Of a stretch of DNA of 64,000 bases, positions 1 through 64,000 are shown piece by piece. The notes under the pieces were generated by a model. That model saw only the letters and a program-made list of their open reading frames with translations, was not told where the DNA came from and ran no database searches. Positions within the stretch are counted from its first letter, which is position 1. Each line of letters begins with the position of its first letter. Position numbers and translations under genes: made by a program. Origin of the DNA: Ilyobacter polytropus DSM 2926 (lineage in GTDB: Bacteria; Fusobacteriota; Fusobacteriia; Fusobacteriales; Fusobacteriaceae); assembly GCF_000165505.1 (NCBI RefSeq), contig NC_014632.1, positions 310,001-374,000 on the forward strand. The letters are read 5' to 3'.

Positions 1-2
1 TA

Positions 3-1799
3 AAAAGAACCCAGGAATCATATGCCGGGAACCCTTATCTAGACAGAGACAACACCTTCTCTTTCAATATATTAGAGCCTGTTGTAGTGAAAGATGAAAT
101 TGTAGGAATAATTTTGGGTAAGATAAAAGTAATGAACATGTATGAACTTTTAGTAAAGCCTGTAAAGGCCGGTAAATTTGGTTATGCCATGGTGAAAGAC
201 AAAGATGGTTTGATTCTGATGCATCCTGTAAAAGAGCAGGTGGGATATGATGTTATAAAGTCTAGAATGCAAAAATATCCTGGATTAGATTATGATGATC
301 TGGAAAAACTTTTGGAAAAGCAGATGTCAGGTGTAGAGGGTTCTTATGTATATTACTCTTACTGGTGGCCTCAGGACAAACTGGAAAAAGTAAAAAAACT
401 AAACGCATTTTCACCGGCAAAAGTTTCCGAAGACTTTTGGATTGTAGCTGTTGTGATGTCCTATGACGAGATAAGCGAACCTATTATAAATTATCTTTTA
501 AGTAATATCGTAATTGCAATAGTAGTGATAATGATTTTTTCCTGGGTGATTTTTCTGAGTGTAAGAATGATAAAAAATAAAGAAGCTTATGAGATGGAAA
601 CCAGGTATTTGAAAGAAATAAATAAATCTACAGAAGAACTGAGGATAAAAGATGCTGAACTTCATCATAAGAGAAAACTTGAAACAATAGGGAGACTTAC
701 TGGAGGAATAGCTCACGAGTTCAACAATGTACTGACACCTATTATGGGGTATTCTGAAATGGTCTTAAGAAACTTGGATCCTGAACTTGACAGTTATGAC
801 TATGTAAAAACAATTCATAAATCCTCTAAAAGGGCTCAGGAAATAATAGACCAAATCAGGATGTTCAGCGGGGATAAAAATATAAAAATAAAATATGAAA
901 TTATTTCTATAAATAAAATTTTAGATGATGCAATCAGCTTTGCAGAGTCGGTATCTCCTTCGAATATAAAAGTCATAAAAAACATAGATAAAAATTGCGG
1001 AAATGTATATGCAAATGAAACACAGATTCATCAGGTAGTCTTGAATCTGTGTACAAATGCATTTAATGCAATGAAAGAAACAGATATCGGGAATCTAAAA
1101 ATAACTGCAAAAAATGTAAAGAATAAGAAGTTACATAATATGGAAGAAAACATAGTTGATAAAAAAGAATATGTGAAAATATCCTTTGAAGACAATGGTT
1201 GTGGAATGGACAGCGAAACCCAGGAGAAAATATTTGATCCGTTTTTCACCCAAAAGCTATCAAGAAAAAGCAGTGGTTTAGGACTTGCAATTGTACAGGG
1301 AATAATAACAAAGCATGGTGGGAGTATAGAGGTATATAGTGAAAAAGGGAAAGGAAGCAGATTTGATATTTATATTCCTATAGCACAGAACATAGAATCA
1401 GGTAAAGAACAGGTCTACGAAGATGAAATTTTAAGAGGTAATGAGAAGGTGCTTGTTGTCGATGACGATGAGTTTATTGCTGAGATGCTAGAAAAAGGTC
1501 TTGTAGACTTAGGATATAAGGCTGAGTCCATGACAGATGGGATAGAGATTTTAAAAAAGTTTGATTATATTAAAAATAATTTTAAAATTGTGATAACTGA
1601 CCTTACAATGCCGGAAATAAACGGAATACAGCTTGCGAAAAAAATAAAGGAAAATAATCCTGAGATAAAGGTAATTTTAATGACTGCTTATTCAGAAGAG
1701 CCATTAGAAGAATATATGCGGCTTGGAATAATAGACAGTTATCTAATAAAACCTGTTTCTGCTGCACAAATAAGCAGAAGTATAAGGGAATTGGTTTAA
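3..1799 (+). CDS. Hybrid sensor histidine kinase, 5' end cut by window edge
   Basis: Membrane kinase, probably sensing an organic acid. The frame is open from base 3, and the residues before the first possible start (GTG at 87) match the intact paralogue at 14635-16863, so the true start lies outside the window. Numbering from the GTG at 87: end of a dCache sensor (to about 130), membrane helix 133-158, H-box TGGIAHEFNN with His210, N-box near 316-328, G1 DNGCGM at 369-374, G2 SGLGLAIV at 396-403, then a receiver domain with Asp505 and Lys555. No output domain follows the receiver, so phosphate is probably passed to another protein. It lies 294 bases upstream of the citS-like gene in the same direction, which suggests, but does not prove, that it controls uptake of the same substrate. 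Confidence 0.93.
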   Translation, partial: KRTQESYAGNPYLDRDNTFSFNILEPVVVKDEIVGIILGKIKVMNMYELLVKPVKAGKFGYAMVKDKDGLILMHPVKEQVGYDVIKSRMQKYPGLDYDDLEKLLEKQMSGVEGSYVYYSYWWPQDKLEKVKKLNAFSPAKVSEDFWIVAVVMSYDEISEPIINYLLSNIVIAIVVIMIFSWVIFLSVRMIKNKEAYEMETRYLKEINKSTEELRIKDAELHHKRKLETIGRLTGGIAHEFNNVLTPIMGYSEMVLRNLDPELDSYDYVKTIHKSSKRAQEIIDQIRMFSGDKNIKIKYEIISINKILDDAISFAESVSPSNIKVIKNIDKNCGNVYANETQIHQVVLNLCTNAFNAMKETDIGNLKITAKNVKNKKLHNMEENIVDKKEYVKISFEDNGCGMDSETQEKIFDPFFTQKLSRKSSGLGLAIVQGIITKHGGSIEVYSEKGKGSRFDIYIPIAQNIESGKEQVYEDEILRGNEKVLVVDDDEFIAEMLEKGLVDLGYKAESMTDGIEILKKFDYIKNNFKIVITDLTMPEINGIQLAKKIKENNPEIKVILMTAYSEEPLEEYMRLGIIDSYLIKPVSAAQISRSIRELV

Positions 1800-1900
1800 A
1801 TTATAAAAATAAGAATTTTCTTATAAAGGGTATAAAACAATAAGTCTATAAATAGTTTACTGGAATAATGATAAAAAAAAGCACTGAAATATATCAAAAA

Positions 1901-1932
1901 AGAACCGAGATGTATTATCTCGGTTCTTTTTT
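1901..1932. terminator. Rho-independent terminator
   Basis: Arms AGAACCGAGA and TCTCGGTTCT around a 7-base loop, A-run before and T-run after, so it can work in both directions. It closes the sensor kinase transcript and separates it from citS. Confidence 0.9.
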
Positions 1933-1954
1933 AATTGAAAAATACCACATCTTA

Positions 1955-1990
1955 AAATATTTTAAAAAACTCAATGAAATATTTTAAAAA
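1955..1990. promoter_or_regulatory. Direct repeats upstream of citS
   Basis: The 14-mer AAATATTTTAAAAA occurs at 1955-1968 and again at 1977-1990, 22 bases apart (about two helical turns), 100-140 bases before the citS-like start. Tandem sites on one DNA face are typical of response-regulator binding, but the sequence is very AT-rich and may be chance. Confidence 0.3.
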
Positions 1991-2093
1991 GTAACCTTTA
2001 TACTGATTATAAGATCAGATGAAAGTGTTTGGAAATAACCTTTTGATGTTCGTAACGGAATAAAAAAATAAAAAATATAACAAGGAGGGAATC

Positions 2094-3407
2094 ATGTCAA
2101 CATTAGCATTTAGTTCGGAAAAAAAGAAATCCGGAATTAAGGTATTTGGTATGTCAATTCAATTATTCTTACTTCCACTGGTAGCGGTATTATTGGTTCA
2201 TTTTACAGATTCATTACCAAAGGGGCTTGCAGGAGCAGTTGTATTTTCAATGGTATTTGGAACTGTATTTGGAGAGATAGGAGACAGGTTACCGATTTTT
2301 AAGGAGTATATCGGTGGAGCACCAGTTCTTATTTTCTTGGCAGCAGCTTTCTTTGTACAGCAAGGGTGGTTTACTGACAGGGAGATAGCAGTTGTAACTG
2401 ACTTTATGAAGGATTCTAAGTTTTTAACATTATATATCATTGTTTTAATGACTGGATCAATTTTCGCAGTTAACAGAAAATTGTTATTAAAGTCCATTGT
2501 TGGTTATATACCTACTATCTTAGTAGGAGTAATCGGAGCTTCAATCATGGGTATTTTAGGAGGATTCATCTTTGGAATTACACCTAAAGAGATTATGATG
2601 TTATATGTACTACCTACAATGGGTGGAGGAAATGGAGCAGGAGCGGTGCCACTTTCTGAAATATATGAGGCGGCAACTGGGAACTCTAAAGAAACTTATT
2701 ACTCATACGCTATCGCAGTACTTACTATTGCAAACATCTGGGCAATCGTAGTAGCGGCAGTATTAAGCAGACTAGGTAAAAAGTACCCTCAATTTTCAGG
2801 AGAGGGAGAACTTGTAAGAGCTGGAAACCTTGAGTTAGAAGAGGATGAAAAAGTAGAAGTAACTCCTAGAGATATGGCTATCGGTCTACTAGTTGGACTT
2901 ACAGCTTACACCCTTGGTACTTTCTTAAACAAAAACGTAGCTATTCTTTCAGGAATACATACATACGCATTAACTGTATTATTGTTAGTTGCTTTCAATG
3001 GTCTTGGAATTATTCCTTTATCAATTAAACAAGGTGCTGGAAAGTTCCAGAGTTTCTTTTCTAAGCAACTTACTTGGGTACTTATGGTAGGGGTAGGAGT
3101 AGCATATACTGACCTTGGAGAAATTATAGCAGCAATCACTCCAGCAAATCTTATCATAGCATTGATGATCGTAATAGGAGCAACTGTAGGTGCAGGAGTA
3201 ATGGGTCACCTTGTAGGATTCTACGCTATCGAATCTTCTATCACAGCAGGACTGTGTATGGCAAATAGAGGAGGATCTGGAGATATAGAGGTACTAGGAG
3301 CTTCTAAGAGAATGAACCTTATCTCATATGCACAGATTTCATCTAGATTAGGTGGAGGAATAATACTAATCATAGCTTCTATTATATTCAAGATATTGGC
3401 TGGATAA
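2094..3407 (+). CDS. citS: 2-hydroxycarboxylate transporter (CitS family), probable Na+/citrate or malate symporter
   Basis: Inner-membrane 2HCT-family secondary transporter of 437 residues, close to the usual length of about 440. It has both family signature loops: MGGGNGAGAVPLSE at about 176-189 and RGGSGD at 392-397, with a late Arg (about 418, in SSRLGGG) at the place where CitS has its substrate-binding Arg. Hydrophobic segments fill almost the whole chain. The start ATG follows AAGGAGGG. It is a single-gene unit bounded by terminators at 1901 and 3412. With citrate lyase and oxaloacetate decarboxylase elsewhere in the window, Na+-coupled citrate uptake is the best guess, but family members for malate or citrate/lactate exchange cannot be told apart by eye. 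Confidence 0.85.
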   Translation: MSTLAFSSEKKKSGIKVFGMSIQLFLLPLVAVLLVHFTDSLPKGLAGAVVFSMVFGTVFGEIGDRLPIFKEYIGGAPVLIFLAAAFFVQQGWFTDREIAVVTDFMKDSKFLTLYIIVLMTGSIFAVNRKLLLKSIVGYIPTILVGVIGASIMGILGGFIFGITPKEIMMLYVLPTMGGGNGAGAVPLSEIYEAATGNSKETYYSYAIAVLTIANIWAIVVAAVLSRLGKKYPQFSGEGELVRAGNLELEEDEKVEVTPRDMAIGLLVGLTAYTLGTFLNKNVAILSGIHTYALTVLLLVAFNGLGIIPLSIKQGAGKFQSFFSKQLTWVLMVGVGVAYTDLGEIIAAITPANLIIALMIVIGATVGAGVMGHLVGFYAIESSITAGLCMANRGGSGDIEVLGASKRMNLISYAQISSRLGGGIILIIASIIFKILAG

Positions 3408-3411
3408 CAAT

Positions 3412-3440
3412 AAAAAAACCGGGATTATCCCGGTTTTTTT
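3412..3440. terminator. Rho-independent terminator after citS
   Basis: ACCGGGA and TCCCGGT arms with a short TTA loop, flanked by A7 and T7, 5 bases after the stop codon. Symmetric, so it may act on both strands. Confidence 0.92.
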
Positions 3441-3527
3441 ATTGGAAAAAATTTAACATTAGATTCAACAATTTCAAGTTGATATTGCTAGAATTAATAT
3501 CCAAATTAAAGTTGATGAAATACTTAT

Positions 3528-3592
3528 AAATCATAGATGATTCTTAGAATATTGGTTAGATCCAACTCTAAAAGGATTATCTATGATTTTTT
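3528..3592 (+). terminator. Long-loop hairpin between citS and the TetR gene
   Basis: AAATCATAGAT at 3528 pairs with ATCTATGATTT at 3579, followed by a short T-run. The loop is about 41 bases. Possibly a second terminator between the converging genes. Confidence 0.45.
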
Positions 3593-3625
3593 ATTGCAGT
3601 TATTTATAATAATCTGGATATTTTT

Positions 3626-4750
3626 TTACAGTGAGTCTTTTATTCCGTGACTCAAAAAGTAATTCATTTTCTTTAGGAAATTATCTTTATCATTTAGATT
3701 TTTTGTAAAGAAAAATTCGATACCCATGTAATGAGACAAACCTATCAAAAAAGCACTTATAATTCTTTTTTCTTCGAAAGTATAATGGGTTTTACTTAGG
3801 GTATGAATATAATATTCTTCTAGAGCTCTAAAATAATCTATTGATACATCATATTCTATAAATTCCAATTCTCTTAAAATCTGATATTTGTACGTAGATT
3901 TTTTGAAATATTCATGCATGAGGTATAGCAAAAATATGTGCTGATCTATAGGTGATAGATCATTCTGTGAATTATCTTTTAAAAAGAAAAGCAAAGTATT
4001 TTTTGTGTTGATGGCTATTTCTTTTAAAAATTCTTCTTTTGTTTTGTAGTAGTAATAAAAACTCCCTACCCCTGCTCCAACAGAATTAACTATATCATTT
4101 ATTTTTGTTTCGTAAACTCCCTTGCTGCCAAATAAAATTTCCCCTTCTTTTAAAAGTTGATGTCTTATATTTTCGCTGTTAAAAAGGACTCTTAAGTATA
4201 AATCTTTTTCCTTTAGATTATTAATATCTAGGTTGCCCTCCGAAAAAATTCCATTCATCAGCCTTTCTGCTAAAAACTTAGGATTATTTTCAATTCCTCT
4301 TAAAACAAAATTAACATTTATATATCTGATCCCAGACATAATAAAAAGATATTCGAATTCATCTAAATTTTTATTGAAAATAACATTTAATGCTTCCAAA
4401 TAAACTTCTCTAAGTCTTTGTTCAAACTCTGTGAATTTGTATTGACCCTCTCTGTAAACTCTTATTAATGGCAGTTGATCTTTTGTAAGTTTAAAGTTTA
4501 TTTCTATGAAACTTTCTAATCTATCTTGGACAGTGTTTCCAGTAATGTCATTGAAATAATTTTGAATTCTATTTGATGTTTCTTCAAGGAGATGTTTAAA
4601 AATTTCCTCTTTATTTTTAAAGTGCTTATAAAAAAGTCCATTTGACACTTTCCCTAATTTGCAAATTTTTGATACAGAAACATTTTCATATGTATTGTTT
4701 GAAAATAATTGTATTGATGATTCGATAAGTTTATCTCTACCCTTGGACAT
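3626..4750 (-). CDS. Double TetR-family regulator (two HTH domains in one chain)
   Basis: Predicted repressor of 374 residues, about twice the normal TetR length. An N-terminal TetR HTH covers about 4-50 (ISKI-type helix, then VSNGLFYKHFKNKEEIF). After a ligand-binding-like region a second HTH appears at about 197-245, with IVNSVGAGVGSFYYYYKTKEEF. Both halves keep the aromatic FY..F.[KT]K.E core, so this looks like two TetR units fused in one frame. It is divergent from the 3-hydroxybutyrate operon, whose start is 237 bases away, and probably controls it and itself, possibly in response to an acyl-CoA. Start ATG follows GGGAG on its strand. Confidence 0.85.
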   Translation of the reverse strand: MSKGRDKLIESSIQLFSNNTYENVSVSKICKLGKVSNGLFYKHFKNKEEIFKHLLEETSNRIQNYFNDITGNTVQDRLESFIEINFKLTKDQLPLIRVYREGQYKFTEFEQRLREVYLEALNVIFNKNLDEFEYLFIMSGIRYINVNFVLRGIENNPKFLAERLMNGIFSEGNLDINNLKEKDLYLRVLFNSENIRHQLLKEGEILFGSKGVYETKINDIVNSVGAGVGSFYYYYKTKEEFLKEIAINTKNTLLFFLKDNSQNDLSPIDQHIFLLYLMHEYFKKSTYKYQILRELEFIEYDVSIDYFRALEEYYIHTLSKTHYTFEEKRIISAFLIGLSHYMGIEFFFTKNLNDKDNFLKKMNYFLSHGIKDSL

Positions 4751-4787
4751 CTGCTTACTCCCTGTTTGATATATTTCTTTAGAAGTA

Positions 4788-4816
4788 ATTATACATTAGA
4801 TATAATTTTTTTCCAA
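4788..4816 (-). promoter_or_regulatory. Promoter of the TetR gene
   Basis: On the minus strand: TTGGAA (4816-4811), 17-base spacer, TATAAT (4793-4788), about 40 bases before the start codon. Confidence 0.6.
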
Positions 4817-4910
4817 CTTACATATTTTTTTCACAATACCTCAAACCTTTATTTCCGGCACTTTGAGTTGTTATAGTACGTTTTTCTTTGAAAAAGAACA
4901 TAAAAAAATA

Positions 4911-4939
4911 TTGACATATTTTAGTTTACAGTGTAATAA
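4911..4939 (+). promoter_or_regulatory. Promoter of the 3-hydroxybutyrate operon
   Basis: TTGACA at 4911-4916, 17-base spacer, TAATAA at 4934-4939. The predicted transcription start is about 40 bases before the CoA-transferase ATG. Confidence 0.75.
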
Positions 4940-4958
4940 TAATAACAGAATCGGTTCT
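4926..4958. promoter_or_regulatory. Possible TetR operators over the promoter
   Basis: The perfect 11-base palindrome TTACAGTGTAA (4926-4936) overlaps the -10 box. AGAATCGGTTCT (4947-4958), an imperfect inverted repeat, sits at the transcription start. Both are placed for repression by the divergent regulator, which is inference only. Confidence 0.4.
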
Positions 4959-4987
4959 CACTTTTTTAGATTATTTTAGGAGGATAT

Positions 4988-6562
4988 ATGAGTAGAGTGA
5001 AGTTTGTATCGGCCAATGAAGCAGTAGATTTGATAAAAGATGGATCTTGTGTGGCAAACGGCGGTTTTGTTGGGATAGGAGTAGCGGAAGAGGTCTTGGA
5101 AAGGCTAGAGAACAGGTATAGAAATACAGGGGGTCCAAGGGATCTAAGTCTGATATACACAGCTGGTCAGGGAGATGGTAAAACTAAAGGACTGAATCAC
5201 TTTGGACAAGAGGGTATGGTCAAAAAGGTTATAGGGGGACACTGGGGGTTAGCTCCTAGTCTTGGAAAACTTGCCAATGAGGAAAAATTACAGGGATATA
5301 ACCTTCCTCAAGGAGTAATCTCTCATATTTTTAGGGATTTAGCAGCTGGAAAACCCGGAACTTTAACTCATGTAGGGCTAGGAACATTTGTAGATCCTGA
5401 AATATCAGGTGGGAAAATAAACTTGTCTACAACTGAAGATGTAGTGGAAAAAATGAAAATAGGAAAAAAAGATTACTTGTTTTATAACATTGAAAAAATA
5501 GTTCCTAAAATTGACTACGCAATAATTCGAGGAAGCTCGGCAGATGAAAATGGAAATATCAGCATGGAGAAGGAAGCGTTAACTCTTGAAACTCTATCTA
5601 TAGCAATGGCTACAAGAAATACAGGAGGGAAGGTTATTGTTCAGGTAGAGAAAAAGGTTAAGTCAGGAAGTATAGACCCAAAATTAGTTAAAATACCAGG
5701 TATTTTAGTAGACTACGTTGTGGTTTCAGAGGTTCCTGCTGAAAATCACATGCAAACTTTTAGCGAAATTTTCAATGAGTCCTATGTAAATTCAGCAATA
5801 AGTATCTCAGAAGGAAGCTTGGATTTTCCTTTGAACGAAAGGAAGGTAATTGCTAGAAGGTGTGCAATGCTACTGAGTGAAGAAACCAGAATTTTAAATT
5901 ATGGAATAGGTATGCCAGAAGGTATTGCAGCAGTATTAAACGAAGAGGGAATGGAAAAAAACTTTATTCCCACAGTAGAGCCAGGGGCTATAGGGGGAAC
6001 TCCAGTGGGAGGCCTTAGTTTCGGAGCGGCAATAACACCAGAGGCAATAATAGATCAGTCGTATCAGTTTGACTATTATAATGGAGGAGGCTTAGATATG
6101 GCTTTTCTAGGTCTGGCTCAGTGTGATGAACACGGAAATATAAATGTATCTAAATTTGGACCTAAAATAGCAGGATGCGGTGGCTTCATAGACATCACCC
6201 AAAATGCGAAACAAGTGGTATTTTGTGGAACTTTTACTGCAGGCGGTTTAAAAGTAGAAGCTAAGAATGGAAAATTGGACATCACGAACGAAGGTAAGTT
6301 TTCTAAGTTTTTAAAAGATGTAGAACAGATAACTTTTAGTGGAGAATTGGCGAATAAACAAAATAAAAATATATTCTATGTAACTGAAAGAGCTGTTTTT
6401 AAACTGAAAAAAGAGGGACTAGAACTTATTGAAATAGCTCCTGGAGTTGATCTGGAAAAGGATATTCTTGAGAACATGGACTTTAAGCCAATGATATCTG
6501 ATGATCTTAAACTAATGGATGAGAGAATTTTTAAAGATGAATTGATGGGTTTAAATTTCTAA
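4988..6562 (+). CDS. Acyl-CoA:carboxylate CoA-transferase (Pct/YdiF type)
   Basis: Moves CoA from an acyl-CoA such as acetyl-CoA to a short carboxylate. As first gene of this operon it most likely activates 3-hydroxybutyrate (or crotonate/butyrate) while releasing acetate. The 524-residue chain is a fused alpha/beta class I transferase. The alpha half has GGFVGIG near 25-31; the beta half has TVEPGAIGG with the probable catalytic Glu331, and GGGLDMAFLGLAQ and CGGFIDI further on. ATG follows AGGAGG. The next gene starts 37 bases after the stop. Propionate CoA-transferase and YdiF have the same layout, so the exact acid is inferred from neighbours. Confidence 0.9.
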   Translation: MSRVKFVSANEAVDLIKDGSCVANGGFVGIGVAEEVLERLENRYRNTGGPRDLSLIYTAGQGDGKTKGLNHFGQEGMVKKVIGGHWGLAPSLGKLANEEKLQGYNLPQGVISHIFRDLAAGKPGTLTHVGLGTFVDPEISGGKINLSTTEDVVEKMKIGKKDYLFYNIEKIVPKIDYAIIRGSSADENGNISMEKEALTLETLSIAMATRNTGGKVIVQVEKKVKSGSIDPKLVKIPGILVDYVVVSEVPAENHMQTFSEIFNESYVNSAISISEGSLDFPLNERKVIARRCAMLLSEETRILNYGIGMPEGIAAVLNEEGMEKNFIPTVEPGAIGGTPVGGLSFGAAITPEAIIDQSYQFDYYNGGGLDMAFLGLAQCDEHGNINVSKFGPKIAGCGGFIDITQNAKQVVFCGTFTAGGLKVEAKNGKLDITNEGKFSKFLKDVEQITFSGELANKQNKNIFYVTERAVFKLKKEGLELIEIAPGVDLEKDILENMDFKPMISDDLKLMDERIFKDELMGLNF

Positions 6563-6599
6563 GTAATTATAATTAACTAAATGTTTGGAGGGAGAAATA

Positions 6600-7973
6600 A
6601 TGGGAATTGGAATTTTAGGAATAGTACTGTCACTGATACTTTTAATGTTTTTTGCTTATAGGGGAGTTTCGGTAATTATACTTGCACCATTACTAGCATG
6701 TTTGGCTGCCGTTCTTTCTGGTGATTTTCCGGCGATAGTTGCATATACGGAAGTCTTTATGAAGGGAGTCGGAGGCTTTGTAATCAAATATTTCCCTATT
6801 TTCTTGACGGGAGCAATATTTGGTAAACTTATGGGTGTATCGGGAGCATCAAAAACAATATCTCATTTCTTTGTTGATAAACTAGGAAAAGAGAGAGCAA
6901 TCCTAGCAGTTGTAATGGCAACAGCACTTTTAGTTTATGGGGGAGTATCGTTATTCGTAGTTGTTTTTGCTATATACCCAATTGGAGCTTCTTTATACAG
7001 AGAGGCTGGGATTCCAAAGAGACTACTTCCAGCAACAATAGCATTTGGAGCGTTTACTTTTGCAATGACAGCTCTACCAGGTACTCCGCAGTATATAAAT
7101 ACTATGCCTATACAGTATTTTAATACAAATATTTATGCGGCACCAGTCTTGGGTATTGTAGGGTCTTTGGTAATGGGGACTTTAGGTATCGCTTGGCTTA
7201 ATGGAAGAGCCAAAAAATTAATGGCTTCAGGTGAAGGTTACGGAGATCACGTGGAAAACTTTGTCAGCGATGACGACAACCTTCCAGGATTCGGACTTTC
7301 TATAATGCCTATATTTACAATCTTTGCCTTAAATTATTATTTTACAAATTTTTACTTTAAAAGTTACGGAGAACGTTATAGTGGAGCAATGGAAAAATTG
7401 GGATCCTCTGGAATCAACGGTATTTGGCCGGTAATCATATCTCTAGGCGCAGCAATTATAGTTTGTATGATACTTTTTAGACCTTACATTAAGGATATGA
7501 AAAAAGAGATGGCCGATGGAGCACTAGGATCTCTTTTACCGATAATGAATACAGGTTCTGAAGTAGGTTACGGAGCAGTTATAAAGTCTCTTGCGGCTTT
7601 CTTAATAATAAAGGACGGAATACTTTCGATTCCAGGTACACCTCTTATAAAGGTAGCAGCTTCCACAACAGCTCTTGCAGGTATGGTTGGATCATCTTCT
7701 GGTGGTACGGCGATAGCCCTGGGAGCACTTGGAGATACATTTATGAAGTTGGCAGCAGCAACAGGTGTAAATCCTGAGGCAATGCATAGGATAGCAATAA
7801 TGGCTGCAGGAGGACTAGATACTTTCCCTCATTGCGGAGCAGTTATAACTCTACTAGCAGTATGCGGACTAACTCACAAAGAATCATATAAGGATATTGC
7901 TGTATGTACTATGGTAATACCGTTAATTGCTACAACAGTCTGCATAGTACTTGCAGCAATGGGAATGAACTAG
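6600..7973 (+). CDS. GntP-family permease, probable 3-hydroxybutyrate/short-acid uptake
   Basis: Inner-membrane H+ symporter-type permease of 457 residues with hydrophobic segments throughout. Motifs fit the GntP family: GVSGASKTISHF, ATALLVYGGVSLFV, and MVGSSSGGTAIALGALG near the end. The ATG at 6600 is chosen because GGAGGGAG (6587-6594) stands just before it; an in-frame TTG at 6585 lies upstream of the ribosome site. Lying between a CoA-transferase and a short-chain dehydrogenase, it most likely imports 3-hydroxybutyrate or a related acid. GntP relatives carry gluconate and other hydroxy acids, so the substrate is an inference from context. Confidence 0.86.
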   Translation: MGIGILGIVLSLILLMFFAYRGVSVIILAPLLACLAAVLSGDFPAIVAYTEVFMKGVGGFVIKYFPIFLTGAIFGKLMGVSGASKTISHFFVDKLGKERAILAVVMATALLVYGGVSLFVVVFAIYPIGASLYREAGIPKRLLPATIAFGAFTFAMTALPGTPQYINTMPIQYFNTNIYAAPVLGIVGSLVMGTLGIAWLNGRAKKLMASGEGYGDHVENFVSDDDNLPGFGLSIMPIFTIFALNYYFTNFYFKSYGERYSGAMEKLGSSGINGIWPVIISLGAAIIVCMILFRPYIKDMKKEMADGALGSLLPIMNTGSEVGYGAVIKSLAAFLIIKDGILSIPGTPLIKVAASTTALAGMVGSSSGGTAIALGALGDTFMKLAAATGVNPEAMHRIAIMAAGGLDTFPHCGAVITLLAVCGLTHKESYKDIAVCTMVIPLIATTVCIVLAAMGMN

Positions 7974-8001
7974 TTTAATATTTTAATATAAGGAGTGAAT
8001 T

Positions 8002-8721
8002 ATGAGATTAGAAGAAAAAGTATGTATAGTAACTGGAGGAGCCAAGGGAATAGGAGCAGAAATGGCTCAGTTGTTTGCAAAGGAAGGGGCAAAGGTAATA
8101 GCTGCTGACATGTCTGATCTTGATTATTCTGTAGAGAATATAGAGGGATATAAATTGAACGTAGCTGATACTAATCAGTGTGAGGAATTGTTTAAATATG
8201 CATCTGAAAAATATGGGAGAATAGATGTACTTGTTAATAACGCAGGTATTACAAGAGATGGATTAACTCATAAAATAACAGACGACATGTGGAATATGGT
8301 AATCGATGTAAATCTCAAAGGAGTTTTTAATCTCACCAAGCATGTTGGTCCTTATATGATGAAACAAGGAAATGGATCAATAATAAATATTTCTTCTGTA
8401 GTCGGAGAATATGGGAATATAGGTCAGGCTAACTATGCAGCTACAAAAGCTGGAGTTATAGGACTTGCTAAAACATGGGCAAAGGAATTTGCCAGAAAGG
8501 GTGCCGCAGTAAGAGCTAATGCAATAGCACCGGGATATATTATGACAGACATATTAAAAACTGTACCTCAACCTCTTTTAGATGATTTTGCTAAACTTAC
8601 TATGCTTGGAAGATTAGGTCAACCAGAAGAAATTGCAAAAGCAGCACTTTTTCTAGCCAGTGATGACTCGAGTTATGTGACAGGACATGTGCTTAGCGTA
8701 AACGGAGGAATGAGACTGTAA
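8002..8721 (+). CDS. SDR-family (R)-3-hydroxybutyryl-CoA / 3-oxoacyl reductase-like dehydrogenase
   Basis: FabG/PhaB-like short-chain dehydrogenase, 239 residues. TGGAKGIG at 11-18 binds the cofactor, NNAG is at 79-82, and the catalytic set is Asn104, Ser132, Tyr145, Lys149 (YAATK). Asp36 ends the second strand (AADMSD), a position where acid residues favour NAD(H) over NADP(H). This fits an oxidative role: (R)-3-hydroxybutyryl-CoA to acetoacetyl-CoA, feeding the thiolase encoded 24 bases downstream. Action on free 3-hydroxybutyrate or as a fatty-acid FabG is possible, but the place between permease and thiolase argues for catabolism. Confidence 0.87.
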   Translation: MRLEEKVCIVTGGAKGIGAEMAQLFAKEGAKVIAADMSDLDYSVENIEGYKLNVADTNQCEELFKYASEKYGRIDVLVNNAGITRDGLTHKITDDMWNMVIDVNLKGVFNLTKHVGPYMMKQGNGSIINISSVVGEYGNIGQANYAATKAGVIGLAKTWAKEFARKGAAVRANAIAPGYIMTDILKTVPQPLLDDFAKLTMLGRLGQPEEIAKAALFLASDDSSYVTGHVLSVNGGMRL

Positions 8722-8745
8722 AATAATCTTAAAGGAGATTTTGAA

Positions 8746-9951
8746 ATGAGAAAAGTATATGTAATAAGTGCAAAAAGAACACCTGTGGGAACCTTTTTAG
8801 GTGGATTAAGCAGCGTCTCTCCAGCTGAACTCGGAGGGGCAGTAATCAGAAATATTGTTGAAGAAACTGGTATTGACCCTAAAAACCTTGACGAAGTTGT
8901 AATTGGAAATGTCCTGCCTGCAGGTCATGGACAAGGGATAGGTAGACAGGCTGCAGTGGCAGGAGGAGTTCCTTATGAAGTTCCGGCTTATTCACTAAAC
9001 ATTATCTGTGGAAGCGGAATGAAGTCTGTAATCTCAGCTTACAGCAACATCAAATCAGGGGAAGCCAATCTTATAATTGCTGGTGGAACTGAGTCTATGT
9101 CTCAGGCAGGTTTTGTACTTCCTGCAGCAGTGAGAGGCGGTCACAAGATGGCTGATATAAAAATGATCGATCACATGATAAAAGATGCACTGACAGATTC
9201 TTTTAATGACTATCATATGGGAATAACAGCTGAAAATATTGTTGAGAAATATGGTCTTACAAGAGAGGCTCAAGATAAATTTTCAATGGAATCTCAAAAG
9301 AGAGCAATTGCAGCGGTGGATTCTGGAAGATTTAAAGACGAGATTGTTCCTGTAGAAGTTAAAAGCAGAAAGGGAAGCGTTGTTGTAGATCAAGATGAAC
9401 ATCCAAATAGAAAAACCACTCCTGAAATTTTGGCAAAATTAAGACCAGCCTTTAAAAAAGACGGTAGTGTAACAGCAGGAAATGCATCAGGCCTAAATGA
9501 TGGAGCAAGTATGCTACTTCTTGCCTCTGAAGAAGCGGTAGAAAAATACAATCTTAAACCCATAGCTGAGATAATATCTACAGGTCAAGGAGGAGTGGAT
9601 CCTTCTATAATGGGAATGGGACCTGTTCCTGCAATAAACAATGCACTTGGTAAATTAGAAATGAAGCTTGAAGATATAGAGCTTTTGGAACTAAATGAAG
9701 CCTTTGCGGCTCAGTCTTTAGGAGTAATGACTGAACTATCAAAGCAACATAATGTAGATCTTAGTTGGTTCTCAGAAAGGACAAATGTCAATGGAGGAGC
9801 CATAGCAATAGGACATCCTGTAGGAGCTTCTGGGAATAGGATAATAACAACACTCATTCATGAGATGATAAAAAGAGACGTAAAAACAGGACTGGCCTCT
9901 CTTTGTATTGGTGGAGGAATGGGAACTGCGGTGATACTCAATAAAATTTAA
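8746..9951 (+). CDS. Acetyl-CoA acetyltransferase (thiolase)
   Basis: Splits acetoacetyl-CoA with CoA into two acetyl-CoA. Full-length thiolase II family protein, 401 residues, with acyl-accepting Cys88 (NIICGSGMKS), His357 (AIGHPVGASG) and Cys387 (SLCIGGGMG). ATG follows AAGGAG. In this operon it completes the oxidative branch of 3-hydroxybutyrate fermentation. A strong hairpin overlaps its stop codon, which may set its mRNA end or dampen the downstream genes. Confidence 0.94.
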   Translation: MRKVYVISAKRTPVGTFLGGLSSVSPAELGGAVIRNIVEETGIDPKNLDEVVIGNVLPAGHGQGIGRQAAVAGGVPYEVPAYSLNIICGSGMKSVISAYSNIKSGEANLIIAGGTESMSQAGFVLPAAVRGGHKMADIKMIDHMIKDALTDSFNDYHMGITAENIVEKYGLTREAQDKFSMESQKRAIAAVDSGRFKDEIVPVEVKSRKGSVVVDQDEHPNRKTTPEILAKLRPAFKKDGSVTAGNASGLNDGASMLLLASEEAVEKYNLKPIAEIISTGQGGVDPSIMGMGPVPAINNALGKLEMKLEDIELLELNEAFAAQSLGVMTELSKQHNVDLSWFSERTNVNGGAIAIGHPVGASGNRIITTLIHEMIKRDVKTGLASLCIGGGMGTAVILNKI

Positions 9952-9981
9952 TTGATGGGGGAAAATACCCCCATCAATTAA
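9948..9981 (+). terminator. 14-bp intercistronic hairpin at the thiolase stop
   Basis: TTAATTGATGGGGG pairs perfectly with CCCCCATCAATTAA around AAAATA. The left arm contains the TAA stop. An A-run, not a T-run, follows on the plus strand, so it is a poor classical terminator; mRNA stabilisation or partial termination is as likely. Confidence 0.6.
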
Positions 9982-10081
9982 AAAACTTTATGTGAAAAAA
10001 ATATGTATCTTGAAAAAAGTCTATTTGAGATTGATGTGTTGAATTATCAAAATATACCATCCATAAAAAAGAGGTGAACTT

Positions 10082-10861
10082 TTGAAGTATAAAAATTTAA
10101 TTATAGAAATTAATAAGAATATTTGTATAATCAAAATTAACAGGCCACAGGCATTGAATGCTTTAAATATAGAAACAATAACTGAAATCCACAATTGCTT
10201 TAAAGAACTTGAGAAAAATGACAACGTTGATATTATAATTATTATGGGTGAAGGAAAGGCCTTTGTTGCAGGGGCGGATATCTCATATATGAAAAACTTA
10301 AACGCAGTTGAAGCTAAGGAGTTCGGGTTATCTGGTATAAATGCATTTAATGCCATTGAAAATAGTAAAAAAATTGTAATAGCTGCATTGAATGGTTTTA
10401 CATTGGGTGGAGGATGTGAGTTAGCTATGGCATGTGACATAAGAATAGCTTCGACTAAAGTTAAAATTGGTCAACCAGAGGTCAGTTTAGGAATTACTCC
10501 TGGATTTGGTGGAACTCAAAGACTTCCAAGACTTGTAGGTGTAGCTAAAGCCAAAGAGTTAATATATACAGGGAATATAATTGACGCACAAGAAGCGGAG
10601 AGTATAGGATTAGTAAATAAGGTAGTAGAGCCTGAGTTTCTCATGGAAGAAGTTCTTGGAATGGCAAATAAAATATTAGAAAATGCAAAATTTGCCGTAA
10701 GATATTCAAAAGAGGCAATAGATAAAGGGTTACAGGTAGATAAAACTACAGGTATGTTTATTGAAAGTAGTTTATTCGGGTTGTGTTTTTCTACAGATGA
10801 TCAGCAAGAGGGGATGTTATCTTTTCTTGAAAAAAGAAAGGCAGTCTTTAAAGATAAGTAA
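10082..10861 (+). CDS. Enoyl-CoA hydratase (crotonase)
   Basis: Crotonase-fold hydratase of 259 residues that interconverts crotonyl-CoA and (S)-3-hydroxybutyryl-CoA. The oxyanion hole segment is AFVAGADI (60-67), and both catalytic glutamates are present: Glu113 (GGGCELAMACD) and Glu133 (GQPEVSLGITPG). It starts with TTG; GAGGTG five bases upstream decides this. With the PhaJ-type hydratase next door the cell has both S- and R-specific hydratases, which could together interconvert 3-hydroxybutyryl-CoA isomers through crotonyl-CoA. Confidence 0.92.
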   Translation: MKYKNLIIEINKNICIIKINRPQALNALNIETITEIHNCFKELEKNDNVDIIIIMGEGKAFVAGADISYMKNLNAVEAKEFGLSGINAFNAIENSKKIVIAALNGFTLGGGCELAMACDIRIASTKVKIGQPEVSLGITPGFGGTQRLPRLVGVAKAKELIYTGNIIDAQEAESIGLVNKVVEPEFLMEEVLGMANKILENAKFAVRYSKEAIDKGLQVDKTTGMFIESSLFGLCFSTDDQQEGMLSFLEKRKAVFKDK

Positions 10862-10928
10862 AGCTTTAAAAATAATATGAAATTTTTAAACTAATTAATA
10901 AAGAGTGCAGTGTAAAAGGAGATCAACT

Positions 10929-11333
10929 ATGAAATATTCAGAATTAAAGCTTGGAATGAAAAGCAGCATAACTAAAACTATAACTGAGACAGATGTAATA
11001 CTCTATTCAGGAGTGAGCTTAGATACAAATCCTGCACATCTAAATGAGGAATACGCTAAGACAACAATGTTTAAAAAAAGAATTGCACATGGAATGCTAA
11101 CTGCCGGTCTCATATCAGCAGTGCTTGGGACAAGACTTCCTGGAGAAGGAAGTATTTACATGGGACAGGAATTAAAGTTTAAGGCACCGGTATATATGGG
11201 AGATACAATTACTGCTGAAGTTGAAATTATAGAGCTTATCGATGAAAAAAATCAAATAATACTAAAAACTGTATGTACTAATCAAGATGGAAAAGTAGTA
11301 ATAGACGGAACAGCCAGAATAATGAAAAAATAA
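10929..11333 (+). CDS. phaJ: (R)-specific enoyl-CoA hydratase, MaoC/PhaJ type
   Basis: Small hot-dog-fold hydratase, 134 residues, the usual PhaJ length. The hydratase motif DTNPAHLNEEYA gives Asp32 and His37, matching the Asp/His pair of PhaJ, and HGMLTAGL follows. It should convert (R)-3-hydroxybutyryl-CoA to crotonyl-CoA, opening the reductive branch to butyrate. The ATG at 10929 follows AGGAGAT; an in-frame start at 10905 has no good ribosome site. Confidence 0.88.
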   Translation: MKYSELKLGMKSSITKTITETDVILYSGVSLDTNPAHLNEEYAKTTMFKKRIAHGMLTAGLISAVLGTRLPGEGSIYMGQELKFKAPVYMGDTITAEVEIIELIDEKNQIILKTVCTNQDGKVVIDGTARIMKK

Positions 11334-11377
11334 TATATTTCAATTAAAAAACAACTTGATTATGAGGAGTGAAAAAT

Positions 11378-12523
11378 ATGAATTTCGAGTTACCTAAGAC
11401 GCATGTGCTTTTTAGACAAATGATCAGAGAATTTGTTGAAAACGAAGTAAAGCCAATAGCTGCTGAGATAGATGAAGAAGAGAGATTTCCAATTGAAACT
11501 GTAAAAAAAATGAATGAGATAGGACTTATGGGAATACCTGTACCAAAAGAATATGGAGGTGCCGGTGGAGATAACCTTATGTATGCAATGGCAGTAGAGG
11601 AACTTTCAAAAGCTTGTGCAACTACTGGAGTAATAGTGTCGGCTCATACTTCCCTTGGTATGGCTCCAATTTTAGAGTTTGGAACAGATGCTCAAAAGAA
11701 AAAATATTTACCTAAGATGACAACAGGAGAATGGTTAGGAGCCTTTGGTCTTACTGAACCAAATGCAGGAACTGATGCAGCAGGTCAACAGACAACAGCT
11801 CATTTTGATGAAAAAACCAATGAGTGGGTATTAAATGGTTCTAAAATATTTATAACAAATGCAGGATATGCCCATGTATATATAATATTTGCCATGACAG
11901 ATAAATCAAAAGGTTTAAAAGGAATAACAGCATTTATTTTAGAGGCAGATACCCCAGGATTTAGCGTAGGTAAAAAAGAGAAAAAACTGGGAATAAAAGG
12001 TTCTGCAACTTGTGAATTAATTATGGAAGATTGCAGAATTCCAAAGGAAAACTTATTGGGAGCTATAGGAAAAGGATTTAAAATAGCGATGATGACCCTT
12101 GATGGTGGAAGAATCGGTATTGCATCTCAGGCGCTTGGAATTTCCCAGGGAGCTCTAGATGAAAGTATCAATTACGTAAAAGAAAGAAAACAATTTGGAA
12201 GAAGTATAGCAGCATTCCAAAATACACAATTTCAACTTGCAGATATGCATACAAAAACTGAAGCAGCAAGAATGCTAGTGTATAGTGCAGCATGTAAAAA
12301 ATCAAGCAAAAAGCCATATTCACAAGATGCAGCTATGGCCAAGTTGTTGGCTGCAGAAACAGCTATGGAAGTGACAACTAAAGCTGTACAACTCCACGGA
12401 GGATATGGATATACCAGAGAATATCCTGTAGAAAGAATGATGAGAGATGCAAAAATCACTGAAATATACGAGGGAACATCTGAAGTACAAAAGATGGTAA
12501 TTTCAGCCGGACTTCTTAAATAA
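11378..12523 (+). CDS. bcd: Short-chain (butyryl-CoA) acyl-CoA dehydrogenase
   Basis: Flavoprotein of 381 residues that in this setting should reduce crotonyl-CoA to butyryl-CoA. It has LTEPNAGTDA (FAD/substrate region), QFGRSIAAFQNTQFQLADM, and the C-terminal IYEGTSEVQK with probable catalytic base Glu365 at the short-chain enzyme position. ATG at 11378 follows GAGGAG; a GTG at 11369 overlaps the ribosome site. The next two genes encode its electron carrier EtfBA, the order typical of butyrate-forming anaerobes, where Bcd-EtfAB can couple to ferredoxin reduction. Such bifurcation cannot be read from sequence by eye. Confidence 0.92.
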   Translation: MNFELPKTHVLFRQMIREFVENEVKPIAAEIDEEERFPIETVKKMNEIGLMGIPVPKEYGGAGGDNLMYAMAVEELSKACATTGVIVSAHTSLGMAPILEFGTDAQKKKYLPKMTTGEWLGAFGLTEPNAGTDAAGQQTTAHFDEKTNEWVLNGSKIFITNAGYAHVYIIFAMTDKSKGLKGITAFILEADTPGFSVGKKEKKLGIKGSATCELIMEDCRIPKENLLGAIGKGFKIAMMTLDGGRIGIASQALGISQGALDESINYVKERKQFGRSIAAFQNTQFQLADMHTKTEAARMLVYSAACKKSSKKPYSQDAAMAKLLAAETAMEVTTKAVQLHGGYGYTREYPVERMMRDAKITEIYEGTSEVQKMVISAGLLK

Positions 12524-12569
12524 AATAAATAACAAAATTTTTGAATTATGTTAAAAAAAGGAGATAATG

Positions 12570-13352
12570 ATGAAAATAGTAGTTTGTGTAAAACAGGTGC
12601 CTGATACTACAGAGATCAGATTAGACCCTGTAACTGGAACACTAATAAGAGATGGAGTACCTAGTATTATTAATCCTGATGATAAAGCCGGACTAGAAGA
12701 GGCTTTAAAACTTAAAGATAAATTTGGAGCTCATGTTACTGCAATTACAATGGGACCACCTCAAGCGCAAGAAGCCTTGAGAGAAACTCTGGCAATGGGT
12801 GCAGACAGAGCAATCTTACTTACAGATAGAAAATTTGCAGGAGCAGATACTTTAGCTACTTCTAATGCCCTTGCCGCTGCAATAAAAGAACTTGACTATG
12901 ATATGATCATAGCCGGAAGACAGGCTATAGACGGAGATACTGCTCAGGTTGGTCCACAAATTGCAGAACATCTTGGAATGCCACAGGTATCCTATGTAAA
13001 AGATATAGAGTGTGATGAAGACAAGACCTTAACAATAAAAAGGGCTGTAGAAGATGGATATTATCTTCTTCAAGTTAAAATGCCTTGCCTTGTTACAGTA
13101 TTGACTGAGGCAAATAAGCCTAGATATATGTCTGTAAAAGGTATCGTTGAAGCCTATGACACAGATGTAGAGGTGTGGGATACTACGAATATCACTGTAG
13201 ACCTTGAAAAACTTGGACTAAAAGGTTCTCCTACAAAGGTAAGAAAGTCATTTACAAAAGGAGCCAAACAAGCTGGGAAGGTTTATGAATTAGAATCTAA
13301 AGAGGCAGCAAAGTTGATCGTAGAAAAACTTAAAGAGAGCTTTGTTATCTAA
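12570..13352 (+). CDS. etfB: Electron transfer flavoprotein beta subunit
   Basis: 260-residue EtfB carrying electrons to or from the acyl-CoA dehydrogenase. MKIVVCVKQVPDT starts the domain, AGRQAIDGDTAQVGPQIA gives the nucleotide-binding loop, and the C-terminal arm reaches EtfA. Two ATGs lie 3 bases apart (12567, 12570); the second is better spaced from AGGAG. It is 33 bases upstream of etfA. Confidence 0.94.
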   Translation: MKIVVCVKQVPDTTEIRLDPVTGTLIRDGVPSIINPDDKAGLEEALKLKDKFGAHVTAITMGPPQAQEALRETLAMGADRAILLTDRKFAGADTLATSNALAAAIKELDYDMIIAGRQAIDGDTAQVGPQIAEHLGMPQVSYVKDIECDEDKTLTIKRAVEDGYYLLQVKMPCLVTVLTEANKPRYMSVKGIVEAYDTDVEVWDTTNITVDLEKLGLKGSPTKVRKSFTKGAKQAGKVYELESKEAAKLIVEKLKESFVI

Positions 13353-13385
13353 ATTAAATAAAAATTAAAAAAGGAGAAAAATAAG

Positions 13386-14396
13386 ATGAATTTAGATGAT
13401 TATAGAGGAATCTTAGTATTTGCAGAGCAAAGAGAAGGCGAGATTCAGAATGTAGGACTCGAACTTCTAGGAAAAGCAAAAGAGCTTGCTTCTGAAATAA
13501 ACGAAGAAGTTACGGCGATTCTGCTTGGATATCAAGTGGAACATTTATCTAAAGAGTTGATTTCATATGGAGCTGACAAAGTTGTCGTAGTAGACAAGGA
13601 AGAGCTTAAGTTTTATGATACAGAAGCTTACGCGCAGGCTTTTTCATCAGTTATAAAAGATAAAAAATCTGAAATAGTATTAGTAGGAGCTACAACTATA
13701 GGAAGGGACCTTGGTCCTAGAGTCTCTGCAAGAGTTGTTACTGGACTTACTGCTGACTGTACTAAACTTGAGATTTCAGAAGAGAGAGAACTTCTCATGA
13801 CAAGACCTGCTTTTGGCGGAAATTTAATGGCTACAATAATCTGCCCTGATCATAGACCACAGATGTCAACAGTAAGACCTGGAGTAATGCAAAAATTCTC
13901 AAAAGATGAGGCTAGAACAGGTGAAGTTGAAAAATTTGATGTGGAATTTGATAAATCGAAAATGAAGGTAAAAATAATTGAAATAATAAAAGAAGAAAAA
14001 GAGAAAATAGATATTACAGAAGCCAATGTTCTAATTTCTGGAGGAAGAGGAGTCGGAAGTGCCGATAACTTCAAAAAACTAGAGGGACTTGCAGAAGAGA
14101 TAGGTGGAACTGTCTCTGCATCGAGAGCAATTATAGATTCAGGTTGGATAGATCACGACAGACAGGTTGGACAAACAGGTAAAACAGTAAGACCTGATAT
14201 TTATTTTGCATTAGGAATTTCAGGAGCAATACAACACGTGGCTGGAATGGAAGAATCAGAGTATATAATAGCTATAAATAAGGATAAGGGAGCTCCTATA
14301 TTTAATATTTCAGATTTAGGAATTGTAGGAGATGTGTCAAAAATAGTTCCTATGATCACGGAAGAAATAAAGCTGTTGAAAAGTCAAAAGTCATAA
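13386..14396 (+). CDS. etfA: Electron transfer flavoprotein alpha subunit
   Basis: 336-residue EtfA, last gene of the operon. The C-terminal FAD domain is clear: SGGRGVGSADNF, VGQTGKTVRPDIYFALGISG and IFNISDLGIVGD. No extra ferredoxin domain is fused to it. The EtfAB dimer should exchange electrons with Bcd; the partner at the other end (NADH, ferredoxin/Rnf) is not encoded in the window. Confidence 0.94.
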   Translation: MNLDDYRGILVFAEQREGEIQNVGLELLGKAKELASEINEEVTAILLGYQVEHLSKELISYGADKVVVVDKEELKFYDTEAYAQAFSSVIKDKKSEIVLVGATTIGRDLGPRVSARVVTGLTADCTKLEISEERELLMTRPAFGGNLMATIICPDHRPQMSTVRPGVMQKFSKDEARTGEVEKFDVEFDKSKMKVKIIEIIKEEKEKIDITEANVLISGGRGVGSADNFKKLEGLAEEIGGTVSASRAIIDSGWIDHDRQVGQTGKTVRPDIYFALGISGAIQHVAGMEESEYIIAINKDKGAPIFNISDLGIVGDVSKIVPMITEEIKLLKSQKS

Positions 14397-14406
14397 AAAT
14401 TAATAT

Positions 14407-14456
14407 AATCTCTCGAATCACTAGAATACAAAACTATTGATTTGAGAGATTTTTTA
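14407..14456 (+). terminator. Terminator of the 3-hydroxybutyrate operon
   Basis: AATCTCTCGAATC pairs with GATTTGAGAGATT (one mismatch), followed by T6, 11 bases after the etfA stop. Confidence 0.8.
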
Positions 14457-14522
14457 TTGGAAAAGTTACTATTAATCTGATTTTTATCAAAACTTTAGCT
14501 ATAAACCTAAGACTGGTATAAG

Positions 14523-14559
14523 AATAAGAACTACCGTTTAAAGTGGTAGTTCTTATTTT
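14523..14559. terminator. Bidirectional terminator between etfA and the kinase
   Basis: Perfect 13-bp stem AATAAGAACTACC / GGTAGTTCTTATT with a 9-base loop; probably ends the minus-strand kinase transcript. Confidence 0.75.
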
Positions 14560-14634
14560 GTATAGTTCTCAATAAAAGAGAAGAGCTATTAAAAACATCA
14601 CCATGGGGTTTTTAAGGTGTACAGATAGACTGGA

Positions 14635-16863
14635 CTATGTATCCTTATTATCCATTATTTTTCTTATACTTCTGCTTACCTGAGCTGCAGAAACCGGTTT
14701 TATAAGATAATCATCTAGCGTTTTATCTTTCATATATTCTTCTAATGGTTCGTCAGAGTATGCTGTTATTAAAATTGTTTTTACACTTGACTGATTTCTT
14801 TTTATTTTTTTTGCAATCTGTATACCTGATATTTCGGGCATTGTAAGGTCAGTGACAATAATATCAAAATGATCTTTTATATAGTTGAATTTCCTTAAAA
14901 TCTCATCACATTCAACTATAGAGCTAACACTGTATCCTAATTCGTTCAGACCCCTTTTCAACATCTCAGCAATATTCTTGTCATCGTCTATTATTAAGAC
15001 TCTTTCTTTTCCTTTTATATCGGAAGATTGAGGTTCTATACTGTCGAGAGTTTCATTTTTTTTTGCCTTTGGAATGTATACTTCAAATCGACTTCCAATA
15101 TTTTTTTTACTAGATAACTTTATCATACCGCCATGTTTTGTAACTATTCCCTGAACAATGGAAAGACCCAAGCCACTGCTTTTATCAGATAATTTTTTTG
15201 TGAAAAAGGGGTCGAATATCTTGTCGACGATATCCTCCTCTATACCACATCCATTATCTTCAAAGGATATTTTGACATACTCCCTTCCAGAGTGAATGTT
15301 TTCGTCTTGTCCTTCCTTCTCCAGGTATTTAGAAATATTTAGACTTATTTTTAATATCCCCTGCTGTTTATTTTTCATTGCATTACAAGCATTTGTGCAT
15401 AGATTTAATATAACTTGGTGTATCTGCGTTTCATTGGCATAGATATTACCGCAATTTTCTTTTATCTCTTTTATAATTGTCATATTAGAGGGTAATACAA
15501 ATTCAGAGAATTTTAATGCATCTTCTAATACTTTATTTACCGAAATTATGTCATACTTTATTTTTATGTTCTTGTCTCCACTGAACATCCTGATTTGGTC
15601 TATTATTTCCTGAGCCCTTTTAGAAGAATTATATATAGCTTCGGCGTCTTCGTAGTTATCTAGGTCGGGGTCTAAGTTTCTGAGAAGCATCTCAGAATGC
15701 CCCATTATAGGTGTCAGGACATTGTTAAATTCGTGAGCGATTCCCCCGGTCAGAGTTCCTATTGTTTCAAGTTTTCTCCTGTGGTGGAGTTCAGCATCCT
15801 TTTTTCTGAGTTCTTCTGAGGATTTGTTGATCTCTCTAAGATAATTTGTTTCCATCTCATAGGCTTCTTTGTTTTTTATCATTCTTACAATCCAAAATAC
15901 GATACAGGAAGATATTACGATTATAATTATAGATATGAAAATACTGCCATAAAGATAGTCTTTTATAGGTTCGGTAATTTCGTCATAGGAGGAAACCACT
16001 GAAACTATCCAGAAATCACTTGAAAAATCAATTCTGGAAAAAACATTTATTTTTTTTGTAAGTACCAGAGTATCTTGAGGCCACCAATAGGAGTGATAGA
16101 TATGAAAACCATCGTTTTGACTCAATTGCTTTTTAAACAAACTAGCAATTCCGCTATAATCTAGATTGGGATATTTTTTCTTTCTTGATGTTATAACAAA
16201 ATCTCCAACCTGACCTTTTGAAGGATGCATCAGGATTTTTCCGGTGCTGTCCTTTACCACAGCATAACCGAATTCCCCTATTTTTACAGGTTTTAATAAA
16301 AGTTCATTCATATTTTCAAGTTTTATTTTACCAAATATTATTCCCACAAGTTTACTTTTAATTATAACGGGCTCTACAATATTTATGGAAAGAGTGTCGT
16401 ACCTGTCATGATAAGGAAAACCGATATAGGAATCTTTTCTTGCTTTGACATAAGATATTTCGTCATAAAAATCGTCACCTGTAACTATAAAATCTCCCTT
16501 GGGGTAGCTTAAGAAAAATCTATTTTTAGTTTCCATATAATTTAGATTTGCCATTTCTTCGTCTTGATTTAAATAAAATGTTTCCATGGCTTTTAATATA
16601 TAATCCCGATGATTTTCCTCTGGAGAAGACTCCATGTGATGAGCTAAATCGTCGGATAAAATTTTGAGTGCTTTTTCTTTTTCTCCGATATATAAGTTTA
16701 GACTTCTTCCTATTGACTTTGATATGGTCATAAGGTGTTTTATTTGTTGAGTCATTACTATGTCTTGATATTTTATATAACTTCTGTAGCTAATTCTACT
16801 TACAATTAAAGCTATGAAAATAATTGCTATTATCGACAGAAATTTTAATTTGTTTTTTTTCAA
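14635..16863 (-). CDS. Hybrid sensor histidine kinase with dCache sensor
   Basis: 742-residue membrane kinase, full-length paralogue of the one at 3-1799. Order: membrane helix 8-24, extracytoplasmic dCache domain about 30-300, second helix about 306-326, short coiled segment, H-box with His377 (TGGIAHEFNN), HATPase with DNGCGI and SGLGLSIV, receiver with Asp672 (VTDLTMPE) and Lys722. Nothing follows the receiver. It is divergent from an OmpR-type regulator at 17011 and next to tctCBA set 1, so it probably senses the acid taken up by that transporter. Whether its receiver or the separate regulator gets the phosphate is unknown. Confidence 0.94.
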   Translation of the reverse strand: MKKNKLKFLSIIAIIFIALIVSRISYRSYIKYQDIVMTQQIKHLMTISKSIGRSLNLYIGEKEKALKILSDDLAHHMESSPEENHRDYILKAMETFYLNQDEEMANLNYMETKNRFFLSYPKGDFIVTGDDFYDEISYVKARKDSYIGFPYHDRYDTLSINIVEPVIIKSKLVGIIFGKIKLENMNELLLKPVKIGEFGYAVVKDSTGKILMHPSKGQVGDFVITSRKKKYPNLDYSGIASLFKKQLSQNDGFHIYHSYWWPQDTLVLTKKINVFSRIDFSSDFWIVSVVSSYDEITEPIKDYLYGSIFISIIIIVISSCIVFWIVRMIKNKEAYEMETNYLREINKSSEELRKKDAELHHRRKLETIGTLTGGIAHEFNNVLTPIMGHSEMLLRNLDPDLDNYEDAEAIYNSSKRAQEIIDQIRMFSGDKNIKIKYDIISVNKVLEDALKFSEFVLPSNMTIIKEIKENCGNIYANETQIHQVILNLCTNACNAMKNKQQGILKISLNISKYLEKEGQDENIHSGREYVKISFEDNGCGIEEDIVDKIFDPFFTKKLSDKSSGLGLSIVQGIVTKHGGMIKLSSKKNIGSRFEVYIPKAKKNETLDSIEPQSSDIKGKERVLIIDDDKNIAEMLKRGLNELGYSVSSIVECDEILRKFNYIKDHFDIIVTDLTMPEISGIQIAKKIKRNQSSVKTILITAYSDEPLEEYMKDKTLDDYLIKPVSAAQVSRSIRKIMDNKDT

Positions 16864-17010
16864 AAGCTTCTCCTTTTAATTAAAGTGGATATGTAATATA
16901 ATATAGTTAGCTTATAAATAATATAATAAAAAAATGTATATATATATATTATCATATTTCTTTAATCACTTTAAATTAAAAAAATTATAAATAAAAGGAG
17001 GGCTTTTGAA

Positions 17011-17712
17011 TTGAACGGTTACAAGGTTTTATTAGTAGATGATGATGCAGCTATATGTAAAGTTATAAAAAGAGCTCTGAAGCTTGAAAATATAGAAATA
17101 ATATATGCTTCTAACGGAGAAGAAGCATATTCTCTGGTGAGGACTCAGATTTTTGATCTTGTAATATTAGATGTTAGTTTAGGGGACACTGACGGATTCC
17201 AGGTGCTAAAAAAAATACGGACAGAAGGAAATGATGTCCCGATTATTTTCCTCAGTGGAAATCAACATGAAAATGATAAAATTCTTGCTTTGGGAATGGG
17301 TGCTGATGACTATATAACAAAACCCTTTAGTATCTTTTTACTTGTTGCAAAAATTAAAGCTCACTTGCGAAGAGGGGATAAAATAAAAGAACACCAGACT
17401 TCTTTGAAGAAAATTATCCAGGGACCCTTTATTTTAAATACTGAGACTTTTCAGCTTTTTAAAAATGAAAAAGAAGTATTTCTTTCGTCAAAAGAAATAA
17501 TGCTTATGAAATTTTTTATGGAGAATCCCAATATAGTATTTTCAAAGGATCAAATTTATGAGAAGGTATGGAATAATTCTATAGTTGACGACAATACAAT
17601 CATGGTATATATGCGTCATTTGAGAAAAAAACTCGAAGATGATCCCAAAAATCCAAAATTTTTCCAAACTGTCTGGGGAATAGGGTATAAATTTAATAAT
17701 TTTATAAAATAA
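17011..17712 (+). CDS. OmpR/PhoB-type response regulator
   Basis: 233 residues: receiver domain with acidic pocket (VDDD at 9-12), phospho-acceptor Asp54 and Lys104, then a winged-helix DNA-binding domain ending in RHLRKKLEDDPKNPKFFQTV and the GIGYKF wing. TTG start, decided by AGGAGGG eight bases upstream. It is divergent from the hybrid kinase and 283 bases upstream of tctC set 1, so it is the natural candidate to activate that transporter operon. Confidence 0.92.
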   Translation: MNGYKVLLVDDDAAICKVIKRALKLENIEIIYASNGEEAYSLVRTQIFDLVILDVSLGDTDGFQVLKKIRTEGNDVPIIFLSGNQHENDKILALGMGADDYITKPFSIFLLVAKIKAHLRRGDKIKEHQTSLKKIIQGPFILNTETFQLFKNEKEVFLSSKEIMLMKFFMENPNIVFSKDQIYEKVWNNSIVDDNTIMVYMRHLRKKLEDDPKNPKFFQTVWGIGYKFNNFIK

Positions 17713-17740
17713 ATTTATAAAAAAGAATATACTTTTAACA

Positions 17741-17771
17741 AAAAATGGTGTATAGATTACACCATTTTTTT
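17741..17771. terminator. Terminator after the response regulator
   Basis: AAAAATGGTGTA / TACACCATTTTT with a 5-base loop and T-run. Confidence 0.9.
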
Positions 17772-17902
17772 CATTTTAATCATTCAGATTAAGATGAACT
17801 AAAAAAGAACAAATATAACTTTAGTTGAAAATAAAAAACGATATTGAAATAAAAAAACCAATTCCTTAATGGATTTTAAGAAAGAAACCATGAAATATTA
17901 AG

Positions 17903-17919
17903 GAGTTTAAATTAAACTC
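17903..17919. promoter_or_regulatory. 17-base palindrome upstream of tctC set 1
   Basis: GAGTTTAA-A-TTAAACTC, perfect around one central base, about 77 bases before the tctC start. Possible operator for the regulator at 17011, or a small hairpin in the leader. Confidence 0.35.
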
Positions 17920-17995
17920 TCAATATCTACATAACAGATGTAAGTGAAAATTTTTTTTATAATTTAAAGTATTTAAAAAAAGGGAGGGATCAATT

Positions 17996-19006
17996 ATGAA
18001 AAAAAGAAACTTGTTTTTAACACTGGCTCTTATTTTGGGACTGGCATTTACAGGATGCGGTGGCAAAGAAGAGACAACAAAGGCTGATGGGAGTTTTCCT
18101 ACTGCTAAAACACTAGAAATTATAGCTCCAGCAAACCCAGGTGGTGGATGGGACGCTACAGCAAGAGCACTAAAAAAAGTTATCGATGATAATGATATCG
18201 CACCAGAAGTAAATATCATCGTTACAAACAAACCTGGAGGGAAAGGATCAATTGCCTGGAACTCACTGATTCAAAGGAAAGATTCTCATATAGTTGCTAT
18301 GGATTCAGCTTATATATACCTTAACCAGCTACTAGGGGTACAGGGAGCTCAGAAATTAGACGACCTAAGACCTGTTGCTACTTTGACTAATGAATGGATC
18401 GGTTATTTTGTAAAGGGAGACTCAGATATAGAAACTATAACTGAGATAACAGAGAAACTGAAAAAAGACCCTAGTTCTGTTGTAGTTGCAGTTGCACCTG
18501 GAAAAGGTAATGATGATCACCTTTCAATAATGAATGTTGCCAAAACTGCAGGAGTAGATATCGCAGAATTTGACAAAAATATAGTTGCTACATCTACAGG
18601 AGAATTGATTCCTGGAGTATTAGGCGGATTCTACGAAGTAATAGTTACTGGAGCTGCAGATGGAATAGAGTTCATGAAATCTGGGGACCTAAAGTGTATA
18701 GCAATAACTGCTGACGAAAGATTAGGTGGAGAATTTGCTGATGTACCGACTGTTAAAGAGTCTGGTATAGATGTTGTATTCCCTCACTGGAGAGGTATAG
18801 TAGCTCATCCTGGAATGACTGACGAAGAAGCAGCTTACTGGGAGACTATAATAGAAAAAGCTATGGCTACAGATGACTGGAAACAGATCATGGAAAACAA
18901 CAGCTGGCTTCCATACTACAAAAACAGTGCTGACACAAGAAAAATGTGGGAAGAAGAATTTAAAGTTTACAAAGATCTGACTGACGCTGTTGGTCTTACA
19001 AAATAA
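17996..19006 (+). CDS. tctC: TctC-family solute-binding lipoprotein (set 1)
   Basis: Extracytoplasmic binding protein of a tripartite tricarboxylate transporter. Signal peptide of about 20 residues with lipobox-like AFTGC (lipid-anchored Cys21). The 336-residue chain has the family ligand loops: ANPGGGWDATARALKK, TNKPGGKGSIAWN, and PHWRGIVAHPGMT near the C-terminus. Similar in these motifs to set 2 (27393), less to set 3 (52234). Likely ligand is a di- or tricarboxylate; this cannot be fixed by eye. Confidence 0.9.
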   Translation: MKKRNLFLTLALILGLAFTGCGGKEETTKADGSFPTAKTLEIIAPANPGGGWDATARALKKVIDDNDIAPEVNIIVTNKPGGKGSIAWNSLIQRKDSHIVAMDSAYIYLNQLLGVQGAQKLDDLRPVATLTNEWIGYFVKGDSDIETITEITEKLKKDPSSVVVAVAPGKGNDDHLSIMNVAKTAGVDIAEFDKNIVATSTGELIPGVLGGFYEVIVTGAADGIEFMKSGDLKCIAITADERLGGEFADVPTVKESGIDVVFPHWRGIVAHPGMTDEEAAYWETIIEKAMATDDWKQIMENNSWLPYYKNSADTRKMWEEEFKVYKDLTDAVGLTK

Positions 19007-19034
19007 TATTGTCATAATATAATATTTAGTTACT

Positions 19035-19079
19035 GAATCGATAGCTGCCTAAACTTAATGTAAAGGCAGTTATTGGTTC
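19035..19079 (+). terminator. Intercistronic hairpin tctC-tctB (set 1)
   Basis: GAATCGATAGCTGCCT pairs over all 16 positions (with G-U pairs) with AGGCAGTTATTGGTTC. No T-run follows. Probably protects or limits the mRNA between the abundant binding protein and the membrane subunits. Confidence 0.65.
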
Positions 19080-19106
19080 AAACTTAAATAAATTAAGAGG
19101 TGAAAA

Positions 19107-19559
19107 ATGACTCAGAATAAAGTAATCGGTATTTTTGGAGCTTTGCTTACAGCTATATATGGTTTTAGTACATTCAGCGCTACAGGGGCAGGAGCTACTT
19201 TTCTTTCAGGAACTAAAATATTTCCCATGATGGTTATAATATTGACTGCAGTTCTTTCTGCAGTGATATTCTTACAGGATCATTTGGGAAAAGAAAAAGG
19301 TAAAAAGATAGACATAGACAAGAAAGTTTTAATTACTATTGGGAAATCTACACTTATATTTGTTGTTTATACCCTGATTTTTGAGCACCTTGGATATATA
19401 CTTTCTACTGTAGTTCTTTTAATGGGGCTGTTGAGCATTTTAAATAAAGGCAAATTGAAACAAAATATAATTATTTCAGTAGCTTTTTCAGTGATAGCTT
19501 ACTTTGTATTTTCAAAATTATTAGCGATTTCTTTACCGCCAGGAATAATAAATTTTTAA
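19107..19559 (+). CDS. tctB: TctB-family small membrane subunit (set 1)
   Basis: 150 residues with about four membrane helices, the usual TctB form. Charged cytoplasmic loop at about 56-72 (KEKGKKIDIDKK). The C-terminal YFVFSKLLAISLPPG matches the YFVFS.LLAIPLP ending of set 2. It is followed 15 bases later by tctA. Confidence 0.85.
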   Translation: MTQNKVIGIFGALLTAIYGFSTFSATGAGATFLSGTKIFPMMVIILTAVLSAVIFLQDHLGKEKGKKIDIDKKVLITIGKSTLIFVVYTLIFEHLGYILSTVVLLMGLLSILNKGKLKQNIIISVAFSVIAYFVFSKLLAISLPPGIINF

Positions 19560-19574
19560 TCAGGAAGGTGAATT

Positions 19575-21086
19575 ATGTTAGATATATTTTCATATTTAAT
19601 GGGAGGGTTTAGGGAGATATTGACCTTTACCAACGTCATGTGGATATTCTTTGGAGGAATATTTGGTTCTATAGTGGGGATGCTACCTGGACTTGGTCCG
19701 GCCACAGGGATTGCTGTTCTTCTTCCACTGACTTTCGGAATGAATCCTGTGACAGCTTTAAGTACTCTTACAGCGATATATTACGGGGCAATGTTCGGTG
19801 GATCCAGAGCATCTATTTTGATTAATACACCTGGAGACGGAGGAGCAATAGCTGCTACTTTTGACGGATATCCTATGACTAAAAACGGAAAAGCAGGAGA
19901 AGCCTTGGCCATGTCGGCAATAGCTTCTTTTATAGGAGGGGTTATAGCTACAATTTTGATGACATTCTTAGCCGTGTCCATATCAAAAGTTGCAATAAAA
20001 TTTGGACCTCCACAATATTTTACATTGATGATATTCGCCCTCATAGCAACATCAGCAATATCAAGAGGAAATGTAATAAAAGGACTATTTGCCACTTCTT
20101 TAGGACTTATGGTAAGTACTATAGGGGCAGACAGATTGACTGGTACAGTGAGATATACAATGGGGATACCGGAACTATATGAGGGGATAGACTTCCTTAT
20201 ACTGATCATAGGTTTCTATGCCATTGGAGAGGTTTATAATAACTACGGTAAAATATTATTCAACCATGATCCGTCATCAGATGCTAAAGATTCTCATTAT
20301 GATATAAGCAGAGTATGGGTAAGTAAATCTGAGTTTAAAGAGTGTCTTATGCCTATTTTAAGAAGTACGCCTTTAGGATTCTTCATAGGGATACTTCCAG
20401 GTGCTGGAGCTACGATTTCTTCTATGCTGGCATATTCTACTGAAAAAAGTATGTCGAAAGATCCTGATAGTTTTGGTAAGGGGAATATTGTAGGACTTGC
20501 TGCACCAGAAGCGGCAAATAATGCCACAGCAGTTGGAGCTATGATACCTATGCTTACTCTTGGGATACCTGGATCTGGAACAACAGCAGTAATGCTTGGA
20601 GCTCTTATGATGCTTGGTATTAAACCTGGTCCTATGCTATTTACGAGTCAGCCTGATGTAGCATGGGGAGTTTTGGCAAGTATGTACATAAGTAACTTAA
20701 TTCTTGCAGTTATTAATATACCACTTGCATCACAGCTGGTAAAAGTACTTAAAACACCAGAAAAAATTCTCTTGCCACTAGTTGTAGCACTAGGATTTAT
20801 AGGTACCTATGCGCTAAGTTTTGCAACAACAGACTTTTTCATTATTGCACTGTGTGGAGTAATAGCATTTTTCGTTAAGAAACTGAATATCCCAATATCA
20901 TCATTCATATTGGCCCTTATACTAGGAAGTAAGATAGAGACATCTTTCAGGCAGTCTATGGTATTGTCTAAAGGTTCTATGGGTATATTTGCTTCAGATT
21001 CCATAACTATATTCTTTATAATTTTAGCTGTGTTATCTTTATTTGGACCTTTGCTATTGAATAAGATGTTAAGCAACAATAAATAA
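19575..21086 (+). CDS. tctA: TctA-family large permease subunit (set 1)
   Basis: 503-residue permease of the TTT transporter with about 12 hydrophobic segments. Family motifs occur in both halves: MLPGLGPATGIAVLLPLTFG and GGSRASILINTPGDG early, and ILPGAGATISS, GLAAPEAANNATAVGAMIP and LGIPGSGTTAVMLGA later. Nearly the same motif series is found in set 2. With TctB it forms the Na+- or H+-driven channel that accepts ligand from TctC. Confidence 0.92.
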   Translation: MLDIFSYLMGGFREILTFTNVMWIFFGGIFGSIVGMLPGLGPATGIAVLLPLTFGMNPVTALSTLTAIYYGAMFGGSRASILINTPGDGGAIAATFDGYPMTKNGKAGEALAMSAIASFIGGVIATILMTFLAVSISKVAIKFGPPQYFTLMIFALIATSAISRGNVIKGLFATSLGLMVSTIGADRLTGTVRYTMGIPELYEGIDFLILIIGFYAIGEVYNNYGKILFNHDPSSDAKDSHYDISRVWVSKSEFKECLMPILRSTPLGFFIGILPGAGATISSMLAYSTEKSMSKDPDSFGKGNIVGLAAPEAANNATAVGAMIPMLTLGIPGSGTTAVMLGALMMLGIKPGPMLFTSQPDVAWGVLASMYISNLILAVINIPLASQLVKVLKTPEKILLPLVVALGFIGTYALSFATTDFFIIALCGVIAFFVKKLNIPISSFILALILGSKIETSFRQSMVLSKGSMGIFASDSITIFFIILAVLSLFGPLLLNKMLSNNK

Positions 21087-21124
21087 GTTAAAATATGAGA
21101 GATAATATAAATTAAGGGTGAAAT

Positions 21125-21484
21125 ATGATATTTAATAAAAAATTGCGTTTGATTTGGGGAGTTCTCTTTACAGTGGCATTGATTGCCGTTCTTTCTTTTG
21201 GAAGAGGTGCTATGTATGCTATTATGTTTGGAGTGGCTTCGGGATTTGTTTTTATTGCTGATTTTTATATTCTCAGTAGAGAGTATAAAAAATCTGGTGT
21301 GATGGAGGGAAAATATAGAAAAAGATGGCATATTTTTTCTAAATTTACTCAGTGGTTATTTTGGACGGCACTTCTGTATGTTCCTTTTCAACCACAATTT
21401 AGCACTGGATATAAAATATTTATGCTTGTGGATTTTTTCCTAGTTTCTACATTTGCATTTTATAAATTTAGCAGAAGTAATTAA
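21125..21484 (+). CDS. Small membrane protein of unknown function
   Basis: 119 residues, 38 bases after tctA, with its own AAGGGTGA ribosome site. Hydrophobic segments at about 9-24, 29-47 and 74-112, and a basic stretch GKYRKRWHIF between them. I do not recognise a family. It is probably the last gene of the tct set 1 operon because a terminator follows directly. Confidence 0.65.
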   Translation: MIFNKKLRLIWGVLFTVALIAVLSFGRGAMYAIMFGVASGFVFIADFYILSREYKKSGVMEGKYRKRWHIFSKFTQWLFWTALLYVPFQPQFSTGYKIFMLVDFFLVSTFAFYKFSRSN

Positions 21485-21523
21485 AAAATAGAAGTCAAGA
21501 CTTTATGTCTTGGCTTCTATTTT
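21485..21523. terminator. Terminator of tct set 1 operon
   Basis: 17-bp stem with one T-G pair: AAAATAGAAGTCAAGAC / GTCTTGGCTTCTATTTT. Confidence 0.9.
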
Positions 21524-21547
21524 AAGTTTCGTCATTTTATTAGAAAT

Positions 21548-21928
21548 AAATTACTGAATTTACAAGAATATTAGAGTCAAAGGATTTTGTCACGAATGAA
21601 AATCAATATAAGGCAAAAAAATTAACACGAATAAGGATAAAACCTTTTGGCCACAGAGGGCACAGAGAAAAAGAGAGAGTTTCACAGAGTGAAAATAAAA
21701 ATATTTTAATTTTTAAACTACTTTCCCCTTTAAAAAATGCCGTTAAGAAATCATCTTGTGAAATCCACTTTCATTGAAATAAGGAGGTTTACCGACTATA
21801 TTTCAATAGAAAGTTAGTTCAGAAGGGATTTTAGGTATTTTTTAGGGGTGCCTTTTCTTTGGTTACTTTCTTTGGGCAAGCAAAGAAAGTAACACAGCTT
21901 TTTGGATAAATTCAATACTTTAATTTGA
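21548..21928 (+). repeat. Dispersed intergenic repeat, copy 1
   Basis: About 380 bases with an inverted second copy at 58922-59400. Shared blocks include TTTACAAGAATATTA, TTTTGTCACGAATGAAAA, CACAGAGTGAAAATAAAA, AAGAAATCATCTTGTGAAAT, GGAGGTTTACCGACTATATT and the far end GGATAAATTCAATACT. It has a perfect 13-bp hairpin GTTACTTTCTTTG / CAAAGAAAGTAAC at 21862-21893. No convincing protein frame. It fills most of the spacer between tct set 1 and the hydratase gene. Confidence 0.85.
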
Positions 21929-22020
21929 AATAAAGATAGCAACTTAGGTTAATCAAACCAAACTAAATATAAATTTGTAGAGCTTCTATTAAGGAAGCTC
22001 TACAAATTTAAAAACTTATT

Positions 22021-24276
22021 TTAGTTATTTTTTCTGTAATAGTTGATTAGACATCCGTCTAAAAGAACCTGTCTTTCATCTTGAGTAAGATTAGTTAATT
22101 TTAGGTTGAATTTCTTGATTTCATCTCCTAAAACATAGGCTGTAATGTCTTCTATTCCTTCTTTTAAAGCTTTTCTAACGTCAGTAACAAGTAGATAAGC
22201 CTCATCACCAAATGGTGCATCTTCTTCCATTGTGAATGGGAGCATTCCCCAGTTGATTACATTTGATCTGTATCTTTTGGTAGCGTACTCATGGCAGATG
22301 TTACCCCAACCTCCTAGAACTTTCTGGCAAGAAGCAGCCTGTTCTCTAGCTGAACCATCTCCAGGTTTATTTGCATAAACCAAAGAACCAATTCCGATTT
22401 CAGTAGGATCAACCTCTACAAGTGTTTTAACTTTTTCATAAACTGGCTTAAGCTCGTCAAACTTTTCAAAAGGATTCTCCCCTTTTTCTCTAGCATATTC
22501 AAACTCACGAACAGCCTTTGATTTTCCTACATATTCAGGAACACGTCTAGAAAGAGTAAATTCAGATAATCCGTAAGGGTTAGATCTGAAAGATGAAGTT
22601 TCTCCAGAAGGGATAAGCTCATCTGTAGTAGTTACAGGGTCATCGATGAAAGCTGTAACTTTGAATAAAACATTTTCAGTCAACTCAGGCATTTCAGGCC
22701 ATGGTTTGATGTTTGGACCTTCGATTAGTTCAACTTCAGGTTCTGCTACAGGAGTTTTACCATAGTTGTGTACTTTGTTTTTGTATGGAGTATCATCATA
22801 TTTGTAAGTAGCCGTAGTATCAGTATATTCTACATCAAGGTCAGTGGCAGCAGTTATGAATCCACCGTTTAGTGCAGTAGCTGCGATACTCTTGGCATCC
22901 ATAAGTGCCACAGATGAAGTCTGACCTAGACCAGGTTTTGAACCTTCTCTAGATGGGAAGTTTCTTGTATTGTGACGAATACTTAGCTGATTGTTTGCAG
23001 GAGTATCTCCAGCTCCGAAACAAGGTCCACAGAATGCCGTTCTCATAATAGCACCAGACTTCATAGCCTCTATATTCAGTCCCATTTCATTGAACATCAT
23101 ATACGCAGGCTGACTTCCTGGATAGATGCTAAGAGTGAACTCCTCAGCGATGGCGTGTCCTTTTAGTACGTCTAAAGCCCCTACAATGTTGTCGAAAGTT
23201 CCACCGGAACATCCACCGATAACACCCTGCTCAGCTCTTAGTTTTCCATTGACAACTTTAGATTTAAGGTCTATATCCATCCCTAGTTTTTTACAGTTAG
23301 CTTCTGTTTCAGTTAAAATCTCATCAAGGTTTTCATAAAGTTCTCTGATAGAATAAACATTTGACGGATGTGCAGGAAGAGCTATCATAGACTCTATTTC
23401 CTCTAGGTTAATTTCTACCATACCGTCATAGTATGCTACGTCAGCAGGTTTAAGCTCTTTGTAATCTTCCACACGATGGTGGATATCTAAGAAATTTTTA
23501 ACCTGCTCATCTGTCTCCCAGATAGAAGTAAGACAAGTAGTTTCAGTTGTCATAACATCGATACCGTTTCTGAATTCCACGTTGAGATTTTTGATTCCGT
23601 CTCCGAAAAATTCCATTACAGAGTTTTTCACATATCCGTTTTTGAATACTTTTCCTATGATTGCAAGAGCCACATCATGAGAACCGATTCCTGGTTTAGG
23701 TTTACCAGTGAGTTTTATACCTACGACTTTTGGATAAGGTACATCGTAAGTTTTTTCAAGAAGTTGTTTTACCAGTTCTCCTCCACCTTCACCGATAGCC
23801 ATAGTACCAAGGGCACCGTATCTAGTGTGAGAGTCAGATCCTAAGATCATTTTTCCGCATCCAGCATAGTTTTCTCTCATGTAAGAGTGAATAACTGCCT
23901 GGTGAGCAGGTACATATATTCCACCGTATTTTTTGGCAGCAGATAAACCGAACATGTGGTCGTCTTCGTTTATTGTTCCTCCTACAGCACAAAGACTGTT
24001 GTGACAGTTAGTCAGAACATATGGAAGAGGGAATTTTTTTAGCCCACTTGCCTTTGCAGTCTGGATAATACCAACAAAAGTGATGTCATGAGAAGCCATA
24101 GCATCAAATTTCAGAGTCAGATCTTTCATGTCATCTGTTGTGTTGTGAGCCTCTAATATAGAGTAAGCCATAGTCCCCTTTTTAGCATCTTCGATAGAAA
24201 CTCCTAAATCAGTACCTGCAGGTACTATTTCAGATCCATTTTTTACATAAACCCCTGAATCATAAAGTTTGATCAT
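22021..24276 (-). CDS. Aconitase-family hydratase, YbhJ-like
   Basis: 751 residues, the size of E. coli YbhJ, an aconitase-superfamily protein of uncertain substrate. The three Fe-S ligand cysteines are present: Cys356 (IGGCSGG) and Cys416/Cys419 (FCGPCFG). GSDSHTRYG and NFPSREGS match family active-site segments. The ATG at 24276 is chosen because AAGGAGG lies 9 bases upstream on that strand; a longer frame to 24309 has no ribosome site. It is divergent from an AAEx-type transporter with shared operators, so it probably hydrates or isomerises an acid this transporter moves. Ordinary aconitase (citrate/isocitrate) activity is possible but not shown. Confidence 0.85.
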   Translation of the reverse strand: MIKLYDSGVYVKNGSEIVPAGTDLGVSIEDAKKGTMAYSILEAHNTTDDMKDLTLKFDAMASHDITFVGIIQTAKASGLKKFPLPYVLTNCHNSLCAVGGTINEDDHMFGLSAAKKYGGIYVPAHQAVIHSYMRENYAGCGKMILGSDSHTRYGALGTMAIGEGGGELVKQLLEKTYDVPYPKVVGIKLTGKPKPGIGSHDVALAIIGKVFKNGYVKNSVMEFFGDGIKNLNVEFRNGIDVMTTETTCLTSIWETDEQVKNFLDIHHRVEDYKELKPADVAYYDGMVEINLEEIESMIALPAHPSNVYSIRELYENLDEILTETEANCKKLGMDIDLKSKVVNGKLRAEQGVIGGCSGGTFDNIVGALDVLKGHAIAEEFTLSIYPGSQPAYMMFNEMGLNIEAMKSGAIMRTAFCGPCFGAGDTPANNQLSIRHNTRNFPSREGSKPGLGQTSSVALMDAKSIAATALNGGFITAATDLDVEYTDTTATYKYDDTPYKNKVHNYGKTPVAEPEVELIEGPNIKPWPEMPELTENVLFKVTAFIDDPVTTTDELIPSGETSSFRSNPYGLSEFTLSRRVPEYVGKSKAVREFEYAREKGENPFEKFDELKPVYEKVKTLVEVDPTEIGIGSLVYANKPGDGSAREQAASCQKVLGGWGNICHEYATKRYRSNVINWGMLPFTMEEDAPFGDEAYLLVTDVRKALKEGIEDITAYVLGDEIKKFNLKLTNLTQDERQVLLDGCLINYYRKNN

Positions 24277-24317
24277 TGAAAAAAACCTCCTTAATAAAAT
24301 ACTAGACACATAGTAAT

Positions 24318-24331
24318 AATTGTATGCAATT
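24318..24331. promoter_or_regulatory. Operator 1 of the divergent hydratase/transporter promoters
   Basis: AATTGTATGCAATT, near-perfect inverted repeat just downstream of the predicted hydratase transcription start; matches TTGTATACAA at 24514. Typical of GntR/FCD regulators. Confidence 0.6.
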
Positions 24332-24338
24332 CAGTATA

Positions 24339-24368
24339 AATATAGTACATAACTGTCGGATTTGTCAA
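24339..24368 (-). promoter_or_regulatory. Promoter of the YbhJ-like gene
   Basis: Minus strand: TTGACA (24368-24363), 18-base spacer, TATATT (24344-24339). Confidence 0.65.
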
Positions 24369-24460
24369 TGATTTTTTATTTTTTCATCAATTATCAAGGG
24401 TGTGTTTAACGGGATTAAACCTTTGAAATTGATGGTTTGAATCGAAAATGTTAAAAAATC

Positions 24461-24489
24461 TTGACATTTATTTTTAAAAAAGATAGACT
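24461..24489 (+). promoter_or_regulatory. Promoter of the AAEx-type transporter gene
   Basis: TTGACA at 24461-24466, 17-base spacer, TAGACT at 24484-24489. Confidence 0.65.
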
Positions 24490-24513
24490 AGGCAGCAGGT
24501 AATCATAGAATAA

Positions 24514-24523
24514 TTGTATACAA
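24514..24523. promoter_or_regulatory. Operator 2 (TTGTATACAA)
   Basis: Perfect 10-base palindrome about 18-27 bases downstream of the predicted transporter transcription start, mirroring operator 1. The TGTATACA core recurs at the citrate operon (31618-31666). Confidence 0.6.
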
Positions 24524-24593
24524 AAAATCATTTTATTTTTGTTGTTTATAAATTGGAAATTAGATTAACTTTAAAATATAAGGAGGAAAAATA

Positions 24594-25973
24594 ATGAAGT
24601 TTGATATTTTTAAATTCATTACCAACAGTTACACGCTTATTTTTTTGACCCTCTCTACCGGAATGCTTCTTGGTAAGGTGAAAATTGGTAAATTTAAGCT
24701 AGGTATTTCAGGATCTTTATTCACTGGGCTTTTTCTAGGTTGGGGAGTTTTAAAACTAGCAAGAAGAATTCCCGAGGGAGCTTCAGATTATAAACGTGCA
24801 TCAGAAATCATTCATCATGCATTGATATCGCACGAGCTCTCACATCTATTTCTAGTGTTGTTTATAGCCGCTGTAGGACTTATGGCAGCTGAAACATTAG
24901 CCAGCGTTTTAAGAAACTATGGTGTCAAATTTGTTTCTTTGGGGATAATAATAACACTTGCAGGATGTGCATATTCTTATGGGTTTTCAAAGCTTAATCC
25001 GAATGCTAAAATGTATGAGAGTGCAGGAATATATACTGCAGCATTAACTAGTTCACCGGGACTTGCTACAGCTCTTGAGACTACAGAACGTTCGGCTAAG
25101 ACTTTGATAGAAAGATATGAAACTCTAGACAATGGTGCAAAAGATAAAGTTTTGGGTGTTATAGATCCAACTGGAGAATTAAACCATGAAAATACACAAG
25201 TTTTGACAGATGATCAAAAAGAAGTTTTTATAAAAGAATCCCGGGTTAACACAGGGGTGGCGAATGCCATAGGCTTTCCTTTTGGAGTTCTTGTAGTTAT
25301 ACTTACTGTCAATCTTATTCCTAAATTATTTAGAGTTGACCTTGAAAAAGAAGGGAAAAATTTTAAAAGAGAATTGAAAGAAATGACTGAAAAAGATCTT
25401 GAAATAGAGACCAAAAAAGTTCATCGTGTGGGATTTGATATACCTGCCTTTGCTTTTGCATGCTTCTTCGGATTTATAATAGGAGGATTTAAAATCCCTC
25501 TAGGACCTCTAGGTTATTTTAGTCTTGGAACTACAGGAGGGGTTTTGATAGGATCCTTGACACTAGGGCACATAGGGAAATTAGGGATGATGACATTTAG
25601 AATGAATCCTAAAAAACTAGAAGTCATAAAAGAGTTGGGTCTTTCTAGTTATGTAGGTGCAGTGGGTCTGACTTATGGAGAGAAGGTCGTGGCAGCTCTT
25701 GCAGGAGATGGTGTTTATTTAGTATTTCAAGTTGTGATTATAGCATTCTTATGTATGGTTACAGGTTTTTTAGTAGGTAAGTATTTACTAAATATAAACT
25801 GGTATATGCTTTCTGGTGCTATCTGTGGAGGTATGACATCTACTCCTGGGATGGGAGCAGCCGTAGACGCCATAGGAACCAATGACCCAGCTTCAGGTTA
25901 TGCTGCAACATACCCTTTTGCTCTGATATGTATGGTTTTATTTACAATTATCTTAAATAATATACCCCTATAA
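24594..25973 (+). CDS. Aspartate:alanine exchanger-like (AAEx) transporter
   Basis: 459-residue inner-membrane transporter with two repeated halves, each holding an AAEx signature: LTSSPGLATALE at about 153-164 and GGMTSTPGMGAAVDA near the C-terminus. The middle is a charged stretch (about 245-285). It lacks the RCK/TrkA_C domains often found between the halves of YidE/YbjL relatives. Known AAEx proteins exchange amino or dicarboxylic acids; the divergent aconitase-like gene suggests a di- or tricarboxylate here. ATG follows AAGGAGG. Confidence 0.75.
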   Translation: MKFDIFKFITNSYTLIFLTLSTGMLLGKVKIGKFKLGISGSLFTGLFLGWGVLKLARRIPEGASDYKRASEIIHHALISHELSHLFLVLFIAAVGLMAAETLASVLRNYGVKFVSLGIIITLAGCAYSYGFSKLNPNAKMYESAGIYTAALTSSPGLATALETTERSAKTLIERYETLDNGAKDKVLGVIDPTGELNHENTQVLTDDQKEVFIKESRVNTGVANAIGFPFGVLVVILTVNLIPKLFRVDLEKEGKNFKRELKEMTEKDLEIETKKVHRVGFDIPAFAFACFFGFIIGGFKIPLGPLGYFSLGTTGGVLIGSLTLGHIGKLGMMTFRMNPKKLEVIKELGLSSYVGAVGLTYGEKVVAALAGDGVYLVFQVVIIAFLCMVTGFLVGKYLLNINWYMLSGAICGGMTSTPGMGAAVDAIGTNDPASGYAATYPFALICMVLFTIILNNIPL

Positions 25974-26055
25974 TTTTTAAAAATTATTCTTTAGGTATAG
26001 AGCAGTTTAAATCTTAAATTGTAATAAGGTCAGCAAATAAAAAATTCATCTAATA

Positions 26056-26103
26056 AAAAGCATGTAAAATTTCTCAGGATTTGATGAGATTTTACATGCT
26101 TTT
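26056..26103. terminator. Bidirectional terminator between converging genes
   Basis: AAAAGCATGTAAAAT...CTCA pairs with TGAGATTTTACATGCTTTT, two-base bulge on the left. It serves the transporter gene and the converging GntR gene. Confidence 0.85.
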
Positions 26104-26165
26104 CGATTTAGGCGAACTCTTTACAATTTTTACTAAAAAACGATTGTTTTATATTGGCTCAATAG

Positions 26166-26810
26166 TTAGTCAAAATCAATAGAGTTAAGAAGGGAAGTCT
26201 CAGCAGATAGAAGATGGGTCGTGTTTACAGCTTTGGCAAGTTCTAGCTGGCTGTTTTTTAAGTATTTGACTATAAGAGAGTGTTCTTCACAGGCTGAGAT
26301 TATTCTTTCTTTACTGTTCAGGGAGCTCAGTCTCAGTTTGGATAATATAAAATCGTATTGTTTTAAAATCTTTATAGTAAACTCCAGTTCTGATTTTTGA
26401 TAGAATATTTTATTGAACTCTAAGAATAACTTCCTGGTCTCTTTCCATTTTTTAAGTTTTATATAGTGTTCTGTGAGGATTAAATTTTCCTCGAGCAAAG
26501 AGATAACCTCTGGATTTTGTGAAATGGATTCTAAGAGAATATTTTCCAGAGCGATTCTTATTTTAAAAATCTCTTTGATCCTTTCAGGGGTAATATCTAT
26601 TATTTTAACCCTTCCATTTGCGAGCCTTTCCACGATGCCTTCTATTTCCAGCTTTTTTATCGCTTCTCGCAAAGGCGTTCTACTTACATTTAATTTTTTT
26701 GAATAATCTATCTCCACTATTCTGTCTCCGAAAGAAAGTTCTCCAGATAAGATCTCTTCCTTTATAGTGTCGTATATATTATCGCTGGTATTTGTTCTTG
26801 GTTTTATCAT
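26166..26810 (-). CDS. GntR/FCD-family regulator
   Basis: 214-residue repressor-type protein. N-terminal winged HTH at about 8-72 with LNVSRTPLREAIKKLEIEG, then an all-helical FCD ligand domain, whose members often bind carboxylates and a metal. It converges on the AAEx-type gene and lies between it and tctCBA set 2. The TTGTATACAA-type operators at 24318, 24514 and 31618-31666 are of the kind FCD proteins bind, so this gene is the best candidate to control them. TTGTATAATG on its own strand (26842-26833) may be an autoregulatory half site. Confidence 0.88.
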   Translation of the reverse strand: MIKPRTNTSDNIYDTIKEEILSGELSFGDRIVEIDYSKKLNVSRTPLREAIKKLEIEGIVERLANGRVKIIDITPERIKEIFKIRIALENILLESISQNPEVISLLEENLILTEHYIKLKKWKETRKLFLEFNKIFYQKSELEFTIKILKQYDFILSKLRLSSLNSKERIISACEEHSLIVKYLKNSQLELAKAVNTTHLLSAETSLLNSIDFD

Positions 26811-27112
26811 TGTATTTTTCCTCCTTGATTAACATTATACAAAAAAACAATCTGTAGAAAAAATTCCTTTTAAAATATAACATGATTGTTCAATAGGTGC
26901 AACTTGAATATCTTTTGTTCATATTAAGATTATATATTTTATTTTTTTTATTTTCTTTATCTGGATTTTTTTTATGAACATTAAAATAAATAAAAAGAAA
27001 AATCAAGAGAAAAGATATTGAAATAGCCATTTTTATTGTTTTAGTAATAACTAAATTTTATGAATAGGTTTTAGAATTTATTTTATAGTAACGTGACTAG
27101 ATTAAAAAAAGT

Positions 27113-27142
27113 TAGAGTTCTTAAAAATTTTTAAGAACTCTA
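27113..27142. repeat. 30-bp perfect palindrome
   Basis: TAGAGTTCTTAAAAA followed directly by its reverse complement, no loop. It lies in the 582-base spacer between the GntR gene and tctC set 2. It could be a bidirectional terminator, a cruciform or a regulator site; no gene ends right beside it. The rest of the spacer is AT-rich with no gene seen. Confidence 0.6.
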
Positions 27143-27392
27143 TAGTAATATTTTAAATTTTAAGGTCTATAGTAATCACAAGAAGATCAAGTGCATCTTT
27201 AAAGAAAAAAGTGTTTCGAATAAATACTTAGAATCCTAAAAGCAACCAAGAGATTTTTTAGGGGGGTTAAAGAGTTTTTTAAATTTTGAAGGGAAAAAAA
27301 ATCTAAAGGCGTAAGTAAAATTTGTAACTTTAAAATTTCATGGAAATATTACTCCGTGGATTTTAAAGATAAAAAAAACTAGGAGGGAATTT

Positions 27393-28421
27393 ATGAACAG
27401 ACGATTTAAGAACTTGTCAAAAATTTTTATCGCAGCTTTATCGATTTTGGCACTTGTATTAACAGGATGCGGAAAAAAAGATGAAGGAACAGCTGCCAAC
27501 ACTGCAGGAGGATATCCTTCTAAACCGATGAACTTTGTTGCACCTGGTGGAGCAGGTGGAGGATGGGACACTACTATTCGTACAGTTGCTAAAACTTTAA
27601 AAGATACTAAACTTGTTAACGTTCCTATGCCTGTAACAAACAAACCTGGTGGAGGAGGGGGAGTTGCCCTTGCTTACCTACAAGAATTAGAAGGGGATGA
27701 CAAAACAATCTCTGTATATTCACCGCCTCTATTACTTATCCACTTAAACGGATCTTCTAAATTAAGCTACAAAGATGTAACTCCTATAGCTAGACTTATC
27801 ACAGACTATGGAGCATTTGTTGTTAAGAAGGGTTCTAAGTATAATAATATTGGTGAGATCATGGACGCTCTTAAGAAAGACCCTAAGAGTGTAAAATTCG
27901 GTGGTAACTCATCTGCAGGAAGTATGGACCATATCCAATTCCTTATGATCGCTAAAGCAGCAGGTGTAAAAAATATAAGAGATATCGACTATATCAGTTA
28001 CCAAAATAACGAAGGAGCTGCTCAGCTTCTAGGAGGACATATTGACCTTCTTTCTACAGGTCTTGGAGACGTATCGGCTCTACTTGAAAGTGGACAATTA
28101 GTAGGACTTGCTCAGACTGCTGACGAAAGAGTAGGAGATGGTGCTCTAGCTGATATCCCTACTTGTAAAGAGTCTGGAATCGACGCAGTTTTCTATAACT
28201 GGAGAGGTCTTTTCGGAGCCCCTGATATGCCAGAAGAAGCTTTAACGTACTGGGAAGATACACTTGCAAAAATGGTTGAAACCCCTGAGTGGGATGAAGC
28301 TGTTAAGAAAAACGGATGGAGTAAATCTTTTGCTAACTCTGCTGATTTTGATGCATTCCTAGAAAAAACAAATGAAGAGTACAAAGAGATCTTAGCTGAT
28401 ATCGGAATGCTTAAACAATAA
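27393..28421 (+). CDS. tctC: TctC-family solute-binding lipoprotein (set 2)
   Basis: 342 residues with signal peptide and lipobox VLTGC (Cys26). Ligand loops APGGAGGGWDTTIR, TNKPGGGGGVALAY and YNWRGLFGAPDMPEEAL match set 1, so the two are closer to each other than to set 3. ATG follows AGGAGGG. Upstream is a 30-bp palindrome and no clear promoter that I can name; the GntR gene upstream is on the other strand. Confidence 0.9.
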   Translation: MNRRFKNLSKIFIAALSILALVLTGCGKKDEGTAANTAGGYPSKPMNFVAPGGAGGGWDTTIRTVAKTLKDTKLVNVPMPVTNKPGGGGGVALAYLQELEGDDKTISVYSPPLLLIHLNGSSKLSYKDVTPIARLITDYGAFVVKKGSKYNNIGEIMDALKKDPKSVKFGGNSSAGSMDHIQFLMIAKAAGVKNIRDIDYISYQNNEGAAQLLGGHIDLLSTGLGDVSALLESGQLVGLAQTADERVGDGALADIPTCKESGIDAVFYNWRGLFGAPDMPEEALTYWEDTLAKMVETPEWDEAVKKNGWSKSFANSADFDAFLEKTNEEYKEILADIGMLKQ

Positions 28422-28439
28422 TATTAGAAAATATAAAAA

Positions 28440-28463
28440 GGCGGCACCTTACCTGGTGTCGCC
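28440..28463 (+). terminator. Intercistronic hairpin tctC-tctB (set 2)
   Basis: GGCGGCACC / GGTGTCGCC, 9 pairs including one G-U, loop TTACCT, no T-run. The 306-base spacer up to tctB holds nothing else I can support. Confidence 0.7.
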
Positions 28464-28727
28464 CTAATAAAAATTGATTTGAATAAAGCCAGTTTAAATG
28501 GTTGACTTGATGTAATTTTTTCAAAGATTTATAACTGAACTCAGGTTGCTATCTTGATGGAAATAATTTATAAATCAATGAAAAAAAATAAAGGTATCAA
28601 AATTTTTAGAGTTTTTTTTTAGGGTTTCAAGTTAACAGACTGAGTTAAATTATGAAGATGACTGTTTTTATATGGTTTTGTTTAACTTTATTGAAAATTA
28701 TAAATACAAAATGTGAGGTGAAGAACA

Positions 28728-29219
28728 GTGAATATCAAAGTTAAAACAACAATGGCTTTCACAGTGTTTGGGCTTTTATACACAGTAGTTGCTCTTATGA
28801 TGCCGAAGGCTGCAGTTGGAAATCCTTTTGCTCCTAAAGTTTTTCCGCTTATATTAGGGATAGGGCTTACTGTAATGGGAGCTCTGTACACTGTAAAGGA
28901 ATATAAACATTGGAAAGAGGAGCAAGCTTCTGGAGTAGAAGAAGAGATTAGTCCTAAAAAACAGGAAATTGAAAATAAAACTAACAAGCTTATAACTATT
29001 ACAGCTGTTGCTGGAATAGTTTATGCGGCAATATTTGAACATGCTGGTTATGTAATATCTACCTCGCTGTTTATAGGGGCAATAATGTTCGCAATTAATG
29101 GTAAGAAAAAATGGATGTTGAATTTGGCAGTGGCTATAATTTTTAGTGTTGCAGTTTATTTTGTTTTCTCGACACTTTTAGCTATACCGCTTCCTAAAAT
29201 ACCTGGTTTGGAAATATAA
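28728..29219 (+). CDS. tctB: TctB-family small membrane subunit (set 2)
   Basis: 163 residues, about four membrane helices with a long charged loop (EYKHWKEEQASGVEEE and on). Starts with GTG, 7 bases after GAGGTG. Ends YFVFSTLLAIPLPKIPGLEI, the TctB C-terminal pattern. Confidence 0.85.
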   Translation: MNIKVKTTMAFTVFGLLYTVVALMMPKAAVGNPFAPKVFPLILGIGLTVMGALYTVKEYKHWKEEQASGVEEEISPKKQEIENKTNKLITITAVAGIVYAAIFEHAGYVISTSLFIGAIMFAINGKKKWMLNLAVAIIFSVAVYFVFSTLLAIPLPKIPGLEI

Positions 29220-29237
29220 CGGAGGTGAAGTTTTAAA

Positions 29238-30740
29238 ATGATGGAGATATTACAAAATTTGATGCACGGTTTTTCCGTTGCTGCTACACCGATGAACTTA
29301 TTGTGGGTAACAATCGGAGGAACTTTAGGAACTATAGTTGGAATGCTTCCAGGACTTGGACCTGCAACTGGGGTTGCTGTTTTACTGCCCCTTACATTTA
29401 CAATGGGACCTACGGCGGCTCTTATTACAATGTGTGGGATATATTATGGTGCGATGTTTGGTGGATCGAGAAGTTCGATACTTATAAATACTCCAGGTGA
29501 TGGAGCTGCCCTTGCAGCTACATTTGACGGGTATCCTATGGCTATGAACGGACGTGCAGAGGCAGCTCTGGCTATGTCAGCTGTAGCGTCTCTTATAGGT
29601 GGAATTATCTCTGCTGTTCTTATAACTTTCGTAGCTACTCCGGTTTCGATGTTTGCGTTGAAATTCGGACCTGCAGAATATTTCCTTTTGATGGTTGCTG
29701 CTCTTTCTATGACAGCCTCTATGTCTAAGGGTAATATGATCGGTGGATTTGTATCTATGTTTGTCGGACTTATCATAGCAACTGTTGGACTTGATGCCCA
29801 GTCTGGTGTTCCTAGATTTACTTTTGGAATAATGGAACTTCAGCAGGGAATAGACTTCCTTATCCTTATTATAGGTATCTATGCACTTGGGGAAGTGTTT
29901 AAAAGTTTTAAGTCTATAAATGAAGGTCAAAAGGATATGCAGAAGAAATTTGGTAAAATCTGGTTTACCAAAGAGGACTGGAAAGAATGTCTTATGCCGA
30001 TATTGAGAAGTACTCCTTTAGGTTTTATCGTAGGAGCTCTTCCTGGAGCAGGAGGAACAATGGCTTCTCTTATGTCGTATAACAATGAGAAACAACTTTC
30101 AAAAGATCCTGATAGTTTTGGTAAGGGTAATATTGTAGGACTAGCAGCACCAGAAGCGGCAAACAACGCTGCATCTGTGGGAGCTCTAATCCCTATGCTA
30201 ACACTTGGAATTCCTGGGTCCGGTACAACTGCGGTAATGATGGGAGCTCTGCTTATGCTAGGACTTCAACCAGGACCAATGCTATTTGTTCAGCATCCAG
30301 ATATCGCCTGGGGTCTTATAGCAAGTATGTTTATTGGTAATATAGTTCTGGCTATAGTTAATATACCTCTAGCGGGATTACTTGTAAGAGTTTTGGCTAT
30401 ACCACCAAAAATCTTATATCCAATAGTTCTTGGGCTCGCCTTCATAGGAACTTATGCTATAGGAAACAGTGCTATGGACTTCTACCTACTGGTTATATTC
30501 GGTGTTATGGGGCTGTTCATGTCAAAAGCAAAAGTGCCTACAGCACCTATGATTCTTGGGGTAATAGTTGGAGGAACTATGGAGCAATCATTCAGACAAG
30601 CGATAGTTCTATCTGATGGTAGCCTAAGTATCTTTACAGGATCACCTCTAGCTATAACTTTAATAGCTTTAACAGTTGGATCGGTTATTTTCCCTCTAAT
30701 AAAAGAAGCTATGAAAAATAAAAAGCTTGCAAGTGCCTAA
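29238..30740 (+). CDS. tctA: TctA-family large permease subunit (set 2)
   Basis: 500 residues. Motifs: MLPGLGPATGVAVLLPLTFT, GGSRSSILINTPGDGAALAA, ALPGAGGTMASL, GLAAPEAANNAASVG and LGIPGSGTTAVMMGALLML. The same layout as set 1 shows duplication of the whole operon. It lies 19 bases after tctB and is followed by a small RHH-like gene. Confidence 0.92.
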   Translation: MMEILQNLMHGFSVAATPMNLLWVTIGGTLGTIVGMLPGLGPATGVAVLLPLTFTMGPTAALITMCGIYYGAMFGGSRSSILINTPGDGAALAATFDGYPMAMNGRAEAALAMSAVASLIGGIISAVLITFVATPVSMFALKFGPAEYFLLMVAALSMTASMSKGNMIGGFVSMFVGLIIATVGLDAQSGVPRFTFGIMELQQGIDFLILIIGIYALGEVFKSFKSINEGQKDMQKKFGKIWFTKEDWKECLMPILRSTPLGFIVGALPGAGGTMASLMSYNNEKQLSKDPDSFGKGNIVGLAAPEAANNAASVGALIPMLTLGIPGSGTTAVMMGALLMLGLQPGPMLFVQHPDIAWGLIASMFIGNIVLAIVNIPLAGLLVRVLAIPPKILYPIVLGLAFIGTYAIGNSAMDFYLLVIFGVMGLFMSKAKVPTAPMILGVIVGGTMEQSFRQAIVLSDGSLSIFTGSPLAITLIALTVGSVIFPLIKEAMKNKKLASA

Positions 30741-30798
30741 TTTAAGTTTAATCAAATTGTAACTCTTATCTGTTAATTATTAAATTGGGGAGGCTAAA

Positions 30799-31002
30799 AT
30801 GAAAAATATTTCTATAAATATAGAAGACAAAATATATGAAGAGATTCAAGACGTGTGCAAAGAATTAAATGAAACTATCGAAGACTTTGTTGCCGCGGCT
30901 CTAAGTAATCATCTAGAAGAAAGAATGAAACTTGCAGATTCAAAAAAAACTGATGAAATTCTAGAAAAGGTACAAGGAGAAGGGGAAGACGAGTGGATTT
31001 AA
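30799..31002 (+). CDS. Small ribbon-helix-helix-like protein
   Basis: 67 residues: ISINIEDKIYEEIQDVCKELNETIEDFVAAALSNHL fits the strand-helix-helix form of Arc/CopG or antitoxin-like proteins (longer run split: strand about 3-8, helices about 9-22 and 26-40). Acidic tail (GEGEDEW). GGGGAGG precedes the ATG. No toxin gene is beside it, so a regulator of the tct set 2 operon is one option. Confidence 0.6.
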   Translation: MKNISINIEDKIYEEIQDVCKELNETIEDFVAAALSNHLEERMKLADSKKTDEILEKVQGEGEDEWI

Positions 31003-31023
31003 GTCTTTTGTAAAAGTTTTATA

Positions 31024-31056
31024 AATTTCTCTCTCGGTTTTTCCGAGAGAGAAATT
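31024..31056 (+). terminator. Hairpin after the RHH-like gene
   Basis: 14-bp perfect stem AATTTCTCTCTCGG / CCGAGAGAGAAATT with loop TTTTT. No T-run after it, so termination strength is unclear. Confidence 0.65.
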
Positions 31057-31317
31057 AAACTTATTTTATTGGGCTGGTTTCACTGAATACTACTTTTTAA
31101 AAAAGTACAAAAGTTATTTTATATTTTTTTCAGAGGCTTTGCAAATTGACCAAGTTTAAGAGAGGTTAAAGGTTCTATTGAATTTAAGATTTATATTTGA
31201 TAAAACCTTTAGGAATAAAAAAGTTTTTCGTAAAAATTACAATTAATTTAATATGTTGATTTTAAAAATGGCTGAATAAATTTGTACAAAATATCTATCT
31301 TTAAAAAAAATTAGATG

Positions 31318-31346
31318 TTGACACACTAAAGTAGGTGCGTTATAAT
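31318..31346 (+). promoter_or_regulatory. Promoter of structured RNA copy A
   Basis: TTGACA, 17 bases, TATAAT: exact consensus. Transcription would start near 31353. Confidence 0.85.
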
Positions 31347-31352
31347 TGTGCA

Positions 31353-31500
31353 AGAAAGGTCTAAGAAGAACGCGTTTGTGTAGCTTTTTAGAGGCTGTTT
31401 TTTAAAATTAATATTAAATTGGTAATTTTTAGGGATAACTTAAGTTAAGCTCTAACAGGCCAGTGCGAAGTATTTTAACTTTGTATTGGCCTGTTTTTTA
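31353..31500 (+). ncRNA. Structured leader/small RNA, copy A (upstream of citrate operon)
   Basis: About 147 bases from promoter to T-run. 5' stem TCTAAGAAG (31360) / CTTTTTAGA (31384) with inner ACGC/GTGT pairing; conserved TTGGTAATT (31419); hairpin TAAC-TTAA-GTTA (31436-31447); terminator AACAGGCCAGTGCGAAG (31454) / CTTTGTATTGGCCTGTT (31479) plus T6. Copies B and C share the core at the same spacing. TTGG can pair with CCAG of the terminator's left arm, giving a possible antiterminator. A second promoter (31581) stands between this RNA and oadA, so copy A may be a free small RNA or an extra, attenuated promoter for the operon. Confidence 0.75.
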
Positions 31501-31580
31501 TTTTTAAAATAGCTATCAATAGAAAAACAAATTTAGTCTTTAACAAGTTATTAAAATCCTTTAATATTTAGGATTAAGCG

Positions 31581-31609
31581 TTGACAAAGATAGTATATGG
31601 ATGTAAGAT
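31581..31609 (+). promoter_or_regulatory. Second promoter of the citrate operon
   Basis: TTGACA, 17 bases, TAAGAT; start expected near 31616, right at the operator. Confidence 0.75.
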
Positions 31610-31617
31610 ATGTGTTG

Positions 31618-31639
31618 GAAATACTGTATACAGTATTTC
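31618..31639. promoter_or_regulatory. 22-bp palindromic operator of the citrate operon
   Basis: Perfect palindrome with core ATACTGTATACAGTAT, extended by GAA on the left and TTC on the right, covering the predicted transcription start. Form fits a GntR/FCD regulator. Confidence 0.7.
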
Positions 31640-31649
31640 TTATGGTGAG

Positions 31650-31666
31650 TTTTGTATACAGTATTC
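31650..31666. promoter_or_regulatory. Second operator copy of the citrate operon
   Basis: TTTTGTATACAGTATTC repeats the right side and core of the 31618 palindrome about 30 bases downstream. Confidence 0.6.
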
Positions 31667-31690
31667 TTAAATAAAATTGAGGTGATTCTT

Positions 31691-33073
31691 TTGAAAAAAT
31701 TAAAAATAACTGAGACTGCTTTAAGAGATGGACATCAGTCCCTTATAGCAACGAGATTAAAAACTGAGGAAATTCTTCCTATCTTAGAAAAGATGGATCA
31801 GGCTGGATATTATTCTCTAGAAGTTTGGGGCGGAGCTACATTTGATGCCTGTATAAGATTTCTAAATGAAGATCCTTGGGAAAGACTAAGAGAGATGAGA
31901 AAAAGAGTTAAAAACACAAAACTTCAGATGCTTCTCCGTGGTCAAAATCTTCTTGGTTATAGACATTATGCAGATGATGTTGTTGATAAGTTTATAGAAA
32001 AATCACTAAAAAATGGAATAGACATTATAAGAGTTTTTGACGCACTAAACGACTACAGAAACCTTGAAACTGCAATCAAGTCCATTATTAAATATAACGG
32101 ACACTGTCAAGGATGTATCGCTTACACAACTAGTGAGATTCATACTGTAGATTACTTTGTAGAAAAAGTAAAAGAGCTTGAAAAATTAGGTGCTCACTCA
32201 ATCTGTATAAAGGATATGGCTGGAATATTACTTCCAGAAGTAGCCTATGAATTAATAAAAAAGATAAAATCAGTAACTGATCTTCCTATTGAGCTTCATA
32301 CTCACTGTACAAGTGGGATAGCGTCGATGCTTTATATGAGGGCTATAGAGGCTGGAGTAGATATAATAGACACAGGTATATCACCTTTTTCAGGAGGTAC
32401 AGCACAGCCTGCAACAGAAGTATTTGCACATGTTTTAAAGGGAAGCGACCGAGATCCAGAATTAGATCTTGGACTTCTTTCTGAAATTGCAGATTACTTT
32501 AAGCCAATAAAAGAAAAGTACAGATCAGAAGGGATATTAAATCCAAAAGTAATGGATGTAGAGCCAAAGACACTTTCATATCAGGTTCCAGGTGGAATGC
32601 TTTCAAACCTTCTTTCACAATTAGAGGGACAGGGTGCATCTGACAGATATGAAGAGGTTCTTGAAGAGGTACCGAGAGTAAGAAAAGATCTCGGATATCC
32701 GCCTCTAGTAACTCCTCTTTCACAAATGGTTGGTACACAAGCAGTATTCAATGTACTTGTAGGAGAAAGATATAAATTTGTTCCTAAAGAGATAAAAGAC
32801 TATGTAAGAGGAAAATATGGTCAGTCTCCGGCACCAATAAGCCAAGAGATAAAAGAGAAAATAATCGGAGATGAAACACCGATAACTCATAGACCGGCAG
32901 ATGATATTGCCCCAGAATTTGAAAAGCTAAAAGCTGAGATAGGAGAGCTTGCTCAAAGTGACGAAGATGTATTAATGTACGCTTTGTTTCCAGAAAATGC
33001 AAAAGAATTTTTAAAGAAAAAATTTGAAGAGCTAGAGGAAGAGAACGAATATATCATGACAGTTTACGTATAA
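31691..33073 (+). CDS. oadA: Oxaloacetate decarboxylase alpha subunit (carboxyltransferase, no biotin domain)
   Basis: Moves the carboxyl group of oxaloacetate to biotin, releasing pyruvate. 460 residues: TIM-barrel carboxyltransferase with metal-site motifs TALRDGHQS (Asp13) and ELHTHCTSG (His203, His205), KDMAG, and a shortened conserved PYC/OADA domain (SYQVPGGMLSNLL). The C-terminal biotin domain of Klebsiella OadA is absent; the carrier is a separate gene at 36373. TTG start, set by GAGGTG six bases upstream; frames reaching further up run into the operator. First gene of the citrate operon. Confidence 0.92.
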   Translation: MKKLKITETALRDGHQSLIATRLKTEEILPILEKMDQAGYYSLEVWGGATFDACIRFLNEDPWERLREMRKRVKNTKLQMLLRGQNLLGYRHYADDVVDKFIEKSLKNGIDIIRVFDALNDYRNLETAIKSIIKYNGHCQGCIAYTTSEIHTVDYFVEKVKELEKLGAHSICIKDMAGILLPEVAYELIKKIKSVTDLPIELHTHCTSGIASMLYMRAIEAGVDIIDTGISPFSGGTAQPATEVFAHVLKGSDRDPELDLGLLSEIADYFKPIKEKYRSEGILNPKVMDVEPKTLSYQVPGGMLSNLLSQLEGQGASDRYEEVLEEVPRVRKDLGYPPLVTPLSQMVGTQAVFNVLVGERYKFVPKEIKDYVRGKYGQSPAPISQEIKEKIIGDETPITHRPADDIAPEFEKLKAEIGELAQSDEDVLMYALFPENAKEFLKKKFEELEEENEYIMTVYV

Positions 33074-33131
33074 GATAGATAAAACAGTTTGTTATTTAAT
33101 AATTAACTCATATATTGAAAGGAGAAGATTA

Positions 33132-33401
33132 ATGATTGGAATTTGCGGGAATGAAAAAGCTTCAGATGCACTGGTTACAGTTGATCTTAATACCGTAGGA
33201 ATCAGTGTTGAGGTAATTTCGAAGTTAAAAGGAATGTTTGGAAACTTGATGGAGAAATCTGTAATGGAGGCTCTTGCAGAGATGAAAGCAGAAAATGCAA
33301 AGGTAACAGTACAGGATTTTGGAGCGTTAGATTTTATAATTAAAGCTAGAACAAAAACAGCGGTAAGAAGAGCAATGTCCGCTGCTGGAGGTGTAAAATA
33401 A
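33132..33401 (+). CDS. citD: Citrate lyase acyl carrier protein (gamma)
   Basis: 89-residue carrier that holds the phosphoribosyl-dephospho-CoA group. The prosthetic-group serine is probably Ser11 (NEKASDA), aligned with the ES(G/S)D site of other CitD; GALDFIIKARTKTA near the end matches the family. Its stop overlaps the citE start (TAATG), so the two are translationally coupled. Confidence 0.9.
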   Translation: MIGICGNEKASDALVTVDLNTVGISVEVISKLKGMFGNLMEKSVMEALAEMKAENAKVTVQDFGALDFIIKARTKTAVRRAMSAAGGVK

Positions 33402-34297
33402 TGAAAAAACTAAGAAGAACGATGCTTTTTGCACCTGCAAGTAACCCTAAACTATTATTTAATACTGCGATTTATAAACCAGACTGTATTTTATTTGACT
33501 TAGAAGATGCAGTAAGATATGACGAAAAAGACGCAGCAAGAGACCTTCTTGTAGAAGCGTTTAAAAGTATAGATTATGGACAGTGTGAAGTTTTTGTAAG
33601 AACTAACCCACTAAGAAAACCAACAGGTGAAAAGGCACCATTTGGAGAACTTGATATAAGAGCTCTTGTACCTGCAGGAATGAGAAGAATGAGACTTCCT
33701 ATGTGTGAAAAACCAGAGCATATAGAAGAATTGTCAGCATTATTAGACGAAGTAGAAAAAGAGCATGGAATAGAACCTGGATCAGTTAAAGTACAGGCAT
33801 CTCTAGAAACTCCAATAGGAGTTATGAATGCTCTAGCTATAGCACAGTCTTCTGACAGAATAACTTCAATCTCTTTCGGAGCTGAGGACTTTACAAGAAC
33901 ACTAGGAACAGACAGAACAAAAGCAGCCACAGAACTTTTTTATGCTAGATCACAGGTAGTTATGGCTGCAGCAGTAGCTGGTGTAGATGCTATTGATACA
34001 GTGTGGGCAGATGTGTCAGATACTGAAGGATTTATCAAAGAAGTAGAATCAGCAAAAAATCTTGGATTTTCAGGTAAGTCATGTATCCACCCTTCACAGG
34101 TAAAAGAGGTTCACAATATTTTCACTCCGTCTATGGCAGAAGTAGAAAAATCTGTGGAAATCTTGAAAGCAGCAGCAGATGCAAACATTCAAGATGGTGG
34201 AGTAATTACAGTAAAAGGGAAAATGGTTGATATTCCGGTAATCGCTAAAGCTGAAAGAATAGTTTCTTTGGCTAAGGGTGCAGGACTAATCAAATAA
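33401..34297 (+). CDS. citE: Citrate lyase beta subunit (citryl-ACP lyase)
   Basis: 298 residues of the HpcH/HpaI-like fold; cleaves citryl-ACP to oxaloacetate and acetyl-ACP. Motifs: LRRTMLFAPASNP at the start, LFDLEDAV (Mg-binding acids), SLETPIGVMNA, SFGAEDFTRTLG, and GKSCIHPSQV near the end. Confidence 0.95.
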   Translation: MKKLRRTMLFAPASNPKLLFNTAIYKPDCILFDLEDAVRYDEKDAARDLLVEAFKSIDYGQCEVFVRTNPLRKPTGEKAPFGELDIRALVPAGMRRMRLPMCEKPEHIEELSALLDEVEKEHGIEPGSVKVQASLETPIGVMNALAIAQSSDRITSISFGAEDFTRTLGTDRTKAATELFYARSQVVMAAAVAGVDAIDTVWADVSDTEGFIKEVESAKNLGFSGKSCIHPSQVKEVHNIFTPSMAEVEKSVEILKAAADANIQDGGVITVKGKMVDIPVIAKAERIVSLAKGAGLIK

Positions 34298-34317
34298 TTC
34301 AGGAGGGATATAAAAAG

Positions 34318-35877
34318 ATGGAATTAAAGACATTAGTTAATAAATTGGGTAGAGAGATGCCAAGTTTTATTGAAGGTTATGGTGAAGTTAAGCCATATGC
34401 TGGGCCATTTGCTACAAAGGCATCTGGAAGAAAATATGCACCATTAAAATCTTCTTCAAAACCTGGAGATTTAAAATTATTGGGCAGCCTAAAAGAAGCT
34501 TTAGAAAAAGTTGAAATAAAAGATGGAATGACAATTTCTTTTCATCACCATCTTAGAAACGGTGACTATGTATTAAATATGGTTGTAGAAGAGATTGCGT
34601 CTATGGGTATAAAGGACATAACAATTTGTTCATCGTCTCTTACATCGGCTCATGAGCCATTAATAGACCATATCAAAAATGGCGTTATAACTGGACTTCA
34701 AACATCAGGATTAAGAGGAAAAATAGCTAAAGAGGTAGCTACAAATAATATTCTTGGAAAGCCTGTAGTTTTCAGAACTCACGGTGGAAGAGCAAGAGCT
34801 GTCGAAGCTGGAGAGGTAAAAATAGACGTAGCATTTATTGCGGCACCATCTTGTGATCCTATGGGTAACATGAACGGTAAAGAGGGTAAATCTGCTTTTG
34901 GTGCCATGGGATATCCTATGGTAGATGCAGAGTATGCTGAAAAAGTAGTAGCAATAACAGATAACCTTATGCCTTTTCCATTAGCAAAGGTATCTATCCC
35001 TATGACTCTTGTAGATCATGTAGTAGAAGTGGAATCTATAGGAGATCCTGCTAAGATAGCAACAGGAGCCACAAGAGTAACAAAAAATCCAATGGACCTT
35101 TTGATAGCTGAAAATGCTGCGAAGGTGCTTATTGCATCAGGACTTGTAAAAGAAGGATTCTCTTTTCAGGCTGGTTCTGGAGGAGCTTCCCTTGCAGTTT
35201 GTAAATTTATAAGAGAATACATGGAAGAAAACGAAATAAAGGGATCTTTCGCAGCAGGAGGAGTTACAGCTTACCTAGTAGAACTTCTTGAAGCTGGATT
35301 ATTCAATGCCCTTCTTGATACTCAGACTTTTGACGGAGCTGCGGCAGATTCATTTAACAGGAATCCAAATCACATAGAAATGTCAGCTTCTATGTATGCT
35401 AATCCTCACAATAAATCATGCTCTGCTCACCAGCTAGACATGATGATCCTTTCTGCTACAGAGATTGATACAGAGTTCAACCTAAACTCTATGACTGGTT
35501 CTACAGGAATGATCATGGGTGCACAGGGAGGAGCTCCAGATACAGCAGCAGGAGCAAAGCTGACTGTATGTGTGGCACCGACAATGAGAAAAAGAATACC
35601 AATTTTACTAGATAAAGTAACAAATATAGTAACTCCAGGAGAAACAGTAGATGTGCTAGTAACTGAAAGAGGAACTTGTGTAAATCCACTGAGAACGGAC
35701 CTTATAGAAAAGTTTACTGCAGCGGGAATAGACTTGATGACTATAGAGGAATTGAAATCTGAAGTTGAAAAACTGACAGGAGTCCCTGAAAGAGTTCAAT
35801 ATGAGGATAAAGTAGTAGGAATTATAGAATATAGAGATGGAACTGTAACAGATGTTATAAAACAGGTAAAAAAATAA
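34318..35877 (+). CDS. citF: Citrate lyase alpha subunit (citrate:acetyl-ACP transferase)
   Basis: 519 residues, normal CitF length. Swaps acetyl on the carrier for citrate. GMTISFHHHLRNGDYV, CSSSLTSAHEPL, AAPSCDPMGNMNG and GSGGASLAVCKFI are CitF hallmarks; VLVTERGTCVNP is near the C-terminus. The ligase citC and prosthetic-group genes citX/citG are not in this operon and must be elsewhere. Confidence 0.95.
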   Translation: MELKTLVNKLGREMPSFIEGYGEVKPYAGPFATKASGRKYAPLKSSSKPGDLKLLGSLKEALEKVEIKDGMTISFHHHLRNGDYVLNMVVEEIASMGIKDITICSSSLTSAHEPLIDHIKNGVITGLQTSGLRGKIAKEVATNNILGKPVVFRTHGGRARAVEAGEVKIDVAFIAAPSCDPMGNMNGKEGKSAFGAMGYPMVDAEYAEKVVAITDNLMPFPLAKVSIPMTLVDHVVEVESIGDPAKIATGATRVTKNPMDLLIAENAAKVLIASGLVKEGFSFQAGSGGASLAVCKFIREYMEENEIKGSFAAGGVTAYLVELLEAGLFNALLDTQTFDGAAADSFNRNPNHIEMSASMYANPHNKSCSAHQLDMMILSATEIDTEFNLNSMTGSTGMIMGAQGGAPDTAAGAKLTVCVAPTMRKRIPILLDKVTNIVTPGETVDVLVTERGTCVNPLRTDLIEKFTAAGIDLMTIEELKSEVEKLTGVPERVQYEDKVVGIIEYRDGTVTDVIKQVKK

Positions 35878-35910
35878 ATAAATAAGGGAGCTTATGCTCC
35901 CTTATTTATT
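35877..35910 (+). terminator. Hairpin between citF and oadG
   Basis: 15-bp perfect stem AATAAATAAGGGAGC / GCTCCCTTATTTATT, loop TTAT, left arm starting at the citF stop. No T-run; likely partial termination or mRNA processing inside the operon. Confidence 0.6.
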
Positions 35911-35983
35911 CAAGAAAAAAATATATATGTATTTATTGAAAAAAGTAGTTGGACACAAATAATCTTAAAGAAGGGAGGAAAAA

Positions 35984-36319
35984 ATGAATATTACAGAACT
36001 TATGACGTTGTTTTCTAATCCGGAAAACATTAAAACCCTTGATATGGGAGATAAAATGATGGGAGTGGGTGTGACTGTAATTCTAGGAATGGGTATCACA
36101 GTTACGGCACTTATATTCATACAATTTCTTATAGGAATGATGACGAAATTAATGGCTGAAAAACCAAAACCAGCGGCGGTTACTGAAGAGACCCCAAAAG
36201 CTCCGCTGAAGCCAGATGTAAATGATCCAGAATTGATGGCTGCTATATCTGCTGCAGTTGCTGCAAAAATGGGTATTTCCAATGATAAGATAGTGAAAAC
36301 AGTCGTAGAGAAAAGATAG
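35984..36319 (+). CDS. oadG: Sodium-pump decarboxylase gamma subunit
   Basis: 111 residues: short lead, one membrane helix at about 26-51 (MGVGVTVILGMGITVTALIF), a Pro/Ala-rich linker (KPKPAAVTEETPKAP) and a cytoplasmic tail PELMAAISAAVAAKM seen in OadG-type subunits. It assembles the alpha and beta subunits at the membrane. AGGGAGG precedes the ATG. Confidence 0.85.
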   Translation: MNITELMTLFSNPENIKTLDMGDKMMGVGVTVILGMGITVTALIFIQFLIGMMTKLMAEKPKPAAVTEETPKAPLKPDVNDPELMAAISAAVAAKMGISNDKIVKTVVEKR

Positions 36320-36372
36320 AGGCAAACCTTTTAATCTAATAATCTTATAAGAAATTTCACAGGAGGATAAAA

Positions 36373-36768
36373 ATGAAAACTTTTAAAGTTGTTGTTAACG
36401 GAAACGAATATGAAGTAGGGGTACAAGAGGTAAAAGCAGGAACGGCAGCACCAGCACCAAGAGCAGCAGCACCAGCTCCGGCAGCGCCTAAACCAGCAGC
36501 ACCAAAACCGGCGGCACCAAAACCAGTAACTACTGCAGCAGGGGCAGGAGCAGGAGTAAACACAGTAACTGCACCTATGCCTGGTACAATAATTAATGTA
36601 GGATGCCACGCAGGAGCAAAAGTTTCTAAAGGTGACATCTTAGTAGTATTAGAAGCAATGAAAATGGAAAATGAAATTATGGCTCCTCATGACGGAACAG
36701 TTACTGAAGTAAAAGTTCAGCAAGGTGCTTCAGTTAATGCAGGAGATATACTAGTAGTATTATCTTAA
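36373..36768 (+). CDS. Biotin carboxyl carrier protein of the Na+-pump decarboxylase
   Basis: 131 residues: N-terminal [12 protein letters not shown], a flexible Ala/Pro/Lys-rich linker at about 24-50 made of repeated PKPAA units, then a biotinyl domain with EAMKMENEI (biotin Lys97). It brings CO2 from OadA to OadB. In many decarboxylases this domain is fused to the alpha subunit; here it is separate, as in methylmalonyl-CoA and glutaconyl-CoA decarboxylases. Confidence 0.92.
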
Positions 36769-36789
36769 ATCTAGAGGGGGACAATTGTT

Positions 36790-37977
36790 ATGTTACAAGC
36801 TTTAATGGATTTTTATACAAGCACAGGTTTTTATGGTATAAATATAGGTTCCATCTTAATGATGATAGTTGCCTGTATTTTCCTTTACCTTGCTATAGTA
36901 AAAGGATTTGAGCCTCTATTATTGGTTCCTATCTCTTTCGGAATGCTTCTTACTAACCTTCCATTTGCAGGTATGATGGCAGAGCCTTTAATGGAAGTAA
37001 AAGAGCATATAACAGCTTCAGGAGCAGTGCAGTATGTAGTTCATACAGCAGAGCCTGGAGGATTACTTTATTACTTATTCCAAGGAGATCACTTGGGAAT
37101 ATTCCCTCCATTAATCTTTATGGGTGTAGGGGCGATGACAGACTTTGGTCCGTTAATTGCAAATCCTAAATCACTTCTTCTTGGAGCGGCAGCTCAGTTT
37201 GGTATCTTCGTTACTTTCTTGGGAGCTATAGGTTCTGGACTGTTTACAGCTCAGGAAGCAGCTTCAATCGGAATTATCGGAGGAGCAGATGGACCTACTG
37301 CGATCTTCCTTTCTTCAAAACTGGCTCCGCACCTAATGGGACCAATAGCTGTAGCAGCTTATTCATATATGGCGCTTGTACCAATCATTCAGCCGCCTAT
37401 CATGACAGCTCTTACAAGTGAAAAAGAGAGAAAGATAAAGATGTCTCAACTAAGAATGGTAACAAAGAAAGAGAAGGTAATCTTCCCTATCGTAGTTACT
37501 ATCATAGTATCTCTAATAGTACCTCCAGCAGCAACTCTAATCGGAATGTTAATGCTTGGAAACCTATTCAGAGAATGTGGAGTAGTAGGAAGACTAGAAG
37601 ATACAGCGAAAAATGCACTTATCAACATCATCACAATCTTCCTAGGTGTAACAGTTGGAGCAACAGCAACAGCTGAAGCCTTCCTAAAAGTAGAAACTCT
37701 AGCTATCCTAGCACTAGGAGTAGTTGCCTTTGGGATAGGAACAGGATCAGGAGTACTTCTTGCTAAGCTTATGAATAAGATGAGCAAGACCCCTATCAAT
37801 CCATTACTGGGATCTGCAGGAGTATCTGCAGTACCAATGGCAGCAAGGGTATCACAGGTAGTGGGACAGAAAGCTGATCCGTCAAACTTCCTACTGATGC
37901 ATGCAATGGGACCAAACGTTGCAGGAGTAATAGGATCTGCAGTATCTGCAGGTGTACTACTTTCACTGTTTGGATAA
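36790..37977 (+). CDS. oadB: Sodium-pump decarboxylase beta subunit
   Basis: 395-residue membrane subunit that decarboxylates carboxybiotin and exports Na+. [17 protein letters not shown] holds Asp167 at the position of the key Na+-site Asp of Oad[21 protein letters not shown] and [12 protein letters not shown] are also typical. Last gene of the operon; with OadA the substrate is oxaloacetate made by citrate lyase. Confidence 0.93.
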
Positions 37978-38075
37978 TTATTTATAATGTAGAGCTATAT
38001 TCCAAGAAATGAGGCCGTGTCTCATTTTAACTCGGTACTTTATTTCTTAAAATTTATAGATTCTTAAAGGGTAAA

Positions 38076-38122
38076 AAAGAGGGTGACCCAAGTGTAAAAA
38101 ATACTTGTGGCTCACCCTCTTT
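38076..38122. terminator. Bidirectional terminator between oadB and cstA
   Basis: AAAGAGGGTGA...CCAAGT pairs with ACTTGTGG...TCACCCTCTTT; serves both converging genes. Confidence 0.88.
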
Positions 38123-38131
38123 AATATTTGT

Positions 38132-39544
38132 TTAAAGAATCTCTTCTACGTCTAAGGCAGATTGATTTTTTTTCTTTTTGAGGAAAAATATTAGTGCACT
38201 TATTGCAGCTAAAATACCAAAAGGATAACCTATGGCTGTGGACATTCGTAACCCCTCTGGAGCGATTATGATATATGTTGTAACAACACCTGTCATAAAT
38301 GTACCTGGAATTGCAGCGATCCAGAAATTTTTACGGTTATTTGCAAGATAAACTGCACCAGCCCATAAGACTATAGTAGCAAGGGTTTGATTAGACCAAG
38401 CAAAGTATCTCCATATTATTCCAAAATCCATGAAGCAAAGAGCAATTCCGACTATAAACAGAGGGATTGCTATTAAAAATCTATTTTTTATAGGACCCTG
38501 TTTAAGATTTGTAGCATCTGCAATGGCGAGTCTTGCACTCCTAAATGCAGTGTCACCAGAAGTAATCGGACAGGCAACTACTCCCAATAAAGCAAGGGCT
38601 CCACCAACTCTACCAAGCATCGAGTTGGAAATTGTATTTACAACTACACCTGCGGCACCTGCTTGTGCAAGGCCTTCTGTACTACCAAAAAAAGTCATGG
38701 CTGCTGCTGCCCAAATAAGAGCAATAACCCCTTCTGCTATCATAGATCCGAAAAATACTCTTCTTCCTTCTTTTTCATTTTTTAAACACCGAGCCATAAG
38801 TGGAGACTGAGTGGCGTGGAATCCAGATATTGCACCACAGGCAATTGTTATAAAAAGAAATGGATAAAAAGGAGTTCCTTTAGGATTAAGATTTTGAAGA
38901 GTCAACTCTGGAATCTGATATCCTTTTATAAAAAGACCTAAACCAATTCCAAGTCCCATTATAATAAGAGACAGTCCAAATATTGGATATATTTTGGAGA
39001 TCAACTTATCCACGGGAAGTATTGTTGCTATAATATAATAAATAATTATAATTCCAACCCAGGTCATTTTACCTACACTTGGAACTATATTTGTCAATAT
39101 ACCAGCAGGACCAACTACAAAAACTACACCTACAAGAACTAAAAGCACGACTGAGAAAACCCTCATAAAATTTTTAGGGCCATTTCCAAGATATTTACCG
39201 ACAATTTCTGCTATTGTTGATCCGTTATGCCTAACTGAAAGCATACCAGCAAGGTAGTCATGAACCGATCCTGCAAAGATGCATCCAAACACAATCCATA
39301 GAAAGGCTACAGGTCCCCATAAAGCCCCTGCAACAGCTCCAAATATAGGACCTAGGCCGGCTATATTGAGGAATTGTATAAGGAAAGCTCTTCCCCAACT
39401 GATTTCACAAAAATCAACACCATCGGCAAGACTTACCGCAGGTGTAGGCCTGTTTTCGTTTATACCAAAAATATTTTCAACAATTTTCCCATAAATGAAA
39501 TAACCACCGATTAAAGCTGCCAAAGCTAATAAAAAAGTTATCAT
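38132..39544 (-). CDS. cstA: CstA-family transporter
   Basis: 470-residue membrane protein of the CstA/BtsT family, known for peptide or pyruvate uptake. GRAFLIQFLNIAGLGPIFGA, LWIVFGCIFAGSVHDYLAGM, GFHATQSPLMARCL and a late RYFAWSNQTLA fit the family. The ATG at 39544 has AAGGAGGG ahead of it; the frame open to 39592 has none. It lies 82 bases after a UspA-like gene on the same strand, probably one transcript. Confidence 0.9.
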   Translation of the reverse strand: MITFLLALAALIGGYFIYGKIVENIFGINENRPTPAVSLADGVDFCEISWGRAFLIQFLNIAGLGPIFGAVAGALWGPVAFLWIVFGCIFAGSVHDYLAGMLSVRHNGSTIAEIVGKYLGNGPKNFMRVFSVVLLVLVGVVFVVGPAGILTNIVPSVGKMTWVGIIIIYYIIATILPVDKLISKIYPIFGLSLIIMGLGIGLGLFIKGYQIPELTLQNLNPKGTPFYPFLFITIACGAISGFHATQSPLMARCLKNEKEGRRVFFGSMIAEGVIALIWAAAAMTFFGSTEGLAQAGAAGVVVNTISNSMLGRVGGALALLGVVACPITSGDTAFRSARLAIADATNLKQGPIKNRFLIAIPLFIVGIALCFMDFGIIWRYFAWSNQTLATIVLWAGAVYLANNRKNFWIAAIPGTFMTGVVTTYIIIAPEGLRMSTAIGYPFGILAAISALIFFLKKKKNQSALDVEEIL

Positions 39545-39626
39545 TTTTTCCCTCCTTACCTTATAAGAAATAAAATATGATAGTTTTCTCAATATTATTT
39601 TTGTAATATTAAATTATTGTGATTTG

Positions 39627-40421
39627 CTAAGCTATGAAAATAGGTTTTTTTGCAGATTCAATTATCTTTACCCCTGGTTCTCTAATAGTTTTTTCAAGCA
39701 TTATAGAATGTTTGAGGTCTCCCATAATTATAAGATCATAGTCCTTTGAATATTCTAAAATAATTTTATGAACTTCTCCACTGGAAAACTCTCTTTTGAA
39801 ATTTTTCTCAGCCTTTTTCATATAAAGATTCAAATCTTCTTCATCATTTGTTTTGTCCTCACTAACTGTAATGGCTGTAAATTCTGTAACACTAGAAAAA
39901 ATTTCCATGAAATTAAAGAGTGCCTTGTTTGATTTTATCTCTAGGTCATCTGCGAGCATAACTTTTTCTAAAGAATAGTCTTCTAATTCAGGTACTAATA
40001 TTACAGGTTTATGATGGGTGTTTAACAAAACTTTTTCTTCATGAGTAAGTTCATTTGATTTTGCAAGTATTGCAAGGTCGAAAAACTTTAATTCTTCCAA
40101 TAATATTTTAGAAGAATCTCCTACCATGTTGTAAAAGTTAGCCTCTTTAATTATAGATAGAAATGTCTTTTCTATTCTTTCTGAACGCTCTTTTTCAGCT
40201 TGTGTTATTCTTTGGTATTCTTTGTCGATGTTTTTTATCTTAAGTCTGTAAAGATCATCAGCAGCCATGAATTCTTTGAACTCATCTTTATCCACAACTG
40301 AGTGTATAAACATTCCTACAATATCCACTTCAGGATAATTTTCTTTTATCATCTTTGTGTACTTTGTCAAATATTCGACGTCTTTTTCCTCGACAAACAC
40401 TACCAATATCCTATTCAGCAT
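39627..40421 (-). CDS. UspA-like stress protein
   Basis: 264 residues, cytoplasmic, with Usp-like N-terminal strand (LNRILVVFV) and C-terminal LIIMGDLKHSIMLEKTI...KPIFIA; the classical ATP loop GxxG is not clear. Paralogue of the gene at 49883: the two share KPVILVPELEDYSL-like and DYDLIIMGDLK-like blocks and even the GGTGATTAA around the ribosome site. An IS3 element sits 56 bases upstream of its start and may have cut off its promoter. Confidence 0.75.
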   Translation of the reverse strand: MLNRILVVFVEEKDVEYLTKYTKMIKENYPEVDIVGMFIHSVVDKDEFKEFMAADDLYRLKIKNIDKEYQRITQAEKERSERIEKTFLSIIKEANFYNMVGDSSKILLEELKFFDLAILAKSNELTHEEKVLLNTHHKPVILVPELEDYSLEKVMLADDLEIKSNKALFNFMEIFSSVTEFTAITVSEDKTNDEEDLNLYMKKAEKNFKREFSSGEVHKIILEYSKDYDLIIMGDLKHSIMLEKTIREPGVKIIESAKKPIFIA

Positions 40422-40498
40422 TGTTAATCACCCTCCTTAAAAAAAATATATGTTTCTTATTTATGTAATGAAATATTGGTCTTCTGTCAATATAGTAG

Positions 40499-41394
40499 TC
40501 AACCTAACACCAATTTTTTCTGTATTTTTTCAAACTCAACAGGGGAGACATTTCCTAAGAAACTGTGTCTCCTCTCTTTATTATAAAATTCTATGTAATC
40601 AAATACCATTGCCTTCATATACCTTTTAGTTACTAAACCTTCTACATAAATCATCTCTTTCTTCAAAGAAGCATGAAAGGATTCTATTACTGCATTATCA
40701 TAACAGTTCCCACGTCTACTCATAGATTGGATTAATCCTAGCTTCTTTACAAGGTTAGAGTACTCCCTACTCGAATATTGCGATCCTTGATCACTATGAA
40801 TTATCAGTTCTTCCTCTGGTTCCTCCAGTAAAAATGACCTTGTTAAAGTATCTATTACTAACTCACTAGTCATGCGCTTACCTATATCGTAGGCGATAAT
40901 CCTTCTAGAAAAAAGATCCATAATTGTGCTTAAATATAGCCAACCTTCGCTTGTCCAAATATATGTGATATCTGTAACCCAGACCTCATTTTTTCTACCT
41001 ACTTTGAATTTTCTTTTTACAATATTTCCTGTGATATTTTCTCTTTTACTCTTTTCATTTCCTGTTTTAAACTTCTTGGTAGAATTAACTGATATATCAT
41101 TTTCTTTCATTATTCTATTTATTCGTCTTTCGCTTGTTATTATGCCATATTCATCTTTGAGCTCAACCTTTAGTCTAGGGGCTCCATAGCTCCTCTTATG
41201 TCTGTTCTTTCTGACCTCTAGAATACTATCTAGAATCCCTTGATCCTTTTTCTTTCTCTCAGTAGTTTTGTTATTCTGAAACTTATTAAAACCACTTCGA
41301 GAGACTTCTAGGGCTCTACATATCTGAGATATAGAATGAACATTTCTGTGTATTTCAACGAAGATAAAGAGTTCCCTCTTAGTTATCTTTTTTT
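40499..41394 (-). CDS. IS3-family transposase OrfB (made by -1 frameshift)
   Basis: Integrase part, about 298 residues from the frameshift site. N-terminal HTH_21 region (SISQICRALEVSRSGF, YGAPRL), then DDE core: Asp in WVTDITYI, Asp in IIHSDQGSQY, Glu in VIESFHASLKKE, ending FYNKERRHSFLGNVSP. The open frame runs without a stop from the A7G site at the end of orfA; an ATG at 41110 alone would lose the HTH part. Confidence 0.88.
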
Positions 41395-41676
41395 CCTTGA
41401 GAATATGGCTGTAGCCTTTTTTAAGATCTCTATATCCTCTTCTTTTTCCTTAAGTAGATTTTTCAACCTGATAATTTCTTTGTCTTGAGCGCTTAACTCC
41501 ATGTCCTTCTTAGGACCTCCAAAGTATTTCTTTTCCCAGGCAGCAACAGTATTAGTGGTAATACCGTATTCATTTGATAGCTCTACCTTTGTTTTTATTT
41601 TAAGGAAAGAAAGCTCAGCGATTTGCTTCTGTTTCTCCTCTGAAAATCTTGCATATCTTCTTTTTTCTTCCATCAT
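41383..41676 (-). CDS. IS3-family transposase OrfA
   Basis: 97 residues: HTH (VELSNEYGITTNTVAAWEKKY) and leucine-zipper-like tail (EIIRLKNLLKEKEEDIEILKKA, split here in two heptad stretches). Start ATG after AGGAG. It ends FSRKKR at an A7G tract (41388-41394 as T7 on the plus strand), a standard IS3 slippery site giving the OrfAB fusion. Confidence 0.88.
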   Translation of the reverse strand: MMEEKRRYARFSEEKQKQIAELSFLKIKTKVELSNEYGITTNTVAAWEKKYFGGPKKDMELSAQDKEIIRLKNLLKEKEEDIEILKKATAIFSRKKR

Positions 41677-42070
41677 AGCCACTCCTAAATATGTTTATTT
41701 TTTATTATATATTTTTGAGTGCTAAACTGTCTACTAAACCATCATAACACCAATATTTAGGCTTAATTTTTGTCCTACAGAATAATTATTCTATCTAAAA
41801 AAACAAACTCCTTTTATAATTTTTTACGAAAATTAAATAACTCAAATTACCACTTAATCATAATTATGATGGATTCATTAATTTGTCTAAAATAATCTTT
41901 AATGAAAAAATCTAAAATTATTACAGAATTCATGGAATTTACTTTAAAAGTTTTATTATGTTTTTGAAGAAGTGCTCATAAAGTAATTTGAATATTTATT
42001 TATAAACTTTGAAAAATAAAAATTCAAATGGTCTCAAGAATAAATGCCAAAATTTATCTTTAAAACTAAA

Positions 42071-42104
42071 ATATGAACCTGTCACATAATGACCAGGTTC
42101 ATAT
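42071..42104 (-). terminator. Terminator of the Tsx-like gene
   Basis: ATATGAACCTG / CAGGTTCATAT, 11 bp, T-rich on the minus strand after the stem. The rest of 41757-42188 is AT-rich with no gene seen. Confidence 0.65.
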
Positions 42105-42188
42105 AGGTTGATAACTTAATATAATTTTATTTATAAAATGATTTTTTTTACTTTATACTTATAAATATAGAGTTTAATTTAGAGGTGA

Positions 42189-43013
42189 TTAGAAAACATA
42201 GTGCACGCCTAGTATATGCTGGTTGGAATCAGATGAATTATAACTTGATTTTTTGACCTCTGTAAAGCTATCATTTATCTTATAAGAATAAGACAAATCT
42301 ATATATTTCATTTGCAGCTTCAGCTGATTAAACCACTGAAGAGAATGATCAGTACCGATATTATTACCGCTCCAATCTGTTTTATCTTTTGATTCGTTTG
42401 CTCCAAAGACATAGTCGACCCATCCGCTGAAATAAATATTCCATCCATTTTTAAATGTATGTAATTTTCTGCCGTAGGCAGCATTTAAAAGATAACCATC
42501 CCACTTATCCTCTATACTCCCATCATAGGCTTCCTTATGATATCTGGCCAAGAGGTTCATCCTGACATAGTCGAATCCTTTAATATAAACATCATTTCCA
42601 ATCCCTATCTGATGTCTTTTGAGTCCTCCACCGTAAGAGCTGTCATCAAAATCATACTGATATGAAATAAACCACTCCTTAAAATTACCAAACGAAAGAT
42701 CTTTCCCCAAAAGTCCATCTAAAGAGATCCTGGGGTTGATCTCACCATAAAGGTTAGGATCCTGACCGTGGACATCACTAGATCCTGAATCAAAGGCATC
42801 AAAAAAATCTACAAACCAATACATATCGAGAAGGTTGTACCTATGAAATCCTTCGAACTCTACATACCTGTCATCGATACTTTCACCATAACCGTCAGCG
42901 GAATTATTCCCCTGAAATACACTGACACTGGTATAATTGTAGTTCCACGGCTCATATGATCCAAAAGAAGTGATGTTGACCATTAAGAATAAAATACCAA
43001 ACATTTTTTTCAT
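42189..43013 (-). CDS. Tsx-type nucleoside-specific outer-membrane channel
   Basis: 274-residue outer-membrane beta-barrel. A short signal peptide (MKKMFGILFLMVNITSFGS) leads to YEPWNYNYTSVSVFQGNNSAD, then DDRYVEFEGFHRYNLLDMYW and FVDFFDAFD, the Tsx-family pattern; amphipathic strands continue to a terminal Phe as in barrels. ATG at 43013 is preferred since AAGGA is 8 bases ahead. It shows that the organism has an outer membrane. Single-gene unit. Confidence 0.82.
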   Translation of the reverse strand: MKKMFGILFLMVNITSFGSYEPWNYNYTSVSVFQGNNSADGYGESIDDRYVEFEGFHRYNLLDMYWFVDFFDAFDSGSSDVHGQDPNLYGEINPRISLDGLLGKDLSFGNFKEWFISYQYDFDDSSYGGGLKRHQIGIGNDVYIKGFDYVRMNLLARYHKEAYDGSIEDKWDGYLLNAAYGRKLHTFKNGWNIYFSGWVDYVFGANESKDKTDWSGNNIGTDHSLQWFNQLKLQMKYIDLSYSYKINDSFTEVKKSSYNSSDSNQHILGVHYVF

Positions 43014-43430
43014 TGCTACCATCCTTTTTAATTATACTTTTACTCTGAAGTTTAGAGGTTAAAAATTCTCTAGAGTTGGTCTATATTGTATAGAAATAAT
43101 AGGATTTTTACAACTTGAAATTAAAATATAGATAGTAAAAAATATAATATCATTCAACTGTATGCAGGATTTTATGCTCTTGAATTGTATAATTAACTGC
43201 AATAAAAAAATATTACGATAAAAAATAAAAATCCATCTATAGTATCCCGTTTTATAAATCAAGGTTTTGCAACAATAAAAATAATAAGTAAATATCTAAG
43301 GGTATTTGAATATATTATGTTTTGAGAGGTTAAAAAAGGTAAAGAAATAATTTGTTTAAAAATTAATTTTAATCATTGAATTTTAAGAATTACATAAAAA
43401 CAGATCAAATTTATGATTCGAGGAGGGTTT

Positions 43431-44246
43431 ATGAAAAAAGTATTGTTAAATAACGGTGTTGAGGTGCCAATTATAGGATTGGGAACATTTAGAGCCAAGG
43501 GAGAAGAGGTTTATATGGCTGTAAAAACAGCTATCGATAATGGTTATACTCATATTGATACCGCTATGATATATGGTAATGAAAAAGAGATAAATAGGGC
43601 GATAAAGGATAGTGGAGTAAAGAGAGAGAACTTGTTTATCACAACAAAACTCTGGAATTCAGACCAGGGTTATGAATCTACAAAAAAAGCATTCCAGAAA
43701 TCATTGGACGACTTGGGTTTAGATTATATTGATTTATATTTAATTCATTGGAATAAAGGGGTAGAAAAAGCAGCAGAATCATGGAAGGCGATGGAAGAAC
43801 TTTATAAGGATGGAAAGATAAAAGCCATCGGTGTATCCAACTTTACCATGTATCACATCGAAAAACTTCTTGAAACAGCCCTAGTTAAACCTGCCGTAAA
43901 TCAGGTGGAATGTCATATAGGACTGCCACAATATGATCTTCAGAAATACTGTGAGAGCAAGGGGATAAAACTAACTGCCTATGCACCTATGCAAGCTGGT
44001 AAAATCTTTGAAAGCGAGGAATTAAAAGCAATTGCTGATAAGCATGGAAAATCTGTTGCCCATGTGGCATTAAAATTTCTCGTAGACAGAGGAATTATCG
44101 TAATCCCTAAGTCAGTTAAGACCGAGAGAATAATCAATAACAAGGATATTTTTGACTTAGAACTTGATTCAGAAGATTTAAAAGTGATCAAATCTCTCTG
44201 GAATGGGAAAAGATTATACACTGACCCGGACAATTGTTACTTTTAG
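43431..44246 (+). CDS. Aldo/keto reductase
   Basis: 271-residue NAD(P)H-dependent oxidoreductase. Catalytic tetrad Asp43, Tyr48, Lys73, His106 (HIDTAMIYGNE, TTKLWNS, LIHWN); VIPKSVKTERIINN binds the cofactor phosphate. Similar to 2,5-diketo-gluconate reductase-like members. ATG at 43431 follows AGGAGGG; an earlier ATG at 43413 lies before the ribosome site. No operon partner. The 417-base spacer upstream, shared with the divergent Tsx gene, shows no other feature I can support. Confidence 0.9.
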   Translation: MKKVLLNNGVEVPIIGLGTFRAKGEEVYMAVKTAIDNGYTHIDTAMIYGNEKEINRAIKDSGVKRENLFITTKLWNSDQGYESTKKAFQKSLDDLGLDYIDLYLIHWNKGVEKAAESWKAMEELYKDGKIKAIGVSNFTMYHIEKLLETALVKPAVNQVECHIGLPQYDLQKYCESKGIKLTAYAPMQAGKIFESEELKAIADKHGKSVAHVALKFLVDRGIIVIPKSVKTERIINNKDIFDLELDSEDLKVIKSLWNGKRLYTDPDNCYF

Positions 44247-44252
44247 TAAATA

Positions 44253-44284
44253 AAAACAGCAGCTGAAAAGCTGCTGTTTTTTTT
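44253..44284. terminator. Terminator after the aldo/keto reductase
   Basis: AAAACAGCAGCT / AGCTGCTGTTTT with GAAA loop and T-run. Confidence 0.93.
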
Positions 44285-44379
44285 CTTCAGGAGAATTTTA
44301 AATCTCTAAGTAAACTTTGAATTTAGAAAGGAAAATTTGAGAAATTTTAGAAAAAACACTCATAAGAGGAGGGGTTGAT

Positions 44380-44856
44380 ATGAGTGAAAAACAACTTGAG
44401 GACAAGATAATAGAGCTTTTACCGAAAACATCTCTTTTTGGGGGAGTGGATCTGAAAGAGATTCATTTTTTTGTAGAGAGTCTTGTGGAGAAGAGATGTA
44501 AAGCTGGTGAAATTATACTAAAAGAGGGGGAATCACCTGGAGATTCTTATCTTTTATTAGAGGGCGAGGTAAAGTTGACAGTCAGGGATAGGCGGGTGGA
44601 TAAATTTGGTCCTGGAACAGTTTTTGGAATAGATTCTACAATAGGAATTCAAAAACAGATTACAACTGCCATTGCAGCAACTGATATTATTTTGGCAATT
44701 ATTCCAAAGATGAGCCTCTATACTTTATCTCAGAAAAATCCAGATTTGTTTAGTAAGCTCATCCTAAACGTAGCCAGAGACCTGGCAAGAGCCCTAAAGG
44801 GCATGGAAAGGATAATAGAAGATTATGTACTTTTAGAGGAAAAACACCTTCTTTGA
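44380..44856 (+). CDS. Cyclic-nucleotide-binding domain protein without HTH
   Basis: 158 residues. One cNMP-type beta-barrel (about 12-125) with AGEIILKEGESPGDSYLLLEGEVKL, then helices; the Crp C-terminal HTH is missing. The usual phosphate-binding Arg of the cassette is not evident. It lies upstream of the feo cluster but is separated from it by a promoter at 44908, so a link to iron uptake is only positional. Ribosome site GAGGAGGGG. Confidence 0.8.
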   Translation: MSEKQLEDKIIELLPKTSLFGGVDLKEIHFFVESLVEKRCKAGEIILKEGESPGDSYLLLEGEVKLTVRDRRVDKFGPGTVFGIDSTIGIQKQITTAIAATDIILAIIPKMSLYTLSQKNPDLFSKLILNVARDLARALKGMERIIEDYVLLEEKHLL

Positions 44857-44882
44857 GAAAAGAATATGTGAGTCAATAAAAT

Positions 44883-44900
44883 ACTTTTATAATCAAAACT
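44883..44900. promoter_or_regulatory. Imperfect Fur-like box 1
   Basis: ACTTTTATAATCAAAACT, weaker version of the palindrome at 45265, just upstream of the feoA1 promoter -35. Confidence 0.4.
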
Positions 44901-44907
44901 TTTTAGC

Positions 44908-44936
44908 TTGACAAATTTCAATATAAGAGATATAAT
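44908..44936 (+). promoter_or_regulatory. Promoter of the feo cluster
   Basis: TTGACA, 17 bases, TATAAT: exact consensus, about 55 bases before the first FeoA-type start. Confidence 0.85.
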
Positions 44937-44998
44937 CAGAGCATATTATGAATGATCCTAAGTATTACAGAATATTATTGAAGCTGGGAGGGGTAAAT

Positions 44999-45223
44999 AT
45001 GTCACATCCAGTAACTTATGGACAACTAAACAAGAAATTTGTCATAAAAGGAATAAACGGTAATGATAAGACCAAGGCTAGACTCATAGAGAGAGGGTTC
45101 TGTATAGGTGAGAATCTATGCATACTGAAGGATACTGATGAAAATCTAATTATAGAGGTAAATAAAAGCAGATATGTTGTTAATTTTGGACTAGCAAATA
45201 AAATAATAGTAGACGAAGCATAA
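44999..45223 (+). CDS. FeoA-domain protein 1
   Basis: 74-residue SH3-like FeoA fold: KKFVIKGINGNDKTKARLIERGFCIGENLCIL, split as strand, RLIERGF core and GENL turn. Likely helps FeoB in ferrous iron uptake. The ATG at 44999 follows GGGAGGGG; the frame is open from 44948 but without a ribosome site there. Confidence 0.82.
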   Translation: MSHPVTYGQLNKKFVIKGINGNDKTKARLIERGFCIGENLCILKDTDENLIIEVNKSRYVVNFGLANKIIVDEA

Positions 45224-45230
45224 CTAAAAG

Positions 45231-45257
45231 ACAGCTCTTCGGAGCTGTACCTTTTTA
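45231..45257 (+). terminator. Terminator between the two FeoA genes
   Basis: ACAGCTC-TTCG-GAGCTGT then T5. Extra-stable UUCG loop; it makes feoA1 a separate or attenuated unit. Confidence 0.8.
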
Positions 45258-45264
45258 AAAAAAT

Positions 45265-45281
45265 ACTTTGATAATCAAAGT
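45265..45281. promoter_or_regulatory. Fur-like box 2
   Basis: ACTTTGATAATCAAAGT, perfect 17-base palindrome, 30 bases before feoA2. Contains TGATAATCA, the heart of Fur boxes. Confidence 0.6.
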
Positions 45282-45310
45282 AAATTTATAGATGAAACTG
45301 GAGGAGACAG

Positions 45311-45532
45311 ATGAAACTTACTGACCTGAAAAGAGGGGAAAAAGCAAAGATTGTCAAAATAGGTAAAATAGGAGACCTAAAGAAAAGACTTGTGGACATG
45401 GGAGTCACTTCTGGAGAGATAATAAAACTGGAAAGAGACGCACCTCTAGGGGACCCGCAGCAGTACATAATAAAAGGGACAGGGATAGCCATAAGGAAAG
45501 AAGATGCAAAGAATATAGAGGTAGAAAGATAA
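45311..45532 (+). CDS. feoA: FeoA-domain protein 2
   Basis: 73 residues: MKLTDLKRGEKAKIVKI, KKRLVDMGVTSGEIIKL and APLGDPQQYIIKGTGIAIR are classical FeoA motifs. It starts 9 bases after GGAGGAG and lies 33 bases before feoB; the direct partner of FeoB. Confidence 0.92.
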   Translation: MKLTDLKRGEKAKIVKIGKIGDLKKRLVDMGVTSGEIIKLERDAPLGDPQQYIIKGTGIAIRKEDAKNIEVER

Positions 45533-45565
45533 TACATCAATATAAAGAAGGAGAGGAAATACGAG

Positions 45566-47779
45566 ATGATAAAAATAGCCTTTGCGGGAAATCCCAATGT
45601 AGGGAAATCAGCCCTTATCAACTCCATAGCAGGCTCGAAACTAAAGGTAGGAAACTGGCCAGGTGTTACAGTCGAGAAAAAGGAAGCTGAATTTGAGTTT
45701 GAGGGTAAGAAAATAAAAATGATAGATCTTCCAGGTGTATATAGTCTTAGCCCCTATACAATAGAAGAAAAAATCACGCGAGACTATATATTAAATGAAA
45801 ATCCAGACGTTGTAATAAATGTGGTTGACTCTACCAACCTAGAAAGAAATTTATATCTTACAATGCTATTAAAAGAATTGGGAAAGCCAATGATAATGGC
45901 TCTGAATTTTTTAGATGAGTTTGAAAATCTTAATTACAAATTAGATCTTAAAAAGTTTCAGACACATTTGGAGATGGAAGCTATCCATACAAGTGCCGTA
46001 AAAAATAAAGGTATAAAGGAACTTTTGGAAAAAGCTTTGTTGGTAGCAGAAAAACATAGAAAACAAAGTCATATTAAATATGAACTTAGGTTTGACAACA
46101 CAATAGAAAATGAGATTCAGAACATAAGATGCAAGATAAAAGAAGATGAAAAATTTGTCCCGGTATTGCAAAAATATGCAGAAGACTTTGTATGTATCAA
46201 ATTATTGGAGCAGGATTCATATTTTGCAGAAATTCTAGAAAGAGAATACGGGATAGAGATTGATTCTGTGACAAAAGAAAATGTAGACAGGGTAGAGAAA
46301 AAATTTGATGAAGATGCCGAGACGGTAATTGCAGAGGGAAGATACGGAGCACTTAAGGGTATTTTAGCCCAGACCTTTACAACTTCTCTAAAATCTAGAC
46401 TTGATTTTACAGACAAGGTTGACAAAATACTTCTCAATAAATATCTGGGACTTCCAATATTTTTCTTTATAATATCTGGAATAATGGGTGTTGTATTTAA
46501 CGGAAGTGGACCTTTTATCGACTGGGTAGACGGCTTCATAGGCGGCTATATAGGAAAGTATGTGGCCATTGCCGTAGAAGGAACTCCAGACTGGCTTTAC
46601 TCTCTTGTAACTGATGGAATAATTGGTGGAGTAGGAGGAGTTCTTGTCTTTGTTCCTCTGATGCTTTTCCTGTATTTTTTCCTGGCTTTATTAGAGGAAA
46701 GCGGATATATGTCAAGAGTGGCCTTTCTCATGGACAAAATAATGAGAAGACTGGGATTAAATGGAAAGGCTTTTGTACCTATGGTACTAGGTTTCGGGTG
46801 TACAGTTCCAGCCATCTATGCCACAAGGACACTAGAGGACGAACCATCTAGAAGACTTACTGCTCTTATGGCACCTTTTATGTCTTGCGGGGCAAGACTT
46901 CCAGTATATGGTCTTTTCACAGCAGCATTTTTCGGAGCCCGTGCAGGGATGATAGTAATGAGTCTTTATGTAATGGGAATAGTAGTAGCAGTGCTTACAG
47001 GTATGTTTTTTAAGAATAATCCTCGATTTAAAGCAGAGGATAAGGCTCTTCTTTTAGAGCTGCCTCCATACAGAGTGCCTAGCTTTAAGATGATATGGAG
47101 TTCTACTATGACAAGAACAGGGTCATATCTTAAAAAAGCCACCACTGTTATATTAGGAATACTGATACTTCTTTGGGGTCTTATTTATTTTCCAAATAAT
47201 GGAGATGCCTCAAATTCTTACATGGCAAAATTCGGAAAGGTAATAGCACCTATAATGAAGCCAACTGGATTTGGTAACAGATGGGAAGCGGTGGCTGCTA
47301 TAGCTCCTAGTATTGCGGCTAAAGAAGTTGTTGTAGGGTTTATGGCTCAGGTACTTCCACAAGAAAAAGAGGCGATCTCAGTATCAGAAGGTGAAATTCA
47401 AGAGGAAACTACAACATTTGCACAAGATACAATGGAGCAGCTAAGGGGATTTGCAGTGGCATCAAAAGAATCTGTGATTTCCATGGTGAGTTTTGATGTA
47501 GCTAGTCTTTTTACTCCACCTAGTGCTGATGAGGTGGAAGATGAGGGAGCTGGAGTAGTAGGAGCAACTGCAAAATTATGGGAGGGAGATCCTTTAGGAC
47601 CTCTCAGAGCGTATTCATTCATGGTGTTTATACTTCTTGTTGTTCCTTGTGTAGTTACTTTGGCAGCAATAAAGCAAGAGTTTGGACAGAAATTCATGTG
47701 GTTCACTGTTATGGTGATGCTTATTGTACCTTATATAGCTTCGACAGTTATATTCCAAATAGGTAGATTATTTATTTAA
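45566..47779 (+). CDS. feoB: Ferrous iron transporter FeoB
   Basis: 737-residue GTPase-permease. G1 GNPNVGKS at 8-15, DLPGVYSL (G3), NFLDE (G4, in place of the usual NxxD with Met), TSAVKNKG (G5). The membrane part has two gate-like repeats with GFGCTVPAIYATRTLED and SIAAKEVVVGFMAQ. A low-complexity acidic loop (EGEIQEETTTF) lies in the C-terminal part. Imports Fe2+ across the inner membrane. Confidence 0.95.
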   Translation: MIKIAFAGNPNVGKSALINSIAGSKLKVGNWPGVTVEKKEAEFEFEGKKIKMIDLPGVYSLSPYTIEEKITRDYILNENPDVVINVVDSTNLERNLYLTMLLKELGKPMIMALNFLDEFENLNYKLDLKKFQTHLEMEAIHTSAVKNKGIKELLEKALLVAEKHRKQSHIKYELRFDNTIENEIQNIRCKIKEDEKFVPVLQKYAEDFVCIKLLEQDSYFAEILEREYGIEIDSVTKENVDRVEKKFDEDAETVIAEGRYGALKGILAQTFTTSLKSRLDFTDKVDKILLNKYLGLPIFFFIISGIMGVVFNGSGPFIDWVDGFIGGYIGKYVAIAVEGTPDWLYSLVTDGIIGGVGGVLVFVPLMLFLYFFLALLEESGYMSRVAFLMDKIMRRLGLNGKAFVPMVLGFGCTVPAIYATRTLEDEPSRRLTALMAPFMSCGARLPVYGLFTAAFFGARAGMIVMSLYVMGIVVAVLTGMFFKNNPRFKAEDKALLLELPPYRVPSFKMIWSSTMTRTGSYLKKATTVILGILILLWGLIYFPNNGDASNSYMAKFGKVIAPIMKPTGFGNRWEAVAAIAPSIAAKEVVVGFMAQVLPQEKEAISVSEGEIQEETTTFAQDTMEQLRGFAVASKESVISMVSFDVASLFTPPSADEVEDEGAGVVGATAKLWEGDPLGPLRAYSFMVFILLVVPCVVTLAAIKQEFGQKFMWFTVMVMLIVPYIASTVIFQIGRLFI

Positions 47780-47802
47780 GTCGGGTTTCACGGAGGGATT
47801 AA

Positions 47803-47964
47803 ATGAAAACGATTATAGTTATAGGGGTAGTTGCAGTGATTGCATTTTTTTCCCTCAGAAGTGTGATAAAAATGCTAAAAGGTGAAAACGGATGCGGATG
47901 CTCTAAAGATAACAACTGTGCTATGAAGGATCACTGCTCTAGCAAGAATAAAAATAAAAAATAA
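47803..47964 (+). CDS. FeoB-associated Cys-rich membrane protein
   Basis: 53 residues, too short for many gene finders: an N-terminal membrane helix (IIVIGVVAVIAFFSLRSVI) and a tail with four Cys (GCGCS, NCAM, HCSS). Small proteins of this kind often follow feoB. GGAGGG precedes the ATG and a terminator follows directly. Confidence 0.82.
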   Translation: MKTIIVIGVVAVIAFFSLRSVIKMLKGENGCGCSKDNNCAMKDHCSSKNKNKK

Positions 47965-47965
47965 T

Positions 47966-47991
47966 AAAATATGCAGCAAGCTGCATATTTT
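47966..47991. terminator. Terminator of feoAB
   Basis: AAAATATGCAGC-AA-GCTGCATATTTT, 12-bp perfect stem. Confidence 0.88.
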
Positions 47992-48003
47992 ATTTAAAAT
48001 TAT

Positions 48004-48020
48004 ACTTTGATATTCAAAAG
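48004..48020. promoter_or_regulatory. Fur-like box 3
   Basis: ACTTTGATATTCAAAAG, two mismatches to the 45265 palindrome, about 75 bases before the DUF2325 gene. Confidence 0.45.
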
Positions 48021-48092
48021 ATTGGCTGGTATTAATAAAGAGTTATAACAGAGGTTAGCTAAAAAGTTCGTACACAAAGGAGGTGTAGCTGT

Positions 48093-48380
48093 ATGATAGC
48101 AATTATAGGGGGAATCAAGGGAATAGAGAGGGAATATAAAAACCTAATGGATGAATATAATCTGAGGTGTAGGATTTACAATAAAACCTGTCCTTCTTTC
48201 CAAAAGAAAATAAAAAACTGTGAAGCCTGTATATTGTTTACCAATACGGTGAGTCATAAGCTCTCCCTTTCGTGTACCAAAATATGTAAGAAAAATAATA
48301 TAAAACTCATAAGGGTTCACTCTAGCAGTTTGAATAAACTCAAGGAGAGTTTGTGTGAAATATGCAAAGGGTGCAGCTAA
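48093..48380 (+). CDS. DUF2325-like protein
   Basis: 95 residues. MIAIIGGIKGIEREYKNL start, central Cys-containing CEACILFTNTVSHKLSLSC, and RVHSSSLNKLKESL near the end, the usual DUF2325 layout. Function unknown. The next gene's start lies 20 bases after its stop; a Fur-like box upstream hints at iron control. Confidence 0.72.
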   Translation: MIAIIGGIKGIEREYKNLMDEYNLRCRIYNKTCPSFQKKIKNCEACILFTNTVSHKLSLSCTKICKKNNIKLIRVHSSSLNKLKESLCEICKGCS

Positions 48381-48399
48381 CCAAAAGGAGGTATTAAAA

Positions 48400-48732
48400 A
48401 TGGAGGTATTTGTACATCATATCTATGAATTTGAGAAGGGCCTTAGGAATCTCGTCCTTCACACTACTGAAAAAGAAAATCTAAAAATGATAATGAACAA
48501 ACTGAATAATAGAAAGATCAATTACGAAATTTATGAAATAGAAGGAAACAGGATAAATATATTTTTTGGAGCCAAAGAGTGTGTAGAGGTAATAAGAAGT
48601 ATAGGAAAGCAGTCACTGAGGGAATATACCTTTGAAGAGGATTTTATACTTGGAATTATGCTAGGTTATGACAGAAGGAAACAGTGTGAAAGATACTTAT
48701 CTTTTAAAGAAAAAAATGCAAGAACAGCATAA
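48400..48732 (+). CDS. DUF2023-like protein
   Basis: 110 residues. MEVFVHHIYEFEKGLRNLVLHT is the DUF2023 signature; also FFGAKECVEVI and GIMLGYDRRKQC. Such proteins are small, cytoplasmic and of unknown role, often near iron or flavodoxin genes. ATG at 48400 after AGGAGG; the frame open from 48355 overlaps the upstream gene. Confidence 0.75.
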   Translation: MEVFVHHIYEFEKGLRNLVLHTTEKENLKMIMNKLNNRKINYEIYEIEGNRINIFFGAKECVEVIRSIGKQSLREYTFEEDFILGIMLGYDRRKQCERYLSFKEKNARTA

Positions 48733-48758
48733 AGGGCACTTGGCCCTTTTTTTTTTGA
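48731..48758 (+). terminator. Terminator after the DUF2023 gene
   Basis: AAAGGGC / GCCCTTT with a 5-base loop and a long T-run. The 365-base spacer to the ferredoxins is otherwise AT-rich with only the promoter at 49003. Confidence 0.88.
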
Positions 48759-49002
48759 TTTTTTTTTGACTAAAATTTTAACCTACAAAGTAAGTTTTAA
48801 ATTCCGAAGTTTTTTTAAAATTTTGAATATAAAAATAGATTGTGAAATAGTTAAAATATGAAAAGCACAGGATTAAAAACTAAAAAAGAAGTTTTAAATC
48901 TAAGAGTAGAACTTAGTTAAAAAAATAACAATACACAGTGAAATAAATTTTGAGAGTCTAAATATCAAGTTTTCCAAAGAGAATCCTTTAACTAATTGTT
49001 CC

Positions 49003-49031
49003 TTGACAAGGGATTATAAAGAGAGTATATT
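49003..49031 (+). promoter_or_regulatory. Promoter of the ferredoxin pair
   Basis: TTGACA, 17 bases, TATATT. Confidence 0.75.
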
Positions 49032-49097
49032 GTAATTAAATCAGTATTTCATTTGGCTTACTGTGAAAATTTTTATTTAAAAAATAGGAGGTCCAAA

Positions 49098-49265
49098 ATG
49101 TACGTAATCGATAAAGAAGCTTGTATTGCATGTGGAGCATGTGAAGGAACTTGTCCAGTATCAGCAATTTCTGCTGCAGACGGTAAATATGAAATTTCAG
49201 ATGCATGTATCGACTGTGGAGCATGTGCAGGAGTATGTCCTGTAGAGTGTATCACGGCTCAGTAA
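49098..49265 (+). CDS. 2[4Fe-4S] ferredoxin, copy 1
   Basis: 55-residue clostridial-type ferredoxin with two CxxCxxCxxxCP cluster motifs: CIACGACEGTCP and CIDCGACAGVCP. The ATG at 49098 follows AGGAGG. Low-potential electron carrier; possible partner of bifurcating Bcd-EtfAB or pyruvate:ferredoxin oxidoreductase. Confidence 0.95.
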   Translation: MYVIDKEACIACGACEGTCPVSAISAADGKYEISDACIDCGACAGVCPVECITAQ

Positions 49266-49306
49266 TATCAAAAAATATTTTAAAAAATAAAATAGGGGGT
49301 TTTAAA

Positions 49307-49474
49307 ATGTACGTAATCGATAAAGAAGCTTGTATTGCATGTGGAGCATGTGAAGGAACTTGTCCAGTATCAGCAATTTCTGCTGCAGACGGTAAATATG
49401 AGATTTCAGATGCTTGTGTAGACTGTGGAGCATGTGCAGGAGCATGTCCTGTAGACGCAATCGCTGCTGGTTAA
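49307..49474 (+). CDS. 2[4Fe-4S] ferredoxin, copy 2
   Basis: Same length and cluster motifs as copy 1, 41 bases downstream. The first 98 or so bases of the two genes are identical; differences lie in the second half (CVDCGACAGACPVDAIAAG). A young tandem duplication or gene conversion. Confidence 0.95.
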   Translation: MYVIDKEACIACGACEGTCPVSAISAADGKYEISDACVDCGACAGACPVDAIAAG

Positions 49475-49484
49475 TAAAAAATTT

Positions 49485-49512
49485 AAAAGAGCCTTTAGGG
49501 CTCTTTTTTTTG
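49485..49512 (+). terminator. Terminator after the ferredoxins
   Basis: AAGAGCC...GGCTCTT with T8. Confidence 0.88.
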
Positions 49513-49617
49513 TAATTTTTATTTTAATAAAAGGAATTTTCAGTTGTAGGTATATAATTTTAATATAGAGTGTAGTAGTTCTATAGAAAATATATCGATT
49601 TGAATCTATAAAAAAAG

Positions 49618-49646
49618 TTGACATGCAGCGGGATGGAAAATACGCT
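49618..49646 (+). promoter_or_regulatory. Promoter of structured RNA copy B
   Basis: TTGACA, 17 bases, TACGCT. The -35 is perfect, the -10 weak, so an activator may be needed. Confidence 0.55.
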
Positions 49647-49652
49647 GGCAGG

Positions 49653-49801
49653 TTAAAAGACTCAAAGGGAATAGAAGCCTAAGGCTCTTTGGGATTTTTA
49701 TAGAAAAAATGATATTAATTGGTAATTGTTAGAGATGACTTTCGTTGAGACTTTAACAGGCCAATACAGAGGGTAAAATCTTTGTATTGGCCTGTTTTTT
49801 A
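49653..49801 (+). ncRNA. Structured leader/small RNA, copy B (upstream of UspA-like gene)
   Basis: 5' stem CTCAAAG (49661) / CTTTGGG (49687) with inner AGCC-TAA-GGCT; TTGGTAATTGTTAG (49719); hairpin TGAC-TTTC-GTTG (49736-49747); terminator AACAGGCCAATACAGAG (49755) / CTTTGTATTGGCCTGTT (49780) and T6. TTGG+TGTTA can pair with TAACA+CCAA, which would open the terminator. The UspA-like gene starts 82 bases after it with no other clear promoter, so here it looks like a true 5' leader. Confidence 0.78.
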
Positions 49802-49882
49802 TATTTTTAAGTTGATACTGGGATTTATTTAAACTGATTATTTAGAGGGCATAATTAAATTTAAAAGGGGAAGGTGATTAAA

Positions 49883-50668
49883 GTGTTGAACAGAGTGCTG
49901 ATAAAGTTGGATAATCAAGAGGAAGTAAAGCATCTTGCAAAGTACGCTAATATGATCAAAAAGAATTATCCAGAGGCGGAGATAGTGGGTATCTTTATAC
50001 ATCCAAGTATAGGGGAGCATTCCTTCAGGGAGTTTAGGGGTGTTGGTGGAGATTATGACATCGGTGAGGCCAAAAGTGAGCACAAGGCTAAGATAGAAAA
50101 AATTATGGAGGATGAGAATAAAATAAGAGAAGAGTTTTTATCTTTGGTGGAAAATTCTAGTTTTTATGCAAAAATAGGAGACATCCCTGAGGTGCTCATG
50201 GATGAACTAAGGTTATTTGATCTGGCAGTAATTTCTAAAACTGATAAAATAGGCCATGATTTAAGGGAGATTTTTAAAAATCATAATAAGCCTATTATAC
50301 TAGTACCTGAATTGGAAAACTACTCACTAGACAGAATTTTAGTGGCTGATGACCAGGGGTTAGAAGTAAATAAGTCTGTTTTCAAGTTCATGGGTGTTTT
50401 TGAAAAGACAAGGGAATTTAAAGCTGTAACAGTGGGAGTAAGTCAGGAAGAGGTAAAGGATCTTAATTTCTATCTAGAAAAAATAGATAAAAAAATAGAT
50501 TATAAGTTTGAAGAAGGGGCAGTCGACAAGATCATACTAAATTATGCCAAAGATTGTGATATGTTGATAATGGGAAATTTAAAACGTTCTTTTATGGTTG
50601 AAAAATTAATAGGAACTGGAGGAATAAGGGCATTAGAAGAAGTCAAAAAACCGATCTTCATAGGATGA
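49883..50668 (+). CDS. UspA-like stress protein, paralogue
   Basis: 261 residues, similar along its length to the gene at 39627-40421 (shared HLAKYANMIKKNYPEAEIVGIFIH-type start, IILVPELENYSLDRILVADD-like block given here in shortened form, and MLIMGNLKRSFMVEKLI near the end). GTG at 49883 is chosen: it aligns with the ATG of the paralogue and is 6 bases after AAGGTG. Downstream of structured RNA B, upstream of RNA C and prpF. Role unknown; linkage to carboxylate genes in both places is notable. Confidence 0.75.
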   Translation: MLNRVLIKLDNQEEVKHLAKYANMIKKNYPEAEIVGIFIHPSIGEHSFREFRGVGGDYDIGEAKSEHKAKIEKIMEDENKIREEFLSLVENSSFYAKIGDIPEVLMDELRLFDLAVISKTDKIGHDLREIFKNHNKPIILVPELENYSLDRILVADDQGLEVNKSVFKFMGVFEKTREFKAVTVGVSQEEVKDLNFYLEKIDKKIDYKFEEGAVDKIILNYAKDCDMLIMGNLKRSFMVEKLIGTGGIRALEEVKKPIFIG

Positions 50669-50803
50669 AAATGAAACAAACCAAAATAAATAAAAAACAG
50701 ATCAAACTCAATACTATCCAATAAAATAGCCATTAATCTTGTATAAAATTACCTTTGGGAATAAAAATATTTTAATAAAAAATATATTTTTTTCAAATAA
50801 ACG

Positions 50804-50832
50804 TTGACATAAAAAACTTTGTGGCTTATACT
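50804..50832 (+). promoter_or_regulatory. Promoter of structured RNA copy C
   Basis: TTGACA, 17 bases, TATACT. Confidence 0.82.
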
Positions 50833-50838
50833 GGTACA

Positions 50839-50984
50839 GTAGAGGCTTAAAGAAGACACGTTGTGCAAACCTTTAAGATTTTTTTAAGAAATCAAATATT
50901 TTGTTGGTAATTATTAGAGATGACTATGGTCAAGACTTTAATAGGCCAACACAAAGAGATAATCTTTGTGTTGGCCTATTTTTT
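50839..50984 (+). ncRNA. Structured leader/small RNA, copy C (upstream of prpF-tctCBA)
   Basis: 5' stem CTTAAAG (50846) / CTTTAAG (50871) with inner CAC-GTT-GTG; TTGGTAATTATTAG (50904); hairpin TGAC-TATG-GTCA (50921-50932); terminator ATAGGCCAACACAAAG (50941) / CTTTGTGTTGGCCTAT (50964), 16 perfect pairs, then T-run. Against copy B, TGTTA/TAACA has become TATTA/TAATA: both sides changed together. The gene for the PrpF-like isomerase starts 82 bases after the T-run. Confidence 0.8.
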
Positions 50985-51066
50985 GTTTTTAACAAAAAAA
51001 TATAGCTGGTATAGAAATAACAGGCAAAATAAAAAAAATATTTACAAGTTTTTAGGAGGTAGTTAA

Positions 51067-52185
51067 ATGAGAAAGTTTCCATGTACTATTTTGAGATCTG
51101 GTACAAGTAAGGGTGTTTTTTTCAATGAAAAGGATATGCCTAAAGACAAGGAAAAATGGGAAGATTTTCTTTTAGACGTTATGGGGAGTCCTGATAAAAA
51201 ACAGATAGACGGACTAGGAGGAGCTAATTCTCTCACAAGTAAGGTAGCCATAATAAAAAAATCAGAAAGAGAAGGTTTTGATGTAGATTATACATTTGCC
51301 CAAGTAAGTCTCACTGCTAGAAAAATAGATATGAAAGGTAACTGCGGAAACATATCGTCTGGTGTAGGTCCATTTGCAATTGATAACGGTCTGGTAGAAG
51401 CTATAGAACCTACTACAAAGGTAAGAATATACAATACAAATACAGGAAAAACAATTGAATCAGAGGTAAAAGTTTCAAATGGTATGTATGATCCAGATGG
51501 AGATACAAAAATACCAGGTGTACCAAATACCGGTTCAGTAGGTTATTTATCATTCTATGCACCGGAAGGTTCAGTGACTGGCAAGCTTCTTCCTACAGGA
51601 AAGGCTGTGGATACAATAGAAACTTCTGTAGGAACAATAGATATATCAATAGTAGATGCTGCAAACCCACTTGTATTTATAAAAGCAGAGGATGTAGGAT
51701 TAAAAGGTACTGAGCTACATTATGAGTTTTCGCAAGAAAAATTAGATCTTTTGGAAGAGATAAGATCTATAGCAGCAGAGTTATGCGGTTTTGCAAAAAA
51801 AGAAGATGCTACTAAAAATTCACCTGCAGTTCCTAAAACTACTGTAATATCAGCACCACAAGATTATAAAGATGAACCTGGAACACTGTATAGATCTGAT
51901 GAAATGGATCTTGTAATCAGGATGATGTCTATGCAAAAACCTCATCAGGCACTAGCTATAACAGGGGCTGTTTGTACATCATTAGCTGCAGCAACAGAAG
52001 GAACACTGGTATCTAAAATAGCCAGCCCAGATGAAAATGGAAAACTGAGATTGGGACATCCCGGAGGAGTAATGAATGCATACTCAGGCAAAGGTGATAA
52101 CGAAGATGTCTATGTAAAAGTAGAAAGAACAGCGAGACGTATTATGGAAGGTATTGTCTATACAAGAGGAGATTATGAAATCTAA
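51067..52185 (+). CDS. prpF: PrpF-family isomerase (aconitate/methylaconitate/oxalomesaconate type)
   Basis: 372-residue cytoplasmic isomerase with the diaminopimelate-epimerase fold. ILRSGTSKGVFF at 8-19, GGANSLTSKVAII (Lys59) and KGNCGNISSGVGPFA (Cys93) match PrpF active-site regions; LGHPGGVM is near the end. PrpF proteins move the double bond or flip cis/trans in aconitate-like acids. First gene before tctCBA set 3, so it probably isomerises the imported acid, for example trans- to cis-aconitate. 4-Oxalomesaconate tautomerase is an alternative. Confidence 0.88.
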   Translation: MRKFPCTILRSGTSKGVFFNEKDMPKDKEKWEDFLLDVMGSPDKKQIDGLGGANSLTSKVAIIKKSEREGFDVDYTFAQVSLTARKIDMKGNCGNISSGVGPFAIDNGLVEAIEPTTKVRIYNTNTGKTIESEVKVSNGMYDPDGDTKIPGVPNTGSVGYLSFYAPEGSVTGKLLPTGKAVDTIETSVGTIDISIVDAANPLVFIKAEDVGLKGTELHYEFSQEKLDLLEEIRSIAAELCGFAKKEDATKNSPAVPKTTVISAPQDYKDEPGTLYRSDEMDLVIRMMSMQKPHQALAITGAVCTSLAAATEGTLVSKIASPDENGKLRLGHPGGVMNAYSGKGDNEDVYVKVERTARRIMEGIVYTRGDYEI

Positions 52186-52233
52186 TAATCTCGGTATCTT
52201 TAAAATATATAAAAAAAAACTAAGGAGGAATTT

Positions 52234-53229
52234 ATGAAAAGAATTGCGTTGTTAGTTGTTGGGATAATTACAGCTTTGGCCATGGTAGGATGCGGTGGAC
52301 AGCCAGGAGGAAAAGATGGAGGGGATACAGCAGCATATCCTAAAAAACCTATCGAAATGATAATACCTTTTGGAGAAGGTGGAGCGAGTGACACTTTTGC
52401 AAGAAAATTTGCGGACATAATGGCAAAAGATATGCCTCAGCCAATACAAGCTATCAATAAAAAAGGAAGTAGCGGACTTGTTGGAATGGTCTATGCGGCT
52501 CAAAAGAAAAATGATGGATACACTATCTTAGAGGTGACTCCTTCAATGGTAATCGCAGATGCCCTTGAGGTAAGTGAGTCGATTAAATTCATGAAGGATT
52601 TTGAACCACTAGCAAGAATTCAGTCAGACATCTATGTACTGTGTCTTCCTGGAGACAGTAGATTTAGCTCTTTCCAAGAATTAGTTGAGTATGGACAGAA
52701 TAACCCTGTAACTTTTGCAGGAGTAAGCCCAGGGGGTCTTGATGACTTGACTCTAAATGCTTTAGCTGATGCTACAGGTGTAGATATCAAATTCATACCT
52801 TATAAATCAGGGTCTGAAGTAAAAGCAGCTGTACTTGGTGGAGAAGTAGATATCTATCTTGATAAAATTGTTTCTGCTGTAAACTATATCAAAGACGGAA
52901 AAGTAAAACCTGTAGTTGTGTTAAACGAAGAAAGAATCGACAAAATCGATGTATTTAAATCTGTACCTACAACTGTTGAATTAGGTTATGATGTAACAAT
53001 CGGTTCTTGGAGAGGTTTCGTTGTTAAGAATGGAACTCCTCAAGAAATCAAGGATTACTTAATAGATAAAATGGAAAAAGCTTATGCTACTCAAGAGTAC
53101 CAAGATTTTGCTGCTCTAAATCTAGTGGACATAAGACCTGGATACCTAGATGCTGAAGGTTTCTACAAGCAGTGGGAATCAGAGTATGAGAAGTTTGACG
53201 CTGTTGCAAAGAAAGTTGGCTTAAAATAA
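52234..53229 (+). CDS. tctC: TctC-family solute-binding lipoprotein (set 3)
   Basis: 331 residues; signal peptide with lipobox MVGC (Cys20) and Gly-rich linker. Ligand loops PFGEGGASDTFARKF, NKKGSSGLVGM and GSWRGFVVKNGTP differ from the GGGWD and HPGMT versions of sets 1 and 2, so a different ligand is likely. Located 48 bases after prpF; ATG follows AAGGAGG. Confidence 0.9.
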   Translation: MKRIALLVVGIITALAMVGCGGQPGGKDGGDTAAYPKKPIEMIIPFGEGGASDTFARKFADIMAKDMPQPIQAINKKGSSGLVGMVYAAQKKNDGYTILEVTPSMVIADALEVSESIKFMKDFEPLARIQSDIYVLCLPGDSRFSSFQELVEYGQNNPVTFAGVSPGGLDDLTLNALADATGVDIKFIPYKSGSEVKAAVLGGEVDIYLDKIVSAVNYIKDGKVKPVVVLNEERIDKIDVFKSVPTTVELGYDVTIGSWRGFVVKNGTPQEIKDYLIDKMEKAYATQEYQDFAALNLVDIRPGYLDAEGFYKQWESEYEKFDAVAKKVGLK

Positions 53230-53240
53230 TTAATTTATTG

Positions 53241-53268
53241 TAGGGTGTCCGCTAAAGTGGACATCCTA
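53241..53268 (+). terminator. Intercistronic hairpin tctC-tctB (set 3)
   Basis: TAGGGTGTCC / GGACATCCTA, 10 pairs with one G-U, loop of 8, no T-run; same place as in sets 1 and 2. Confidence 0.68.
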
Positions 53269-53294
53269 TCAAATATAAAGGAGTGGAATGAAAA

Positions 53295-53774
53295 ATGGGT
53301 GAAATAATTTTTCACATTTTCCTATTAGTAGTAATGGGAGCTTTTTATAAACAGTCATTAGACATAAATACTGCACGTATGACAGATCCTATCGGACCTG
53401 CAGGATTTCCAAAAACGATAATATATGTAGCTGTTATACTGATCGTAATTTCTCTTGTATCAAATATTAAAAACTACAAGGCGAATAAACCAAAGGAAAA
53501 AGAGAAGATAAAAGAGCTAGATCCTGGATTCTTGGCATTATTGGGAATAATCGTTTTCTTTGTACTTGCAGTTAATTATATTGGATTCTGGTTTGGTGGA
53601 ATCATTATAATCTCATCGACGATGTGGATTTTAAATCAAAGAAAAATATCGAAACTGGTTATAATAACATTAGTAGGATCTTTAGTCTTCACTTTTGTTT
53701 TCGGTAAAATACTAAGTATACCTCTACCAAGAGGATATGGAATATTTGAAACTATCAGTTATTATATTTATTAA
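53295..53774 (+). CDS. tctB: TctB-family small membrane subunit (set 3)
   Basis: 159 residues, about four membrane helices, charged loop (NKPKEKEKIKELD), ending in VFGKILSIPLPRGYGIFE, the TctB pattern. It starts AAAATGGG after AAGGAG with rather long spacing (11 bases). Confidence 0.84.
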   Translation: MGEIIFHIFLLVVMGAFYKQSLDINTARMTDPIGPAGFPKTIIYVAVILIVISLVSNIKNYKANKPKEKEKIKELDPGFLALLGIIVFFVLAVNYIGFWFGGIIIISSTMWILNQRKISKLVIITLVGSLVFTFVFGKILSIPLPRGYGIFETISYYIY

Positions 53775-53788
53775 ACGGAGGATAAACA

Positions 53789-55303
53789 ATGGATACTTCT
53801 TTATTAATTGAAGCGTTGAAAACGATATTTATGCCTACTAACTTCCTGTTGGTTTTGGCCGGTATGACTTTGGGGGTATTTTTCGGAGCCCTACCTGGAA
53901 TCAGTTCATCAATGGGTATTGTTCTTATGATACCATTTACTTACTACATGGGGATAATCCCGTCAATAGTTCTTCTTGTTGCTTTATATGCTGGATCTGC
54001 CTATGGTGGTTCTATAACGGCTATATTATTTAATACTCCTGGAACAGCGGAATCTGTTGCCACAACATTTGACGGATATCCAATGGCACAACAGGGAAAA
54101 GCAGGTAAGGCACTTGGCCTTGCAATGTCAGGATCTGCAATTGGTGGAATTTTCTCAGTGTTGGTAATGCTTTTACTAGCACCACTACTATCAAAAATTG
54201 CACTTAAAATACAAAGTGCTGAGTACTTTGCATTGACACTACTAGGAATCGCATGTATATCTTCAGTTGGTTCAAAAAATCTTTCTAAAGCTTTGGTAAC
54301 AGGGTTATTGGGTATAATAATCGCAATGGTTGGAATGGACCCTATGACTGGAGTTTCAAGACTTACATTTGGACAAATTAACTTTTTAAATGGTATAGAG
54401 TATATACCTATCATGATCGGTTCATTTGCCATGGCTGAGGTTTTCAAACAGGTTATAAATAGAAAAAGCGAAGAAAAAACTATGGATATGGGCGACAGTG
54501 TATCTATGGAAAGTATCAAGCTAAAAGATCTTCTTGTGTATAAAGTTACTATTATAAAATCTGCAATAATTGGAACAGCAGTTGGAATACTTCCTGGTAC
54601 AGGTGGATCAATAGCATCTATCGTTAGTTACGGTGAAGCGGCTCGTTCTAGAAAAGATAAGGCAAGATTTGGAAATGGAGCCGAAGAGGGAGTGTTAGCA
54701 CCTGAGACAGCAAACAACGCCGCTGGTGGAGGGGCAATGATACCTACTCTTGTACTTGGGATACCAGGATCTCCGACTACGGCAATCATCCTAGCTGCAC
54801 TTGTTCTCCAAGGCTTACAGCCTGGTCCTCAGCTAATGACAGAGCAGCCATTGTTATTATACTGCATCTTCTTCTCGATGCTTATTGCAAGTACTGTTGT
54901 GTTCCTTTCAGGAAGATACGCAGTAAAAGCATTTGCTGCAGTATTAAAACTTCCTTATGGAATCATAGCACCTATGATCGTTATGTTCTCAATTATCGGG
55001 GCCTATGCAAGATCTAACGATATGTTCCAGATCTGGGTAATGCTTACATTTGGTGTATTTGGTTATTTCATGAAGAAATACCAGTTCTCTGCAGCATCAC
55101 TTATCCTTGGAATCGTACTTGGTAACATGATGGAAGAGAGCTTCAGAAGACAACTTCTTATTTCAAATGGAAGTTATATGTCATTCTTACAAAGACCAAT
55201 AGCAGTTGCAATATTTATAGCAGTAGCCTTTGTTCTTTTCTTCCCTATAGTTGCTGGTATGATGGAAAAGAAAAAAGCTACAGCAGCTGCACAGAATTTA
55301 TAA
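53789..55303 (+). CDS. tctA: TctA-family large permease subunit (set 3)
   Basis: 504 residues. Motifs: GALPGISSSMGIVLMIPFTY, GGSITAILFNTPGTAESVA, ILPGTGGSIASIVSYGEA, APETANNAAGGGAMIPT and LGIPGSPTTAIILAAL. These differ from sets 1 and 2 (LPGLGPATG, SILINTPGDG), placing set 3 in another branch, in line with its divergent TctC. Confidence 0.92.
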   Translation: MDTSLLIEALKTIFMPTNFLLVLAGMTLGVFFGALPGISSSMGIVLMIPFTYYMGIIPSIVLLVALYAGSAYGGSITAILFNTPGTAESVATTFDGYPMAQQGKAGKALGLAMSGSAIGGIFSVLVMLLLAPLLSKIALKIQSAEYFALTLLGIACISSVGSKNLSKALVTGLLGIIIAMVGMDPMTGVSRLTFGQINFLNGIEYIPIMIGSFAMAEVFKQVINRKSEEKTMDMGDSVSMESIKLKDLLVYKVTIIKSAIIGTAVGILPGTGGSIASIVSYGEAARSRKDKARFGNGAEEGVLAPETANNAAGGGAMIPTLVLGIPGSPTTAIILAALVLQGLQPGPQLMTEQPLLLYCIFFSMLIASTVVFLSGRYAVKAFAAVLKLPYGIIAPMIVMFSIIGAYARSNDMFQIWVMLTFGVFGYFMKKYQFSAASLILGIVLGNMMEESFRRQLLISNGSYMSFLQRPIAVAIFIAVAFVLFFPIVAGMMEKKKATAAAQNL

Positions 55304-55395
55304 AATTTTAAAGATATTTATCAACGGATACTACAAATCCATTTTTAGAATAGTGGCAAATTACATTTTTCCTCCCGGAATGCTACTAGAAACAG

Positions 55396-55433
55396 GAAGG
55401 CTCTCTGAATGCAAACTTTAGAGAGCCTTCTTT
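55396..55433 (+). terminator. Terminator of prpF-tctCBA
   Basis: GAAGGCTCTCT / AGAGAGCCTTC, 11 bp, 13-base loop, short T-run. The rest of 55304-55652 shows no gene. Confidence 0.82.
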
Positions 55434-55652
55434 AAACATTATCAAATATCTATTTTAACTTTATTGTATTTTAGTGTTAAAATGAGTTACAGGGGTAGCC
55501 CATCTGTTTGTCACATTTAAATATTTTAAATTGATTAGTGGATGCTGTGTTGTGATTACTTTTGAAGTCATAGAAAGCATAAATTTTTTCTAGAGGCAGT
55601 AAGCTAAAATAATAAGGAAAAAATTTTAATTTTTGAAATACGAGGTGTTAAA

Positions 55653-58067
55653 ATGAGTTTTATAAGAGAAATTATAAAGTATAAAAAATCTATATTGATA
55701 TTTTTTACAGGTTTGATATTCGCTGTCTCACTGGCCTTTACAATTTTGAAAAACTATAAAGATTTGAGAGATGCACTGGTTCTAAATGAGCAGAAACACC
55801 TTTTGACAATTGCAGATACAACTGCAAAAAGTATAGAGTCATATTTCCTAGAAGAAGAGAGATCAATGAGAATTCTTGCCCGGGATACTGGTTTTTTGAG
55901 AGATTTTGAGTATTTGAAAGATAAGGATGAAAGATATTTAGGGGAATCTCTTAAGATATATTATAAAATAGGGGCCCCTAGAATTAAGTCCATACAACTA
56001 TTGGATTTTAAAGGAATAATCTTAGACGAGTATCCCACTAAATCTAAAGATAATATATCAAAAGATATCTCAGATTTAAAAGATGTAAAAAAAATAATAA
56101 AAAATAAAGAGCAAGTATTAAGTTCAGTTTATTTTGAAAATAGAGACCCATTTATATACATATTGCAGCCAATATTTAATCGAGGGAAGTTTCAGGGGAT
56201 TATAAGGTGCAAACTGAGTATAGACAATATATATAAAAGATTTATAGAGAATATAAGATCTGGTAGTAAAGGGTATGCCTCTGTAAAAACTAAAGATGGA
56301 ATTTTTTTGATGCATCCTAAGAAAAGTCAGATCAGTGGCCATGTAATGCAGCTAAGAAAGTCCAAATATCCAAATTATGATTGGTCTGAGCTAGAAAAAC
56401 TTTTTGAAAAGCAAAGATCTGGAGAAAAGGGAGTGGAGATTTATCGTTCTGTATGGGTTACAGATGACGACTCTAAGATGGTTAAGAAATTCAACGGATA
56501 TTCTCAGGCTTATATAGGAGATACATTTTGGATAGTAACAGTCGCTTCTGATTATGATGAGGTAGTTAAAATTATCAAAAAAAATTATTATTATACAGTG
56601 GCAATAGCGACACTTATTGTACTTAGTATAAGTTTACTGGCTGCATATATATACAGCATAAGGGAGAAAAAGGCTAAGCTAGAGATGAAATCTTTGCATT
56701 TAAATGAGGTGAAAAAACTAAACAGCGAATTAGAAGAAGATATAGAGAAAAGAAAATTATTGGCAAAAGAACTTGTCAAATCAAAAAATAAATATGAGGC
56801 GATGTTTAACAGCATCAATGACTGTGTATTTGTGGCAGACTTTGAGAACAACTCTTTTGAAGATATAGTTGAGGTAAATGAAAAAGTTTATAAGAGGCTG
56901 AAGTATACACGAGAAGAACTTTTAAAAATGAAATACTCTGATATAGATGTAGGTTTATCAGTGAATGAAGGAAAAAAGATACTAGAAAAGATGTTAGACA
57001 AGAGATCTGTAATGTATGAAACGGAAATAAAGACAAAGTTTAACAAAAAAATCCCCGTAGAAGTAAGTGGTAGACTATTTAAAATGGAAAATAAATACAG
57101 GGCAATCTTAATATCTAGAGATATTACCTTGAGGAAAATCCAAGAGGAAACAGTAAAAAGAAGTGAGGCCAGATTTTTTAATATCGTAAATAAGTTAGCA
57201 AGTGATATAGAAGGAGAAAATTCAGATACAACTAAAATAAAACTTGGAAAAGATATTAATAACCAAAAGATACTTTTAAAGCTTGAAAAAATAAATATTG
57301 AACTGGAAAAAATGTTTAAAAAAGAGATGGACGAGAACAAAAAGAAAGAGGCACTCATGATCTATCAGTCAAGATATGCAGCTATGGGAGAGATGGTAGG
57401 GAATATAGCTCACCAGTGGAGACAGCCTTTAAGTTCATTATCTCTTATAATCTCAAATATAGAGGATTCTTTCTTTTACGGAGACGTTGATAAAGAGGAT
57501 GTGGAATCTCTTTTTAAAAAATCTAGAATGCTTATAAATAAAATGTCTGAGACTATAGATGATTTTAGATATTTCTTTAAACCAAAAACAAATAAAGAAG
57601 AATTTCATGTAAAAAATGTCGTAACATCTACAGTAGAATTATTTAACGAAAGAATGCGATATAACGGTATAGAGTGCAATGTAGAAACAGAGAATGATGT
57701 GAAGATATGGGGGTATCCAAATCAATTGTCCCAGGTAATATTGAATTTTATAAATAATGCCGTAGATGCCCTGCTAGAAAATCGAGAAAAGGAAAGAAAA
57801 ATTGATATATTGATATCAGAAGAAAAAAACAGTGCTATTGTTGAAGTCCAAGATAACGGAGGAGGAATACCTGAAGGGGTAATGGAAAAGATATTTGAAC
57901 CATATTATTCCACCAAAGAGAAAAAAAATGGGACAGGTATAGGACTTTACATGTCACAAATGATAGTGGAAAAGAATTTTGACGGAAAAATATATGTGAT
58001 AAATAAAAATAACGGAGCGTGTATGAAGATAATTATTCCTATGGGTGGTGAAAATGAAAATGCTTGA
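55653..58067 (+). CDS. Sensor histidine kinase with dCache and PAS domains
   Basis: 804 residues. Membrane helix about 12-33, extracytoplasmic dCache region to about 305, second helix about 312-335, coiled coil, PAS domain about 380-490 (EAMFNSINDCVFVADF), another coiled stretch, H-box GNIAHQWRQPL with His587, N-box NFINNAVDALL, G1 DNGGGIPEG, G2 GTGIGLYMSQM. No receiver, unlike the two hybrid kinases. The extracellular part resembles theirs (KGYASVKTKDGIFLMHP against FGYAVVKDSTGKILMHP), so all three may sense related acids. Overlaps the response regulator by 8-23 bases depending on its start. Confidence 0.93.
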   Translation: MSFIREIIKYKKSILIFFTGLIFAVSLAFTILKNYKDLRDALVLNEQKHLLTIADTTAKSIESYFLEEERSMRILARDTGFLRDFEYLKDKDERYLGESLKIYYKIGAPRIKSIQLLDFKGIILDEYPTKSKDNISKDISDLKDVKKIIKNKEQVLSSVYFENRDPFIYILQPIFNRGKFQGIIRCKLSIDNIYKRFIENIRSGSKGYASVKTKDGIFLMHPKKSQISGHVMQLRKSKYPNYDWSELEKLFEKQRSGEKGVEIYRSVWVTDDDSKMVKKFNGYSQAYIGDTFWIVTVASDYDEVVKIIKKNYYYTVAIATLIVLSISLLAAYIYSIREKKAKLEMKSLHLNEVKKLNSELEEDIEKRKLLAKELVKSKNKYEAMFNSINDCVFVADFENNSFEDIVEVNEKVYKRLKYTREELLKMKYSDIDVGLSVNEGKKILEKMLDKRSVMYETEIKTKFNKKIPVEVSGRLFKMENKYRAILISRDITLRKIQEETVKRSEARFFNIVNKLASDIEGENSDTTKIKLGKDINNQKILLKLEKINIELEKMFKKEMDENKKKEALMIYQSRYAAMGEMVGNIAHQWRQPLSSLSLIISNIEDSFFYGDVDKEDVESLFKKSRMLINKMSETIDDFRYFFKPKTNKEEFHVKNVVTSTVELFNERMRYNGIECNVETENDVKIWGYPNQLSQVILNFINNAVDALLENREKERKIDILISEEKNSAIVEVQDNGGGIPEGVMEKIFEPYYSTKEKKNGTGIGLYMSQMIVEKNFDGKIYVINKNNGACMKIIIPMGGENENA

Positions 58068-58833
58068 TAAAACAAATTTACTTATTAAATACAAGGTTCT
58101 CTATGTGGAAGATGACGAGATGCAGAGAGAAAATCTCAAGATATTTTTAAAGAGAAGAGTTGGAAAACTTTACATGGCAGAAAATGGGAAAGAGGGCTTG
58201 AAAGTTTTTGAAGAGCAGAATCCAGACATAATAATAACAGACCTTAAGATGCCTATAATGGACGGGATAGAGATGAGTAAGAAAATCCGAGAAAAAAATA
58301 AAAAATCCGGGATAGTGATAACAACTGCCTTTTCTGATGTGGAAACTGTTCTAAGTGCCATGGATGTCGGTATAGACAAGTATATACTTAAACCTGTTGA
58401 CACAGGAAAACTTATAGAGGCTATGGAAGAGATAGCCCTTCGTCTTACAGGGGAAGAGTCTGGAAATCTTGTGTTGGACGATAAGATAATATCTGACAAA
58501 AAAGAAAAACTAGAATATGAGAGTAAGATACAGATAAAAATAGCTTATTTTATAAAAAGTAACACTGGGAAAGGTCCTAAATCTGTAAAAGCCTTTATAA
58601 AGGGCAGCCTGATAGAGATAGAGGCCAATGATCCACTTACTATCTATGAGAAAAAACTTCTGGAACAAAGTAAGAACAAAAGCCTTGTAAATTTTAGTAG
58701 AGAGGCATTTTATAATGACAGGAAGAATGAGATCGAAAAAATAATTTTTGAAATATTAGGAGTAAAAGGCAACCTAGAAAGAGTGACCATAGATTTTAAA
58801 AATAACAGAGACATACTGGTTATTTCTGTTTAA
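58054..58833 (+). CDS. Response regulator: receiver fused to DUF2294 (MpsC-like) domain
   Basis: About 259 residues from ATG 58054 (ATG 58060 and GTG 58045 are also possible; the start overlaps the kinase). Receiver with EDDE pocket, phospho-acceptor in IITDLKMP (Asp63), Lys113 in LKPVDT. The C-terminal 100 residues are not a DNA-binding domain: SKIQIKIAYFIKSNTGKGPK, SVKAFIKGSLIEIEAND, LTIYEKKLLEQ and the end fit DUF2294 (PF10057). The output is therefore probably protein-protein or membrane-related rather than transcriptional. Upstream kinase is its obvious partner. Confidence 0.82.
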   Translation: MKMLDKTNLLIKYKVLYVEDDEMQRENLKIFLKRRVGKLYMAENGKEGLKVFEEQNPDIIITDLKMPIMDGIEMSKKIREKNKKSGIVITTAFSDVETVLSAMDVGIDKYILKPVDTGKLIEAMEEIALRLTGEESGNLVLDDKIISDKKEKLEYESKIQIKIAYFIKSNTGKGPKSVKAFIKGSLIEIEANDPLTIYEKKLLEQSKNKSLVNFSREAFYNDRKNEIEKIIFEILGVKGNLERVTIDFKNNRDILVISV

Positions 58834-58836
58834 ATC

Positions 58837-58870
58837 AAAAAGACCTTCTAGCATCTAAGAAGGTCTTTTT
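58837..58870. terminator. Terminator of the two-component operon
   Basis: AAAAAGACCTTCT / AGAAGGTCTTTTT, 13-bp perfect stem. Confidence 0.93.
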
Positions 58871-58921
58871 AATTGGAATTTAAGAATTATAGTATATTTT
58901 AATCTAAGGTGTTTTTTTTTT

Positions 58922-59400
58922 AAAATTAGAGTATTGAATTTATCCAAAAGCTCCTGTTACTTTCTTTGCTTGCCCAAAGTACCCCAAGGGCATTTCCTCC
59001 CTTCGGTCAGGGCAAAAGTAACCAAAGAAAAGGCACCCAATTAAAACTAATGAAACTTGTAAAAATAAATTTTACAAGAACTAGAAAATATATTCGTTTT
59101 ACTCATTATTTTCTAAGTCAAATCACTTCTGAACTAACTTTCTATTGAAATATAGTCGGTAAACCTCCTTATTTCAATGAAAGTGGATTTCACAAGATGA
59201 TTTCTTAACGGTATTTTTTAAAGGGGAAAGTAGTCTGAAAATTAAAATATTTTTATTTTCACTCTGTGCAACATACACTTTTATGATGCTCTGTGGTCAA
59301 AAAGTTTTATCTTTATTCGTCTTAATTTTTTTGCCTTTTATAGGTTTTCATTCGTGACAAAATCTTTTGACTTTAATATTCTTGTAAATTTAGTAATTTG
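58922..59400 (-). repeat. Dispersed intergenic repeat, copy 2 (inverted)
   Basis: About 480 bases, reverse complement of 21548-21928 with two extra pieces: about 33 bases inside the GTTACTTT hairpin loop, and about 70 bases between the TTCAGAAG and GGGTGCC blocks, the latter including a 9-bp hairpin CTTGTAAAA / TTTTACAAG at 59056-59078. A 60-codon frame at 58966 inside it is not a gene. Fills the 679-base spacer between the two-component operon and pgeF. Confidence 0.85.
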
Positions 59401-59512
59401 TAGAGAAATATTTTAAGTGGCAACTTAAGATATTTTAATTAATAGTTTGGATAGAGGAAAGTTGTTCTGATATTATATATAAATAATAAGAGGACAAAAA
59501 GGAGAAAAAATT

Positions 59513-60259
59513 ATGTATGTAAAGCATAATGAGTATTTTGAGATAGAAGAATTTGAAAATAAGGGGATAAAAGCTATATTTACAGGGAAAAAATCCGGAG
59601 ATGTAAAGGAGAATTTTTTTCTGTCACCTGAAAAAGAAAAAAATATAGAGGAATTTATGAAAAAATTTTCTATAGAGGGAAAAAAACTCGTGGCTGCAAA
59701 ACAGACACACTCTAAAAACATAGCAGATATCAAAGATGAAAGTCCCCTATACTTTGATAATGTAGACGGTTTTATAACTGCTAGAAGAGATGTTGTCCTT
59801 TTTACAGTCCATGCAGACTGCCTGCCTATATATTTTTACGACATGGAAAAAAAGGTCATAGGACTATGCCACTCGGGATGGAAAGGAAGCTACCTTCAGA
59901 TAGGAGAAGAGGTTATAAAAAAAATGAAGGCAAGTTATGGGAGCTTGGAAAAAGACATCCTTGTGGGGATAGGTATAGGGGCAGGTAAATGCTGCTATCA
60001 GGTGGGAGATGAATTTTACAGGGATTTTAAGGAGAAGTTTCCCCTAGATGTTATAGAGGCTTCCTTTGAAAAAAAAGCTGATTCATGGTATTTTGACAAT
60101 GGTGAATTTAACTTTCAGATGTTCATAAAAAGAGGAATTTTAGAAAAAAACATAGTGAAAAGCCGACAGTGTACAGTTTGCAACAGAGAATTATTTTCAT
60201 ACAGAAGAGAGGGAAAGGATGCGGGACGAAATGGTGCATTTATCTACTTTAAAGATTAA
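59513..60259 (+). CDS. pgeF: Purine nucleoside phosphorylase, PgeF/YfiH (laccase-domain) family
   Basis: 248 residues, normal for the family. Metal and active-site residues: KQTHSKNI, HADCLPIYF and CHSGWKGSYLQ. Later KCCYQVGDEF, then a C-terminal CTVCNRELFSYRREGKDAGRNGAF. Cytoplasmic; acts on purine nucleosides or repairs peptidoglycan precursor errors. Its last 40 bases overlap the next gene. Confidence 0.9.
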   Translation: MYVKHNEYFEIEEFENKGIKAIFTGKKSGDVKENFFLSPEKEKNIEEFMKKFSIEGKKLVAAKQTHSKNIADIKDESPLYFDNVDGFITARRDVVLFTVHADCLPIYFYDMEKKVIGLCHSGWKGSYLQIGEEVIKKMKASYGSLEKDILVGIGIGAGKCCYQVGDEFYRDFKEKFPLDVIEASFEKKADSWYFDNGEFNFQMFIKRGILEKNIVKSRQCTVCNRELFSYRREGKDAGRNGAFIYFKD

Positions 60260-60799
60260 GGTAATTATCTTTTTTATGATAGCGGTAACAGGATGTAGCG
60301 CCTTACCTGAAGGTCGTAAGTGGGAAGACGTGAGCTTTGTGATGTATCAGACGGACAGGCTAAAGACCGGAGATATAATCGTAAAAAATAAAAAATGGGA
60401 TCCCCTTTCCTGGTACGGACATGCAGCAGTTATGATCGACGACATGAATATAGGGGATTATCCTAAGTTTGGTGTAGGATATTATGAAATTGATAGTTAT
60501 TCCTGGCTTTATGAAGAGAGAAAGGTAATGGTTTTCAGATACAAAAATTTTGATGAAAAATTCAAAGATGTTTTTTTGAAAAATTTAGAAGGTCTAAAGG
60601 ATAAGGGTTACTGGGTACCATTAAATAAAAAAACACCAAGGGTTTTTACTGTTCACAGTTTGTATGGTATCTTTACTGGAAAACGGCTAAGGATCTTGGG
60701 TATAATCTAGACCTTGATTCTGACCAGGGGATGCTAGTAATGCCTTATGATTTTATAGCTTCTCCCTATTTAGAACAGATATATTTTAGTGACAACTAG
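60219..60799 (+). pseudogene. YiiX-type permuted papain-like lipoprotein, frameshifted at A7
   Basis: The zero frame (60219-60710, 163 residues) has a lipobox-like AVTGC and the His motif WYGHAAVMI. It then loses homology after NKKTPRV and stops. From the A7 run at 60627-60633 the -1 frame continues with GFYCSQFVWYLYWKTAKDLG and LDSDQGMLVMPYDFIASPYL to a TAG at 60797, which supplies the catalytic Cys expected for the YiiX/YebB amidase fold. One missing A would restore a protein of about 193 residues. Real mutation, phase variation, programmed frameshift or sequencing error are all possible. Start overlaps pgeF. Confidence 0.82.
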
Positions 60800-60823
60800 A
60801 GGGAGAACTATCCCTCTTTTTTT
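60798..60823 (+). terminator. Terminator after the YiiX-type gene
   Basis: AGAGGGA / TCCCTCT with loop GAACTA and T-run. Its place just after the -1 frame stop, not after the zero-frame stop at 60710, supports the longer reading. Confidence 0.82.
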
Positions 60824-60836
60824 ATGGAGGTATAAA

Positions 60837-61268
60837 ATGAAAAAAATTATATTTATAATATTTTTTATTTTTTCTACTGCTCTATTTGGCCGTAACTATA
60901 CTGAACTACAGGAGTGGAGACAAAAGAAACTCCCCGTTGATATAAAGAAAGGAGTTCGGGTGGAGGTCTATGATTTTGAATCTAGACATGGTGTGAAATA
61001 TGAATACCCTGCAATAAATATAAGAGTTCACAACAGAGGAAGTTCTGCAGTAACAGATTTGGTTATCACCATATGGTTTTGGAAAAATGAAGGTGTATAT
61101 GTAAAAGAACTTGTTTTAATAGGAGAAGAAGGAGAATACAGGAAGAAATTATTTTCAGGAAAAGAGAAGTACATCCCTAGCGAGAGAAGATATTATAATT
61201 TTAAAGACATCAAATTTAAAGAGATAGAAAGATTGGAAATACAAATAACAAGGATAAAAACCAAATAA
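60837..61268 (+). CDS. Secreted/periplasmic protein of unknown function
   Basis: 143 residues: signal peptide MKKIIFIIFFIFSTALFG, then a small beta-rich domain (VRVEVYDFES, INIRVHNRGSSAVTDLVITI) like FxLYD-type or other immunoglobulin-like extracytoplasmic folds. I do not recognise the family. ATG follows GGAGG. Confidence 0.72.
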   Translation: MKKIIFIIFFIFSTALFGRNYTELQEWRQKKLPVDIKKGVRVEVYDFESRHGVKYEYPAINIRVHNRGSSAVTDLVITIWFWKNEGVYVKELVLIGEEGEYRKKLFSGKEKYIPSERRYYNFKDIKFKEIERLEIQITRIKTK

Positions 61269-61300
61269 GTGCACACTATTGGTCTAAAACATTCTAAAAC

Positions 61301-61329
61301 TTGACACAAGACATTTTTTATAGTAAAAA
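61301..61329 (+). promoter_or_regulatory. Promoter of the rbs operon
   Basis: TTGACA, 17 bases, TAAAAA. Confidence 0.6.
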
Positions 61330-61344
61330 TTAATGTAGAGTAAA

Positions 61345-61358
61345 TGTAAGGGCTTACA
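61345..61358. promoter_or_regulatory. RbsR operator 1
   Basis: TGTAAGGGCTTACA, inverted repeat of LacI-family form 17 bases before rbsR; same TGTAA-N4-TTACA form as at 62399. Confidence 0.68.
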
Positions 61359-61374
61359 AAATAGGAGGGATCCC

Positions 61375-62388
61375 ATGAAGATGTCAGATATAGCTGAAAA
61401 AGCGGGAGTTTCTATAGCTACTGTTTCAAGAGTTATAAACGAAGATAAAAATGTAAAGGACTCTACGAGGGAAAAAATCCTCAAAATAATAGAGGAGTAT
61501 GATTATACTCCTAGTGCAATAGCGAGAAACCTTTCAAGAAAAGACAATAATACTATAGGGGTAGTTGTACCTGATATATCAAATCCATATTTCTCAGAGA
61601 TGGTAGAGGGAATAAGCGAGGTGATAGACAAGGAAAATCTCAATATATTAATTTATAATACCAATGATAAGATAGAAAAAGAGCAAAAATCACTTCAGAT
61701 GCTGCTAGAACAGAGAATAAAAGGTCTAGTAATAACAGTCACCAGTGAAAGCTATGAAAAAGGTAAAAATTATCTAGATAAATTTGTAAAAGAAAAAATA
61801 CCTGTGGTTCTTGCAGACAGGGATATCAAATATTCTAGCATGGACTGTGTTTTTATAGACAATATAGGCGGGGCATACAAAGGAGTCTCGGTACTTATTG
61901 AAAATGATCATAAGGATATAGCCATTATAACCGGTCCTCTTAAATCTAAGCCAGGGAGAGACAGATTAAGAGGATACCGAAATGCTCTTTCTGAAAATGG
62001 TATAGAGGTCATAGATGAAAATATCTATGAGGGAGACTTTCAGATGGAATCAGGCTATAAATTGGGAAAAGAGATACTAAATAGAAAAAAAAGACCTACG
62101 TCGGTGTTTATATCTAATAATCAGATGACCTTAGGATTTTTTAAGGCTATGAATGAAATGAAGTTATCTACTCCAAAGGATATTGCAGTGTTATCCTTTG
62201 ATAGAGTTGAAATACTGGATATATTTGATATTAAGCTCACTACGGTATCTGCTTCAGTAAGGGAACTAGGAGTCAGATCGGCAGAAATGCTTTTAGAAAA
62301 AATAAGAAATAAAGACAAGTATATAAGCCAAAAGATGATTCTTCAGACAAACTTAGATATAAAAGGGTCTGAAAAAAAGTTGAGTTGA
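61375..62388 (+). CDS. rbsR: LacI-family ribose operon repressor
   Basis: 337 residues. HTH MSDIAEKAGVSIATVSRVIN at the start, hinge YTPSAIARNLS, then a periplasmic-binding-protein-like effector domain (IGVVVPDISNPYFSEMVEGI, FISNNQMTLGFFKAM). First gene of rbsRKDA and flanked by two matching operators, so it most likely represses itself and the operon in the absence of ribose. Confidence 0.92.
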   Translation: MKMSDIAEKAGVSIATVSRVINEDKNVKDSTREKILKIIEEYDYTPSAIARNLSRKDNNTIGVVVPDISNPYFSEMVEGISEVIDKENLNILIYNTNDKIEKEQKSLQMLLEQRIKGLVITVTSESYEKGKNYLDKFVKEKIPVVLADRDIKYSSMDCVFIDNIGGAYKGVSVLIENDHKDIAIITGPLKSKPGRDRLRGYRNALSENGIEVIDENIYEGDFQMESGYKLGKEILNRKKRPTSVFISNNQMTLGFFKAMNEMKLSTPKDIAVLSFDRVEILDIFDIKLTTVSASVRELGVRSAEMLLEKIRNKDKYISQKMILQTNLDIKGSEKKLS

Positions 62389-62398
62389 GTCAAAAGAG

Positions 62399-62412
62399 TG
62401 TAATCGATTACA
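62399..62412. promoter_or_regulatory. RbsR operator 2
   Basis: TGTAATCGATTACA, perfect 14-base palindrome between rbsR and rbsK, touching the rbsK ribosome site. A bound repressor here could block read-through. Confidence 0.65.
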
Positions 62413-62422
62413 AGGAGGTAAA

Positions 62423-63340
62423 ATGGGAAAAATACTGGTAGTTGGAAGTATAAATATGGACCTTGTAACAAAAGTCTCGAAATCACCAAAGACGGGAGAA
62501 ACAGTCTTGGGAAAAGATTTTAAACAGATACCAGGAGGAAAAGGTGCCAATCAGGCTGTTGCCATGGCTAGACTAGGATCAGATGTTGCTATGATAGGAA
62601 TGCTTGGGAAGGATTCCTTTGGAGATACTCTGCTCTCTGTCATAAAAAAAGACGGCGTGGATATCTCAGGCATAGGAAGATGCAAAGACATATCAACAGG
62701 GATAGCTACCATAGTTGTAGATGACGATGCAAATAACTCTATAATAGTAGTCCCAGGTGCAAACTTTGAAATAGAAAAAAAAGACATAGATGCAAATATT
62801 AAACTTTATGAGAATTCCGAAATAGTTGTACATCAGCTAGAAACCCCATTGGATATTGTGGAATACTCTCTGAAAATCAGTAAAAAACTAGGGAAAACGA
62901 CCATACTTAATCCGGCACCTGCAAAATCAATGTCAGATGAAATAATAAAAAATGTAGACTATCTCATCCCCAATGAGACTGAATTAGAGCTTCTTGCAGG
63001 GGTTCCTGTAAAAAACAAGGAGGATATTCTCAAGGCTTGCCGAAAAATTATGGCAAAAGGAGTAAAAAAATTGATAGTTACCTTGGGATCTAAAGGAGCG
63101 ATCTATGTAGACGAAAAAGGTTCCAAAGAATTTGGGGTATATAAGGTGGATGCAGTAGATACTACTGCTGCAGGAGATTCATTTATAGGAGGGCTTACAG
63201 CAGCCATTTCTAAGGGAGAGCCCTTAGAAAAAGCTATGGAATTTGCCGCAAAGGTAGGGGCAATAACAGTGACGAGAGAGGGAGCTCAGACTTCACTCCC
63301 TACATTAGATGAGGTTATAAATTTTGAAGGAGTGGTGTAA
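62423..63340 (+). CDS. rbsK: Ribokinase
   Basis: 305-residue PfkB-family kinase making ribose 5-phosphate. GSINMDLVTKVSKSPKTGET start, PGGKGANQAVAMARLG, and VDTTAAGDSFIGG with catalytic Asp252. The rbsD GTG follows its stop directly. Confidence 0.95.
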   Translation: MGKILVVGSINMDLVTKVSKSPKTGETVLGKDFKQIPGGKGANQAVAMARLGSDVAMIGMLGKDSFGDTLLSVIKKDGVDISGIGRCKDISTGIATIVVDDDANNSIIVVPGANFEIEKKDIDANIKLYENSEIVVHQLETPLDIVEYSLKISKKLGKTTILNPAPAKSMSDEIIKNVDYLIPNETELELLAGVPVKNKEDILKACRKIMAKGVKKLIVTLGSKGAIYVDEKGSKEFGVYKVDAVDTTAAGDSFIGGLTAAISKGEPLEKAMEFAAKVGAITVTREGAQTSLPTLDEVINFEGVV

Positions 63341-63748
63341 GTGAAAAAAATGAGGCTTCTAAACAGTGAGATATCATATGAGGTAGCCAAACTTGGACAC
63401 ACAGATCATATATGTATAGGGGATGCAGGATTACCTATTCCGGCTGGTGTAAAGAGGATAGATCTAGCCTTAGAAAGAAACATACCGACATTTATGGGTA
63501 CTTTAGATGTGATTCTAGATGAGATGCAGGTGGAAGAGGCAATTATAGCTTCTGAAATGAAGGAATTGAGTCCGAAGCTTTACACAGAACTTTTGGATTT
63601 ACTGAATAAAAAGTGTCAGGGAATTAAAATAGAAGAGATTCCTCATTCGCAACTTAAAAAAACCAGTCGGGAGTCAAAGGCAGTAATAAGAACAGGAGAG
63701 TGCACTCCTTATGCAAATATTATTTTGAAATCAGGTGTGGCATTTTAG
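63341..63748 (+). CDS. rbsD: D-ribose pyranase
   Basis: 135 residues. His20 and Asp28 in KLGHTDHICIGDAGLPIP are the RbsD active-site residues; ends IRTGECTPYANIILKSGVAF. It converts pyranose to furanose ribose. GTG start right after the rbsK stop, 8 bases from AAGGAG. Confidence 0.94.
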   Translation: MKKMRLLNSEISYEVAKLGHTDHICIGDAGLPIPAGVKRIDLALERNIPTFMGTLDVILDEMQVEEAIIASEMKELSPKLYTELLDLLNKKCQGIKIEEIPHSQLKKTSRESKAVIRTGECTPYANIILKSGVAF

Positions 63749-63765
63749 TCTGGAGGTAAGCTCAG

Positions 63766-64000
63766 GTGAAAAAGAAAATATTGGAACTTCAAGAGATGGT
63801 AAAAATCTTTCCGGGAGTCAAGGCATTAAACGGAGCTAACCTCAATTTATACGAGGGACGTGTCATGGCTCTACTAGGTGAAAATGGAGCAGGAAAGTCA
63901 ACACTGATAAAGGTGATGACAGGAATATACAAGAGAGACAGTGGAAAAATGACTCTCTATGAGGAAGATGTGGAATTTCAAGGTCCTAGAGAATCACAAA
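63766..64000 (+). CDS. rbsA: Ribose ABC transporter ATP-binding protein, 3' end cut by window edge
   Basis: First 78 residues: ELQEMVKIFPGVKALNGANL, then Walker A GENGAGKST, and GIYKRDSGKM. This is the start of the first ATPase half of RbsA. GTG at 63766 follows TGGAGGT. The rest lies beyond the window. Confidence 0.92.
   Translation, partial: MKKKILELQEMVKIFPGVKALNGANLNLYEGRVMALLGENGAGKSTLIKVMTGIYKRDSGKMTLYEEDVEFQGPRESQ

Follow-up and report, generated by a model that had tools for sequence, protein, structure and literature searches.

The leader RNA described here is probably an antiterminator/terminator switch run by a two-component system with an MpsC-type response regulator. Three copies of it (A, B and C) are present within the window, by which we mean the whole 64-kb stretch of Ilyobacter polytropus DSM 2926 DNA that was analysed, and the genome around it comprises 3.13 Mb in three contigs. 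A diverged copy D is located elsewhere on the same contig (at 1253050), upstream of a membrane-protein gene (L023:8294-9835, minus strand) whose product matched no Pfam or NCBIfam family. All four copies recur in both other genomes of the genus (three genomes in total).

Copies A, B and C share a common layout, in which a TTGACA-N17-TATAAT-like promoter is followed by hairpin 1, a linker and hairpin 2, and the 3′ side of hairpin 2 runs into an intrinsic terminator. In copy B (plus strand, as are the features of copies A and C given below), the promoter-like site read from the sequence is TTGACA-N17-TACGCT (49618–49646), an arrangement also found in copies A, C and D. The folded upstream stem-loop, hairpin 1 (CUCAAAGGG/CUCUUUGGG), occupies 49661–49693, and the antiterminator hairpin (hairpin 2) occupies 49719–49764 (model R3, 55.3 bits, E 8e-13). 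The latter is built from the P1 helix UUGG/CCAA, the stem UGUUAGAG/CUUUAACA and an apical stem-loop, with an asymmetric internal loop of 1 nt on the 5′ side and 2–3 nt on the 3′ side. The overlapping intrinsic terminator (49755–49800) has its left arm at 49755–49771, its right arm at 49780–49794 and its U-run at 49795–49800. Copy C has its promoter-like site (TTGACA-N17-TATACT) at 50804–50832, its antiterminator hairpin at 50904–50949 (R3, 63.5 bits, E 4e-15) and, from sequence and folding, its terminator at 50941–50984. For copy A, the corresponding features are the promoter-like site TTGACA-N17-TATAAT (31318–31346), hairpin 1 (31360–31392, with an A/AG internal loop as in hairpin 2 and a weak R3 match at 31365–31387), hairpin 2 (31419–31463; R3, 58.6 bits, E 9e-14) and a terminator (31454–31499), again from sequence and folding. 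Before the oxaloacetate decarboxylase gene that follows copy A, the region 31577–31670 contains a second promoter-like site (TTGACA-N17-TAAGAT) and two palindromic boxes (ATACTGTATACAGTATT and TGTATACAGTATT); a gene for a GntR-type regulator is found at 26166–26810.

The two pairings that the sequence-only reading had proposed for copy B were confirmed at their coordinates, TTGG (49719–49722) with CCAA (49761–49764) and TGTTA (49727–49731) with TAACA (49754–49758). That reading had also taken TAACA and CCAA to make up the left arm of the terminator; both do fall within or at the edge of this arm, but they are a part of it and not the whole, which is (T)AACA-GG-CCAA-UACAGAG. In copy C the inner pair is indeed TATTA/TAATA (50912–50916/50939–50943), with both strands changed. 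The closed hairpin domain and the terminator, proposed as alternatives, are found to be mutually exclusive, and this is supported by the P1 helix, which across 28 aligned elements has 94.2% of its cells paired and double changes in three of its four pairs.

Thermodynamic folding of both states, which had been suggested as a check, showed that each can form and that the terminator is far stronger than the antiterminator. The computed energies of copies A, B and C are −9.0, −11.7 and −12.9 kcal/mol for the antiterminator and −26.6, −26.8 and −27.5 kcal/mol for the terminator, a gap of about 14–18 kcal/mol. Compared with shuffled sequences, the antiterminator hairpin is significantly stable in copies B (z −3.6) and C (z −4.3), and not in copy A (z −1.0). 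When growing 3′ ends were folded, the antiterminator appeared first, and the terminator won once its right arm had mostly been transcribed. Since the terminator is the stronger fold and wins late, the unaided leader should terminate, and thus switching on the operon should need something that holds the antiterminator.

For copies A, B and C alone, the covariation is not significant (106 of 500 shuffles equal it), and the P1 match taken alone is within chance for UUGG/CCAA in copy B (p ~0.18) and has p ~0.03 in copy C. The significance of the switch, as judged from sequence, comes from its relatives in other genomes and not from the difference between copies B and C. Among the 28 aligned elements, 93.3% of the cells are paired vs 78.5% in shuffles, and 66 cells show double changes vs 21.9, a number reached by none of the 500 shuffles; these counts are biased in favour of the structure, to which the alignment had been fitted. 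The signal is lost when the strands are slid against each other, and the P1 variants UUGG/CCAA, UUGA/UCAA and CUGA/UCAG can be read in the unaligned sequences. Strong covariation is present in every helix of the extended family, including the strand that competes with the terminator, so that the leaders have the mutually exclusive hairpins with a covarying competing strand by which an antiterminator/terminator switch is recognised. Unpaired positions are scarcely conserved, with the exception of the A/NG internal loop, which has an A on its 5′ side and two nucleotides on its 3′ side above a G-C pair. Of 24 leaders, seven have this motif of hairpin 2 in hairpin 1 as well, where shuffles would give 0.13, and such a pair of sites might match a response regulator that acts as a dimer.

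A domain search of Clostridia gave receiver-MpsC fusions of the same architecture as the window regulator described below, and leaders of matching hairpin and terminator type were seen in the DNA 3′ of these fusions. About 60 loci were then read from the roughly 75 such clostridial regulators that a further search returned. Model R1, built from window copies A, B and C only and searched against 644 kb of clostridial DNA, found ten elements (E 7e-9 to 0.05), all ten of them 108–190 nt past the stop codon of an MpsC response-regulator gene. Conversely, the mixed model R2 recovers copies B and C, both of which had been left out of it (E 1e-6 to 1e-8). In roughly one quarter of the regulator loci of Clostridia, no terminator was seen within the first 900 nt downstream; where the element is missing, it may have diverged or may lie at another place in the genome, as it does before citC (see below). 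When 85,000 species genomes were scanned for the exact pattern, there were five chance-like matches without terminators, as would be expected of a pattern that is too strict. Searches of plasmid DNA and of viral-contig proteins gave no relatives, and a plasmid protein search gave generic response regulators only.

In addition to this proximity, we have also checked the co-occurrence of the RNA and the regulator. Among 98 Fusobacteria genomes, MpsC is above cut-off in three, the same three that have the RNA, a coincidence confounded by kinship since all three are of one genus. The nine strong RNA matches are copies A, B and C in these genomes, and every other fusobacterial match has an E of at least 0.0046. 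In 325 clostridial genomes, model R3 gave 26 matches in 25 genomes, 23 of which have the regulator, a proportion that is partly circular since the sampled group includes loci that trained the model; the two genomes without a regulator have the weakest of the matches listed. When the model-training genomes are left out, the regulator is present in four of six genomes with the RNA vs 46 of 300 (Fisher p 0.007). The four non-training matches are 10–13 kb from the regulator gene and directly precede citC, identified as a citrate lyase ligase gene from its resemblance to the Pfam-confirmed one at locus L052; at least three of these neighbourhoods also contain tctA.

In the window, a sensor histidine kinase gene (dCache, PAS, HisKA and HATPase domains; 55653–58067, plus strand) and, downstream of it, the response regulator gene (58045–58833, plus strand) are the last genes of the copy C operon. 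The regulator, the putative RNA-binding antiterminator protein, is the only MpsC protein of its genome; it consists of Response_reg and MpsC domains only, the C-terminal MpsC match being well above cut-off, and no DNA-binding domain was recognised in it. No element is found directly 3′ of its gene, so any action must be in trans. Inverted repeat pieces of 65–163 nt, 88–94% complementary and about 37 kb apart, are present at 21548–21934 and 58915–59399 in apparently intergenic stretches, and could represent a mobile or repetitive element.

The Pfam name of MpsC/DUF2294 (PF10057) describes a part of a Na+-translocating membrane system, whereas its fusion to a receiver domain and its link with leader RNAs in the present case suggest that it is regulatory. 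A PDB search for MpsC gave no credible relative and no solved structure, and prediction from the single sequence (pLDDT 38) gave no usable model. We know of no RNA-binding data for any MpsC domain. A literature search, which covered subscription papers in part, so that an earlier description may exist, found no paper in which DUF2294 is connected with response regulators or with RNA. Clostridial genomes commonly also encode stand-alone MpsC/DUF2294 proteins (118–147 aa) that lack a receiver domain.

The genes downstream of the elements mostly serve citrate/tricarboxylate or purine uptake and use. Copy A precedes oxaloacetate decarboxylase and citrate lyase genes (from 31652), copy C the tricarboxylate transporter operon prpF, tctC, tctB, tctA (51067–55303, plus strand) and copy B a gene for a distant universal-stress-like protein (49874–50668, plus strand; Usp below the Pfam cut-off). 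The window holds three tctCBA-type transporter sets (17996–21086, 27393–30740 and 52234–55303), as well as a tandem pair of ferredoxin-like genes (49080–49481) that are 88% identical across 193 nt. In the wider family, the citrate-type targets are 2HCT citrate carriers with citrate lyase and oxaloacetate decarboxylase genes, and the purine-type targets are xanthine/uracil permeases with molybdenum hydroxylase subunits. A second hairpin class, with the competing helix UUAUGGA/UCCAUAA, corresponds to one fully supported regulator clade and precedes genes for small DNA-binding-like proteins and chemotaxis receptors (3′ of the regulator gene in loci L094, L095, L096, L097, L102, L104, L110, L112, L114 and L115); its hairpin loop is different (a 1-nt C bulge). 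In the regulator tree the window protein clusters with the citrate and tricarboxylate types with modest support, and genome G601 has three regulator paralogues and three RNA variants.

This agreement between RNA class and regulator phylogeny, together with the regulator's lack of a recognised DNA-binding domain, makes it unlikely that some other RNA-binding protein (ANTAR, BglG/SacY or NusG-like) runs the switch while the MpsC regulator is merely co-located and binds DNA or acts otherwise. Such antiterminators do use similar overlapping hairpins (PMC3369931), but the ANTAR domain (PF03861) was found neither in the regulator nor in the window genome, although control genomes likewise gave none. 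The ANTAR hexaloops are not conserved in this RNA family either, since a 6-nt loop of that type (A1, G4, closed by 3 bp) occurs in 5 of 28 cores and never as the apical loop.

The likeness to ligand-operated transcriptional riboswitches drawn by the sequence-only reading was not supported. The leader position, exclusive structures and conserved internal loops, and the promoter upstream of transport operons, would all suit a metabolite riboswitch whose hairpin domain is closed by a ligand, for instance citrate, so that termination is prevented. However, citrate operons and purine operons have this core in common although their substrates are unrelated, and the accompanying kinases have different sensor domains (NMT1/THI5 next to purine operons; dCache in the window kinase and in one kinase of a citrate neighbourhood), so a common small-molecule ligand is implausible. 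Moreover, conservation of unpaired positions outside the A/NG loop is slight, and the RNA is found just 3′ of MpsC response-regulator genes and is essentially confined to genomes with such a regulator. Rfam 15 gave no match in the window at the gathering threshold, nothing relevant around the finding at E up to 10, and none in 12 clostridial loci. We therefore consider a riboswitch distinctly improbable. That the copies are small RNAs with an incidental alternative hairpin is hardly credible: each does have a promoter-like site and a strong terminator some 150 nt later, and another promoter-like site follows copy A, but covariation between the competing strand and the terminator arm is seen across Fusobacteria and Clostridia, and the elements are consistently upstream of operons of matching function. 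Both the riboswitch and the small-RNA readings rank below two-component antitermination.

In the proposed two-component antitermination mechanism, transcription from the TTGACA/TATAAT-like promoter would yield the two hairpins, the second of which, as a closed domain, would sequester part of the terminator left arm. By default the much stronger terminator would form and transcription would stop. From the location of the elements and their co-occurrence with the regulator, we infer that the MpsC/DUF2294 protein binds this RNA. The sensor kinase would detect its nutrient, probably a citrate-like or purine compound, and phosphorylate the regulator; the active regulator would then bind one or both hairpins, with the small asymmetric A/NG internal loop as the probable contact site, and keep hairpin 2 closed, so that the polymerase could read into the citrate/tricarboxylate genes.

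The closest known mechanism is that of the ANTAR systems (EutVW of Enterococcus faecalis, AmiR and NasR), in which a response regulator binds a leader with two hairpins, the second of which overlaps an intrinsic terminator (PMC3369931). The same two-hairpin arrangement is found here, as is a response regulator in the operon context, and termination is predicted to be the default. In contrast, the output domain is MpsC (PF10057) instead of ANTAR (PF03861), and the motif is an A/NG internal loop below a variable tip instead of a hexanucleotide loop with A1 and G4. Thus, the switch would work like ANTAR antitermination but is not a member of it. With BglG/SacY/LicT and their RAT it shares the plan of a single terminator-overlapping hairpin that a protein stabilises when a nutrient is sensed; however, RAT is a 29–30 nt element recognised by PTS-linked proteins (PMC3369931), whereas the hairpin here is about 46 nt and its associated protein is a two-component regulator. 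With ON-type transcriptional riboswitches it shares the choice between antiterminator and terminator in a 5′ leader, but this RNA is tied to a protein and has no plausible common ligand.

Taken together, we think it likely that MpsC/DUF2294 is an RNA-binding output domain, and that receiver-MpsC proteins and tandem hairpins with A/NG loops make up a second family of two-component antitermination, independent of ANTAR and divided into matching subfamilies of regulator and RNA, which serves citrate, tricarboxylate, purine and chemotaxis genes in Clostridia and in this fusobacterial genus. ANTAR is an established RNA-binding output type of response regulators (PMC3369931); MpsC would be a second such type, unrelated to it and with a defined leader RNA, and a domain listed in Pfam under the name of a sodium-translocating membrane system would gain a testable function. 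If the MpsC domain does bind RNA, the stand-alone MpsC/DUF2294 proteins may also be RNA-binding. The family would further offer matched, possibly orthogonal protein-RNA pairs, for example in genome G601, and would explain how citrate and purine use is controlled in many anaerobes.
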